Assembly: GCA_018466975.1 (NCBI GenBank)
Contig: CM031560.1
Coordinates: forward strand, 372,001 to 436,000
Source: Sparassis latifolia
Taxonomy: Eukaryota; Basidiomycota; Agaricomycetes; Polyporales; Sparassidaceae
Length of the DNA: 64,000 nucleotides
Reading direction: 5' to 3'
Positions 1 through 64,000 of this stretch are shown here, piece by piece; the first letter of the stretch is position 1, and every line of letters starts with the position of its first letter. Below the pieces are notes generated by a model, which was not told where the DNA came from, ran no database searches, and worked only from the letters and a program-made list of their open reading frames with translations. The translations under genes and the position numbers were made by a program.

Positions 1-547
1 CATTTGTATTGTTTACTCCAGTCTCCGATTTCTGTAAATCAGCTGAATATGCCGAACCTCCGACATCCAAATGCAGTCTATTGGTCGCAAAGCGCAGCAG
101 GCCACAAAGGAAGCATTTTTTCAGAGTGCATTCGCTATAGCAGGATCTCGATACGATGTTTGCGGTGTTGATAAATAGATCGATCACGATCTTATTGGTC
201 CACTGGGAACTCATACATTGTCATCTTGGATCACTTAATAAGTCCGGTCTCAGGCAGATTTTACGCTCGGCGAGTCGCGTTGAAGAACCCTCAAGTGGCA
301 CCCCCTAAGACATTCTGAAGTGTACTTGCACTGTTGGATGGTCTCGATAAGTTATCATGGACCAAACGAACACCCGCCAATTGAAAGCCATGGTGCGGGA
401 GTTTCTAGTGGAACGCATGCAGTGACCACTTATGTAACAAGTTCCAGCTCCACCAGTGGATGTTACATGTGCATTCCTGCAGATTTGTATGCTCATATAT
501 GCCCCTGATGGTCTACTCCCAACACGTGATGAAAGACACTCGACAGA
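1..547. other. Left edge, no gene recognised
   Basis: I see no supported coding region, RNA gene or element here. Only short reading frames occur on both strands and none resembles a known family. The stretch lies downstream of the minus-strand F-box gene and may hold its 3' untranslated region. Confidence 0.5.
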
Positions 548-1727
548 TTAACCTTCTCCACCAGGCCTCGGATAGACATACGGGTACTCGAACGAAACGT
601 CCGCGCACACACCTCGGTTGCACAATGCTTCGACGGCCTCCGTAACACTCGCATTGGCTTCCTGAGGGAAGGTACTGATAGTGAACCTCTGCAGCTCGGC
701 GAAACGTGCTTCCTCGAAGATGCTGAGGAGGTTTGGTGAAGACTCCATTGTGTTTACCCGCAGCCAGAGGTCGTGGATCCGGCTGCTGGGTGCAATCACG
801 CCCAGCATGTGTTCCAGAGCGATTGCACGGGAGCCTCGAAGTCCGAGGGTACGCAGCGATACGCAACTGCGCACGTTCAGCTGCTCTACTGCATGAGGTA
901 TTTGTTATTAACATCGCATGGTTAAAAAATCGCGCGACAAAGTACTCACAATCTGATGTAGAAAACGATTGGTCCAGGAACAGTGTCAAGTCCTCCAGAA
1001 CGCCCCCAACCACCTCCAAGAATTTGCGGACTTGCGGCGTGACGTTTCTTGAAGAATACAATTGGAATTTCCGCAGCGCCGGCTTGAGAGATGCGCATGC
1101 GAACCACTCCAAAAGCGACTGTACAAGCGGCTGATCCACATTGGGATCCATAGATACTTCGATAAGCGGAGGAAGCCGCAAGGGTGCGGGTGCGGTGTCT
1201 GCCACAGCTGTCTTCGCCGAAGACACCATCGCACTGATTTTCAATATGTTCAGCCGTGTCAGAGCAGAGACGAGGCACTGGAATTGCCGGGGACTGCGAA
1301 ACGTGCAGCCGGATAGCGATAACGTGGTAACACGTCCGAACTGCATGAATCCGAAGGGGACGGTATCGGGGTGCATGCATATTCCGTTCCAGTCGAGGTG
1401 CTCGATCAGAAGTTCCTGAATGTCTGAGAGTATGTGTCCGAGGACAAGGGGTAGCCGGTGCACCCACCCCGGCTTCGTATCCTGCAGCTCCAGCCTGTGC
1501 ACGGAGCTCAGCGACCTTTCAACATTGCGGATCCTCGATGCTCGTATGAGCGACTCGAGACTTCTGCGAGTGTCCAGATGAATGCTGTTATACAGGTTGT
1601 AGTGACTGCGCGGTAACCAAGTATGACAAGTAAGGGCACATCTGCAGAGTGACGGAGCGTCGTCCCACAAGAAATCAATTATGCGGTCCGTCAACTCAGT
1701 TGGGAGACCGGGGATCATCGCGGACAT
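548..1727 (-). CDS. F-box protein with LRR-like tail, two exons
   Basis: Likely substrate-recognition subunit of an SCF-type ubiquitin ligase, by family. The start at 1727 opens an F-box-like segment within the first 45 residues (LPTELTDRIIDFL followed by ALTCHTWLP). The rest is a leucine-rich solenoid-like region typical of basidiomycete F-box families, with the recurrent phrase WVHRLPLVLG that is also found in the two plus-strand F-box genes of this window. A 61-bp intron at 889-949 (donor GTGAGTAC, acceptor ATGCAG on the minus strand) joins the exons in frame, giving about 372 residues. Without splicing, the first exon reads into an unrelated frame. It lies opposite in strand to the repeated F-box units to the right and is clearly diverged from them, so it is a separate family member. 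The substrate is unknown. Confidence 0.8.
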
Positions 1728-2436
1728 TCACTTGTTGAGCTTGAGCACTGCGCATTGTGAAGAAAAAGAAGAGCAAGTTGAGGCTAACAAGTTGCCATTG
1801 AACAGAAGGATGACAGAGTGCTTCACCTTGTGCGTCAGTCGTCTTGATAAGTATCAGATCGCAGAAGACTAGGCTGAAAATCTGGTACCGTAAGCGAGAT
1901 ATCGCCACGTAGAATAAAATATTGAGAAACGTACAGCGAGCAAGTGTCCAGACGCAGAGTGGACTTTCTTTAGTGGGGGAATGGTGGAAGAGATATGCGA
2001 CTCGGATACTTATTCGAGGCACCCAACGGTGGACGTGGCAGTGTGCGATAGGCTCGTTCTAACAGTCAAACACAGCCCTGCCCAAACATGAACCTGTTCC
2101 TGGAAAGTACGCATCACAAGTCTTCCTGTCTCTGTATGACAGCAGGCATGGGAGCAACTGTCAGTAAGTTGAGCTTATAAAATTATAGCCATGTAAGGAG
2201 GGATGTATCCGAGCGAAATGGGGACGAGGCACTGCAATTGGCGGAAAGCGAGCGTCCGCGGATCAAGAATGAAAAGAGCGCGCGGACTATGCGTGGTGGA
2301 AGGCAGAAGAATATAGAATGCTCAGGCGAATAGCGCCAGCGCGTGAAGGCGTATTGATAGCGCGCTGAGAAGGGGAAACAGCGCGCAGGGCATGTGAAAT
2401 TGGAAGCAGAAGACGAGAGAAGCGCGGGGTGAGGCG
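1728..2436. other. Intergenic spacer entering repeat unit 1
   Basis: This is the upstream region of the minus-strand F-box gene and the start of repeat unit 1. From about 2,220 the sequence resembles 60,610 onward, for example the shared run GGGACGAGGCAC. I recognise no gene. Reading frames here are short and low in complexity. Confidence 0.5.
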
Positions 2437-3108
2437 CTAGGGTGCGCGGAGGTAAAGCGCTGGACTGCTGAGGAGAGATATATCAATTGAGTTAGGAGAA
2501 ATAGAGGTGAGACGAGAAGTGTCTCGAGAACGAAGCGAAGAGGAAAGCACGAAGACAGAGGCGACGGACAACACGAAAACAGAGACGTGCGGAGTGAAGG
2601 ACAGGAAACAAAAATGTACACCGACGAGGACAAGCAGCGGGTAGAACAAGATAGCATGAGAGCCGAGGAAGCCGAGAAGCAGGCGAGGGCTGCACAAGAG
2701 GAGGCTGAGGAAGCCTTGGCTGTGGCTGCAGGGGTTGCAGAAGACGCCCGAAACACGCAGGAGGCTGGACGGAAACTGAAGGTTGAGATACCTCCTGTGG
2801 TCTATGTAACGGATGTGACACTGGGTAGGGGAGCCGTCACCTGTCAAATTTCTGGCAGAGAAATCGTAACGGCACCTCGGAGCGAACAGCTTAACTGAAA
2901 TTGTGTGGACTTCAGATACCGACGGATCCCAAGTGTCCGGTATTGGTACTATATGACACCTCGCGCGGCGTATGCGCTCGAGCACCGTGATGTGGGGAGT
3001 GTTGGTGAGCAGGGCTACCGCACCGATATCAAGTGCAGTCAAAGAAAGTACGGATGACGTACAAAGACTGAGGTTTCTTGAACAGGTGGTAATCGTGTTT
3101 TTCGTCAT
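2437..3108 (-). CDS. Unknown conserved reading frame of the repeat unit
   Basis: A minus-strand frame of about 223 codons of unknown function. Its support is comparative: the segment around 2,840-2,935 recurs near 61,110-61,230 and reads as protein on the minus strand in both (DTWDPSVSEVH is shared). The two copies differ by one-base indels on either side of a short block, so they use different frames in between. A plus-strand alternative at 2,614-2,898 reads as a glutamate/alanine-rich coiled coil, but it is frameshifted in the other copy. I therefore favour the minus strand without certainty. The start and exon structure are unresolved. Confidence 0.3.
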   Translation of the reverse strand: MTKNTITTCSRNLSLCTSSVLSLTALDIGAVALLTNTPHITVLERIRRARCHIVPIPDTWDPSVSEVHTISVKLFAPRCRYDFSARNLTGDGSPTQCHIRYIDHRRYLNLQFPSSLLRVSGVFCNPCSHSQGFLSLLLCSPRLLLGFLGSHAILFYPLLVLVGVHFCFLSFTPHVSVFVLSVASVFVLSSSLRSRDTSRLTSISPNSIDISLLSSPALYLRAP

Positions 3109-3790
3109 GCATTGCTACCAGACCTTCTCTCCCATCTCCGCATCGGCAATACTAGAGTTGACACAGCCAGGCTTGACAGTTGGGATTTCCTAGTTCATCG
3201 GAGGCTCAGCGTTCATTATGCGGGCAGAGTCAAGGCACGTACCGGAGGGGGGAGGGAGACAAAACGACGCCGGACTTGAGTGAGCTATGAGCATCCGAAG
3301 TTGGCGTAGAAACTACAAGAAGGCACAGCGACAACGTACGAAGATCAAAGTATCCTCAGCGAATGAGAGCGTGGCACTGAAGGTTTTTCGCGCGTCATTG
3401 CAGGGCACGCTGCTCTTGGAAAGCCTTCAAATACCTACGCTTTATGAGGGGTACCTTTACAATGAGGTCCGAGGCACCGATATCACCGCTGTGGTTCAAA
3501 GATGCACCGGTTGAATCGCCTTCTCAACACCAGCGCGGCATTGACAATAGACTTAGGGCGACAATCCCTAGACTTGCGTGGAGGTCACACTTCCGACCTC
3601 GCCAGGGGGTCAGCTGTATATGCTGCTAGACTCAATCTCGCTGAGAAAAATCTCACTATTCACACGCCTCTTTAGAATTTCAACGAAACCTCCAGCACCC
3701 TTATCCTACAACCGACCCTATACGGCACGCCGTCGAAGGTACACCATGGTATGACAAAACCACTAGATTCGGATGTAGCGTCGGCGTCGA
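3109..3790. repeat. Repeat unit 1 spacer modules
   Basis: Non-coding as far as I can see. Two recognisable modules occur. One is around 3,220-3,490 (phrases CATCCGAAGTTGGCGTAGAA and CAAATACCTACGCTTTATGA), repeated at 59,035-59,160 and 61,790-62,030 and in weaker form just after the copia element at 15,150. The other is around 3,630-3,750 (CACGCCTCTTTAGA, then a TACACCAT site), repeated at 15,475-15,600 and partly at 59,196. The second module is the site into which the LINE inserted in the neighbouring unit. Confidence 0.6.
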
Positions 3791-4403
3791 CTACAGCAGC
3801 GCGTTGGAGGGGCGGAGAATAGCGTGGGGGGACGGTAGCCTTCGTCGCTGAAAGGACTGCCAGTCGACGATCGGACTGCGAACGGGAAAATTCCGTGGAT
3901 GACGGCGACGCGGAGATCTCTGGCTGCTGCGTCTCGGCGGGGAGGAAGACGGAGCGTTTGGGCTTGTGCCTGGGCGCAGGTTCGGAGAGCGGGGTGGCGG
4001 TGGCTGCGGTGAGGGCGTAGCTGCAGAAGCGGAAATGGGTGCGCCGAAATCGACGTCCTCGGTTTCGCCGTAAATGGATTCACTGAGAAAAGAGATGCGA
4101 GAGGTGTCGTCATAGCCATAGTCGGCGCCGGGGCTCTGGAGGTCAATTCGGATTGAGATGCGAGCCGATAACTGGAGAATCAACACCTCCTCCAGCGGAT
4201 GAGCCGGCTAACACCTTGAGCGGGTAGGGGTGATGTCGCGAGGAGTGTGGCAAGGTGTCCTGTTTGTGCACTAGTAGAAGCATTAAATCATGCATACCTT
4301 TCGGCCTCGGGGTTGGCCCAGGGATATCTGACCGTCCGTAGTCATTTGCGGACTTCAGGATGATTTGATAGCGAGGACATTGGACGGTGTAACTCGAAGT
4401 CAC
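3791..4403 (-). pseudogene. Remnant of zinc-cluster-like gene (unit 1 copy)
   Basis: Minus-strand remnant related to the gene at 50,682-51,600. Recognisable pieces are an upstream exon near 4,300-4,403, an intron of fungal type ending in CTCAAG, the segment VLAGSSAGGG, and an acidic stretch SPGADYGYDDTSRISFLSES. The acidic stretch is closely similar in all three units (near 4,060-4,140, 51,245-51,320 and 62,165-62,230), while the flanking DNA is more diverged. Downstream, this copy runs into arginine/proline-rich sequence and lacks the cysteine cluster of the unit 2 copy, so it looks truncated or recombined. Confidence 0.45.
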
Positions 4404-6318
4404 TGCAAAGTCGTTGTGCGGGGATGGCGAGGGAGGGACTCGCGACTCGGAGCAGCCGGGCCGTGGCGACTCGCGTCTGTCACGATCACGCGCCTACTAC
4501 GTGACATGCCTCCCGCCTCTGGCGCCTCATGTCCCTATGTGCCCAGGGTCGTACCAGGTGAGTACTCCTGGGGGAAGTGCATATTTCAGCTATCCTGTTT
4601 ATACCTGCCTAAGGTGCCTCTAGCTCGTTAACGCTATTAATGGAAGGATTGCTAACATGTAATGACCCAGGTGTTTCTTGGAGTACAATTGTAGTTTCGG
4701 GTAGAGGGTGGTATTCGCCGTTGGGACTTGCGGTAAAGACGTACGTGTCCTAACATATGACCAGTTATCTTGGACTCTTACTTTGCAAAGACTCACAGCC
4801 ATTTACTTCTCATCAATGTAATTCCTCGGAGAGATCCCTGCTTGCATGTATCACTTGTACTCGTGAATACATTCATTCTCCCCCGCCGCGAGATTCCTAT
4901 CCTCTCATCAGCAAGTGTCGTCTACAACATTGACTCCAGCCAACCGATTTCAGAATGACAATAACTCGAGATGGGCCGAGGAAAGACTCTTGCTCGGTAA
5001 ACAAGGATATTTTTCTTCAATTCGTTGTCCGTTCGCTGACGATACTGGAGACACTTTACTGAAACCGTGACTTCCCATTCGTCCACACTCTCTGCACAAC
5101 CCTTCCCAACTACAATCGCTACGATCGCGACGATCGTGGATGCTATGTATGCGGGCTAACCACTAACCCTCTTTCACGTTCTCTGGTCCCGGTCATCCAG
5201 CGATTGTCGAGCAGAATACTTGTGAGTAATCTAACTATTGTAGTCCCTCTCCCCTGAACGTCCTGCTCCCCCCGGTTTCCCAGAAAATCGGACTGCTCGA
5301 CTCCACCTTCTTCACAATGTCAATACCGCGCAGACGTCTCGCCATCTCACCACGCAACGCGAGGACACCGGACAGGTGTCTCAAAACGCACCTCCCTCGA
5401 CTTCGTCTTCGAAGGGTTTGCCGCTTGTCGAGCGCGAACATCGACGACACGCACACCCTGTACTTTTTCATGCAAAGCGTTTCAGCTGCACGATGACATC
5501 GTCTCCCCTCAGTCGCCTGGCATAGAGATCACCTTGCAGGTCCCGGAGTATCGACGGAGGTTTGTCGCGAAGTGAAGACGCAGGTGACGGTGCGCACTAC
5601 CTTTTCTCTGCATTCCCTCAGTTAACATTCCCCTCGCTGATGCCATACTTATCCGTGACGAACTTTCATTGGCAGCACTTGGCTCTTTCGAGCGCGAGCG
5701 CACGGTCGCTCACAATATTAGATAGAACATTGCTTTCCTAGGACTACTGAATTAAATTTCCGATTACCAGGTATGTCCACGCCTGTACGAAATCGATACA
5801 GACATTGGGAATGCAGCCAATGACCTACAGGAGGTGTACTGTGATATTCGTCGGTGTTTGTTCCGCAGTCGCGGACAGCCTTGTGATGTAGCAGGCTGGT
5901 AAGGAGCTCGACTCGAGGAACCGTTCGTAGCAGCACGTCCCGTGCACAGACTCTGCACCGGCCCGCGTCCTCATGGCAGGTCGACAGAGTGCGCGCACGG
6001 CCTCTTTCAAATTTCATGCAGATATGCGTGCGTCTATCTGCTATTTGCCGTGATGGACCACCCATTTGTTAAGGTTCACCATGTAGGAAGCATGTTTCGT
6101 CATGTACCGTTCCTCTGGGCTTGGATGGCACCATCCAGTTCCATCGCTTCCATACACGATAACCTATGCGCGTGCTTTTGATGCAAGGCCATCAACGCAC
6201 CAAGTATGCATGTTCGAGGCACGTGAGTTGACACCCTGTCTTTTCTTGAGTTCGTCGTCCAACCCCCCTTCCTCCACTCCTCGAGTTCTTCCTCATCCAA
6301 ACCCCCTCACTCTACACA
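4404..6318. repeat. Repeat unit 1 spacer, decayed modules
   Basis: Long stretch without a gene I can support. It aligns by eye with 53,740-55,470 in unit 2 and 62,500-64,000 in unit 3. Landmarks are TGTGCCCAGGGT..GAGTACT (about 4,540), GGACTCACAGC (about 4,790), TGTGAGTAATCTAACTATTG (about 5,220), GCGCACCTCCCTCGACTTCG-type runs (about 5,390) and the TTCCG..AGCACCGGTT-like block (about 5,760). The part near 5,240-5,560 may be remains of an old coding exon (the phrase CTFSCKA is readable in all copies) but every copy is broken. Confidence 0.5.
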
Positions 6319-8255
6319 ATGAGCTCCTGGTCCGAACTCGCTTTGCCCGAACTCACCGTGCCCGAACTCGCCCCATCCGAATTTGCCTCTCCCGAACTCG
6401 CCTCGCCCGAACTCACCTGGTCCGAGCTCCCCTTTCCCAAACTTCCCTCGTATGAATTTGCCTATCCTGAATTCAACCCGATGAGTTCCTCCCTGCCCGA
6501 ACCTGCCTTGCCCAAATTCGCCTCGCCCAGTAGGTCCCTATTCCTAAATTCTTGAAGTGTATGACTGACATGACACGTTGTCTCGCATCCTCTAGTTCAG
6601 GAAGATGTTCATCCTCGTAGGACGTACGAATGGTACCTTGAACATTGGGAGGCTGCAATCTGGAAATGCATACCGGTACGCCACCTAGATCTTATTCCCC
6701 GATCCGAGTATTGACTGCTGTCTGTGCAATGATCAACATTCTCATCCATAGTACATCAAGATACCAAGGCTCCCCCCCGAGCTGATGGACTGCATACTTG
6801 ACTTTGTGGGCGGCAAGCCAGATTTCAGCTTCCCCGATCAGCAGACGCTGTACAGCTGTGCTCTTGTTTGTCGTGCATGGCTCCCAGCTAGCCGTTATCG
6901 GCTTTATGGCTCTAGACAGACTGTGCAATCCAGCGAGCACTTCAAAGCCCTTGTGCGGGCATCGAGGATCCCACATATGGCATGTAGTCTGCGATCGGTG
7001 CGCGAACTGCATCTGGAGGATTCAAAGCCTGCATGGGTCCATCGATTACCCTTTGTCCTTGGACAAGTATTCTCAGCAGTCCAGGAGTTGCATATCCGAT
7101 ACATCAGATGGGATGCAGTTGTTATGCATCAACACATACTGCTAATTGGCCTCACTCAGTTTGGATGTATTACCAAGCTGACGTTATCTGACTGCACATT
7201 CCGCAATTTCTGCCAACTTCGACGTCTTATCTGTGCACTACCTCGGCTGCAGATGCTGGAGGTGAAGAATTTATCGATGAAGACATCTACGGCATTCCCA
7301 ATTACTATTGCGGCATCACGATTTTCTGCACTCACCCGACTTTCGCTCTTCTGTGATCATGGTCACAAACAATCACTAAATCTACATTCCGCACTTCTCA
7401 AATGGCTGGTATTGATGCCAGCATCCATCTGGAGTCTGCAGTCACTAGCCGTGAATAATTTATTCCGCAGAACTTCAGCTCCTGTGAGAAACTTACTCCA
7501 ACATGTCGGAACTAGTCTGGAGTCTCTATATTTAGCTCTGTATGCGCTGACTGCCTCTGATGGTAAGTATTATAACCTACATCACAGTGGCATCCTGAGA
7601 CATAATATCACCCACAGTGCAGGACTTGAATGTCAGCCGTTTCACTGGACTTCGCAACCTCAATTTGCGGTGGGTGCATGGGATGTCTTTGGCAGAGATC
7701 CTGCACATCATTTCACCAAATTGCCGCCTCCATGAACTCAGCATAGGGATGTATCTAGGAGAAGTGAGATGCGAGTGGGAGAGTGCGGCCCGTATTCTGG
7801 ACGAGCAGCAGTTTATCTCACTACGGAAGTTCGAGCTGGCGATTCAAGACAAAACCTTGACCGGGGAAGAGAAGCAGTGCATTTCGGGCAGTCTGGATGC
7901 CTTGCGACGGCGAGGTGTCCGTGTGATTGTGGAGCTTACTATGCCACAGCGTTGCCTCTGGGGGGAATGTGAGGTCTGGTTGGACGATATCTCCGCAGGC
8001 GGCATACAACGTCATATTCAAGCGATACACAGCAAGGGAAACTGGGTTCGGGAGCACTCTGGGGAGTGTAGGTGGAACACAGAGCAAGGGCTATGCGGAT
8101 GTCGGATGATGCAGGGCAGCTACGGCAAGCACGTAGCATCGACCCATTTGCGGTCTGCAACCCCGACATGTGACAAGTGCGAAAAGACCTTTGCGAGGTT
8201 GGATGCGCTTCGGAGGCACATGAACCGTTGCAGGGGTGTCACTGGTGGTCTGTGA
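6319..8255 (+). CDS. F-box protein with PEL-repeat N-terminus and zinc-finger tail
   Basis: Four exons (6319-6529, 6596-6675, 6752-7562, 7618-8255) splice in frame to about 579 residues; all introns are GT-AG and 55-76 bp. Exon 1 encodes a five-residue repeat of the form (S/T)PEL(A/T), ten or more times over about 70 residues. Exon 3 opens with an F-box (IPRLPPELMDCILDFVG, then ALVCRAWLPASRY), followed by a leucine-rich region. The last exon ends in a cysteine/histidine module: C-W-x2-C-like pairs, then a C2H2-type finger, CDKCEKTFARLDALRRH. By family it would be an SCF adaptor; the finger suggests nucleic-acid or protein binding. The start ATG at 6319 was chosen because the unit 2 copy begins at the same place with the same repeat. 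Unlike that copy, this one has no frameshift. Expression is not shown by the sequence. Confidence 0.78.
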
Positions 8256-9953
8256 GAAGGTGCACAGAACTACACTACTGTCTGCCAGCGGGGGAAATGG
8301 TTTTCATATCACATTAGAAGTTGAAGTACATACGACTGCTTTGTATAACTCATCTGCCCTTATTTTCGTTTCGAGAATATCCAACAACTATACAGCTGAA
8401 TGACTTCCTCTGTGTGAGAACAACATGGTTTGTACTATGACAACAGTAAACCGACAGCTTGCAGATCCAAATTCACCTCACACAACACGGTGTAATCGTA
8501 TCCGCCCCCGCGTACTTGCGCTGTTCGAGATCGTAGAGTGGCCTCGCAGCCAGCACTAAAGCCGTAGTACCTGCACAATGTCGGAGGTTAGCTGAAGCAC
8601 GGGATTTTAATCTAGTCCCGGCTCTCTAAATGAGCTTAGTGGCAACGAGAACAAGTGAAGAGGCTGAAAGCGATAGAGGATGCCTATCAAACGGATTTGC
8701 GATACAACGAGGTCCGACGGTGGAGTCCCAGTCTCCAAGTTACTTGCATGGATTACCTGGCCTCAGACACTCTCGGGTATATCGCCGCGCCCGAGGGAGC
8801 GCCATGAAGTGGTCCGCCGACAGTAATGCAGTTGTACTCCGCGAATTGTGAGGGAAGGGTATGCAGATCTTGCGGAGAGAAGATGCGCGGCGAAAGAAGT
8901 CGGGTGATGTCAATATTGGTGCAGGACCAGCTCTTACTGTGCAGTAGTCTGAATGAAAACCTGAGTCAACTTATGGGCTAGAAGAAGAACACGAATGCAC
9001 GATGAACTACTTGACTGCAAAAATGCGCGCCTTGAGCTGTTGGTCCGGTTGCATGACAGATCTTGGGCAGTCTTCAATCTTGGATCAAAATAAGCTTAGG
9101 AGTCATTGCAGCTGCGAAGGACTCACCGCCTGAGTTTGAGCGACCGTACCCGAAAACAATATCTGCTCGTAGTACATGTTTGCCACGGTCTTTTGGCAGC
9201 CGGAAGGCAGGTGGCATAAGTACCGCATTGATGGAGATAAGCGCACTTTTGATACCTAAGCTGCAGACGTGGACACTTGTCCACTGTGACCAACGACCTC
9301 ACAGACGTGCGAATGGTCAACATGGTACATACCATCCTTTACCTTTCATCATTATCTTGAGAACGACGAATTGACTTCAAGATTGACAGTACGGCCATCC
9401 CAGCTGACGAGAGCTGGGGGTAGGTAGGGAAGTTGATGGGAGAAGTGCCGAGGCGTCGTCCGTTAGCACGATTGCACGACGCTGGGCCGATCTATTAGCC
9501 TCCGAATTCTGCGTACAGAAATATGACGACTTGCGAACATAAGCATGCTTCGTATCAGGAGGAATCGGAGGAAGTCGAACGATATTTTTCGACTGCGATC
9601 GTGAGTCAGCTTTCGTGCGGCAAGCGTGCTGTTGAGATCGCGATGAGAAAGCCTTGCCTTCGAGTGTCTTCTGTGCCGGAGTCTTAGTATCGGGGTTATA
9701 CCAGTGCACTCTGAGGAGAGCAGAACAACAGATCAGCAAGGTGCGCGACAAGACTGAGAAAAATACCAGCATAAAGGCTAATATGAGCACCTCAGAGAAG
9801 CGCGACTTGTAAAACGATTCCGATGCATGTGCGGTGTCTTATTCTCGGTCGCAACGATCTTCTTGAAGATTCGCACGATGTAGTGCACTAGATGTTCTCC
9901 TCCATCTCTGCATCGGTGATACTGAAGTCGAGGCTCAACGGTCAGCGGTCGTT
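8256..9953. repeat. Repeat unit 1, module downstream of the F-box gene
   Basis: Aligns by eye with 57,740-59,030 (for example the GGAAGGGTATGCAG..GGAGAGAAGA block at 8,853 against 57,948, and the GACTCACC splice-like site at 9,120 against 58,220). On the minus strand both copies show weak coding traces: a hydrophobic start near 9,790 (LILAFMLVFFSVLS) and a short shared phrase YY(E/D)QIL-SG near 9,170 and 58,260. Each copy has frame breaks, so I read it as a decayed gene of unknown kind, possibly a membrane protein. The module is cut at 9,958 by the copia element. Confidence 0.45.
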
Positions 9954-9958
9954 AAGGC

Positions 9959-10244
9959 TGTTGTAGATACAATTTCGTGTAGTCCTCTCACTCCTTCATA
10001 GTTAGTTTCCTAATCGGGCACGGACGCTCGCGTAGTATACACGCTCGCTACACGTTTCGTTTCCCTCAGTCCTTTTGCTATTGACATCGGATTGAGGGTA
10101 AGCTACATTCCTTTACTATACATTAGTTACTCATGCTGATCTATCTGTAGGACTGACTCAGTCCGTGTCTAGGTAGATAACTCAGTCCTTTTGCTATTGA
10201 CATCGGATTGAGGGACTGACTCAGTCCGTGTCTAGTCTTCAACA
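9959..10244 (+). repeat. Copia 5' LTR
   Basis: A 286-bp LTR, TGTTGTAG...TCTTCAACA. Inside it two segments are themselves duplicated: the CAGTCCTTTTGCTATTGACA stretch (about 10,067 and 10,183) and GACTGACTCAGTCCGTGTCT (about 10,151 and 10,215), which includes a short palindrome. It differs from the 3' LTR almost only within about 10,026-10,075. Confidence 0.95.
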
Positions 10245-10260
10245 GGTTACGAGCCCCGAG
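10245..10260 (+). other. Likely primer-binding site of copia
   Basis: The bases straight after the LTR, GGTTACGAGCCCC, closely resemble the complement of the anticodon stem-loop of initiator methionine tRNA (GGTTATGAGCCC in many fungi), with one mismatch at the anticodon. Internal half-tRNA priming is known for Copia and relatives. The tRNA assignment is inference. Confidence 0.5.
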
Positions 10261-10315
10261 AGGCAGCTAAAACGCGCACTCGACTCGCCAGCCGAACCTC
10301 CCGCGCGAGACCGCA

Positions 10316-13300
10316 ATGAGCGGCGAACGACGCAACCCCTGGAGCGGACGCTCGTCGCCACGCGGGCGCTCTCCGACTCCTCCACCTTTGCGCAGAGCCT
10401 ACTGGGACGAACCCGGCACGCCTACCGGCGGTCACAGGCCGCGCGCGAGACCGCAGCGCAGCGGAGAAAATCTGTACGCGCAGTCTTCACCACGCGGATC
10501 CGCGGCACCTTCGAGACGGCCCACGCCGAGCCCGAACGCAGGCGGAAGGAGGTACAGGCCTTTGGGAGAAGGCGGAGCAGAGCACTGGACCCTGCACAAG
10601 GATACCGACCACTCTTCGCACATGAACCTTACGAAGCTCCCCCACAAGCTCACGCCGACGAACTACGTATCGTGGATGACGACGATGGAATCAACGCTCG
10701 ACACTATCGAACTCTTCGAGTACGCTACCGGAGAAGTTCCCGAGCCCGATCCGGATGTCGACGAGGCGCGTGCACGACGCTGGAAGCGCGCGAACGCCTG
10801 CGTCCGACTCATACTCGCGTCGAATATGACCGAGGAAGTCGTGTCGCAGATCAGCCACCTCACGGTCGCGGCACAGGTCTGGCAAGAAGTGCGACGACTA
10901 TTCGCAGGCGAAACCCTTACCGACTGGACGCTTCTTATCACCAGTCTCGTCACGACGAAGTATGCCGATGGCGAAGATCTGACCCTTCATATTGCGAAGA
11001 TGAAAGCGTACCGGCGAGATCTCATCCTCATGTCCCGAAATATCCCTGACGACCTCTATGCTTGTTTCATCCGAATCTCTATGCCACAATCCTGGAACTA
11101 TGTATTTTCTGGTTTTTCTCAGTACTACACATCTTCTGAGATCGAACGACGTCTGAAGGAAGAATATGCCATACGACAGAACCAGCAATCGACAGTGCGA
11201 GCATACAATGCCAAGCAGCAGTCCGGCAAGCGATCGAAGAAGGAATACAAACCAGGTGACCCCTTCTGCAAGAATTGTGAACGGCCCGGTCACTACATCA
11301 AGGACTGCTGGTCGAAAGGGGGTGGAGCTGAGGGGAAGGGACCATGTGGTAAGAAGAAGGAGAAGAAGGATTTGGAGAAACAGGATGCGAAGGGGAAGGA
11401 GCGAGTGAACGAGGCGAAAGAAGACTCCGACCATCTTTCATGCATGGCGGCACCCGGCTCATCCTCCCGATTCACCTGGATTCTCGACGGCGGATCTACC
11501 ACTCACATCTGCAGAACGAAATCGGCCTTCGTTACATTCACGCCTTCGAGCGAGACAATCGGCGGCATTCGGAAGACAGGACCTCAACTTGAGGTGCACG
11601 GGAGAGGTGATATCCTCATCCTATGCCACGTTCATAGCGGAGACCAGCACATCGTCACGCTACGAAATGTATGCTACTGCCCGGACGCACGCGACAATAT
11701 TATCTCGGAGAGCCGTATGGATCAGAAGGGACTATCGATCCACAAGCAGAATGGCCTGGTAGCTGTCCAGAACTCGAATGGGAAGGTTATCATGGAAGGT
11801 GCGCGACGACGTGACTTATATGAACTCGACTGCGCAATCGCCCCTCCATCCTCCCATCCCTCTGAGATCTCATTCGCCGCCCAACTTTCTCCATCTGATA
11901 GCGAGCTTTGGCACTGCCGGCTTGCTCATATCGGACAGGGCAGTCTCCAATACATGGTAAAGCACGCCCTTGTCACAGGACTCGATCTGAAATCCGTAGA
12001 GACACTTGGCCCATGCGACGGCTGCGCGAAGGGGAAGCATCACCAAGCACCCTTTCCGAAGCAAGCCACCAATCGTGCTACAAGCATTCTCCATCGCCTC
12101 CATATGGATCTTCAAGGACCATTTGACCTATCCATCACTGGCTATCGCTACACACTCGCTGTCATTGATGACTACAGCCGCAAGGAATGGAAGGCTTTCC
12201 TGAAGGCCAAAAGCGATGCGACTTCGGAGATCAAGGATTTGATCACACGCCTCGAGGCATTCTCTGACAAGAAAGTCAAGATCGTTCGATCCGATGGTGG
12301 TGGCGAATTTATAGGCAACGACCTCCAGACATATTTCAAATCGAAGGGGATCAAACACGAGACTTCCGCTCCACACACTCCACCACAGAACGGCGTAGCT
12401 GAGCGCTATAACCAGACGACACATGAGCACGCCCTCTGCATGTTGCAAGAAGCGAACATGAGCTCGGGTTTTTGGCCTGAAGCCCATGCATACGCATCAC
12501 TCGTCCGCAATCGGAGTCCTACAAGAGCCCTGGTTGAATCCACGCCAACGAAATTCTATGGCAAGAAACCAGATGTCTCAACCCTTCGCATTTTCGGAGC
12601 ATGCTGCCATGTTCGCGTTCCCCCTGAATCCCGAAAGAAGCTCGATGCACACTCACTTGATGGCATTTTCTGCGGTTTTGCACCTAATCAGAAGGCGTAC
12701 AAGATCTGGATCCCTTCGAGGCACAAGTTTATGGTATCTCGAGATGTTATTGTCTACGAGAATGTCCCAACAATGCCCGAGGACAATGACCAAAACCCTG
12801 CTTTGAGCGAGGGGGTGACCGCGAGTAAGTCCACTCAAAGCAATAGTCCTGACACGGCTGTTGGCAGAGAACCTTCCACGACATCACCACCACATCCTCC
12901 AACTCCTCAGGCTTCGGCATCACCAGCTCCAGCGCCAATCCCTACACCGCCCGAAAATCAGCCATCCACTGCATCAGCACCCACTCCCACCAGCACTCCC
13001 GCACCAGCGCCAATGCCCGCGCCAGCTCCCGCACCTCTCCGACATTCAGAACGTGTCACGCGCCCATCTTGGATCAAGCAAGCTGCCGAGAAACAGCAGG
13101 CACAAGAACAGGCGATGAAGACACACAACAAGGCGATCAAGGAAGCACGCACACTGCGGAGACAAATGAAGGTACAGGCGAGGACAGCTCCAGAACCCAT
13201 ACCAGAGGACGCCACAGTCCCAACGACACCTGAAGGTGACGTCGCGCAAGTCGCCTATATGGCAGCATTTGGCACGGACACGCCGATGAATTTCCGTGAG

Positions 13301-14894
13301 GCGACGGGCGCTCGGAGGCCGATAACTGGTGGACAGCAATGCACGAAGAGATCGACATGCTGCAGAGGTGTGGTACATGGGTACTGAGGACTTGCCACCC
13401 GCCGAAAGCCATCGCAACCGCTGGACATATGTTATCAAGCGTGGCCCACAAGGCGAGATCCTACGATACAAAGCCCGACTTGTTGCACAGGGATTTTCAC
13501 AGATTCCCGGCATAGACTTCAATGACACATTTTCCCCCACTGTTCGACTCAAATCTCTTCGGCGGCATTACATCTCACTGCCGCACATGGAGGGCATCGT
13601 GACGTGGACGACGTGGTGCGCTGCGCTCTTGCACAGCAAGGTTGACGTTATCATTTATATGCAGCAGCCTGTCAGATTTGACGACGGTACTGGACGTGTT
13701 TGTCGCTTACTGCTCAGCTTGTATGGTCTTAGACAGTCATCCCACCTCTGGAACGAGTACATGGATGGCCAACTGTCAACAATCTCATTCCATCGACTGA
13801 TCTGCGATAGTGCCATCTATGTTCGTCGTACAGAAACTGGTGCGAATTCCATCCTGGCGATCCATGTTGACAATACCCTCAGCTTCTCAGACTCAGCAGA
13901 GGAGCTTGCTTCTGTCCGAAAGCAGCTTCACAGTATCTTTGAGATGAAGGAGGAGGATCCCAACTGGTTGATGGGTTTCGAACTCATTGACAATCCCCAG
14001 GAACATACTGTCTCCATCTCGCACCGCCAGTACATCTCCACCATTCTCAGACGCTTCAAAATGGAGGATTGCGTTCCTGTACCAACCCCCATGGAGTCCA
14101 GTCTGCACCTCTCAGTTCACGATGCACCGTCGACACCGGAGGAGATCGCAGAGATGAAGAAACGGCCGTATCGCGAACTTGTTGGCACCCTGACTTGGAT
14201 CTCGGTCATCTCGCGGCCTGACATAGCGTTTGTCAGCGCGCACCTCGCGCAGTTCAACGCCAATCCCGGCAAGAGGCATTGGGAAGCCGCGAAGCGAGTG
14301 CTTCGATATCTCACGGGCACTCGTGACCTTCGCCTCGAATTGGGAACTGCGGATGAGGAAGGCGACACGAACGAATTGGTCAGCTATACGGACGCGGACT
14401 GGGCGCGCGACGTTGACACTCGACACTCCGTCTCGGCATACATTTTCCAGCTCGGCAACTCATCAATAGCCTGGAGCAGCAAATGCCAGACGACCGTTGC
14501 CTCATCGTTAACTGAGAGCGAATATATGGCCTTGTCTTATGGCGCGAAACAGGCACTGTGGTACCGGCATTTCCTCACGGAAATTGGACTCACTCTCGGA
14601 GGAACCCCTACCACACTCCTAACAGACAATATGGCTGCCAAGGACATTGCGAAGGATACCCGTCACCATGGACGTACCAAACACATCGACGTACAGCACC
14701 ACTTCGTCCGTGAGCGCATACAAGATGGAAACTTCAATGTCATTCACTGTCCCACTGCAGCAAACATTGCTGATGGACTCACCAAGCCCCTGGACAAGGA
14801 GCCATTTTCCAAAATGGTTTCTGATTTAGGACTCTCACCCATTGAGGGGTGTGTTGTAGATACAATTTCGTGTAGTCCTCTCACTCCTTCATAG
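10316..14894 (+). pseudogene. Copia gag-pol, frameshifted in reverse transcriptase
   Basis: The first open stretch (10,316-13,387, 1,023 codons) holds a copia-type gag (UBN2-like), a CCHC knuckle CKNCERPGHYIKDC, a protease with LDGGST where D-S/T-G is usual, the HHCC integrase zinc region (HCRLAH...CDGCAKGK), and the DDE integrase core (HMDLQGP, RSDGGGEF, NGVAERYN). A long proline/alanine linker follows. Near 13,300 the frame shifts, and it shifts again near 13,385, so the start of the reverse transcriptase is split over three frames. A third disturbance lies near 13,600. The second open stretch (13,329-14,894) carries the rest of the RT and RNase H (YTDADWARD). The RT active-site motif reads HVDN where the family has VDD. 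The product would be inactive as read. Confidence 0.9.
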
Positions 14895-15133
14895 TTAGTT
14901 TCCTAATCGGGCACGGACGCCATGTAGTATACACGCCGCTACACGCTTCGCTTCCTCAGTCCTTTGCTATTGACATCGGATTGAGGGTAAGCTACATTCC
15001 TTTACTATACATTAGTTACTCATGCTGATCTATCTGTAGGACTGACTCAGTCCGTGTCTAGGTAGATAACTCAGTCCTTTTGCTATTGACATCGGATTGA
15101 GGGACTGACTCAGTCCGTGTCTAGTCTTCAACA
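14852..15133 (+). repeat. Copia 3' LTR
   Basis: A 282-bp copy of the LTR beginning TGTTGTAG and ending TCTTCAACA, preceded by the purine-rich tract TTGAGGGGTG. It is identical to the 5' LTR except for a handful of substitutions and one-base length differences clustered within a 50-bp stretch. The gag-pol stop codon lies inside it. Confidence 0.95.
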
Positions 15134-15585
15134 AAGGCAGGAAGGGTTAAGGTACATACCAGCGGTAGAGACAGATAAAACAGTGCTGACTTGGGATGTA
15201 ACTGTCTCAAGGAGGAATTGGAACAAAACACAGGGATGAACTACGAAGAATGAAGCCTTGAGAACTCCTCATTGAAAAAAACCATAACGAAGGTCTACCC
15301 GCGTGCCGTGGCAGGGCACATTTCGGATACCAGTAAATTGGGTAGCATTCGGTACACTCGCGGTGGCATAGATTAAAGGAACCCGGTTTAATTCACTTTC
15401 GCCAAGGCAGTGCGCAACTTCTACCTACGACAGCCTTAATATTACAAACTGCCAACGCTGCCAGCCGTATGCACTGTTAGACTCAAGCTCTCGGAGAAAA
15501 AGTTCACCATTCACACACCTCTTTAGATTTTCAAAAACTCCTCCATACACATATCCCACACCTGACCTTATACGGCACGCCAACG
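15134..15585. repeat. Repeat unit spacer between copia and LINE
   Basis: No gene. It resumes the repeat-unit sequence interrupted by the copia element: 15,144-15,200 resembles 59,036 onward (TAAGGTACATACCAGCGG against TCAAGGTGCGTACCAGCGGG), and 15,475-15,600 resembles 3,628-3,747 (CACACCTCTTTAGAT; TATACGGCACGCCAACGAG). It ends at the LINE insertion point. Confidence 0.65.
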
Positions 15586-15600
15586 AGAGTACACCATAAT
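15586..15600. repeat. LINE target-site duplication, left copy
   Basis: AGAGTACACCATAAT, found again directly after the poly(A) tail at 49,171-49,185. The sequence after the right copy (GCGACAG..) continues the repeat unit exactly as in the undisturbed copy near 59,210 (GCGACACGG), so the two 15-mers bound one insertion. Confidence 0.88.
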
Positions 15601-16353
15601 CCCCTGGGAGGGAAACCCCCCCAGCCCTGCGCCGACCTCTACGTGGTCCAGGGGACTAGTACCTTGCCATCCACTCGGTTGACAAGGGAAGCTAACAGGC
15701 GCAAAGGAAAACATTACGCATACACGAGGCACACCCTCCGTGTCACTCCGGCACCATTTCTCCTGGGATGTGCTACACACGATAATACCTCTCAGTGAGG
15801 CCTAACGCATATGATCATTACGCTACCACTCAACCTATAACAACTCGAGACTCACGTCACCCATAAAATTGGGACGACGAACACACATGTTTTCGAGACT
15901 TCTCTCACTCAATCATCCCGCTACGTCCGTGCATAAATCGGCGGGTGATCAACAACCACATAAACACATGAAACTAACTCCCCTAGAGCACAGAAAGAAC
16001 TCAGAATACTACCTCTCTGCTATAGAACATCTCATACTACCCACTTAGCCTTCGGCTTAAATTGCCACGTCACGGTCAGTCCGGTGGATCTACCTAATCG
16101 GGGAATATTATATAAGCCACCATGGAAACACACCATGCAACTAGTTCAGGAGGACAAAACGAGACAAAAACAACCACATAACCAAGGAAAATTCACCTAA
16201 CTTGACCCTTGCATCTGCCACTGAAACCACGTTTATAAAATGGCCGAAACTATACCTGACCAAGTAATCTAGCGCCTCGCACAAAATACGCGACAGACGC
16301 GCATCTATCCATATTAAAGTAATGCTGAACATCCCCACGTCCAGAAGCACACA
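15601..16353 (+). other. LINE 5' untranslated region
   Basis: About 750 bp from the LINE 5' end to the first open ORF1 stretch. It is rich in C runs and has no long frame. It presumably contains the internal promoter, as in other LINEs, but no specific signal can be named. Confidence 0.55.
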
Positions 16354-19012
16354 ATGTCCACCGACTCACTCTCCTTCTGGTTACCCCCCTTTAACCTAGC
16401 CACCAAACCTCCACGGGATGAGTCGCTGCCTCCCAATCCAATCTTCAAATCCATTGAAGGACTATACGTCCCCCTACTGCACCCATCCGATATAACTCCC
16501 TTAGGGGAAATTCATCCACGCCTGAACCTATGCACCCCCGGGAGACCCCTCCTTGAATCCTTCACGGGCACCCTCACCCTATGGATTGACAGGCCTCACC
16601 GTGTCCCCACGGTAGCAGTACCATGGACAGTCATCTTTCCGACATACCAACCCATCGTAATCGGATCCCTCATTAAAGTCCACCCATTGGGGAAAGGGAT
16701 CATCACAGAGATATGCTACGTCGGGACTCACAATATCACGCTCAAGATCCCTGAAATGTCTTGAGGAGAAACAATATATGTCTCAGTCAAACGTGACTGG
16801 ACGAAGATCTCTAATCTTCAGATCGCACAATTCTGAAAGCACGTGGCCAAGAACCCCCGAGCAGCCTGTGCAGCCATACCCGGCCCCTAATCTGACACGT
16901 GTAAGCACCCGCAGTCGCAAACGACCCCTGACAATCTAACAAAACTGCTCGCAGAGTCCCCTCTTGTTGTACATAACCTGTATATTACACTGTACACACC
17001 AACTCTGACCCTCATTGTCCTCTACCACCACAACTCCCGGAATCCAACCTGAACCTCGAAAGGTGCCAGTGCTGGCATCAATCTAGATCGCCGTCTGATG
17101 ACACGTCAGACTGACCGTCCCTAACCGGAAACAGCAAGGGATCGCTGCATCAACGACAAGGATGAGGATCATGAGGATGATGAGGATGATGACACTGAAG
17201 CCAAAACCCACAATACTCCCCCCTTGAACCCACAATGACATCCCCAACTTCAAGGGGTACCTACTGTGTATGTATCGAATACAGTCCGAACAACGACTTA
17301 CCCCCAAAACATACATGCTGAGTATCACCCAATTCCAAGCATTACCACATCCCTAACGATGTCTCAATGCAGGGTTATGGCACGACAGATGCACGTTGCT
17401 GCCACACTCACACCGATACAACATTCAGGTAACCACTCAATCCGCTCAAGCCCAGAACTAAAGGAACGGTGGTCACTCTTTCCCCACAACATCTCCCGCT
17501 TTCTCCCAATGACTCACACTCATCAACAATCTGCTCATCTGGCAGCAGCCCGCCAAGAAAAGCAAGCCCTTGCTGGCCACGAAGACATAGGTAGATCCAA
17601 CCAAACAAACACCATCCCCTCTGACGAAAATTTTAGAATCTGCAGATACTGCTCTACAAGGCCCTACGAATTTCTCTAGAGTCGGCCGTTATGCTCGCGA
17701 ATCCGCCTTGATGGCACAGGAGGGCCCCGCACTGAATGAGGGTAACCAGACTGCTCCCTCTGTCATGTTGACCAAACTGGCCCCCATGTATGTGAACATT
17801 GCAGCTCACCCCCCTCTGGCCGCTCTCATCCCATCTCAAGCCCCGATGACTGGGCAGCTGCTGCAGCAATCTATGGCTCTCCAGCCCGTAGACGCGAAGC
17901 ATGCTCGCCTTTTGCAATGACCCCCCGGCGCTAGCTGCCCCAGTGCCCCAGGTCTTAATGAGATTCCACTGGCAGAGCTCCTCACCCAAATCCAAGGCCT
18001 TCCCCCTACACAGCAGACACAGGCTGTAGAGGCCCTCTCCAAGTACATAGGAGCACGAACAATGTCAGGTCAGACTGGCCCCCCGAAGGTGATGACCACC
18101 ACACTGAGTGATCTCGCCGATGAACAGGAGGGAAATCAGGTGAATGAACGCGACCCTCCCACTGAAGGAATCGCAGCCAGGAACAGAATGATCAAGCTTG
18201 CTCTTGAGGAGCAGATGTCAGAGACCCACAAGCTGGTCCTGATGCTAGAGGATGAGGCAGACACGTGGAGACACATGGAGATGGTCCGTCCCCCCCTATA
18301 AATACACTTACGTATGCTCACCCTACCTAGCTCATCCCCGACAACCAGATACGGTGCAGCCCATTACTCCAGTCCACCAACCCTGAGCGCCACCCGTCGC
18401 AGCGGAGAATCAACAGGACAGAGCGATCTCCCTGACAATCTCCTCCCTGCTATCTGACTCTGAGGAGAGGACCCCTTTTGCCCATCCTCTCCCCTAGAGG
18501 AGCACACTCAGGACCCTCTCCATCATAGCTTCTGCTCCCTGATCGCTCAGATAGTGAACGGACCTGCCACGGTCAGCACTGAGGCTCGGCAGGTGATTCC
18601 CCTCTCTGAGGCTGGACCTGCAAATCTAACCTATACCCTACTGAGACTCGAGGATACACCGCACCCATGCACGAGACGCGTTCTCAATGTCCCGAATGCC
18701 GCAAATCTTATAGCGCAGATCACCACAGCCAATTTGCAGCCGACGATGCAGCAACCCACCATGGTCTTACCCGCCTCCATGCTGATGCTCACGCCGACGC
18801 CGACGGAGGGCTTCCCGAGATTCATGGACACCAGCTATTTTTCTTCCTAGACGGCCTAGCCCTGGACCTCCTCGACGCCTGGTGCAAACGTAACATGGTT
18901 CACATCGCGATCATTATCAGGAAAATCACTTTTTCCCTGAAAGCACATGAGGAAAGTCAATCTTTCCCAGGATGTCTCAGAGCGATCAAGGGGGCCTGAG
19001 AGCAACTCAGGC
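16354..19012 (+). pseudogene. LINE ORF1, 5' part, decayed
   Basis: Gag-like protein of the LINE. One frame runs from 16,354 to 17,679 with several in-frame stops (after 16,764, then near 16,835, 16,890 and 17,050) but no frameshift. A second frame covers about 17,708-18,850, and a third from 18,667 to about 19,090. The last part contains FFFLDGLALDLLDAW, which resembles the region upstream of the gag-like core in Tad-type ORF1 proteins. An acidic run (DEDHEDDEDDDTE) occurs near 17,165. The product is broken by nonsense codons and two frame changes, then by the nested insert. Confidence 0.6.
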
Positions 19013-19169
19013 TGATACAGGAGATTGCACAACTCCTAGGGTGTCCGAGAGAGTCATAGATGCTCCCAGTGCATTCACTTAATTTTACACCTATGTTAAG
19101 TGAAGTTTCTATATACTATTGACTACGGTGTAGGTATCTACTTGCATCAGAGGCAGTCATGCAGGGTGC

Positions 19170-19547
19170 CATGCACTACCATCAAGGATGACGGACTCTA
19201 ACGAAGTAAGACAGTCTGAGGACAGACAGGCACCATGCTTGAGTGAGCACAATGCCCGCGTGCCACATCATGACCAGCTGCAGAGCACGTGTCCACATCA
19301 TCGGAGATGTGGTGAACTTGGCGGGCACGCCGTGGGTGAACACCAGTAGGTCAGAAATGAAACCCATGCTGAACAGGAACGTGAATATGAGCTAGAATGG
19401 AGAATGGGAGAGCGGATAATAGAGAGAGAGAGTGGTGGTTGTGCTACATAGCAGCGACAGTGGACAAGCCTTATGTAGTTGGGCAGCATGCAGGGCATGA
19501 GCGGAGATGGCGGGCACACACCGCGCTGCCCACACCTCCATTTCCTT
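19170..19547. other. Left flank of KDZ element
   Basis: No gene. It contains one unit of the 148-bp minisatellite (TGAGTGAGCACAATGCCCGCG at 19,240) in the same orientation as the array right of the KDZ element. This shows that the KDZ element landed inside minisatellite-bearing DNA. A GA run lies at about 19,420. Confidence 0.55.
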
Positions 19548-19554
19548 ATCGACG

Positions 19555-19630
19555 CACACCTTTCAGTCATGTTACCTGAACTGAACTCCCATTTACCCTG
19601 ACATTGTCATGAACTGGACAGCCAGCGGAC
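19555..19630 (+). repeat. KDZ left terminal inverted repeat
   Basis: Outer part CACACCTTTCAGTCAT matches the right end at 13 of 16 positions. After a short gapped stretch comes TGAACT, then a 46-bp block from 19,585 beginning ACTCCCATTTACCCTG that is identical to the inverted right end. The TCAGTCAT pair is inverted, so it belongs to the terminal repeat and is not a target duplication. Confidence 0.88.
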
Positions 19631-20760
19631 GTCGGCCCATTGTCACCATGTTGACCTCTACCAGCAGTGGGCCCATATCTTTCATGTGTGGGATACTAGC
19701 AGTGGGCCCACCGCTAGTGTTCTTCTCCCAGTGCTCGGCCCACTAGCAGGGCATATTACAGTGTTGTAACCGTTAAGCAATGGGCCCACCGCCACAGGTC
19801 AGAGGGTGGGCCGACGCCAGAGCATGTTATCGCCATCGATGGGCCCACTGCCAAAGTATGATCAATGAGCAGTGGGCCCATCGCCACGAGTGTAAGATGA
19901 CGGATGGGCCCACCGCCAAAGGTCAGAGTGTTGGCCATGGCCAGAGCATGTTTGTCTGAGCAATCGGCCCATCGCCAGAGTATGACAAATGAGATGATGG
20001 ATGGGCCCACTGCCAGAGTATGACGAATGAGATGATGGATGGGCCCACCGCCAAAGGTCAGAGTGTTGGCCATGGCCAGAGCATGTTTGTCTGAGCAATC
20101 GGCCCACTGCCAGAGTATGACGAATGAGCAGTGGGCCGATCGCCCAGAGTGTAACCTGAAGGATGGGCCCACCACCAAAGGTTAGAGGGTTGACGATTGC
20201 CAGAGCATGTTATCGCCAGCAGTCGGCCCATCGCCAAAGCACCCTCAGTGAGGGCCTTACTGCAAGCACCCATGGGATAGGTCATCGCCAGGACATGTTT
20301 CCGCCAGCAATCGGCCCACCGCCAAAGGTCAGAGGGTTGGCCAACGCCAGAGCATGTTATCGCCAGCAATCGGCCCACCGCCAAAGGCCAGTGGGTTGAC
20401 GATCACCAGGATATGTCATCGCCACCAATGGGCCCATTGTCACATACAGCCCTGCAGTTTCCGGGCGCATTGGTGGTGATGACGTGCTCTGGTGATCGCC
20501 AATCCTCTGACCTTTGCCGGTGGGCCCATCACTCACCAGCACTCATGGCGGAGGGCCAATTGGTGGCGAAACACGGCTTGGCGATGGCCAACCCTCTGAC
20601 CCTTGGCAGTGGGCCCTTTGCTGGCGGAGCGATATTCCCATGCAGTGAAGCTTTCACTCAGGTCCTTTGGCGATGGGCCAATTGCTGGCAACAACATGCC
20701 TTGGTGATGGCGAGCGCAGTCCGCCCATCTGAAGAGTACACTGGAGGAGCGATGGGCTTT
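19631..20760. repeat. KDZ left subterminal tandem array
   Basis: Imperfect units of about 60 bp built on GGGCCCACCGCCA followed by AAGGTCAGAGGGTTGGCC and CAGAGCATGTTATCGCCAGC. The core is the reverse complement of the core of the right array (TGGCGGTGGGCC). Long reading frames through this stretch are translations of the repeat. Arrays of this kind commonly act as transposase binding sites; that role here is inference. Confidence 0.85.
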
Positions 20761-20864
20761 AGAGCTTAGTGATGCAGAAGTGAATGTATCCATTTTGTAC
20801 TGGTATACAAGCTGTTACATAGCGGTCATATATTGCTAACACCAGAACGCTCAAAGACACTAGT

Positions 20865-22262
20865 TCAGTTGCTGCGATACGCCTCGCCACGAATGTCCCT
20901 CAGAATGTACCCCATTTGGAACACGGTCGAGCTGGCATTGAGGTTCGCAACGTGCATATCCTCAGTGAGGTTGAGCTCACGCTGAAGACGTACAATGCGC
21001 TCCCGCAACATGGCGCGACGACGACTAACCGCAAAGCTATCACCTTCGTCATCGTCCACTATGAATAAGGTCAACATCAGACTGAAGGTTGCCAGGGATG
21101 TACTCACTGGAACTGTCTGCCTCTGCTGCGATCTGCGCAAACGATCTACCGAGGCGGGCCACTTGTGAGCCAGAAGCGCATTCGCCTCTCCAGGGACTGC
21201 CATTGGCAGCAGCTGTGTGGTATTTGGGAATAAGCCTGGAACCTGTTCCCAATGGGTGGGACGATGGATCGGCAGCTCATCTGGAAGTGCTGCCAGACTT
21301 GGCATCCTGGAAGTAACAGTGACTGGCTCGATGCTGCCTTTCATATAGTGAATGACAGGTGCATCGTGGCGGAAATTGCTGTCATCGAAAGTGCGAGCTG
21401 GCGAGTGAGAGGGCGCCGATGGCGGAGGCGGTGGACTTAAAACATCGTCCAACAAAGGCCGCCTCTTTGGAGGCGAAGTGCTGGGACTATTTAGCCACTG
21501 GACCTGGCTACGCACAGGCGTCGCACCAGGGCTGTCTATCACCAGAGCTCGCCATCGTCCTGGCATGGTGGGAGGACTATTGTCAAAGTCCAGCAGTTTC
21601 GGCACTAGTTCCGTGTCAAGTGTCTCATCCACCAGCATGCCCCTCGCCATCGGCGTGCTTGCTTGACTATCGAAGTGGATGGATGTACGTGGCGTAGCGT
21701 CAAGGGGCTCAGCGATGAGCGATCATCGAGGGAGTTGGGAGGTGTCAGGAGTGCGAAAGTCGAAAGTGTGAGCTGGTGGAGGAAGGGGAGTAGCTTCCAA
21801 CAGGGCGCGTCGAGGGATTGGCGAGATGCCAGGAGTGTCGAAGTCGAACATTCCACCGGGCGCAGTGGGGGTGGAATCTGAGATGAGTGCACGCCTATGG
21901 ATTGGCGAACTGCCACGACTTTCATCCCAAGCTGGCGCCAGAGGGTCAGGAATAAGTGCGCGACTTCCCTCCACAGGCGCCACAGATCCAGATGATGCCT
22001 GTACCTTTGGCGAGGCATGGCGGCGGAGATGCTCATGTGGCGAGTTGGATGGCGCAAATGGAGCCGCCAGGGATGGGGTAGTGTGGCGGGGCGCGAGGGG
22101 TGTCTGAGAAGCAGAGTGGAGAGGCAAGGAGATCTGGGCAGATCCAGGAGAGTCAAGGAGATCCGAAATGAGTGGACGACGGGGCTCAGCGATACTATCC
22201 TCCTCATCCGACTCGCCCATCGTAATGTCCAGCGTGTCAGGAGGTTCCGCGTCACTGGCCAT
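20865..22262 (-). pseudogene. KDZ cargo gene A, unknown, one in-frame stop
   Basis: Function unknown. From the ATG at 22,262 one frame runs to 20,865 (about 466 codons), interrupted by a single TGA at 21,723-21,725. The first half has an acidic start (GESDEEDS) and a recurring phrase of about 30 residues built on (P/S)xxRRALI, seen four or five times. The stop falls exactly where one repeat has a second arginine, so a CGA-to-TGA change explains it. The C-terminal 60 residues look helical and charged (RRRAMLRERIVRLQRELN). A GTGAGTAC at 21,107 could be a splice donor, but splicing to the nearest acceptor gives a worse frame. It is divergent from gene B with a 370-bp shared upstream region. Confidence 0.5.
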
Positions 22263-22631
22263 GGCAGGTAGATTGTGGCGAGCAGACAAGTCTTCGATCA
22301 GTCCTGGATCGCGGGAGATCAGTTGTAGAAAGGGGATTGATATGACATAGAAAGGTCAGATAACATCACAAAGGAGTCAGATTCCACAAGGAGAGCAATA
22401 GAACTTACTGTTGGGAGCCATGAGAACTTGCGGCAGGTCACACTGACCTTGAGAGACTTGAGAAATCGCGCAAGTCCAGCGATCACGTGCAAAGCACGTG
22501 GTCGCGTGGCGTGTGAAGTTGAACTTGGTGCAGATCGCGTCTGCCAGCTCATAGCGTCGTCTGCTCCGCCTCCGCTGTACTGCAACCTCTGCTTTTGAAA
22601 CACCCTCACGCTTTCTTCTGCCAAGCTCACC
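22263..22631. promoter_or_regulatory. Divergent promoter region of cargo genes A and B
   Basis: A gap of 369 bp between two divergently transcribed genes. It must hold both promoters if they are active. I see no clear TATA box, but CCTCC/CTTCTG-type pyrimidine tracts precede gene B (about 22,570-22,630), and the start context is TCACCATGC. Confidence 0.4.
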
Positions 22632-25600
22632 ATGCCTCTGGATATCGACCCCAACTATGTTCTGCAGGCCGCGCGACTGACGGCCATTGTTGCAGCGGCG
22701 CCTCGCCAGGACGACCCTCGCTATCCGGACTGGGAGACGAGGATTTACCTCGAAGTGGTAAGTCATCGGTCGAAGGTCTGGCATGCACTTACCGAATATG
22801 CCACACAGAGTCGGCTTGAAAAGAGTTTCCCGCAGCCCTTGAAGTCATTGAGGATGCCTGGGATCGTCATCAGCGCGTTGCTGGAATTCACCCGGGCATA
22901 CCAGCAGAAGGCCCTGGCGCGGCTGGACCACATATCGAACGACGACGAGAGGATATACAAGAGGTACCCTCTGGCTGTGCGCGAGTATGGGGAGTGTGAG
23001 GACCTGGGAAGGCAGTGGTGGACTGAAGGTGAGTCACAAGCGCCAGGAGGCGCCGAGCGACACACTGACTGCACCAGATCCATATTGCAAGCTGCCACCG
23101 GTGAAGAGTATGCCAGCGGAGGGCTGGGGCAATGTGCCAGCCGATGACGACACCCAGGGACGTGGCGAGGAGGACCTGGCTACCGGGGACCTCGTCACCA
23201 AGGGGAAAGGCAAGGAGAGAGCTGACAACGACGTCGGGACAGGCATGGTGGGTGAGCGTATCGTCCACGTGGAGGCGGGGGAGGACAAGGGAAAGGGCAA
23301 GAGCAAGGAGAAGGCGCAGGGGAAGGCGGCGCATGCGATGAGCGAGGAAGAGGATGGGGGAGAGGGAGAGGGAGAGGGAGAGGAGCAGGAGGGCGAGGAC
23401 GACGACGATGCCGACAGTGACGAGGACGACGATGCCGACAAAGATGACGACGATGAGATGGCGGAAGACGTGCCGGGTGCAGGCCAGCCCGAATCCATCG
23501 AGGTCGATGCGGCGTCGCCCCCTCCGCCAACTGCCAGACCAATATCGATCTCGCCAGCTGCCCCATCACTCCGAAAGCGCAAGGCGGTCATCACAGAGTC
23601 GAGTGAGGAGAGTGAGAACGAGGAGGCAGCTCCGAAGGCGAAGCGGATGAAGCCGATCGAGGTCGCAAAGGAGAAAGGCGAGGCCCCGACCACCTCTGGC
23701 CGAGCGCAGCGTGCGCAGAAGAGGATGGCGCAGACCGAGGTGGAGGGCTCGAAGGTGAGCACGAAGAAGAGCGGGAAGAGGAAGGCGAAGGAGTCAAGCG
23801 ATGAAGAGGAAGTACCGACCATCAAGCCGCCAAAGAAGAAGCATGCGACGAAGGAATACAAGAGCAAGGAGTTCATCGAAAGTGAAGACGAGACTCCGGC
23901 ACCGCCTTCCAATCTACCCGCCAAGACCGCAGGGGACTCTAACGACGGTGTTGCGAAGACGAACGCCCCTGCCAAACCTGTCAAACAGACAACGAGGATG
24001 ACGGCGACGCCTCATGTCGCACCCGAAGAAGGCGAAGGCGAAGGCAAAGGCAAAGGCGACGGCGAAGGGAAGGCGACGCGGGAAGGCGAGGCGAAGGCGA
24101 AGGTGACGGTGTCGCAGAAGGACATGTGGAAAAAGACGCCCACCCGCGTGTCTGACTTCATGTGGGCACATGCAACAGATTCGTGAGTAACGATCTTGTG
24201 AGACATTGACCTGTGCTAATGTTCCTGCAGCTCGCCCTTGCGCTGGCTGCCAGGAGAAAGAGTGGCCATGCAAGCTCAACACCGCCAACTTCGGTCGCTG
24301 CCTCGAATGTGCAGCACGAGGCGTCAGTTGCAGCATCGCGCCGAGGAACACGGACGGCGTGCCCTCTGCGAGGAAACTCACACACCGCACAGCGTGAGTT
24401 CCAAGAGATGTGCGCAGCGCTGGTGGTAGAGGGCAAGCCACTGCCCACGTCGCCACCTCCATACGACGCCAAGGTCGACCGATGAGCCCGACGGTGCAGA
24501 ACCCATGGTCATGGGAGCGCCGGCGCAAGCGCCGAAGAAGACCAAGACGCGCAATGCCGCAGCATCCAGCTCCAAGGTCAAGGGTGGCGAGGAGGTCGAG
24601 GCGACGAAGCAGAAGGCGACCGCCACGCCTATGAAGCCAACGCTGAAGGCGAGGCCTCGTGGAGAAATCGCCGAAGTCCAAGCGCCGCCACCAAGTCCGC
24701 CACCGCCACTGGAGCTGTGGCTCTGTCCAACTCTGGCGAGGTCGCCAACTCTGGCGAGGTCTCCAAGTCTGGCGCGCCTGCCAAGTCTGGTGCGCACGCC
24801 AAACCTGGCGAAGGTAAGAAATCAGGACCCAAGGCAAAGCCGGTGAGGAGCCAAAACTCAGGTGCGCAAGATGGTGGCGAGGTCACCAGGACCTCAGTAC
24901 GTGAGCTGGATGAGGTCCCGCCTGCCAAGTCTGTTGCGAAGGAGGGCGGGCAGACGACAAGGGTGGCGATGGGAGGTCGCTCGGGCCCAATGGTGCCCGT
25001 GATCACCAGGAAGGCGAAGGCGAGTGCTCCCAAGGCAGCAGCCAAGATGCCTCTGGCGGAAGGCGATGGCATGGAGGAAGCCGCCAGGCTGGCAATGGAG
25101 GCGGTGCGGGCTATGGCCTTCCAAACAGGGCCAGCTGCTCCGCCGCAAGCTAGCAGCAGCAAGCGCATGCTGACACCAGTCGCCGACGAACCAGAGGATG
25201 CGCCAGAGTATCAGGCAGAGGTGGCGGAGGATGAGGTAAGCAGGACATCTTGTCGCAGCTGGAGTCAATGTAACCATGAAACAGCGCGCCCTGGAGCGGC
25301 CACACGACGATCGGGCGGCGTTCGCTGCTGATGCCCCACGAGACGAGTGCAGGAGCTGCCGAGGTGGCACAGGAGGTGACGCCCTCCCTGGAGATATCCA
25401 AGGCGTCGAAGGGAGCGAAGTCCTCCACATTGGCGAAGGCAGGACATCTCGATGAAGGGCGAAGGCCAGCTAAGAGGGGCGCCCACTGACCGCAAGGCAG
25501 CGAAGAAGGAGGCGGAGGCGAAAGGGATGCGAAGGCGAACCGCCTCAGAGCAGTGCCTCCGACCAGCAAGGGTAAGTGCGCCCGCCACAGCTTCTAATCC

Positions 25601-26398
25601 ATGCAGCGCTGACCAGGGATACAGCACCCCACTTGCGCGACATCCAGCGAGTGTCTACAGGAAGTCCCGCCCGTGAACGGCGACACCCCAGTGGCGAAGA
25701 AACCTCGCAGTCATCCAACGATGACTGCGCGACCAGCCGAGTTGCGACAGGAGTTCCTGGCGCACAAGGACGGGATGGAAGTCCAATTCCAGGAGAGGAT
25801 GGCGGACCTCAACACCGTCAAGGCAGAGATCACAGCGGCACTCCAGCGAATCAACCCGCCATCCGCATTTCAAGAAAATGCCCGGAGCATTCGCGAAGAG
25901 GTCAAGTTGGCGATGGAGGAGTTTCGCAGGCCGGTCACCATCGAGCTTCAGGAGAGCGTGAAGTTGGCGGTGGCGGACCTCGTCGCCAAGCGACATTGCC
26001 TGCCAGAGCTCAAGGAGAAGGTCAACAGGTTGGAGCAAGGCGCGAACCAGACGGTGAGCCAAGCGGACGTCGACAAGCTGCAGGGCGAATTGGCCGACCT
26101 CCGTCATTCGATGGAGCTCCAGGCAGCGCGGTCAGACAGCATGGAGAAGGAGCTCAGGTCTTCGGCGGCAGAGGCGATCGCTCAAGCGAGCAAGCTGGAG
26201 ATGGAATTGGCGCTCGCCAAAGAGGATTCGATGGCGGTGGCGACGTCCGCTTTGGATGAAGCGAAGAAGGTGGGGAAGGAGGTGGCGACGGCGAGAGAGG
26301 AAACCTCGCTGGTGGCGAAGTCTCTGGACGCATTCCGAGAGAAGGTCGACTCCGCCATGGTCTTCACCGCCTTTCGCCCAGATAGACACAATGTGTAG
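22632..26398 (+). CDS. KDZ cargo gene B, nuclear-looking protein with Cys cluster and coiled coil
   Basis: Not a family I can name. Exons 22,632-22,757, 22,809-23,028 and 23,078-24,182 join in frame. The start ATG at 22,632 opens a 115-residue globular-looking segment (LTAIVAAAPRQDDPRYPDW). Then come an acidic tract (EDDDDADSDEDDDADKDDDDE) and several basic, nuclear-signal-like blocks (KRKAKESS, PPKKKH). After an intron near 24,183-24,231 a cysteine cluster follows, CAGCQEKEWPC then GRCLECAARGVSC. Reaching it needs a one-base adjustment relative to the predicted splice. Further exons near 24,505-25,234, 25,292-25,456 and 25,673-26,398 end in a 240-residue coiled coil (QERMADLNTVKAEIT...). The 3' half could be a separate gene. 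A DNA- or chromatin-binding role is inference. Confidence 0.5.
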
Positions 26399-26614
26399 TC
26401 ATTAGAGTATTGATATACATGCTTTTTAACCTAGCATGGAATCTCCATGCACTCGATTCGCCACTGCCACTCCAAGTCAACTGAATGCCTGCTGAAGTTC
26501 TCGCCAACTCCCCTCGCCATTGCCACCATCTCCATGGCTTTACCTATGTAGATCTATGGGTCACATTAAACAATGTGGAAGCCTACGAGTCTACTTTGAA
26601 CTGGAGTTATATTG

Positions 26615-29600
26615 TCAAGGTCTGGTGCCGCCACTGCGGGTCTTGCGACCTGCGCCAACTTGGCCACTCTCTTTCACTTTGGCGGCTGCTTTCCCCAGAC
26701 GGACCGGCTTCAGCTTGGTTTCTCCCTTGTCCTTGACCTCCGGGGTCTGAGGCAGAGCTCGTCTTCGCTTTGCGGGAGGCTTGTCACCATCATCCGAGTC
26801 CTCGGCCCTCGCATTCTTCTTCTCGGCGAGGCCACTACCAACTCGCCCCGAGTACCACGCCCACGCTCCGAGGTGGCGGATTGTCTTCGCCAGAGCTGTC
26901 TTCGCCATCGGGCTCGGACGTGCTGGTTGACGCTTCCGCTTTGGATCAGGAAGCTTCTTCAAATCTTTCACAGCTCCTAGTGGATGCTGACTGCGGGTAT
27001 TCTTGGCGGCGACTCATCCATCGCTTGACGCTGATCTGCAGTGATCCTGCCGGGATATTACTCTGAAGGGCATCAGTGATCGACCTTCCTGGAGCGCTTT
27101 GGCTTGACCTGACGGACGGTCTTCCGTGGCTGCGCCTTCCTCGCCTTAGGTATAAACGGAGGCGGTGGCGGTCGCTCAGCACCACTGCTAGGTACGGACA
27201 AGTGTGCATCGCCCTCTTCGCCATCGCCAGAGGCCCCACCACTGGTCTCCTGGCTCGGCCCTTCGTCTCTCCACTTGGAATGATTGGTTTGTCAGCCATG
27301 GGGGCAGGCTGGTGAGCCTTGTGAACTTTGGCAGCAGTAGCAGCGCCATCGTGAGTTCTTGCAGAGGCATCACCTTCCTGCTCCTCCTGGCCCCCAAGGC
27401 CATCGCCACCTTGTGGGGCACCGCGCATGGCAGGCTTGCTCACTGGCTTCACCATGGCATGGGTGACGCTCCTTCCACCATGTCCAAGGTAATGATCTCG
27501 CAACAGCGAAGCAGCTGCTCTACTGCGCCAAATGAGATCGCCGAGTTCACCACATAGTCGGGAAGGTTGGTCGGTTCGCCTCCTCAATGAACTGAGATCG
27601 TGTGAGGTCCTCAGCGCCATACCAATCACGAGTGCAGATTGTTGTACGCCCTGTGGATGTAAGAACCGATATTTTGTCAGCCATGGTTTGTCGCCTAACC
27701 AGTTCTCGACGATGTCAAAGTTGTCCACCGCATGAAATGACGGCGGAGGTAGCGCTGGCCATACGACCATTCGCTCCAGGGAATCGGATCATACCTGGCG
27801 AAACGATACACCTGGGGCTATATGACGGATGATCAATAGTGGCTATGAATCCCCACGAAAGGAGCTCACCACAGTCGCAATCTTGACTTCCTTCAGCATA
27901 TCCTGGTATCGCGGTTCGACGGAAAGGGTGGCGAGAAACACGTCTCTCCTTTTCACGAGGTGGGGCACAGTACTCCCCACAGTACTCCCGCCAGTGAGAC
28001 GTGGGGCTCGGCCTTGAAGCTCAAGCCTGAGCTCCTTTGTACTGGGCTCCAGTTCACTCGATGCTTCATCGGTCTCCTCTGTGTCAAATCTGTGCAGTTC
28101 GCCCAGAGGAAGGTCTTGAGACCTCGCTTGCCTTCGTCTTGGCACCGCCGCTACCACTCGCTTGAGGTGCACCACCATTGTTAGCCTTACGTCCATTGGT
28201 GGTGGCGACTGCCTTGCCCTTCACTTTATTCGCAATCACGCTCTCGCCATCCCCTGAATCTTCATCGCTGGCCATATCTTCTTCGGAAGCCATGCTGGGT
28301 ATATCTGGCGAACTCCGATCAGAGTCTTGGCTGCTTCTGGCATCATCTTCCGAGTCGTATGCATCTTTCGTCTTGCATTTACGCCCACCGCCTTTGGCTC
28401 CGCCAGGGGCCGCTTTGCCCTTTGTCGCCTTCGATGCCACCTTTCCCGTGACCTTGCGCACAGGTTTACCCTTCTTCTTCGCCTTCTCCGCCTTCTTAGG
28501 TGTGAGTGCTTCTTGGACCTCATGTTCAGATTCTTCTTCTAATGCCTGTGCTGATCCGTCAAGTGGTGGAAGAGGATCATACTTGGCGGGAGCAGCTTCG
28601 CCATCCTTGTCGAAGTACTGGGTGAATCGCATGGTCTGCTCAGGTCCATGTTCCTCTTGGCGTGCCCGCCAGTGGTCGAGGAGGGCACGAACGGGAACAC
28701 TTGTCATCTTTGAGGGATCGATCCACTGGAAGTTCTCAGGTAGCATCTCCGCTGGAATAACCTCATTGATGTCGTCTATGCTGTTCAGCTTCGTCCATGG
28801 CGACTTGCAGTTCCGAACACCCTTCGCCAATGCTGTAAACTGGTCAGCATCTCTCAACACCGAGTGGGAGTGTCATACCGTAGTGATGATTCATGAAGTC
28901 TCGAACTTGTACCTTCATCACCTTGAGAGGCGCTTCCGCCATACCTTCGGGCACCGAGGGGAGCAGAGGAAAACCGTTGGCCATCAACCGAATCTTGTCC
29001 ATGGCCCGCATGCAATCGGCAGGTGTCTTCTTCACCGTCACCGTAGTCTCAGTCACACCTAAGAAATCAGGTCAGTGTGCCAGCGACAATGCAACTGAGG
29101 TCTTCTTACCGTATTCGCCTTTGGCCCACTCAGAGAACACCTTTGCTAGAGGCTGGTAAGCACGCAGCCACCCAGGATAGGCCCCGAATGGAGTTCCATT
29201 GGTGATGGCGTGGTTGACCTCCACCCTTCACTCGGGGGTTAGCAGATGGCGACAGTCGGACGGTCTACGCTCACATCTCTACCTTCAGACTCCCCGCTTC
29301 CTTCGGATATGCTAGCATGAATGCCATGCGAATGCCCATGGTGTCCCACATAGTCTTGGCAAACTTCTTCAGATATTGCATCATTCGCTGCTCCCTCAGC
29401 CTGTCTTAGGTCAGGATTTGCCTTATGCTACGTGACAGGAGGTACGCACTTCATTTTCGTCTTATCATCCAGAGTGCCATTGCGCCAACTTTCCGCCTTT
29501 TCCTCATACACCTTCTGCTCCTCCTCGGACAGTTTTGCCCATTTGGCACTCCATGCGACTCTCCACACCTTGGAGACATTGCAACCCTTATCTGCCGCGA

Positions 29601-29967
29601 GTGCTCGCGTGGCCTCAGTCACCTTGTCCCTCTCCAGCGTATCCCACACCTTGAAGGCATTGGGCTTGCCAGAAACATGCATACGCTTTTTCGTCACTTT
29701 CTCCTGCGCATGGCGGGCGTGGTTATTGAGCCACTCTCAGATTTTCTGCGGTGAGAGTTAGTGGGGACCTCACAGACATGAAACACTGCTCACAGTTTCC
29801 ACAATGATGTCGTCATAATTTGACGTGTCGACAAACTGTGTCTTCAGCTTCTGGCGCAAGCTCTGAACCAGAGTCTTGCATCCCTTGGCATCTGCCATGT
29901 TATAAGACCGCAGCTTCTCAGAGAGTATGGGCTGATGCTCCGTCAAAATTACAAATCTCGCCGGCAT
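26615..29967 (-). pseudogene. KDZ cargo gene C, HMG-box-like multi-exon gene
   Basis: Minus-strand gene with at least eight exons. From the 5' end: MADAKGCKTLVQSLRQKLK (start at 29,967 or an internal ATG near 29,900), then an HMG-box-like segment at about 29,480-29,697 (GKPNAFKVWDTL ... WSAKWAKLSEEEQKVYEEKA), then helical segments (QYLKKFAKTMWDTMGIRMAF; VNHAITNGTPFGAYPGW). The segment TQYFDKDGEAAPAKYDPLPP follows, with a lysine-rich, acid-rich tail near 28,100-28,600. Introns are short and GT-AG (for example 29,057-29,107). The exon before the HMG-like part contains a TGA at 29,737-29,739 where CGA would fit, and the frame slips near 28,115. The 3' part (26,615-27,843) has more exons (VDNFDIVENWLGDKPW; a basic RKRKRQ tail) and may be a second gene. 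HMG proteins bind DNA; linkage with TET/JBP-KDZ elements is known. Confidence 0.5.
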
Positions 29968-30635
29968 GCTTTCTCGATGTCGAGGATGAGATTTTTGTGT
30001 TGGGACAGTGAAGGGGTCGATAGTTCAACGGGCAGCGCCTGTCCATTTCCTCGCCGGCCGCCCACAACTCAACATGCACGTGCTGATGGCCCATTTGGGC
30101 TTACACCAATTACCCTCCTCGCCATGGTGTGTGGTGACTGCTGAAGCATTGTATGTGTATTTTTCGCAGTGGCGGAGGTGGTAGTAGGTATGCACTAGCA
30201 TTCATGCCTGGTGAAAGGCAATGTTGAATGCCGCTTCTATGGCAGAGCACACCACGCCAACTTCATCTCGCGAATGCTGGGCGGAGGCAATCTGGCGATC
30301 ATCTGCATGCCAATCTGTGGGATAAAGGGCTTCCTCGGAGTTAGGCTCGCCAATTAGATGGCGGTGACGAAGGGCCCAGACATGGCGGACCACCCGCCCG
30401 TGATCCGCATGGCGGCATCAAGTCCGGCTCGGCGCATGATGAACATGTGAGATGTGCAAGGGACGTGCTTGCAAGCAATATGCAGGCAGATGAATGCATA
30501 CTGTTCTTTGCCATTCTGGCCCTCCTACATTCTCCCCTGCATCTGCAAGCCAACCGCCTGAGCCCGCCATACACCTGTGCTTCCTTCAACCGATGCATGC
30601 TGTAATCGCCCCATTGATTGGCAGACAGTATCAAG
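29968..30635. promoter_or_regulatory. Divergent region between cargo gene C and the TET gene
   Basis: Holds the upstream regions of both genes. No further gene is supported. The stretch contains several TCGCCA/TGGCGG words like the rest of the element. Confidence 0.4.
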
Positions 30636-32067
30636 ATGAGCAATCTGTCACCCATGCCACTGACCGATCAGATAGCAGGAGTCTTGGAGCTCATGTTCCG
30701 CCGAAAGCTCCATCTGGCCACTCATGCAGCCCATTCTGCGCCATCTATAGAAGTGCTCTCCGCCCATGCCATCCGCCTCCTATTGGAGTGCAATGGCATT
30801 GCAGATGCTCTTGTGAAGGCCATCCGTAATCCTGGTAGTCATTAGTCTTGCCGCAGGTCTGATCACACTGATCACGCCATTGTAATAGTAAGGCTGCAGG
30901 GACATTGATAGATATTGCGACAGCCTTTCGATTCAGCCCACGGGCAGAATGAAGTCCTCGAGGCAGAACTGGAATGGAAGTGGCCTCCTCCATTTGGTGA
31001 GAGCGAACACGCATAGACCAGCCCGCCACCCTCGTGGACATGCACGGACGCATCTTGGCTTGGATACTTCCAAGAGTGTTGATACCAGACCGCCAGGTGA
31101 GTGGCTTGCCCAGCCTTGCGCTGTGATCTGACAAATTTGTCAGACGAAGATGCTCCAAGCGACCAGGGCCCTACACCCAGCAATAGCAGCCAGTAAGCCT
31201 TCCAGCACCACCGCCAGTTGGCGACACAACCCGTTGTACTTCTTGCCTCCTGAGGAGTGTGCCCACCCCAGCGGGCTCCTTGTGTCTCTCGCCAGGTTGG
31301 TTCCAACAAGTAAGAGAGGTGGGTCTCCTCGCCACGCCATTTGCCTTGCGTCTGGACAGCCTTTGCAGCATATGGAGTCTGGGAGGCTGGAGACCTCCGC
31401 CAGCCTGAAGCTTGAGGGCGGAAGAAGTTGGCTGCGTGATATTCATGACTCCTCCGCATTGCTGGGCGCCATCCTGGCCGTCGTTCACCCAACACTATAT
31501 GCCGCAGGACGCCAGTGCTTGGGTTTGATCCAGCAAGACCCAGAATTGCGAGAGATGGCGCTGAACTGGTCGTCGCCATTCAATGCGCTCCAGGTGATCG
31601 CCAACCGGGAAACTCCTTTCCACCGAGATAGCAAGACAAGATACACATTCTACGACCTGTTGGCGACGTTGGGCAACTACACTTGCGCGTGGTTGAAGTT
31701 CCCCGCCATGCGTGTCGCCATCGATTATAGTCCTGGAACTGTCATAGCCTTCTGTGGAAAGGCGATTCGTCATGGCGTCACTCGAGCAGATGGCGAAAGG
31801 CTCATCTATGCATACTTCATGCGAGAGGGTGTCCAGAACAGGCTAGGCATTCCGGCGCCCCACTGGATGCAAGCTTCATATTACGCCTCACACATTGGCA
31901 TGTGCACAGTTCATCACCGAGTCTGCATTCCTAACTCAGAACAGGTCCTAACTGGCTCGCTTATTAGAGGGACATCATGCCAAAGACTGATGGAGATGAG
32001 AACACTATGCAGGGGATGGAGACTGTCGATGGCAGCTTCATTGGCGGGACAAAGTTGGCGGAGGTGA
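30636..32067 (+). pseudogene. TET/JBP-family 2-oxoglutarate Fe(II) dioxygenase, frame-slipped
   Basis: By family, oxidises 5-methylcytosine (or thymine) in DNA in the nucleus. Catalytic residues are present: metal ligands H and D in PFHRDSK (31,621-31,629), the distal H in IRHGVT (31,771-31,773), and the 2-oxoglutarate-binding R in DGERL (31,798-31,800). The start ATG at 30,636 opens a helical segment (PLTDQIAGVLELMFRRK). An exon then carries LEAELEWKWPPPFG. Next comes [21 protein letters not shown], an intron at 31,099-31,139 with donor GTGAGTGG, the exon MLQATRALHP, and a 50-bp intron at about 31,311-31,360 (GTAAGAGAGG...TCTGGACAG). Two places are out of frame by two bases: GAGAG at about 31,000 and TCTCTC at about 31,273. 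Either repairs with one dinucleotide, so this is a recent pseudogene or a consensus error. The core from 31,361 on is open. Confidence 0.8.
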
Positions 32068-32390
32068 TGGCGAAATGTATGGAGTCACAAATTTCTGAAT
32101 CCTAGCTGAAGGTTGGCGAGCGCACGGTACGAGTGCGCATTTCACATCTCGACAGTGTTCAGCTCAAGGTGTAGTTATCACTGATGGCAGCGTATGGTTG
32201 GCGGACCTCGAAGTTGGCGGAGATGGTGGCGAAATGTATTCGGTCGAGAAGTTGTGAGTGCTAGTGGGGCAGATGGCGGCAGTGTTGGCGAGCGCGCAGT
32301 GCAAGTGCATGTTTCCCTTTTGAACATTATGCTACTCCGAGTCAAGGCAAAGTTAGCACTGAGGGCGACATACAATTGGCGGACCTCTCA
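32041..32390 (+). repeat. Tandem duplication in or after the TET gene tail
   Basis: Two diverged copies of about 155 bp, each with AAGTTGGCGGAG(G/A)TG then GTTGGCGAGCGC(A/G)C, and ATTGGCGGACCTC-like ends. Read in one frame both give VGER(T/A)V(R/Q)V(R/H)(I/V)S and end YxWRTS, so the duplication preserves a protein phrase. It may be a C-terminal extension of the TET protein or a short separate reading frame. Confidence 0.5.
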
Positions 32391-32596
32391 CCAACATGGC
32401 ATCCTTATCTGCATAATGCTGATATGGTGCCTAAAGAGACCACGAGGTGATAAGGCCCAGGCATTGCAGCCATTCTTAACCACTTTGATGAGTAGTCTGA
32501 TGGGCAGCAAGGCCGTGTGTGATTTGCACGTGTTGTGCGATAGGGACACAATGCTCATCGATTGGCTTGGAATATGACTCCCCACTGACCTGAACC
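32391..32596. other. Spacer upstream of transposase
   Basis: About 200 bp without a gene between the TET tail repeat and the transposase start. It would contain the transposase promoter if the gene is separately transcribed. No motif is clear. Confidence 0.4.
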
Positions 32597-35500
32597 ATGA
32601 GCAGATGCAACAAAAGCAGGCTCGTTGTCGACCTGGATGACGAGGTTGAGTTTGTGACCAAGGTAGCTAAGCAGACCACTAGAGGAGTACGCTATGTGGA
32701 CGTACCTTTGTCCATGCCCATGGGTTCAAACGTGCCATCGCCTTCCAAAAGTCCATCGAAGGCTCCAGCTTCAGGCTCCTTGTTTAACTTGGATGATGGC
32801 GACGTCCTGGGCAACATAGGTGTGCCGATTCAGCTGGATCCGGCGGCTTGCAAGACAAAGGTGGGCACTCCCGCCATGACCATCTGACGGTCTGACCATG
32901 CGCGATAGACCCAGAATGACTTCATGAGGGACTGGATACCCCACCGTGATGACTATCTTCATGCCATTGTCGAGATGGAAGCCCCGCCTGAGCCCAGAAA
33001 CTGTGCGGAATGCAAGGTTGGCGAGGGACGGTGGCGATGCCTGGACTGTATGGGCAGACCGCCACCTGTACCGACTGCTGTCATAACGCCATCAGCGTGC
33101 TCCTTTCCATCGGATAGAGCATTGGCAGGGTCAGTATTTTGAGCCGGCATCACTGTATCGGGTTGGCGTCTGCATCCATTTGGGGCATGGCAGAGATCCC
33201 TGCCCTCTGGGCGCCTTCACAGCACATAACAACCCTGCGCCGGTGGTGGCCCCGGGGTCCAATTTCTGGAATGCCTCCAATGAAGACCTAAATGCACATG
33301 ATGGCGAGGTCTCAGATGATGGCGAGGTCCCATTCAACTTTGCACCTCTGGCAGGCACCCTTGACGGTGAAGCAAGGCAAACCGACGATGCTCCCGATCC
33401 CACTTGGGAGGAAGATGTGCCACTGGTGCTCTCCCGGCCACCTCGCCGTGATAGTTACGGGAATCGGATCATAGTCATTGTCGACATCTCTGGCGTTCAC
33501 CATATCGGCGTTGACTGGTGCCAGTGTGAGATGGCAGTGGAGCGTGACATGCAGCTTCTTCAAATGGGACTTTACCCTGGTACCGTCAAGGATCCCCATA
33601 CCGCCTTCACATTCGCCGTCCTCGACGATTTCCTTCTGGAGAACAAAGAGTGCAAGACGGCGGCATTGAACTACTACAGCAAGCTCAAACGGGTCACGAG
33701 CAATGCCTTCCCTGGCACCGTTCCCGTAAGTGTTCACATGCATTCCCATGGCCCAACCGTTCATGCCAGTTCCTCGCCAGGACCGTTATCGTGAGCTGAT
33801 GCGGGTGTCCCACCAATGGCGCCAATTCAAATATCGCAAGTGGCACGGCTTCTCACATGATGCCCTCCGTCCTGTGGAGAAGGGTGGCCTCGCCATCTTT
33901 TGTCCCGCCTGTCCCCAGCCTGGGCTCAACCTGCCTTTTCGATTGGCAAGCGGATCCAGTGCAGTGGAAGTTCAAACGCGGCTTTGTCATGGATGGCAAT
34001 TTCAGTGCAGAGCACATGAAGATGAAGCACCCGAGGAGGACGTCGCCTCAGTGACGGCCAGGCATTCATGGTCGCCAAGAGGATTACAAGGCTCATCTGG
34101 CGGTGGCCATGGAGTCGCATCAGGTGCGTGTCTGGCTGCACGTTCTTCTTCCGCCCTTGACTCCTAAGCCCACCAGCGCTCCACTTGTCATGAGCACCGC
34201 GCTGTCAATCAGGCCAATGTGGATCGCGCCAACCTCGACGCCACAGGAATTCGGGGCCACTGCTTGCGCCAGACATGGTTTCTTCGCCCTCATACTGTCG
34301 TCGATTTCCAGAAGGGAGAAAGGTTCGCATATGTCTCTTGTCATGATTCATTCTCACTGACGCACCCTCTGCAGACAAATGAATATGGATTACTCTCTCA
34401 GCAATGCGCTCCTGACCCTCACCGGTATCACCCTCATCCTCATCATGTACGACATCATGTGCCAGTATGGCGTCCATGTCCGCAAACGTTTCCGCCACAG
34501 CGCCTATCTGAGGATGCCCTTCGAGCTCAAGGTAGACCAAGGCATCGGCTTGTTTCATGTGCACGGACACCAAGATTGCTGCTTCCAACGGTTCTCGCCC
34601 AACTTTATAGTTGGCGCTGGTATGGTCGATGGCGAGGTCATCGAGACCCTGTGGGCGCCGACAAATGAGGTCTCAGGCAGTACCAGGGGCATGACCCGAG
34701 CTCACCGCCAAGAAGTCCTTGACGATCACATGAATGACTCCAACTGGAAGAAGACGACTCGCATGGGTGAGCCTGGTTCCTCCTTCCCTATTTGCCACCT
34801 GCCTTATGCTGCCTATAGTGCCAACCTTGATGACAAAGTGGAAACGCGTGCTCCTGGGCTTCCCACGAAGCAAGGAGTCCTTTGAAGCTTTATCTGCATC
34901 CACAGATGAGGATGTCCTTGAGGCATGGCAGAAGGAGTACGACGACGCTATGGAGGCTCGCCAAAATGATCCGAAGATCATGGACACCTTCGATGTCCAG
35001 CTCATGAAGGGTGAGTATTCTTCCATCGTTGTGTGGCATGTAGTTGACGTGAATGCAAGCCCCGGGTAAAGACCTCACCCAACTCAGACTGGCGGGCGAG
35101 GAGTCCGCCAAGGGCTTGGAGAAGGGCACCGCTGGATGGTTGTCGACTGGCCTCAAAATTCAAGAAGCACAGTGAGTTTGCCTCATCTTAACAAAAATAC
35201 AGCTCTGACGGCCTTCAGGCTTAAGCTTGCGAATGATATCCGCAAGGTGGGTCAAAATCCGAGCGTGGCGGAGGACCTCAAGACTCTCGAGCGCCGTCAG
35301 CACCTCGAAGTCAGCATTCTCACATTCCAACGTCGCTCTGAGAAGTTCATGGGAAGGTTGGAGGACGTTCCCGCCATGGAAGATCGTGACGATGGTGCGC
35401 TCTGGGATTCCTTGGATGAGAATCCTTTTCAAATACACCCGGAGGACGCTGAGTATGGCGAGGATGTGATTCCTCCCGAGCGAGCTTCCTTGAATTTACC

Positions 35501-36284
35501 TTCGCAGATCGGATTCGTGGCCGCTGTCGCCAACGGGCTCCAGACCCTGGCGGCCCAAGAGTTGGAGTTGCGCAAAGGCCTGATGAATGACATCCTCCAC
35601 GAGCTTTGCATGGCGCTTGGACTGAAGTCTTACCTCTACCGCAAGAGGGTTCATCCCGCCAACAGCGTCAGAACCATGACCCGTGCACAGGCGGAGGTTC
35701 ATGCTGCCGATCAGACCGTCTTGGCCTGCGCCAGGCTCTATTCCGCCAACCGACGCGCCATTATGCGCTTGGACGCCACTGATGAAGACTTGGCCCTCTA
35801 TCGCCCTTTGGATAAGAAGGACCTGCACGTGAAGACTGCCGTCATCGAGGCTAGCACCTCCGGGCTCAGGAACGTCAACCTGGCTTGGTTCTGGACCATG
35901 GATGTCGCTGGAGATCGAGGTTCATCAGAATGGATGGACGAGTGTTCGTAATTGTCCGATCAATCTCTAGGCCTCCTGCTAATTTACCCTCCAGTCTATA
36001 GAGTGAATTGGCTGCATGCCAGAGCTCGATATGAGAGATGGAGGGAGGAGCGTGTCTTGGTCCACTCGGAAATGGCCTGGACCATAGCCACCTTCAAGCG
36101 GAATGCGGAACGATGGGCTCACTGGCTCGAGATGACGGATCCTTCCTGGCGGGGTCATGTTTGCTATGCCGCCAGGCAAGTGAGTATGTGGCGGACCTTC
36201 GCCAGCCACGCCACTGACGTCTTCAGCCACATCCTCGCCCTGGACATTGAGGACGAAAGGGCGGGCGATGAAAATGTGCTTTGA
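32597..36284 (+). pseudogene. KDZ transposase with CxC2 zinc-binding region, 9+ introns, several frameshifts
   Basis: Recognised by the CxC2 cysteine region (CAECKVGEGRWRCLDC at about 33,002; GVDWCQC at about 33,505) and the KDZ core: VDFQKGER, MYDIMCQYG (D at 34,451), GIGLFHVHGHQD, and GAGMVDGEVIETLW (34,610-34,660), followed by the usual helical C-terminus (WTMDVAG, NWLHARARY). The start is at 32,597. Introns 32,861-32,908, 33,726-33,780, 34,124-34,176, 34,323-34,374, 34,767-34,818, 35,011-35,059, 35,172-35,218 and 35,948-36,001 are all GT-AG, 47-55 bp, and restore frame. In contrast, exons near 33,060, 33,085, 33,945, 34,025, 34,055, 34,085 and 34,255 need one-base corrections, mostly in runs of C, T or G. 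By family it is a DDE-type cut-and-paste enzyme acting on the element ends. Confidence 0.88.
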
Positions 36285-36497
36285 GTCAGGGTTCACTGGG
36301 GTGTACGCATATTCATGTTTGCTATATCGATGTAGTGATCGTCATGTATGTAATTCCTACTCACCAATATCACATTTGGCGAAGTGACCTCCATCCTCGC
36401 CTGAGGGCTTCATCTCGGCATGTGCTCTCCAATCGCATGACATCAGACATCAGATAAGGTCGATCAGATATCGACCTCAGCTCATCCACTCACCATC

Positions 36498-37218
36498 ATG
36501 TCTGCCCAGTCTTCAACATCAGATGCGCGCCCCTGCCTGTTCTCCAGAGGGAGGTTGCAGTTGGAAGTCTACACTTGGAGGATCCAAGAAGCTGTTCTGG
36601 CACTGGAGCCTGACCCAGATCACTTCACCAAGGTCCGTTGGGAGGAAGGCTTGCACCGGGAGATGGTACGCCTTTCTTGCTGATATCGCCTGACCCTGCT
36701 GAGTCCTGTGCAGTTCGCCATCAGGGGTATCTGTGGCGACCTCGCGTTGGCAGGTCATGCTGACCATATTGACCATGGCGGAGTTATCGCCAGTGTCCTC
36801 ACCGTCTGCACTTTCAATCACGAAGTTCTGCACCCCATCAGCATTGACGTCAAGGTGATTCCACGCCCCACCACCCTCGTTCCTCATCCTAAGAACCTAC
36901 TCGAGGATTCACCTGACTACTGGTGGAAATGGGATCATCAGGTTGGGCCGGCGGGGAGCCCTATGGAGGCCTGGTGGTACAAACTTGGTGATCCCTGGGT
37001 GAGTGGTACGTTCCAGCACCTTACAGTCTTGCTGAACCTCGAGAACGTAGGAGAAGGTGTACACCATCTCCGAGTCTACACTGGTGCAGCTTGAACAGCT
37101 GCATGTTCGCGTCGCGAACCTCACTAGTTGGTTGCACGAGAGGACAGATCAGAACCTGAATGTGGTGCTGGAAGAGCTGCAGGAGGCGACGCGGCAGCTG
37201 CGTGAGTTAGGAATGTAA
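36498..37218 (+). CDS. KDZ right-end gene F, small three-exon protein, unknown
   Basis: Exons 36,498-36,665 (56 codons), 36,714-36,998 (95 codons) and 37,051-37,218 (55 codons plus stop) join in phase 0 at both introns (48 and 52 bp, GT-AG), giving 206 residues with no break. The N-terminal part is helical (LEVYTWRIQEAVLALEPD). The middle contains YWWKWDHQVGP and MEAWWYKLGDPW. The last exon is a coiled coil (LEQLHVRVANLTSWLHER). No family is recognised. It lies 210 bp after the transposase on the same strand and next to the right subterminal array. It is the only KDZ gene here without a frame problem, so an accessory transposition or silencing-evasion role is conceivable but is speculation. 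Confidence 0.7.
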
Positions 37219-37319
37219 TCGCCCAATGCCAGGCGTCCGTTCGTGCTGTAGTGTGTCGAATATAAGGTTGTCATGTCTTTGAACCTGGGCAATGTACCTG
37301 GTGTGGTAAGGCGAAACAT

Positions 37320-37640
37320 AGTAGCCACATACTCTCCTCAGGAGGGCACATCCCCAATGGTATCTGATGCATGGCTCGAAAGCCAATGCCACATGGGAGA
37401 GTTTGGCGAAGTCATTCTGGACTGCATGTTCAGATGGCGAGTGATATCCACCACAGTTCACCAACCCTACTCACGGTGGAAAGGACCGCCGTTCGTCTCC
37501 ACATACTCTACCCAGAAGGGCACATCCCAAATTGTATCTGATGCATGTCTCGAAACGCCGATGCCAATTGGGAGAGTTTGGCGAAGGATATTCGCCACAG
37601 TTCACCAACCCTTCCCACAGTGGGAGAGAGTGTGATACTG
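37320..37640. repeat. Direct repeat of about 175 bp
   Basis: Two copies share ACATACTCT(C/A)C..AGGGCACATCCC, TATCTGATGCATG, GGGAGAGTTTGGCGAAG and CCACAGTTCACCAACCCT. They start near 37,328 and 37,500. The stretch is non-coding as far as I can see and lies between gene F and the right array. Confidence 0.6.
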
Positions 37641-37739
37641 CAAGGAGAGCTGATAGTGAGCTAACCAGAATTGGAGGGAATGATGGGTGGATTACGTGGA
37701 AATTATTGGCCGGCAGTAGCTCCATCATTGCCCTGTTAG

Positions 37740-38889
37740 GCGGTGGATCAATCACTGAAAAATATGCCCATGGCGGTTGACTGATCGCTGAGAACTACAC
37801 CTATGGCGGTGGGCCGATAGGTCTGAGCAAGAGGTGCCGCATGAGCAACAACTCGCGCCGGAGCCCCTTCTTCTGTGGTGTCCTTCGCTCATACGCTGAT
37901 TTGCACACGCCTGCATCCTCGCCTACTTCGTGCTCTTCGTTGACTTCGGGTACAATCCGTTCACTTCGTATGGTCTACTTCTTGGCTCGGGCAACCAGGT
38001 GTGGCATCCGCCCATGCTTCCCCCTGACCAATCTCCACGTTTCATACATCCGCCCATGCTTCCCCCCGACCAATCTCCATGTTTCATACATCCACCTATG
38101 CTACTCCCTGACGAATCATCCGGTATGTTCCTTCACCCACCCATGCTTCACCAAGATGACACGGACACGATACGAGCCCAGTTGACAACCTAGGGCAAGG
38201 CAAATAACTCAGCTATGCCCGGGCTAGTCAGATATTTCAGGCGACCCATGCTTATGGGCTCAGAAATATACCTATGGCGGTGGGCCGATGGCTGTATAAT
38301 AGCACGATGGCAGTGGGCCGATCGCTCAGAACACTACCTATGGAGGTCGGCCCATCGCTCAGAACCCTACCTATGGGGTTGTGCCGATGGCTGTATAATA
38401 GCACCGTGGCGGTGGGCTGATCACTTAGAAATATACCTATGGTGGTGGGCCCATCGCTCAGAACACTACCTATGGAGGTCAGCCCATCGCTCAGAACACT
38501 ACCTATGGCAGTGGGCCCATCGCTCAGAACACTACCTATGGAGGTCGGCCCATCGCTCAGAACACTACCTATGGCGGTGGGCCAATGGCTGTGTAATAGC
38601 CCCGTGGCAGTGGGCCGATCACTCAGAACACTACCTATGGCGGTGGGGCGATGGCTGTATAATAGCCCCGTGGCAGTGGGCCGATCGCTTAAAAATACAC
38701 CTATGGCGGTGGGCCCATCACTCAGAACTATCACCGCGGCGGTGGGCCCATGCCTGTATAATAGTAGCATCATGGTGGTGGGCCGATCGCTCAGAAATAC
38801 TCCTATGGCGGTGGGCCCATCGCTCCAGCATTCCCTTCATCGCCATGAGCCGATCGCTGACAGCTCCTTACACAGACCGATGGGCTGAT
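37740..38889. repeat. KDZ right subterminal tandem array
   Basis: More than two dozen imperfect units of about 31-33 bp of the form CGCTCAGAACACTACCTATGGCGGTGGGCC. The TGGCGGTGGGCCCAT core is the reverse complement of the left-array core, while the linker sequences differ between the two sides. Two near-identical GATGGCTGTATAATAGC variants recur. Open frames across it are repeat artefacts. Confidence 0.85.
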
Positions 38890-38964
38890 GTCCGCTGGCT
38901 GTCCAGTTCATGACAATGTCAGGGTAAATGGGAGTCCAGTTCACAAATATGACTGAATGGGCTG
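38890..38964 (-). repeat. KDZ right terminal inverted repeat
   Basis: Inverted counterpart of 19,555-19,630, with a perfect 46-bp inner block at 38,890-38,935, then TGAACT and TCAGTCAT (inverted), and an outer end that reads CAGCCCATTCAGTCAT inward. It is followed by ATCGACG, the candidate target duplication. Confidence 0.88.
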
Positions 38965-38971
38965 ATCGACG

Positions 38972-39960
38972 AGCACGCGCGTCAAGTGAGCACGACACCC
39001 ACACACCACGTTGTGATGACATGGCGTGCATCCTCCTCTCTTCACACCCTCTTGGACGAGCAAGGAGGACGAAGGGCCCAGGGGTGCACAAGATGGTAGC
39101 GGGGGAGTCAGTCGAGCAGGGCGCCCGCATGCCACGTCATAAAGACATAGAGTGCATCCACTCTTAAATGGGTGAGGTAGACAGCAGGGCATGAAGATGG
39201 TGTGGGAGATGTCCAGGAGAGAGGTCGAGGGAACCACACACTATGCTCGAGTGAGCACGATGCCCACACATCACATCATGAAGACGTGAAGCATGTCCTC
39301 CTCTTTTCGTGCCCTCTTGGATGGGCGAGGTGGGGCCCGGGGGGACGTGAGATAGTGGAGATGGAGTTGGGGAAATCAGGTGCCATGCTGGGGTAAGCAC
39401 GATGCCCGCATGCCACATCGTGATGACATGGCGTGCGTCCTCCTTTGTGCCCTCTTGGATGGGCGAGGTGGATGGTGGGGCTCGCAGGGACGTGAGATGG
39501 TGACGGGGAATTGGGGAAACTAGGTGCCATGCTCAAGTGAGCACGATGCCTGCGTGCCATGTCGTAATGATGTGGCACGCATTTTCCTCCCTTCGTGCCC
39601 TCTTGGATGGGCGAGGCAGATGATGGGCCCACGGGGATGCGAGACGGTGGTGGGGAATTGGGGAAACCAGGCGCCATGCTCGAGTGAGCACGATGCCCGC
39701 ATGCCATGTCGTAATGACGTGGCACGCGTCCTCCTCCCTTCACACCCTCTTGGATGGGCGAGGCAGACGGTGGGGCCTGAGAGGGCACAAGACGGTGGTG
39801 GGGGAATCGGAGGAACTAGGCGCCATGCTACACTGAGCACGACGCCCGCATGCCATGTTATGAAGACATGGAGCATGTCCACCTCTTTTTGCACCCTCTT
39901 CGACAGGCGAGGTGGACGGTAGGGCCCAGGGGATGCGAGATGGCAGAGAGGGAGTTGGCA
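38972..39960. repeat. Minisatellite, about 148-bp unit
   Basis: About seven tandem units marked by CTCGAGTGAGCACGATGCCC at roughly 38,984, 39,105, 39,246, 39,382, 39,535, 39,683 and 39,830; the last four are spaced 148 bp apart. Each unit also has CTCTTGGATGGGCGAGG and a G-rich stretch. The KDZ element separates this array from one further unit at about 19,240. Protein-like frames on the minus strand are repeat translations. Confidence 0.8.
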
Positions 39961-40357
39961 CCTCGTGGTGCATGCAGCTTGGGATCCTGGTGGAATGATG
40001 ACCGAGCATGCTCAACAAGCACACTCGGTCGGCATTGTAGTTAGTGAAAATAGCACAAAAGCAGAAGGACATACCTTTATTGCCTTTGTCCATCCATCCG
40101 AGTGCCCATCCATCGTCATTGGAGTGTACTGTCGCAGAGGCTGAAGGACTTAGCAATTTTGGACAGCTGTCCAAAGTTCCAAATGCGGAAGAGCAGTAAA
40201 TATGCACAAACAAAGAGTTAGTTTTTTCCATTGACCCGCTCCGTTGTATTGACATTTTCACAGATGCTAAGGTGTCCACGGTACAGACTCCTAGTTGCAT
40301 TCCCTGCATTCATCTGTTCCTGATCATCGTCTTCAGATCTAATTACGGGCCGAGGAC
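39961..40357. other. Spacer between minisatellite and ATPase pseudogene
   Basis: No gene is recognised. It includes an imperfect inverted pair around 40,000-40,035 (GACCGAGCATGCT...GCACACTCGGTC). It may contain the former upstream region of the ATPase fragment. Confidence 0.4.
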
Positions 40358-42445
40358 TTGTACGACAAGGAGAAAGTTGATCTTGAGACAATCATCGTGG
40401 AGGATGTATTCAGGCTCCTCCAGTGCGACGACAATGGGTCAATGATGGAGGAGGTGCAGCGCCATCTCGAGCTGTTCGGTCCCAACAAGCTCGAGTTGGA
40501 GGAGCAGAATGCGTTTCTTCAGGTGCGTATGTTACGCTTTGATTTTTGTGCGCAATGGAGGAGGCTCAGCACCGTCTCGAACTGTTCAGTCCCAACAAGC
40601 TCGAGTCAGAGAAGCAGAATGTGTTTCTTCAGGTGCATATGTTATGCTTTGATTTTTGTGCGAGCACTCATTTCTGCCATTGGTTTCTGAGTTTCATGTG
40701 GAACCCATTGTCCTGGGGTCATGGAGGCTGCCGCCTTGGTTGCCATTGCACTTTCGAATGGTGAACACCAGCCTCCTGACTGGCAAGATTTCATCGGTAT
40801 TGTCCTATCGCTTTTGGTGAAGGTGAAGGTCAAGCAGGATGGTACCTGGCAGGAGATGGAGTTTGCTGGACTCGTTCCAGGTGATATGGTTTCGTTAAGC
40901 TTGGTGACATTTTATTGTACCGGCGAATTGTTGTCTGATGGAGGCCATCAATGTCTCCACCGATCAAGCTGCTCTCACTGGCGAGTTGTCTTCAGTCATG
41001 CGGCGTCGCTCATTGGCCAGGATGATGACACTACCAGACACTTGCAGAAGATTCTTGCCCAGATCGGATCATTCTGTCTTGTCGTTATTGGCATCTTCGT
41101 ACTTGCCGAGATTTTCTGCTTGTATGCCGGCTTTCGTTTCCAGTACTGTCATGGTCTCAACAACATCTTGGTGCTCTTGATCGGTGGAATTCCAATTGCG
41201 ATGCCTACGGTGTTGTCCGTCACCCTCGCTGGAGGTGCTCAGCAGCTTGCGAAGTACAAGGCCGTCGTTACCGTATCACCATGATTGAAGAGCTAGCCGC
41301 CATTACCATCTTGTGCTCCGACAAGACGGGTACCCTCACCACCAATGAGCTGACCATTGATCATGAGACTATTTGTACCTACGGTCCTTTCTCTGCTGAG
41401 GACATCATTCTACTGTCATCGTATGCATCACGCACGGAGAACCAGAAAGCCATCGACACTTGCATCGTCTTTGCTATCAGCGATCCATCTCGTGCTCGCG
41501 CTGGTATTAAGCTCCTTGACTTCATGCCTTTCAATCCCATCAACAAACGTACCGAGATCACGTACCATGAGGAGTCATCGGGCAAGCTCAAGTGTGTCAC
41601 CAAGTGGTATGACTGGCATCATCATCGAACTTTGCATGCGTAACAAGATGGATAATCTTGAGGCCAGGCTGGAGGCTGACGTCAAGGAGCTGGCTAGCTG
41701 TGGTCTTTGTACACTGGCGGTCGCGTATGAGGAGGTGGATGGCGATGACCCCGAGGGTGATGGTAATGGCTTCGAACTCATTGGTATACTCCCCATTTTT
41801 GACCCTCCTCATAAGGACACAAAGCAAACCATCGACGACGTCATTGCTCTCGTTGTCCGTGTCAAGATGGTTACCGGTAACCAGCTCGCTATCGTGAAGG
41901 AGACTGGCTGCTGTCTCAGTCTCGGTGATCATATGTATCCCGCTCAGGTTCTTAAGGACAGCCCCGCACCTGGTAGTTTTGCTGGGGTCTTCCCCGAGCA
42001 CAAGTACGAAATCATCAAGCGCCTCCAAGGCCTTGGCCACCTGTGTGCTATGACCGGTGACGGTGCTAATGACGCTCCCACTTTGTCTCGTGCTAACGTC
42101 AGTATTGCTGTTGAGGGTGCCACCGATGCAGCTCGTGGTGTGGCCAACATTGTCTTGACGGAGCCCAGTTTGTCCACCATCGTCCATGCCATCTGTGGTT
42201 CGCATGTCATTTTCCAATGTATGTGGAACTATTCGATCTACGTGTGTGCTTTCACCATTTGTATCATGGTATGCTTTGCGATTATCACCTTTGCGTTCAA
42301 GTTTCACTTCCCATCATTCATGATTCTGATCATCGCCCTGCTCAATGATAGTACCATCATAATGTTGTCAGTTGACTGCATCCTTTCTTCAAGCACTCTG
42401 GACATTTGGGACTTGGTTGAAAAATTTGCATATGCTCATGTGTGA
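40358..42445 (+). pseudogene. Plasma-membrane H+-ATPase (P-type) pseudogene, truncated
   Basis: Clear relic of the fungal proton pump (PMA1-type P3A ATPase). From the 5' end: DVFRLLQC, LFGPNKLE, MWNPLSW, LTGE-like region, DDDTxHLQKILAQIGSF, GGIPIAMPTVLSVTLA, the phosphorylation motif SDKTGTLTTN (about 41,317), the hinge AMTGDGANDAP (about 42,048), TEPSLSTIVHAI, and FAYA where it ends at 42,445. Damage includes a 110-bp tandem duplication over an exon/intron border (40,445-40,553 and 40,555-40,662), an extra G near 40,720, a deletion of about 30 codons near 40,820, a one-base shift near 41,606, and loss of the C-terminal membrane region. The intron after FLQ is still present, so the copy arose from DNA. 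Many arginines of the family are Cys, Trp or His here. Confidence 0.92.
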
Positions 42446-42463
42446 GATCGGCATGCAGGGTGC

Positions 42464-42876
42464 AGCACTGCTCAAGAATATGAACGGTGCGCTCATACTT
42501 TGCAAGCTTATGCAGTGCTGCAGAAAACATATCTTTTATACTAATACCTCCCTATTCATGTATATGTTTGATACTAGTTCTTACTCTTATGATACTTGCT
42601 TTTCGCATAGTAGGAGAATGGCATCTAATATACTGGGATAACTGAGGACAAACCAGAGCATCTGAGGGCATATCAGAGTGTGATCAATACAGTGCAACCT
42701 AGGAAATCAGCTGTATTCTGTGAGCAGCTCAGGGTGACCCAGGCTGCCTCAGGAAAAATGCTGTAGAGACCTTGCTCTCAGAGCAACCTGGGACGCTCTG
42801 GCATCCCTGACACCCTGACAGCTCTCAGAGCATCTCAGAGCATCTTAGGACAGCTCAGGCTGCTCTAGGGCCACAG
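42464..42876. other. Spacer with CTCAGAGCAT-type short repeats
   Basis: No gene. Between 42,650 and 42,865 the words CTCAG, CAGAGCA and CAGGCTG recur many times. A shorter stretch of the same flavour lies on the other side of the insert at 18,972-19,010, so part of this may be LINE ORF1 sequence. Confidence 0.4.
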
Positions 42877-43242
42877 GTGATTTTCCTGATGAACTGGCAA
42901 GGAACCGGTCATGCCCTCCCTCCTAGATGCTGTGCCTTCTGCCACGGCGCTGACCACATCCACGACATATGCCCCTTCCTCACCATCCCCGGATGGTTCA
43001 AGACTCCGAGCCGCAACACAATGCGTGAACAGGGAGGCACTCAACCGTTGTATGCCCGCGGCACTTTCCGTGGTGGGTACTCCAGTCGTGGAGGATATGC
43101 AGACCGGGGCGGGTACTCCAGTCGCAGAGGATACGCAGACCATGGAGGATATGCAGACTGCGGAGGACATGCTGAACGCGAAGGATTCCTGGATCATGGA
43201 GGATTCCCTGAGCGTGACCATGGCAGCCGTCCTTGCGGATGA
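42877..43242 (+). pseudogene. LINE ORF1, 3' part with CCHC knuckle and RGG repeats
   Basis: Continuation of the LINE gag-like protein beyond the nested insert. It carries the zinc knuckle CAFCHGADHIHDIC (about 42,934-42,975) followed by PFLTIPGW, a layout known from Tad-type ORF1 proteins. A run of GGY(S/A)(S/D)RG repeats follows (about 43,068-43,180), typical of RNA-binding tails. The open stretch has no internal stop but is cut off from its 5' half. Confidence 0.7.
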
Positions 43243-43964
43243 GGAATGGGTCATTTCTAATTGGTCACATCGCTCCATCTTTTATCCCTTTGTAACAAAT
43301 CCCCATATGCTATCCCTGACAGCGCCTTGCAGAATATCGCCCATCCTTTACCTATCTATTTTCTAGTATCCTTGGCGAGGACAGAACCTCTTACAGGAAC
43401 CTGACCTCCTCTACATACCTGATACAATATATGACTTTGCACTTGCGAAATCTCTCATCTGCCACTAATGCAAGAACACATTCGCTGATGTTTGCTGATG
43501 TCAGCTGATGTTGTAGTAACAGAAATGCAAAGCTCTCTTGTCCTGACCAAACACTGTTTCTGCCACCAATACTGCTGGTTAGGAAATGGGAACACATATC
43601 CACAACATTAATCCAACAATGCGTGCGGAAGCATGGCGCACACGCAATAGACTGAAGACACTAACACTACGAGGCATTTATCCAGGCCCGGACCCCTTGG
43701 AAAATGCTTTCCAACCCCCCTGATGTACTGGCCTAAATCTACTGACCGTAAGCGGGACAGGAAAGCCAAAGTACAAATAGACCGCGATAGTGATCTCAAA
43801 GCGGAGGTCTATTTAGGCTATGATGAGCCGCACCGAGAGGCTGAAGCCATAAGATCGGGTGCACTTCATTGCCGTGGAAGTAGTGCAACCATCACCTGGC
43901 ATAGTCACCTTTGGAACCATAGGTTATTGGCTCCCTGATCTGATGTATAGCTGTAAGTTAGTAT
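43243..43964. other. LINE inter-ORF region
   Basis: About 720 bp between the recognisable ends of ORF1 and ORF2. Short frames are present on the plus strand (for example AEAWRTRNRLKTLTLRGIYP near 43,625) that may be the remains of the ORF1 C-terminus or ORF2 N-terminus, but stops are frequent. No independent gene is supported. Confidence 0.45.
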
Positions 43965-46900
43965 TTGGAACATCCAGCAACTACACACAACTCAGACTAC
44001 CACTCTAACCTGGAACAAATACACGGTGATGGCTCTCGCCTCTCCAGTCCCAGAGGAGATGATGGGTTGCCCGCCACCCCTCTCTCTAATGATGGGACAG
44101 AAGAGTACAGTGACGGGCACTATGAGATACCCCAACGACATCGTCAACATTCCAGACATCGACACAAAATTCAACGAAAAACTAAAGCACACCTTCAAAT
44201 CGCATCCCTAAACATGCGAGGCAAAGGACAGACCACAATTACACATCCAACCAACAAATGGACTCAGATCCACCAGCTCATGCATGACAAAAGGATAGGC
44301 ATCCTAGCCCTCCAAGAAACCCATCTCGATCAGCAATATGTAGACAGATTGCATAGACAATTTGGACAACACCTGTGCATCCACTTCTCTTCACCGCCAG
44401 ATATTACGAATGCCCAAGGTGTAGCTATTGTCTTGAACAGAGAATATACGAACACAAAAGATATCAAAATGACTGAACTTATCCCTGGATGTGCACTCTA
44501 TGCCTCTCTTCCATGGCATGCAGACCTAACCCTTAATATTCTCACTATATATGCATCAAATGACCCACGTGAAAATGCAGACTTCTGGCATCAACTGGAT
44601 GACACATGGGAAAACCATGACCTCCCCTATCCAGATGTCCTACTAGGAGACTTCAATGTAGTCGAAGATGCTCTAGACCATTTTCCAAGCCACATAGACT
44701 CAACAGACCCAACACAGGCCCTGATGGACCTAAAACAACATCTCCTCCTGGACGGATGGAGACGTGAACACCCTGATACCCGTGCCTTCTCCTTTCACCA
44801 ACAAAGTACTGGAAGCAAATCTCATATAGATCATATCTATGTGAGTGAACAGATTATGGAATCCGCTTCTGACTGGCAAATTGATGATACTGCAATACAC
44901 ACAGAACACAGACTAGTATCCCTAAAAATAACCAACAAACAAACTCCATTCATAGGGAAAGGAAGATGGACTATTCCACTACACCTGTTACAAAATAAAC
45001 AATTCCTTAACACAGTCGACTTTCTTGGTCGGAAACTTGAACAAGATATACAAGATGGACAAACTAACCGAACCTCCGAAAACAACCCACAAACTCTCTT
45101 TAAGAAGTTCAAAGATAATGTTATAAAAGAAGCCAAAATAACAGCCCAGAAGACTATACCAAGAACACAAATACAAATAGATGCACTTAAGACACAACTC
45201 GACCTCCTTTTAAATGACCTAAACTATGTAAATGACACTAGCTTACAACTATCAGCAGACCTAGTTCAACACCATATCACAGAACTTGAAACTGCACATA
45301 GCAACAATGCATGAAAGATGTCCACTGCACAACACCAACTAGCAGCTGAAACACCAAGTAAATATTGGTCCAAAATAAATAAGGATATCCGACCACGAGA
45401 CGTAATGTTCTCCCTCAAAGTCCCCAACTCATCTCCACCACAATATGCTACTCACTCAGATAAAATGGCAAAACTTGCCCGAGACTACTATGATGCTATC
45501 CAAGCCAATGGCCCTCACACATCACGACATGAACGTGAAATGGCAATCCAGCATACCCTGCATGCAATACCCTGTAATATTAAACTGAACTCCCCATCCC
45601 GGCTATCAGAAAATATCACTGATGACTTGGTACTACAAGCCCTACTTGCCTCACAGAATGGAAAAGCGACTGGTATAAATGGTATCCCATATGAACTGTG
45701 GAAAGCCCTACACTCACATTTTCTCATCAAAACTGTTGAAGGCCTTTCTGCCTTTAATATCGTCCACTCTCTTACCCATGTTTTTAATGATATTGAGACC
45801 TATGGTACTTCACCAGAGGCAATGTTTGCAACTGGTTGGCTATGCCCAATCCACAAGAAGAATGACAGAAGAGACATATCAAACTACAGACGTATAACCC
45901 TACTGAACACTGATTACAAAATCTTCACCAAAGCCCTTTCTCTACTTCTATCTGATATAGCACCTAACCTCATACACCCATCCCAAGCAGGCTTTGTATC
46001 AGGGAGAAACATACATGACCAAGTCCGCCTGTCTCATACAATGATTGAATATGCAGAAGCCATAGAAGAAAATGGAGTCATTATAGCCCTTGATCAAGAG
46101 AAAGCCTATGACCGTATTGCACACGACTATTTATGGCGAACACTAGAAGCTTTTCAACTTCCCAATCTGTTTATAAACACTATCCGTTCCCTCTATCAAC
46201 ATGCTGAAACTGTTATTATCATTAATGGGGAAATAAGTACACCCTTTTGCATAACAAGAGGAGTACATCAAGGTGACCCTATATCATGCCTCCTCTTTGA
46301 TCTTGCAATTGAACCTCTAGCATGCCTCTTAAGAGCTTCACCTCTGCACGGCTTCCTTATTCCTGGGGTACCTGAATGCCTAATCACTACCCTCTTTGCA
46401 GATGATACAACAGTATACCTAGCTGAATCTGATGACTTTGATACCCTCTAACAAATTCTCCATGCATGGTGCATTGCTGCTAAAGCAAAATTTAATGTAA
46501 ACAAAACAGAAGTAATTCCCATTGGAAATTTAAAATACTGCAAAGAAGTAATCACCAGCTGGAGAACCCACCCCACTGCTCTCCCATTTCCCCCCAATGT
46601 TCATATTGCTAAGGAAGGAGAAGCTATCAGAATTTTAGGGGGTTGGATTGGAAATCATATAGACCCTGCAACACAGTGGCCTATAATTCTGGAAAAAATA
46701 CAAGCAGCCCTTACTCGATGGACCAGAAGTCACCCTACCCTAAAAGGCCACCGCCTTATAATTCAGATGATAGTAGGAGGCATGACACAATTTCTTACCA
46801 CAGTACAGGGTATGCCAAAGCACGTTGAGAAAAACCTTGTCTCATCCATTCAAAAATTTATCTGGGACGACAGCCGCATACCCCTCATAAACATTAAGAC

Positions 46901-49007
46901 ATTATACCTCCCAATAAACCAAGGTGGTATTGGTCTCCTTAATCTCCAAAGTTGCAATCTGGCCATTGATCTCAAGTGGCTTCACTCCTTCCTGGACCTT
47001 TCACCATCTCGCCCTTTGTGGGCTTTCTTAGCAGATGTCCTCATTAACAAATGTGTGGCATCTAGCTCTGGAAAAGTAGAGAAACTATCTCAAATAAATG
47101 TCTTCCTCCAATCCTGGGAAACCACTACCCACTCACGCTCCAACCTCCCACTGGACCTTCTCAGAATGCTGCGTGCCGGTAAAACATATAATATAAGTTT
47201 TGCTGCACTCAAACTACCACCATCCCTACAAAAGCAGCTTCCCTTCTGGTATCACATTGGAGCAAGTGCATTGCTTCATCGCCTAAACAATACTCCATCC
47301 TCCAAATGTCTCCACAACATTCACAATGTTAAATCAGTTGGTGACCTGCTTGGCATTACCAAAAGAAACAGTGACCCAAATCTATCCCCCTCACACAACC
47401 CACGGTGGAACTGTCGATGCAAATACTGCGCTACTGACCGGTCTAAAGGATGTGAAAACCCACACCACTGTATGAAAGCAGCCCTTCATGCCATCTCATT
47501 ACTTGGTCCCAAGTGGAACCCTGAAATAAACCCAACACCAGACAATCTCTCTTCAACCAAAACCAGGAAAAGGCAAAATCGGGAGGCAGCCAAAAACCAT
47601 GATCAAGTCATCTTTAATCCCTCTACCACTACACCAGGCCCCCTGGCAAATGTCTTTTGAATCTTCACAAACCCAGCTGTACCATACACTCTACCTCCAA
47701 AATGCCATGGAAGAGGTATTCCAAATGAGGCTGTTACAATCTACACAGATGGCTCATATATTAATAATGGTGAAGCAAATGCACAAGCAGGAAGTGGACT
47801 GTGGTATGGCCTTAATGATCCCCGCAACTAAGCCTATCGTCTCCCAGATAACCTGGCATCCAACCAGGCAGGAGAAGTAGTGGCCGTTCTTTATGCAGCC
47901 CGCATTACACCGATGAATGCCCCCCTCCACATTATAAGTGATTCACGATACGCCATTGATGGTCTCACAATACACCTCCCACAATGGGAAGACCATGGAT
48001 GGATTGGAATTCAAAATGCACCTCTCTTCCAAGCAACAGCGGCAGCCCTACGTCAACGTGCTGCAATTACCTCCTTCAAATGGATCAAAGATCACTCCGG
48101 AGATGAAGGCAACTCTGAAGCAGATAGTCTGGCATGGCAAGGTGCCCTCAAAGATACCCCAGATGAACTTGACCTATCAATTCCAAATTCTTTACAACTG
48201 TCAGGTGCAAAAATAGCCAGTCTAACCCAAAAACTAGCTTACCGTGGTATACAAGAGTCTCTCCCTGTTCCACAATGAACATCAACATTGATACATCTTG
48301 ATATTGCCCGATACATGGTACAATCACATACTGGCATCACACCTACAGACTCTACCCTCTGGTACTCCCTTCGCTCACCTGCCTTCACCAAACCAATCTC
48401 TGATTTTCTATGGAAATGCATGCACAATTCACTGCACTGTGGAAGTTTTTGGGACAAAATACCAGACTATGAACACAGATCAATCTGTCCTGCCTGCGAC
48501 ACCCTAGAATCAATTGAACACATCCTGTGCGAATGCTCAGCACCAGGCCAAAAGCAAATATGGCAGCTCACACAGAATCTCTGAATGAAGAAAGACCCTA
48601 GGTGGTACCCCCCATCACTTGGACTCATCCTTGGATGTGGAGCGATTACCTTCTGTAACAACCAAAACAAAATCTGCCAGGGCGCTACTCGCCTCTTCCG
48701 TATTCTTGCATCAGAAGCAATATACCTTATCTGGAAGCTCTGCTGTGAGCGGCGAATATCCAGGGAGGATGACCCATCCCAGTGGCATACATCAACAGAA
48801 ATCACTAATAGATAGAAGCATGCTATCAATAAACGCATACAACTAGACTGCTCCATGTCCAGACCTCGTTTTGGACCCAAGGCCCTTCCAAAACAACTAG
48901 TCCTACATACATGGAGCGGCACCCTAGCTCGCGAAGACCAACTCCCTGATGACTGGACACGATGTAATGAGGTTTTAGTGGGTATGGACCCTCCCCCGGT
49001 CGCATGA
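43965..49007 (+). pseudogene. LINE ORF2: endonuclease, reverse transcriptase, RNase H
   Basis: One continuous frame of about 1,680 codons with no frameshift but seven in-frame stops: TGA 45,312, TAA 46,449, TGA 47,658, TAA 47,829, TGA 48,276, TGA 48,582 and TAG 48,813. Domains in order: exonuclease-endonuclease-phosphatase type endonuclease (SLNMRGKG, LALQETHL, LLGDFNVVED, SHIDHIYVS; about 44,200-44,940); reverse transcriptase (NYRRITLLNTDYKIF, HPSQAGFVSGR, LDQEKAYDRI, TLFADDT; about 45,840-46,410); RNase H (YTDGSY at about 47,740, SDSRYAIDG, HSGDEGNSEADSLA); and a zinc motif CPAC...HILCEC (about 48,490-48,535). Seven clean nonsense changes without indels point to point mutation rather than random decay. 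The start codon is uncertain. Confidence 0.9.
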
Positions 49008-49170
49008 ACTGGCGGAGGGCCGAGTCTCACACTGCCACCTGTGGCGTGCGTAAATGCATTTTCCCTCTTGGAGATCAGGTGGAACTTCCACCCTAGCAGA
49101 CAAGTGGGGACAGATCAATTATCTGGCTGCCCACTCCGTCGTCACACTCCTCAAAAAAAAAAAAAAAAAA
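49008..49170 (+). other. LINE 3' untranslated region and poly(A)
   Basis: A short 3' region ending in 18-19 A residues at 49,153-49,171, immediately followed by the right copy of the target duplication. The poly(A) junction fixes the LINE 3' end. Confidence 0.9.
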
Positions 49171-49185
49171 AGAGTACACCATAAT
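49171..49185. repeat. LINE target-site duplication, right copy
   Basis: AGAGTACACCATAAT, matching 15,586-15,600 at all 15 positions. The first A may belong to the tail. Confidence 0.88.
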
Positions 49186-50681
49186 GCGACAGAACTGCTA
49201 GATCTGGATGTAGCGTTGACCGTTACGGCAGAGCATCACAGGGGCAGAGAATGGCATAGGGGAGGGGACAGTACTCACCTCCGTCCGTGTAATGACTGCC
49301 AACCAGCGACAGAATAGCAGGCTATACTAGGTCCTGGATACTTCCGACCCCAACGAAGGCGATCTAGATCTGTGGACGACCATCCCTCTCACGCTGGCTT
49401 GCAAGACTACTCAGTGACGACAATTGGCATGCATCTCACCATTCTGCTTTCCATGTTATTTTCCATCGACACCGCTGCAGTCTATACGACCACTTGGGTA
49501 AAGATATTATAATATTTGTTTACCAACACCAACCTCGGATCGGCGCCAGTTACTCATCGTGTACTGGGCGACCTACTACCAGAAACACCGCTTTCCTCGT
49601 CTTCTCCATCCGACTCCTCCCCTCCTGTTCTTGGCACGCAAAACTCCACCACAATGCCAGCATCCCTACTCCGTATTGGTGCTCCCGCCAGGGCCTTGTA
49701 TGCTCCATAGCAGCACGCCTGGCCAGCAGTCTTCCACGAGACACGTTCGCCTCAGCTGGCAATACCATGGTGATAGCACTGCATCCTGGTGCACGTGTGG
49801 GGTGATGGGATAGGAGCACGGCAAGGTCTACGTACTTGCATTTAGTGGGATCTCGTGTACTTACATCATCGCCAGAGAATTAGCAGTGCCACTCGGTTCG
49901 GCTCATGCAGGTACGTACTGGGTGCGAGTGTAGGACGAAGGACCGGATCTGCTTTCTGACACGATCACTGTGCCCGAGTATGTGGATGCCAAATATCGAA
50001 TGGTGACGCACGCATGCACGCATATGGGATCACGCAGTGGGAGGATTGGTGGTATGGCGAGGACTGCGTAAGTTCCTGCAGATGCGAGTGCAGACCTAGG
50101 GTGAGGTCCTGGATCTGCTTCAGTGCTCGAGGAAGTACTGTGGACATGAATAAATATTCAAATGGCCGAAGGGCGCTGTGCTAGTGAGATGCCCGAGCTC
50201 TGACTCTCAGAAAGTAGAATACTGAACAATGGAATGCATTGAGGGCGACGTTGAAACTTGGCAGAGCAACGGCGTGGGTCATATAAAAAGGGCATGAGTT
50301 CGTACATAAGTAGCAAAAAATGGCAGTACAGCATTGACAGTGACTAAAAAAATATACACAGTGCAAACGCACAAGCCAAAAAAAGAAAATGCACAGGAAA
50401 AAATTTATATCGGAGGGGGGTACAGCCCTCAAGTATAATTCGCCACACGAAGGGTAGCTCGATGGCCAGGTATCATCGTATGTAGCAGACCGAACTGAAA
50501 ACAGACGGGATGGCGCGTGGCAGGTGGAGGGGATGGGGGCCCACTCAACATCCCTGGGCACGACGTGCAGAAAGGGCGACAATGTGACCTCGGGCAGCGT
50601 CTACGAGTTGCTGCTGCTGCTGCTGTGCATGTCCGCGAGGGTTTGCATGCACCCCGTATGGGGTTAGCACTTGTGCAGGAC
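49186..50681. repeat. Repeat unit 2 spacer, no gene
   Basis: The first 140 bp continue the module that the LINE split (GACAGAACTGCTAGATCTGG against GACAGAACCACTAGATCCGG at 59,233). Beyond about 49,330 I find no counterpart in the other units and no coding region. The part at 50,160-50,460 is A-rich with several A runs. The 3' flank of the next gene begins near 50,680. Confidence 0.45.
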
Positions 50682-51600
50682 TCAGGGTGACTTCGAGTAC
50701 TTGCACCTGAGCGAGTGGCACATGCCCTTGCTACAGCAGCACAGCAACAGCAACAGCAACAGCAAATAAAATAAAATAAAAAGAGAAAGAGGAGTAACAT
50801 CAAATACCACACAAAAAACACTCTGCACGCACTTGCACCACAGCCCCATGCTGCCATGGACAGACGGCCCACATGCGATCCTGCGCTCACAGCAGAAAAG
50901 GCAGGCCATCGCGAGATTCTTCTTCTGGGGCTCGCACGTGCTGCCCATCATTGTGGGCTGAAAGAGCACCTGGCCGGGTTTGCTCTCTGGGTCCGGCACC
51001 GAGAGCTCATCGAGTGAGAGCAGGGTGAGTATGGCGTGTGGCCACGCAGCGGGTTTCTTCTGTGGATGGCGGCGAGGGCATGGGGCGGGACAGGAGTAAT
51101 GGTGGATGGCAGCGAGTCGGAGGTCTTTGACTGCTGCATCTCAGTGGGCGTTTGGGCTCGTGCTTGGGTGCAGGATCGGAGAGCAGGACATGACGGCGGC
51201 GGTGAGCTGCAGAAGTGGGAAGTCGAGGTCATCGCTGTCGTCGCTGTCACCGTAAATGGATTCGCTGAGGGGAGATATCTGGGACGTGTCGTCATAGTCA
51301 TAGTCAGCATCGGGGCTCTGGCCAGAGGTCGATTCGCAGTGAGATGCGAGCCGCAAATTGGAGAATCTGCCTCCTCCAGCGGATGATCCGGCTAACACCT
51401 CAAGTGGGTAGGGGTGGTGTAGCAAGGGGTGCCATGAGGTGCTGTGTTAGAGCAATATAGCCTGCATAGGAGCATTATCGCGCATACCTTCTGGCCTCGG
51501 AGTTGGCCCAGGGACATCTGACCATCGGTAGTCATTTGCGGACTTCAGGGTTATTTGATAGAGAGGACGTTAAACGATGTAACTTGAAATCACTGCAAGG
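50682..51600 (-). CDS. Zinc-cluster-like fungal protein (unit 2 copy)
   Basis: Function unknown. The C-terminus has a cysteine cluster of a type common in Agaricomycete proteins: CLFCCERRIACG, then WC before a 102-bp intron (about 50,731-50,832) and MCHSLRCKYSKSP before the stop at 50,682-50,684. The intron contains an AGC/CAACAG triplet run. Upstream come LDELSVPDPESKPG, an acidic region (DADYDYDDTSQISPLSES; DSDDSDDLDF), VLAGSSAGGG, and an exon near 51,490-51,600 separated by an intron ending CTCAAG. It is more complete than the remnants in units 1 and 3. One cluster position reads Cys where Arg is usual (CLFCxERK), compatible with a CpG transition. Zinc and possibly DNA binding are inferred from the cysteines only. 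Confidence 0.5.
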
Positions 51601-51750
51601 TCATTGCACGGGGATGGCGAGTGCAGCAGGGGAGGTGTACATTCGAGAGGTGAGGGCATTGGTGACTCGAAGTGGCTGGACCGTGGCATCTCGCATCTGT
51701 CATGATCACGCACTGACGTGACGTGCCTCCGAGACTCCTCCGCCTCATTC
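51601..51750. repeat. Repeat unit 2 spacer
   Basis: Matches 4,400-4,530 and 62,510-62,640 (for example GTGACGTGCC(A/T)CC and CCGAGACTCCTCCGCCTCAT). It ends where the unit 2-specific insertion starts. Confidence 0.6.
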
Positions 51751-53745
51751 CAGCCTCGTCTGTCCACCCAGGGAGGATTAGTGCCCAATTGGGTACTGGA
51801 GTGGAGGATTGGTCGCGAACCATGCTGAGCAGTGGGTGCTGCTGCAAAGCCTCTCCCAACCACTACCTCTTGGCCTTAGGGGCGACCTACAAGAAGCTCA
51901 CGGTGCATGAGGTGATTTCAGACCGGCCCTAAAGAGGCAGCTGTGCACTCGGCTCATGCGTATTCCAGTAGGAAAGAAGAGGGAGCCTCCTTTCTTCTCA
52001 ACTAGTATGTGCAGGGTAGGGCCAGCCGTTAAGGCCCCTGATGAGGCCCCTTGGCAAGGGCCGAAACCCTGGTCTCCCTGTACTCATTTTTCCTCGCCAC
52101 GCGCAGAAAGACCAGAGCCCTATCCTCGGAGACAGGCTCTGGATCTTTCATTGGGTTTTGATGCTTGGCTGGACATGGTGGCCAGGATCGTTCCTCACCT
52201 GGCAATGTCACTAAGTCCACGGTACACCACCAGGCGATGCGGGTACCGGGCAGATACTGGGTCCGAAAACATTTGGCCGGTAGTTAGCATGTAACCGCCG
52301 GTTACATATCAGGCATATAGTTCGTAACTAAACTCAGCTAACCATCTGGTATATGGTTTGGATACCTGGTGTTTACCTACTGTTAGTTAATTTGTAGTCA
52401 TCCACTAGTTACTTTCTATGTAGCTGGCAGTTACCGGCTGGCGCCATGTTACAGTTACTGGGTGGGTCACTGGAATTGGGTAACTGGTGGGTACCCAGTG
52501 TCAGTTATCTGCTGGGTACCCGTTGGGTAACTGTGTGGTACCGGCAAGCATCCATGCTGTACAACATTGCCTATCAGACTACAATATTTTCAGTGTTGAT
52601 GGTGCAAATCTGTCAAGGTTTCCTTAAGCATGTTCATAATATCTCTCTCAGCCCATGCTGCTGTTGCTGTTGCTGTCGTAGTACACGTGCGTACGGTCGG
52701 CAGGGGCGGCGATTTGGCGCGCAAATATTGCTGTCGCTGTCGGCATCATGTTTGAGTCTCCCTCTCTATGCATGCTTCTCAAAAGGTCCTCCATTGGGAT
52801 GTTTGGGTTCCAATGAGGCCAATATTTACTGGCAGGCTAATAAGACGTACTAAACGAAAGCAGAACTTTGAATCTGACGGGCGGCGAGAGCTCCCGTCAT
52901 TTGTTGTGTCTTGTTTGGCTTGTTGAAGATCAAAATGGGCATTTGGACTTAGCAATTTCTCACTGGTACTGCACGCACGTTCTTGGTCGACCTCTCTTTC
53001 CTTGCGATGTTTGATCTTGGAGGTATGATATTCCCATATTTCTGGAAGTGACATCATCTATCCCAGCTGAGCCACATTGATGTGCAGAGTGCGAACACGA
53101 GTGGGGAGCAATGGGCAGGGCGGCTTGCGTGAGGCTTAGCATGACTTAGCTTGCAAATTTGCTACTGGTGAGCTCCTGAAGTACCTTTACAGTGGAATTT
53201 CTCACAGGATGGGACCATAGCTTGCAGCACCTTACTGGCCTCTGTGAAGCTCGAACCCCCTGCTGCACTCCTCCTGCCATCTGGGGCTGCCAACGTGCTA
53301 TCGCTCTCACTTGCCTTCCAGCCCATCCTACTACCTTTTAGTTTTCTAACTGTGTATTTACATGCTGTGTATTCCTGTACAGTACTGTAATGTAGTAATA
53401 TTGTGCAATTATATGGCAGTGTAACCTGCCTCTTGTGATCCTCTGCCGGGACCACAGGTTGCATGCTAGACACATGCGAGTTGCTCAGCGGATACTGACA
53501 CAGTATCCAGCTCCAGTTACCCGCTGGGTAACCAGAGCCAGCTACCGGTCCGGTACCCAGCAGGTACGTTATGTATATCCCCAGTTTACTTGCGAGATAG
53601 CCATCATTGGTTAAACTACAGTTAACTATATTATTTACACGGTGGGTACTGTGTCAAAACCCTCTGATGGGTAACCGATGGTTATCCACCAGGTAACTCC
53701 GGTCCTGGTCATCCATCCGGTACCCGGCTCATCTGGTAGTGTACG
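51751..53745. mobile_element. About 2-kb insertion with GGTAAC/GGTACC arrays, unclassified
   Basis: Absent from the matching places in unit 1 (about 4,530) and unit 3 (about 62,640), so it is an insertion in unit 2. Two arrays of short words (GGTAAC, GGTACC, CAGTTA and complements) lie at about 52,225-52,560 and 53,500-53,740, flanking a central stretch without a recognised gene (53,057-52,779 minus is open but unsupported). GGGTACCGG occurs at both outer edges. This layout resembles a non-autonomous DNA transposon with subterminal arrays, but no target duplication could be fixed. Confidence 0.45.
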
Positions 53746-55472
53746 CCGTTGTATGTGCCCAGGGTGGTCCCACATGAGTACTAGCCTGGGGGAAGGTGCG
53801 TGGTTCAATTTCTTTGTTTATGGATGACTAGGGTCCTCGCCAACACCGCTGACAAAGGGATCGCCAATACGCGGCAATCCAGGAGTTTCTTGGAAGTAGT
53901 TTTGGATGTGGCGCAGAGGGTGGGTATCGGCCGTCGGGACTTGGGATAAAGACGTACGCTTCCTGGTTTACGATCACCCACCTTTGACTCTAACTTTTCA
54001 AGGACTCACAGCAATTTCGTGTATGTGATTCTGCAAAGAGATTTGTGCATATATCAGCTAGACTTGCGAATACATCGATTCTCCCTCTTTGCGAGATTCC
54101 TATTTTCTCTTGCATGAATACCATCTGGCTACTCTCTTGACCCAATGCTGACTAATGTTAAACAGACTGGAGGAAGCAACCTGAGGCGCATCATAGAAAG
54201 GTATTTTTCGACTCTCGTTATGATAATTGTGACTTATACGCTGCACGCAAGAACCTTCATTCCAATTCCTTGTCCGTTCGCCTATGCTATCGGGGACAAT
54301 TCGCCGACACCGCGATTTCCCCTTTGTCCTCACTTTCAGCACAACTGTTCCCAGCTACGATTGCGATGATCGTCGACGCTTTGCGCAGTGAGCGATGGCT
54401 ATGTGTACGGGCTAACCTTCGATTATGGCCGCTCTTTCATGCTCTCTTTTCCCAGTCATGCGGCAATTATTGAGCGGGATACATGTGAGTTCTCTAACTA
54501 TTGTAGTCCCTCCCCCTTAACATCTCACGGCTCCCCCGATTTCCCAGAAAATGGAATTACTCGACATGCCGTAGATTTCTCGTCATTTCAGTGCACAATG
54601 TGAGCTCCCCGGACTGTCATCTCAAAGCGCACCTCCCTCAACTTTGTCCTCCGAATATCGACGGCACGCACATCCCCTGCACGTTCTCGTGCAAAGCACG
54701 AGGACGTCGCTTCCGCTCAGTCCTCTCGTGTGCACCTTGCAGGTCCCGGGGTCTCAACAGAGGTTCGTCGTGAAGCGAAGGCGAGGTCGACAGTGTGCAC
54801 TGAATTTCCACCGCATGTTTCTCGGTTCATGTTCCCCTCACTGACGCCAGATTCGCGATGAATGCTGCTTGCAGCCCTTCGTTGTTCAGAGCACTCACGC
54901 ATGGTCGCACCTAATATTAGATACAGCGTCGAACTCTAGGAGTACCACTCAGTTAATTTCCGGAGCACCGGTTCTCACCTAGGCGCCCTCGCCGGTGCGC
55001 AATCGATCCAGTGCCACTCAGTAATAGCCAATATCTCACAGGTCCATCTCCGAGTAAGTGTGTTGCAGTGTCCATTGGTGTTGTTCCACAATCGCGAACA
55101 GCCTTGCGGTGTAGGGCAGGCTGATAAGGAGCTCGACTCGGGAACCGTTCGTGATAGCATATCCTGTGCATGGACTCTGCAGTGGTCCGCGTTCTCATGA
55201 CAGGTCGACAGAGCGCGCACGGCCTGTTTAAAATCTATACAGATATGCGTGTGTCTATATGCTGTTTATCGTGATGGACCACTGATTTGTTCAGATTTGC
55301 TAAACATGATAACCCACGTGCCTGTTTTAATGAACGCATCAAGTTCTTATGCATGTTCGGGGTGTGAGAGTCAGTATCCTACCTTTTCTTGAGTTCCTCA
55401 TCGTCCAACGGTCCAATCCCCTGTCCTCCACTCCTTGAATTCTTCCTTGTCCAACCCCGCTTGCTCAACACA
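53746..55472. repeat. Repeat unit 2 spacer, decayed modules
   Basis: Resumes the unit at TATGTGCCCAGGGTGGTCCC, as at 62,653 and 4,536, and continues in the same order as unit 1 up to the F-box gene (AGACTGGAGGAAGCAACCTGA at 54,163 against 63,096; TGTGAGTTCTCTAACTATTG at 54,485 against 5,220; CCTCCACTCCTTGAATTCTT at 55,424 against 6,271). No gene is supported in it. Confidence 0.6.
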
Positions 55473-57078
55473 ATGAACTCCTCCTTGTCTGAACTTAGCT
55501 TGCCCGAACTCACCTCGCCCGAACTCACTTCATCCGAACTCGCCTCTCTGGAACTCGCCTGGTCCGAGCTCCCCTTTTCCAGACTTCCCTCGTATGAATT
55601 TGGATATCCCGAATTCAACCCGATGAGTTCCTCCCTGTCTGAACCCGCCCTGCCCAGATTCGCCTCACCCTGTAAGTCCCTACTCTTAAACTCTTGAAGC
55701 GCATCACCAACACGATTCGTTATATTACACCCTCTAGTTTTGGCACAGTCAGATCCTTTCTATGACCAACAGAACCATCTTCCATGGTGGGAGGCTGCAA
55801 TCTGGGAATGTGTACTGGTACATTACCCAGATCCTACTCTCTGATCTGAACATTGACCATTGACCATTGTCTGTTCAACATTCTCATTTACAGTACACAG
55901 AGACATCAAGGCTACCTCCCGAGCTGACAGATCGCATAATCGACTTTGTGGGTGGCGGCCCAGATTTTTATATCACCAAACAGAGGGCACTGTACAGGTG
56001 TGCCCTTGTTTGTCACGGGTGGTTCCCAGCTAGCCGGTATCATCTTTATGGCTCTACACTGGCTCTGCAATCCAGCAAATGCTTTGAAGCTCTTGTACAA
56101 GCATCAAGGATCCCACATGTGGCAGCCAGTTTGCAATCGGTGTGCGAACTGGTGTGCCTGGATGGTATGCCAATACCCAAATGGGTGCATCGGCTACCCC
56201 TTGTTCTTGGAAAAGTATTCTCAACAATTCAAGAGTTGTATCTCAATGTACTTGAATGGGATGCAGTTGTTATGCATCCAGACACACTGTCACTTGGTTT
56301 TGGACAGTTTGGACATGTTACCAAGCTGACTTTATGCAACTCCAAGTTCCAATTTTCACCAATTTCAATGCCTCATCTGTGCACCACCTCGGCTGCAGAT
56401 CCTAATCACGATTTTGATATCAGTGAAGACATGCCAGGCTTTCCCAATTGTTATCACACCATTACAATTTCCTGCACTCACTAAACTTGAATTTGATCGA
56501 TCACCAGTGCTACATTCAGCACTTCTCAGGTGGATGGTATTGATGTCAGCATCCATCCAGAGTCTGCAGTTGCTGACTACAGATATATATCATGCATCTC
56601 CATCTCATTTGAGAAACTTTCTCGAGCATGTTGGAGCTTGGCTGCAGGGTTTATACTTGTATGACCTTACTGTGACTGATTGTACGTATTACACTGGCAC
56701 TACATCACAGTGGTATGCTGAGACATGATATCACCCACAGTGAAGGACTTGAACATAGATAATTGCACTGCACTTCATACCCTTGGTTTGGGAACTGTGC
56801 AACGAACATCGTTGGCAGAGATCCTGGGCATCATTTCACCAAATTGCCACCTCCACAAACTCTGGATATCAATGTTTCCAAGAAGAGTAGAGTGCAAGTG
56901 GGAGAGTGCGGCCCGTATTCTGGACGAGCAGCAGTTTCTCACACTGCAGAAGTTTGAGCTCAGGGTTAAGGACGCCAAAAACTTTACCGAAGAAGAGAAG
57001 CGATGCATTTCGGACTGCTTCGATGCCTTGCGTAGGCGGGGTGTTCATGTTGTGCTGCACTTCGACCCCTCGGGGTAG
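55473..57078 (+). pseudogene. F-box gene copy 2, frameshifted, no zinc-finger tail
   Basis: Paralogue of the gene at 6,319-8,255 with the same exon plan: 55,473-55,671 (PEL repeat), 55,738-55,817, 55,894-56,681 (F-box RLPPELTDRIIDFVGG, then ALVCHGWFPASRY) and 56,741-57,078. All introns are GT-AG at the same positions and phases. In exon 3 near 56,350 two bases are missing relative to copy 1 (CCGCAAT there, CCAAT here), shifting the frame and stopping translation at 56,484. Downstream the homologous frame reopens (ISVKTCQAFPIVI). The last exon ends at VLHFDPSG with a stop, so the cysteine/histidine tail of copy 1 is not encoded. If translated it would give a truncated F-box protein of about 290 residues. 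Confidence 0.8.
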
Positions 57079-57739
57079 CAGGGTGATTCACCCACCTATT
57101 GAAGACTGCGGAGCGGCAGGTTGAAGATGAACACTCATCTGGAGTGCTTTCCATGGCTAGGGATGACGAGCAACGATCAAGCTCTGAGCAGATGAGACAG
57201 GAGAAATGGTAGGATGGCGGAGGCACTCTGGTTCTGCGAGCGCAGCTGGCAGGCTGCACCATTACGGGGAGGACAGGTTCGTAGCTCGGGAGTTAGAACG
57301 TTCAGACGGTGCGAGTTCTTCTATGCAGGACATCATTCTTTGTCAGGCTATATGTACTCAAGTTTCTGGGTCGGAAACAGGTCGACGTACCGGAGATACG
57401 TATGATTTTTACCACTCTATTCTCAATATTGTTGTCCTTCCGTTGTAAGTTTACAGACTTAGAAGTGTCTCGCGAATCGCGAAAGACGTGTGGGCTTCTG
57501 CGCGTACCGGATTGTGTACAGTTTGTACTTAGATACCGACCGTGCACGTAGTTCGTAGGTCTGAAGTTCTGATTGCATTGAATTTACACATACAGAAACC
57601 CACGAAATCGGTCGGGTATCCTGACAGTATCACATCCCTGCCAACAGCACACCTGCAGACAATCCCTTGGTGAACAATGCGGGGAGGGCACACAACTCAA
57701 ATCTCCAAATTTTTGCAGAATATGTATAGGACCTAGCCG
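57079..57739. other. Region after F-box copy 2, no gene
   Basis: The sequence diverges from copy 1 immediately after the stop. Short open frames on both strands have no support. AGACGTGTGGG and a palindrome-like CGCGAATCGCGA occur near 57,470. Confidence 0.4.
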
Positions 57740-59340
57740 TTCACAAATGCCAAGGATGAATCAGCGCAGTGCACACGGCATACCAGAGTGTTATCCACGA
57801 CGAGCTCGCCGCTTGGAGAAGGTCTTGGACTGCGGGACACCATCCGAACATTTGTGTGCTGTCTCCGCCTACAAGTCCTGAGAAATTGTGTCGATAACAA
57901 TGAGGCGGTGTTTGAGTGGGAGCCCAGTCGCACCTGTGTGCGCTGATGGGGAAGGGTGTGCAGGCGATGTGGAGAGAAGACGCCGAGTGCCAAATCCCGA
58001 GCGATCTAAGAATTCGCGCTAGACTGCCATGATCGCGCAGAAATCCTAACGACGAGGGAAGTCAATATTGAGCCCATGATGCGAGAAAAAAAGGACTCAC
58101 AACGAGTCCGCTTGACGGGGGATGCGGCGAAACAACGTGCTGATCCTGCGACACGATATGTCCTGTGCAGTCTCGAATGTGAGATCAAAAATATTACGGG
58201 TCTTTATCGCTGCGAATGACTCACCTCGCGAGCTCGAACGATCATCCCTGAAGACAATATTTGATCATAGTACACACCTCGGCAGCACGCAGCTCGGCGC
58301 GACGGGTACCCGCACCAATGCGGGGAACGGCACTTTGTGCTACTTGCCCTGGGATATAACACGCGGTCGAGTAAGCAATACACAGACACATAAAGATCCC
58401 CATCCGATGAGATAGTCTTGGGAAGATGAATTGACTTTGAGATGACCGACGAGAACTTTCGGTGCGTAGGAGTGTTGTTTCGAGGAGCGCCGAGGTGTCG
58501 TATGTCGGTACAACCACGGACAGGTGCAGCACAGGTCGGAGATCTGATAACCTGCGAACATGATCAGGAGGACTCGGAGTGTTAGGACGTTGAGTTTCTC
58601 GATTGTGATCGCCAGTCAGGCTTCGCATGGCGAGCATGCCATTGAAGAGATCGGCGATGACATAGCGAGCATATTCGATGTCGAATTGCTATTCAGTACA
58701 CCCTAAAGGGAGCGTGTGATCAGCGAGGCGCACGACGAGATTGAAAGAGGAATCAGGGCACGTTAGCCAGCACGCCTGGGCCGGAAAATGAAAGGATCGT
58801 TGAAAACGCACAAACGCTAGTCGTCAAAATTTGAGCACCTCGGGAGAAGCGGAATTTGAGAAAAGGCGCGATGCATTATGCGGCCCGTCGCAATGAGTTT
58901 TGACTCGTCGCGCCACCAGAAGTTCTCTTCCGTGTCGGTGGCGTTACTGGCATTAACACAACCAGTCTTGAAGCTCTGGTGGTTTGCTGCTTTATTGGGC
59001 ACTCAGCGGTCATTGTGACAGGTAGGGTCAAGGTGCGTACCAGCGGGAGGATACAGATAAAATGATACCGGACTTCAGTGAGCTGTGAGCATCCGAAGTT
59101 GGCATAGAAACTAGAAGGAGGTATAGCGACAACGTACGAAGATCAAGGCATCCACAGACCATAGCACGGAAGATCTCTCGGATCGTCACCTCCCGCACGC
59201 CAACGAAAGTACATCATAACGCGACACGGTGAGACAGAACCACTAGATCCGGGTGTGTCTCCGAATGCAGTCGCAGGGGGCGGAGAATGGCGTGGGGGGC
59301 AGGACGGTCACCTGCGTCGGTGTGATGACTGCTAGGATAG
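57740..59340. repeat. Repeat unit 2, post-F-box modules (undisturbed copy of the copia site)
   Basis: The counterpart of 8,640-9,958 plus 15,134-15,585 without the copia and LINE insertions, and so the empty-site reference for both. Around 59,025-59,040 the sequence runs straight through the point where copia entered. At about 59,205-59,225 it runs through the LINE target (AAAGTACATCATAACGCGAC). Minus-strand coding traces as in unit 1 are broken here too. Confidence 0.6.
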
Positions 59341-60599
59341 CAAGACGGAGTCGATACACAACCCCGAATAAGCGCTCGTAGCGCGTTCACCTGTGATGTC
59401 ACAGAGGCGATCTTGATCTGCTAGTTCCCCCTCCGGCCGCGACATATGACTCTAATTATTTGCAAGTGCTCGTCTCACGCATACAAATGCTCATCTAAGC
59501 TTGCTCGGCACGTCTTTTCCACGAGTTCTCTCGACACCCGCGCACGACGTCTCTGAGTATGTCCCGGTCTTAGAAGTCTGGGGCGCATATCTATCACGAC
59601 TCATTGTCCTGGGCCCTCCGGTCAGCATGACCTTTTCCCTAATTCAGTGAATCATTCGATTCGCCGGTTACATGTCGGTGCTCGGGAGTTGCGCAGTATG
59701 TCGCACAGATCCTATTCTCTGATCTGAATTCTGGCCGTTCTCTGTGCAACGCTCACCCGTCTGGTTCACAGATTAGGTGAAGATTTGACATGAGTTTCGT
59801 TCATCGACCTCCCATGCATGCTCATCGTGTATCCTGTGCTGGGAACCTAGTTTCGACAAAACGTTCTTTTGTCTGCCATTTTCATCGGGTGAGCAACGTC
59901 GGCCTACGATATACTTCGACGACGTAAGATCACGCGTGATATACTGGCGGTGAGGGTTACGACTAATCCGTTAAGTTATTGCGCCTACAGATGGTTATGT
60001 ATCTCGTGCCTCGTCACATCCCTGTTGAACTACACCGAGCTTCAGAATACGGTCAGGGCTTCAAATGAAATCAGTCACCTGCATGCCTGCGTGGTGCATC
60101 AATATCCGACTCAGCTCACATGGCAGCGGGTTCATGGTCGCGTTCGCCCCAGTAATTCTTCAGAACGTGCGATCTCTTACACATTAGATGCTACTTGCAC
60201 ACCGGCCGTTCACCCTATTCTGCATCCCCCAAGCACAACGCGGTTTAGTGAATTGAACCAAAGCTTCCTGTAATACTGGCGACACAATACATTGTCCGAG
60301 AACTCCCGCTCAGGTCCACCTCACTACGGAGACGACCTCGCACCCAGTACCTAGGTCAGCGGCCCTCTGTGAGTCCGCAAACCACATCCTGCCTTTGCCA
60401 TGAGAACGGGGGATTCCTGCCGTTCTCCCATTGGCCTTCGATCTGACATGTGAGGGCAGCTCGTGGCTGCGGTATGTCTCCTTCATAGCTTTGATTGTCC
60501 AGGAGAGCCAGTTTAAGAGATAACATTACGCACAAGTTAGACGAATGCGTACGAGAGGAACATCGCCGCCACTAGCAGGGCGAGTGCGAGAAATGCCAG
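59341..60599. other. Spacer between units 2 and 3, no gene seen
   Basis: About 1.26 kb with only short frames; the longest plus-strand one (59,950-60,273) has no recognisable features. Near 59,700 the words TCCTATTCTCTGATCTGAA and CTGTGCAACGCTCACC resemble the F-box intron region (6,690-6,740; 55,830-55,880), so a diverged fragment of the F-box module may lie here. Confidence 0.4.
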
Positions 60600-62030
60600 G
60601 CTGAGACGAGTGATGCCACGGGGACGAGGCACGACAATTGGCGCAGAGCGCGTGGTGAATATAGAACGCGCAGACGAAGAGCGCCAGCGCGTGGAGGAGA
60701 TCAATGATGGCGCGCTGAGAAGCAGAAGACGAGAGAAACGTGCGGCGAGGCATCACGGGGCGCAAAAGCAGAGCGCCACCGTATTGAGGAAGAGACGCGT
60801 CACTCGGATGAGGAGAAATAGAAGGCGGACGAGGAGTAGCGTTTTGTGAACGAAGCGAAAAGGAAGACCCAAAGGCAGCAGACCACGCGAAAACCGAGAT
60901 GCACAGAGTGAAAAAAATGAAAAAAGGAGCACACAAACGAGGAAAAGCAGTGGGTAGAAGGACAGCAGGACAGCCGAGAAAGCAAGAAGCAGTGGGGGCT
61001 ATGGAAGAGGAGGCTGAGAGAACTTTGGCCGCGGAAGGCGCCGAATCACACAAGAGAAGATGGGACGGACGCTGAAGGCAGAGATACGCCCGGCAATGGA
61101 TGATACTACTGGTACTCAGTAGGGGAGCCGTCACCTGTCAAGTTCTGGCAGAGAAATCGTAACGGCACCTTCGGGTCGAACAGCTTGACTCGAATTGAGT
61201 GGACTTCAGATACGGACGGATCCCAAGTGTCCGAACGGTGAAACGCTTGGCCGGTATTGGTACTATATAACAGCTCGCGCGGAGTATGCGCTAGAGCACC
61301 GTGATGTGGAGCGTGACCTTGGAAACCATGAGCGTCGAATTATCGTACAGAGCACACGAAGATCTCACGTTGTTTGTCGTGCCACCTATCGCTTTCATCC
61401 GTCTTGCCACAGTTTGTATCGGCGCGACCCCTGACTGTTCGCGGACCTTCCTCCAGCTCGATCGCAGGGATGTCAATGCGTACTAGCTCGGGATGGGACG
61501 TGTACGTCGAGATGCATGCCATCGCCAGAAGGCGACAAAACCAAACACTATACCATGCACCTATATCAGTACCGATATCAACGTACAGCCAAAGAAAGTA
61601 GGGATGACGTACAAATACCGAGGTTTCTTGAACATGTGGTAGTCACATTTTTGTCATGCCCTATAGTACTCCCAGACCTTCTCTCCCGTCTCCGTGTCGG
61701 CGATACCAGAGTTGACACAGCCAGGCTTTACAGTTCGGATTTCCTACTCATCGAAGGCTCAGCATTCATTATGCGGGCAAGGTAAGGTACGCACCAGCGG
61801 GAGGAGGGAGATGAAACGATGCCCGACGTTAGTGGGCTGTGAGCGTCCGAAGTTGGCGTAGAAACTACAAGGAGGTACAGCGACGACGTACAAAGATCAA
61901 AGTATCCTCAGCGAACGAGAGATAGCACGGAAGATCTCTTCGCGCATCATCGCAACGCTGCTCTTGGAAAGCCTTCAAATACCTACGCTTTATGAGGGAC
62001 AACTTTACAATGAGGTACGAGGCACCGATA
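60600..62030. repeat. Repeat unit 3, left modules
   Basis: Counterpart of 2,220-3,490. The best-conserved part is 61,110-61,310 against 2,825-2,995 (AGGGGAGCCGTCACCTGTCA; CGGACGGATCCCAAGTGTCC), which on the minus strand reads as the unknown conserved frame described for unit 1 (DTWDPSVSEVH, then LTGDGSPTEY). The coiled-coil-like plus-strand frame of unit 1 is shifted here. No complete gene is present. Confidence 0.55.
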
Positions 62031-62640
62031 TCAAAGACGCAGGGAGACGGGGCGTTTGGGCTCGCGCTTGGGCGCAAGCTCGCAGAGCGAGATGGCGGCG
62101 GCGGCGAGTATGTAGCTGCAGAAGTGGGAAGTCGAGGTCATCGCTGTCGTCGCTGTCGCCGCAAATGGATTCGCTGAGGCGGGATATCTGGGATGTGTCG
62201 TCATAGCCATAGTCAGCGTCGGGGCTCTGGCCAGAGGTCGATTCGCAGTGAGACGCGAGCGGAAAATTGGAGAATCTACGCCTCCTCCAGCGGATGATCC
62301 GGCTAACACCTTGAGTGGGTAGGGGTGATGTCGCACGAGGCGCCGCGAGGTGCTGTGTTAGAGCAATATAGCCTGAGTAGGAGCATTATCGTGCATACCT
62401 TTTGGCCTCGGAGTTGACCCAGGGACATCTGACCATCGGTAGTTATTTGCGGACTTCAGGGTGATTTGATAGAGAGGACGTTGGACACTGTAACTTGAAA
62501 TCTCTGCAGGGTCGTTGCACGCGGATGGCGAGTGCAGCACGTTGGCGACTCGGAGTAGCCGTGGCGTCTCGCGTCTCGCGTCTGTCACGATCACGCGCCG
62601 ACGTGACGTGCCACCTCCGAGACTCCTCCGCCTCATGTCC
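62031..62640 (-). pseudogene. Remnant of zinc-cluster-like gene (unit 3 copy)
   Basis: Minus-strand pieces as in units 1 and 2: an exon near 62,400-62,640 (SSYSVQRPLYQITLKSANNY), an intron ending CTCAAG, VLAGSSAGGG, and the acidic stretch SPDADYGYDDTSQISRLSES. The frame is lost after the acidic part, and the cysteine cluster is missing. One-base differences between VLAGSS and the acidic part place them in different frames. Confidence 0.45.
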
Positions 62641-64000
62641 ACGGCAGGGCCGCTGTATGTGCCCAGGGTGGTCCCAGGTGAGTACTAGCCTGGGGGAAGG
62701 TGCGCAGTTCAATTTTCTCGTTTATGGCTGACTAGGGGCCTCCTGCTCGCCAACGCCGCTGACGGAGGAATCGCTAATACGCAACGCAGCGCCTTGGCGG
62801 GAGTATCTTGCAACATTATTATTCTTGTTTCGGGTGTGTCGCAGAGGGTGGGTATCTGCTGTTGGGACACGGAAGAAAAATGTGCGTGTCCTGTTTTATG
62901 ATCACCCGTCTTCGACTCTAACTTTGCAAGGACTCACAGCAATTTCGTGGTCATTGATGTGATTCTGCGGGAGATTGTGCATGTATCACCTACACTTGCG
63001 AATATATCCCTTCTCCCTCGTTGTGATATTCTTATTCTATCTTTAATGAATACGGTCTAGCTACACTCTTGACCCAATGCTGACTAACGTCAAACAGACT
63101 GGAGAAAACAACCCGAGGTGAGTCATGTAAATATATTTTGCGACTCTTGTTATGATAATTGTGACTTAAAGTGAATACGCTGCCAGCAAGGATTTTTCTT
63201 CAATTCCTTGTCCGTTCACTGGCGCTACTGAAGACACTTCGCAACACTGCGGCTTCCCTTTCGTCTGCGCTCTCAGCACAACCGCTCCTGGCTGCCATCG
63301 CGACGATTGCGACGATTGTCGACGCTTTGGCTAGGCGTACGGGCTAACCTTCGGACCACGACCGCTCTTTCACGTTCTCTTGCCCTGGTCATGTGGCAAT
63401 TATCGAACAGGGTGCATGGTACATGTGAGTAATCTAACTATTGTAGTCCCCCCTTAACATCTCACGGCTCTCCCTATTTCCCAGAAAATCGAACTACTCG
63501 ACACGAAGAATTTCATACTTCTTCACTTCGAGAATGCCCTGTAGAATTCTCGTTCTTTCGGCACTCAACACGGGGACGCCGGACCGGCGTCTCAAAGCGC
63601 ACCTCCCTCGACTTCGTCTTCTAAGGGATTGCCGCTCGTCGAGGACGAGTAGTAGTGGCATGCACACCCCTTGTACGTTCTCGTGCAAAGCGTCTCAGCT
63701 GCACGAGGAAGTCTTTTCCGCTCACTTCTCGTGTGGAGACCTCTCTTAAAGTCCCGGAGCATCGACAGAGGTCTGTCGCGAAACATGACGAGGGGCGACA
63801 GTGCGCCCTAGACTTTCACTACATGTTTCCCAGTTCATGATCCCCTCGCTGACGCCATATCCGCGACGAACATTGCCTGTAGGGTTTCGTTGTTCGGACC
63901 ACTCGCGCACGATCGCACCTAGTATTAGTTACAACGTTGAACTCCACTCAGTTAATTCTGGAGTATCGGTTCTCACCTAGACGCCCTCGCAGGTGCGTAA
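62641..64000. repeat. Repeat unit 3 spacer, continues past window
   Basis: Same order of modules as 4,530-5,770 and 53,745-54,965 (TGTGCCCAGGGTGGTCCCAG; AGACTGGAGAAAACAACCCGA; GTGAGTAATCTAACTATTGT; GCGCACCTCCCTCGACTTCG; CTCAGTTAATTCTGGAGTA). No gene is supported. By analogy an F-box gene should follow about 1.4 kb beyond the right edge. Confidence 0.6.

Follow-up and report, generated by a model that had tools for sequence, protein, structure and literature searches.

Organization of the element

The 64,000-nt window analysed here contains a complete transposon of 19.4 kb, flanked on both sides by ATCGACG (Table 1). The element opens with CACACCTTTCAGTC at 19555 and closes with GACTGAATGGGCTG at 38964, exactly the limits and 7-bp flanks given in the initial annotation. 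The inverted ends that it had set at 76 bp are present, but their alignment gives about 82 bp and is imperfect (82 columns with 1 gap, the left part being 19559-19640); an ungapped 64-nt portion is 95% complementary. CA...TG termini were found in 27 of 27 copies compared (palindrome C8b excluded), and the left 126 bp has at least 40 matches in the genome at 96-100% identity.

Table 1. Features of the transposon and its flanks in the window.
Feature	Position	Strand	Details
Target site duplication, left	19548..19554	.	ATCGACG
Left terminal inverted repeat	19555..19640	+	starts 5'-CACACC
Left subterminal arrays	19632..20711	.	TGGGCCCACCGCC-like units
Gene A	20865..22262	-	449-aa 2-exon model from copy C1a, mapped to window
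Gene B	22632..26385	+	1191-aa model from copy C7a, charged
Gene C	26566..29967	-	1024-aa model from copy C7a
TET/JBP dioxygenase gene	30636..32067	+	4-exon model, 428 aa, from copy C1a
KDZ transposase gene	32597..36284	+	with CxC2 cysteine cluster
Gene F	36498..37218	+	206 aa, 3 exons
Right subterminal arrays	37739..38858	.	33/99-bp units with GGCGGTGGGCCCATCGC; 42-bp repeats 38005-38130
Right terminal inverted repeat	38880..38964	-	terminates GGGCTG-3'
Target site duplication, right	38965..38971	.	ATCGACG

Six genes lie between the ends in the order A-, B+, C-, TET+, KDZ+, F+; this order had been claimed from the window, and both the gene models and an eight-copy alignment uphold it. The TET gene does lie directly upstream of the KDZ gene on the same strand. 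Pfam matches were obtained to Tet_JBP (E 4.2e-20), KDZ (PF18758, E 1.6e-31) and CxC2 (E 8.4e-27).

With both strands scored, a TSGGCCCAYYG-type unit gave 22 hits over the left-hand 1.25 kb and 14 over the right-hand 1.26 kb; TGGGCCCA reads identically on the two strands, so the distinct sites number about 17 and 12. The unit was absent from window stretches 1-19500, 20801-37700 and 39000-64000, which bears out the mirrored arrays described earlier, and mononucleotide shuffles of the left and right array stretches contained means of 0.013 and 0.017 units, respectively. A 44-nt end motif occurred 116 times in the genome, compared with 0 for a reversed-pattern control. Chance repeats were ruled out by this control and by the near absence of array units in the shuffles.

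Copies, empty site and derivatives

Failure to find the two ends together elsewhere in the genome, or lack of the cargo in other copies, had been set beforehand as refuting the unit; it passed both tests, and at least 21 full-size left-right pairs were found. In 21 full-size copies, the 7-bp duplication was exact in 11 (12 with one mismatch allowed); no matching duplication was seen in the other nine, four of which are traceable to recombination between copies and five of which are unexplained. Seven fully read copies were collinear at approximately 95-97% identity, indels and arrays aside, and the full-size block spanned 18-21.5 kb across copies. Nested or rearranged copies also exist, as do swapped or unmatched duplications.

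The cargo was present in other copies as well. Among the matches listed, the expected neighbours of the 33 TET genes of this family were C at 31, KDZ at 30 and B at 28, and the left end, B, C, KDZ and the right end were all placed for 19 of the 33. This placement used tolerances of 0.9-2.6 kb and drew on all 33 TET rows and the 40 left and 40 right ends listed; B was represented by 32 of its 47 rows, C by 33 of 194 matches and KDZ by 36 of 164 matches picked by eye, and one TET row placed among the KDZ rows paired with nothing. A and F were examined in the eight read copies only. For copy C1a, rather than the window copy, the empty-site check yielded a paralogous site with a single 7-mer: the joined flanks matched a place on C11 (96%, 312/313 nt) across the junction.

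Six further left-right pairs of 6.5-12.4 kb had no listed match to TET, B, C or KDZ. The flanks of five of these were compared, and the duplications matched in three (C10e, C10f and C11e) and not in C6c and C10d. C11e, which was fully read, is a 6.9-kb gene-less derivative that consists of ends and arrays only, with the matched duplication CTATTAG.

Direct observation thus covers the repeated ends, the 7-bp target duplications, an empty site at a paralogous place, cargo that is collinear in many copies and one ends-and-arrays derivative, and movement of the whole package (transposase, TET and four genes) as one unit is supported. A block of six host genes duplicated near repeats, with no transposon unit, would fit the nested or rearranged copies and the swapped or unmatched duplications, but not the precise CA..TG ends, the 7-bp duplications in differing flanks or the empty site. 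The target duplication and empty-site data refute such a block, and we assign it virtually no probability.

Cargo genes A, B, C and F

The product of gene A is Ser/Pro-rich, as judged by eye, and had no Pfam match; models of equal length (449 aa) were obtained in copies C5b and C7a, and in the window copy a stop codon at 21723-21725 interrupts the frame. A Cys segment of gene B weakly resembles a Zn cluster (E 0.011, below the cut-off), and the N-terminal part of the gene has 47 genome matches. The gene initially called HMG-like is gene C, which does carry an HMG-box-like segment, but the match is weak (HMG_box_2, E 0.014, below the cut-off). Homologues of C are annotated in S. crispa and S. 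latifolia, and two homologues of F in S. crispa (206 aa, 95-96%); protein matches of C and F were confined to Sparassis. The AlphaFold models had mean pLDDT values of 36.6 (F) and 30.1 (C), too low for use.

Omega in the eight copies did not differ significantly from neutrality for any of these genes or for KDZ: 0.79 for KDZ (p 0.056), 0.84 for C (p 0.18), 1.10 for A, 1.17 for B and 1.44 for F. A frame-by-frame substitution scan of the same eight copies was mostly near neutral and did not establish coding constraint. These four cargo genes, we tentatively suggest, probably code for accessory proteins of the element that work in the nucleus.

The TET gene

The catalytic core of the TET gene lies inside 31369-31918, and its PDB match is CcTET of Coprinopsis cinerea (E 8.4e-26 over the core; PDB 7vpn, 7w5p and 8jkk), the nearest solved relative by sequence. 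Both proteins keep the Fe-binding His, Asp and His, the Arg and the Asp337 equivalent; the element's TET differs in having Thr in place of Gly331 (Thr in 29 of 30 copies, a gap in one). From this similarity the gene is predicted to encode a CcTET-like methylcytosine oxidase. The catalytic residues noted in the window are indeed present, and none of the 30 copies read has lost any of the five, HxD and the Asp337 equivalent among them. As the copies diverge by a few percent only, this conservation is weak support.

Relative to the 4-exon model, the window TET frame has at least six indels of 1-2 nt ahead of the catalytic core. These may be assembly errors, and the reading frames of the window copy are doubtful. 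Under the same model, TET was intact in four of 30 copies, including the source of the model, and frame-disrupted in 26. Coding changes were nevertheless below expectation (omega 0.70, p 0.013, with 29 of 30 loci counted), whereas the constraint was not significant in the eight-copy set (omega 0.79, p 0.27).

Relation to known KDZ transposons

TET/JBP genes were reportedly linked with KDZ transposases in basidiomycetes by Iyer et al. 2014 (PNAS). According to Kojima 2025 (PMC12730594), it had been unknown whether those TET genes sit in complete transposon structures; that paper describes TET+ Kyakuja of Agaricomycetes with 7-bp duplications and CA..TG ends, in keeping with the remark in the initial annotation that the linkage is known in Basidiomycota. 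Because TET+ Kyakuja are already in print, the present element adds a new family to a kind already known, and the concept itself is not new. On KDZ domain, duplication length and termini, it is best assigned to TET+ Kyakuja. The features in common are a KDZ-class transposase, 7-bp duplications, 5'-CA..TG-3' termini, and a TET that has the HxD, the second His and the CcTET Asp337 equivalent of the AG type; the published hosts include Polyporales, the order of this host (PMC12730594). Zisupton and Dileera were rejected, since both have 8-bp target duplications (for Dileera, from Zisupton-1_PGr; PMC12730594), compared with 7 bp here.

What the element adds to the TET+ Kyakuja described there are long terminal inverted repeats, arrays, four genes besides TET and KDZ, and a derivative without genes. 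Two Kyakuja families of L. bicolor are described as lacking terminal inverted repeats, a statement about those two families and not a definition of all Kyakuja, whereas the present element has imperfect repeats of about 82 bp plus subterminal arrays (PMC12730594). Gly or Ser is reported at the CcTET 331 position of AG-type TETs, in contrast to Thr here (PMC12730594). The main text of that paper names neither Sparassis, HMG nor cargo; its Table S1 or figures could hold an identical entry.

KDZ1-3 of Cryptococcus neoformans, which are proven movers, also have long terminal inverted repeats (139-241 bp), but they are about 9-11 kb long with 4-8-bp duplications, carry CxC1 rather than CxC2 and, unlike the present element, have no TET gene mentioned inside them (PMC12810828). 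Intact KDZ transposons with a preceding CxC2 cluster, as here, are described in Pleurotus ostreatus (PMC7641404).

CpG decay and the proposed role of TET

Transitions at CpG occurred at 0.45 per site in the eight copies, compared with 0.038 at other C/G positions, an approximately 12-fold excess that was measured on this family alone and therefore does not rank it above or below other transposons. In 30 TET loci, where CpG sites were nearly saturated, the excess was 3-fold as distinct changes and 6-fold per copy. This bias shows that the element copies have been methylated in spite of TET. A methylation substrate for TET therefore exists, but TET does not keep the copies methylation-free, and its protection is at best partial. 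In the host genome, four places matched a C5-methyltransferase profile. Deletions of 1-2 nt were dense near CpG in the youngest copies.

Taken jointly, we read the family, with a probability of about 0.85, as a recently active multi-copy KDZ cut-and-paste transposon of the TET+ Kyakuja type whose TET would, at best partly, relieve methylation silencing. The KDZ transposase would recognise the approximately 82-bp ends, probably together with the subterminal arrays, and mobilise the whole 18-21.5-kb block with a 7-bp staggered cut of the target. TET would most likely oxidise 5mC in element copies, and promoters or terminal arrays may thereby be freed temporarily from methylation-based silencing. 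Self-demethylation by the element's own TET is what we infer here.

TET might instead be a passenger that is kept merely by lying between the ends, with KDZ and the ends sufficing for movement. The six same-ended pairs without listed TET, B, C or KDZ, three of five with matched duplications, indicate that TET is not needed in cis, and the frame disruption in 26 of 30 copies and the CpG decay that goes on regardless point the same way. However, TET could act in trans, some of the frame disruption may stem from assembly errors, the conserved core is shared with CcTET and coding changes are mildly under-represented. Furthermore, the TET-KDZ association is recurrent across Agaricomycetes (Kojima 2025, PMC12730594) and is seen again in a second TET family of the host genome. 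We consider a passenger role unlikely.

A lasting mark (5hmC/5fC/5caC) laid down by TET that regulates or even represses the elements, rather than freeing them, appears quite unlikely. Transposons of L. bicolor and C. cinerea are enriched in oxidised 5mC, with a possible silencing route discussed (PMC8889193), and the CpG decay indicates that methylation persists here, but the gain for the element would be less direct. An extension of the preferred reading, partial relief by TET, is an anti-silencing module in which TET and the apparently Sparassis-restricted C and F, perhaps with A and B, would jointly oxidise and open methylated copies in trans, gene-less derivatives included, and the deletions near CpG would be a footprint of modified cytosine in the sequenced DNA; we regard this as very unlikely.

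The mutation spectrum marks the elements as methylation targets and constrains the self-demethylation idea. The host is suited to the question of whether a transposon-borne TET lowers, or merely alters, the methylation of its own element: its contiguous genome holds at least 21 full-size copies with defined boundaries, gene-less derivatives that share their ends, and a second TET-KDZ family, and the copies provide a natural contrast in age, intactness and TET content. In the second family, TET likewise lies near KDZ, in a different layout.

Ends, copies and target sites

The initial annotation had proposed a bounded element between positions 19555 and 38964 with a candidate 7-bp duplication. 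This was borne out: ATCGACG flanks the element (19555–38964; 19,410 bp) on both sides, and its inverted ends align across 82 columns. The window corresponds to bases 372001–436000 of contig C9 in a 41.4-Mb genome of 22 contigs. In this genome, a 44-nt end motif occurred 57 times in forward and 59 times in reverse orientation with up to 3 mismatches, and the reversed-pattern control gave 0 occurrences in the same genome. At least 40 genome matches were obtained with the leftmost 126 bp of the element (best 40 of 126 candidates), and at least 40 with its rightmost 120 bp (best 40 of 125).

Pairing of these ends gave 21 full-size copies (18.1–21.5 kb), 6 shorter copies and one 1.1-kb palindrome, confirming that the two ends occur together elsewhere. 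The flanks were then compared in 27 copies, excluding the palindrome. An exact 7-mer was present on both sides of 11 of the 21 full-size copies, with a single-base difference in 1 more, as against a chance expectation of approximately 0.001 matches among 21 copies (1 in 16,384 each); over all copies, 14 of 27 had an exact duplication. The 7-mers were mismatched in 9 of the 21. Two of these nine are oppositely oriented C10 copies approximately 23 kb apart with swapped 7-mers (GGGTGAC/GATGGCA), consistent with recombination between both copies that inverted the intervening sequence. Two more, on C7 and C19, have one 7-mer in common, and five (C6a, C11b, C16a, C17a and C11d) have no recombination explanation.

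Empty sites carrying a single 7-mer had also been suggested as a check, and paralogous ones were found for copy C1a. C1a lies within the transposase gene of a different KDZ family. When its flanks were joined with a single 7-mer, they matched a place on C11 across the junction with 96% identity over 312 bases, and additional across-junction matches had 89, 75, 72 and 70% identity; these are paralogous empty sites. The palindrome (C8:719656-720986, L066) has right-end sequence at both ends and extends into its flanks; it might represent two inverted units joined as a dimer, or else an artefact of assembly.

Conservation of the six-gene unit

Seven other copies were read whole, and their interiors were collinear with the window in long pieces of approximately 95–97% identity, with alignment gaps of approximately 130–180 bp between pieces in C1a, C5a and C5b. 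C2a carries approximately 0.8 kb extra, and the lengths of the terminal repeat arrays vary among copies. Mean pairwise identity per gene was 0.96–0.98, and the presence of A and F was examined in these eight copies.

A TET DNA query gave 33 genome matches of 93–100% identity (33 of 33 candidates scored). With placement tolerances of 0.9–2.6 kb and counts from the matches listed, which are lower bounds, gene C had the predicted spacing and orientation relative to at least 31 of the 33 TETs, KDZ relative to at least 30 and gene B relative to at least 28; the left end was in place for at least 27 and the right end for at least 24. Both ends together with B, C and KDZ were in place at 19 or more of the 33, so the expectation that other copies carry the cargo genes held. 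The public S. crispa annotation has consecutive tags for two TET pieces (0211810 and 0211820) and C (0211830), which is independent evidence of the same gene order. This six-gene TET+ KDZ transposon is genuine, is present in many copies and has moved recently.

Encoded proteins

The TET protein matched Pfam Tet_JBP (E 4.2e-20), and its nearest solved protein was CcTET of Coprinopsis cinerea (E 8.4e-26). Its catalytic residues, already recognized in the initial annotation, were conserved in all 30 copies read (His, Asp, second His, Arg and the Asp337 equivalent), and the position equivalent to Gly331 was Thr in 29 of 30 (numbering follows the text of PMC12730594). A 428-aa, 4-exon model was unbroken in 4 of these 30 copies (30 of the 33 loci examined). 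Over all TET families, the profile had 44 genome matches, 34 without internal stop. Against S. crispa proteins, one TET piece was 100% identical over 13% of the query and another 81% over 70%.

The KDZ transposase is accompanied by a CxC2 cysteine cluster, gene B has a weak Zn-cluster segment (E 0.011), and gene A received no assignment. The HMG-like assignment of gene C is weak (HMG-box segment, E 0.014). The C protein had 7 matches (5 S. crispa and 2 S. latifolia; best 7,989 candidates by common words), with 85–92% identity to the S. crispa proteins, and the F protein had 2, both S. crispa (95–96%). No homologues of C or F outside Sparassis were found by the protein search; because this search detects only relatives with common 5-residue words, the apparent restriction of both genes to Sparassis is provisional. 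Judged from the TET, C and F matches, the host is probably S. crispa or a closely related species. A diverged gene C relative (58% and 36%) lies at C8:2161467-2162638; a KDZ match belonging to a different subfamily (C8:2167096) is located approximately 4.5 kb away.

Constraint and reliability of reading frames

At the TET loci, coding changes were below the mutation-type expectation (omega 0.70, p 0.013), also in the core (omega 0.64, p 0.036) and for core changes common to at least 3 copies (omega 0.46, p 0.047); these p-values come from several cut-offs, uncorrected, with mutation rates estimated on those same loci. Constraint was not significant in the N-terminal exons of the TET loci, nor in any gene of the eight-copy set. 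These values weakly suggest that function is maintained within the family.

Deletions of 1–2 nt clustered in four young copies, namely C5a, C5b, C1a and the window copy (20800–38200; L009-L011, L015-L020). The counts among these four were 105, 86, 51 and 35–36, against 1–8 in each of the other four; insertions of 1–2 nt totalled 36 across the eight copies. The deletions fell preferentially in homopolymers, and 119 of 197 were within 2 nt of a CpG versus 63 expected after matching for base and run length (z 8.7). They are probably long-read consensus errors in repeats, perhaps located at modified CpGs or modified cytosines, and the broken frames of the window copy are not safely read as decay.

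CpG mutation and comparison with published transposons

CpG transitions in the eight copies reached 0.45 per site, compared with 0.038 for the remaining C/G positions and 0.033 for A/T positions, as tallied per copy with shared changes counted more than once. No RIP-like context, including CA, was prominent in these copies (CA 0.041, CC 0.050, CT 0.022). At 29 of 30 TET loci (L091 left out), the values for CpG and other C/G were 0.80 and 0.26 for distinct changes and 2.24 and 0.35 for the per-copy count; the contrast is smaller than in the eight copies, and CpG sites there are near saturation. From the CpG transition excess, taken within this family, we concluded that the copies have been CpG-methylated. 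C5-methyltransferase profile matches occurred at 4 places in the genome.

According to the main text of Kojima 2025 (PMC12730594), TET+ Kyakuja transposons of Agaricomycetes, whose hosts include Polyporales, have 7-bp duplications and CA..TG ends, and escape from methylation-based silencing has been proposed for them. Oxidized 5mC may alternatively serve a marking role, which stays a rival because it is enriched on transposons in L. bicolor and C. cinerea and is possibly repressive according to the discussion in PMC8889193. The element resembles TET+ Kyakuja in its 7-bp target duplications. The words Sparassis, HMG and cargo are absent from the main text of Kojima 2025, and no description of the element was found among the titles and abstract openings of the open-access papers listed. 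The element forms a new family within a kind already described, from which parts of its anatomy set it apart, and its value is as a system for tests.

Non-autonomous derivatives

Six left-right pairs of 6.5–12.4 kb were without TET, B, C and KDZ among the matches listed; of the five with flanks read, duplications matched in 3 and were unmatched in 2. C11e (L099), read whole, is 6,939 bp long with CTATTAG on either side. It keeps both ends and both arrays, its middle consists of inverted arrays of a 169-bp unit, and there is no open frame of at least 110 aa outside the terminal arrays. Judging from C11e alone, ends and arrays therefore seem sufficient for movement in trans.

Probable second TET family and neighbouring sequences

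Six further TET matches, similar to one another in profile range and frame length, probably represent another family. At least 5 of the 6 had an opposite-strand KDZ match 12.2–13.4 kb away, start to start (by eye, among the matches listed); therefore, a TET adjoining KDZ on the same strand is not the sole layout in this genome.

Coordinates of loci in the genome (G000)
Feature	Position	Basis
Probable second-family TET	G000:C10:525251	Tet_JBP profile match
Probable second-family TET	G000:C10:4950538	Tet_JBP profile match
Probable second-family TET	G000:C14:688115	Tet_JBP profile match
Probable second-family TET	G000:C9:283737	Tet_JBP profile match
Probable second-family TET	G000:C11:2344673	Tet_JBP profile match
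Probable second-family TET	G000:C8:489342	Tet_JBP profile match
C10 copy, swapped 7-mers, opposite orientation (L034-L037)	G000:C10:495586-515388	Flank comparison
C10 copy, swapped 7-mers, opposite orientation (L034-L037)	G000:C10:538596-560016	Flank comparison
C11e, derivative without genes (L099)	G000:C11:1272710-1279848	

In the window, a Copia-type LTR retrotransposon (10271–14891) lies on one side of the element and a LINE-like element with endonuclease and reverse transcriptase (43962–47657) on the other. Weak F-box-like matches are present at 516–1727 and 6752–7732, and an approximately 147-bp tandem array (39243–39926) lies immediately to the right of the element.
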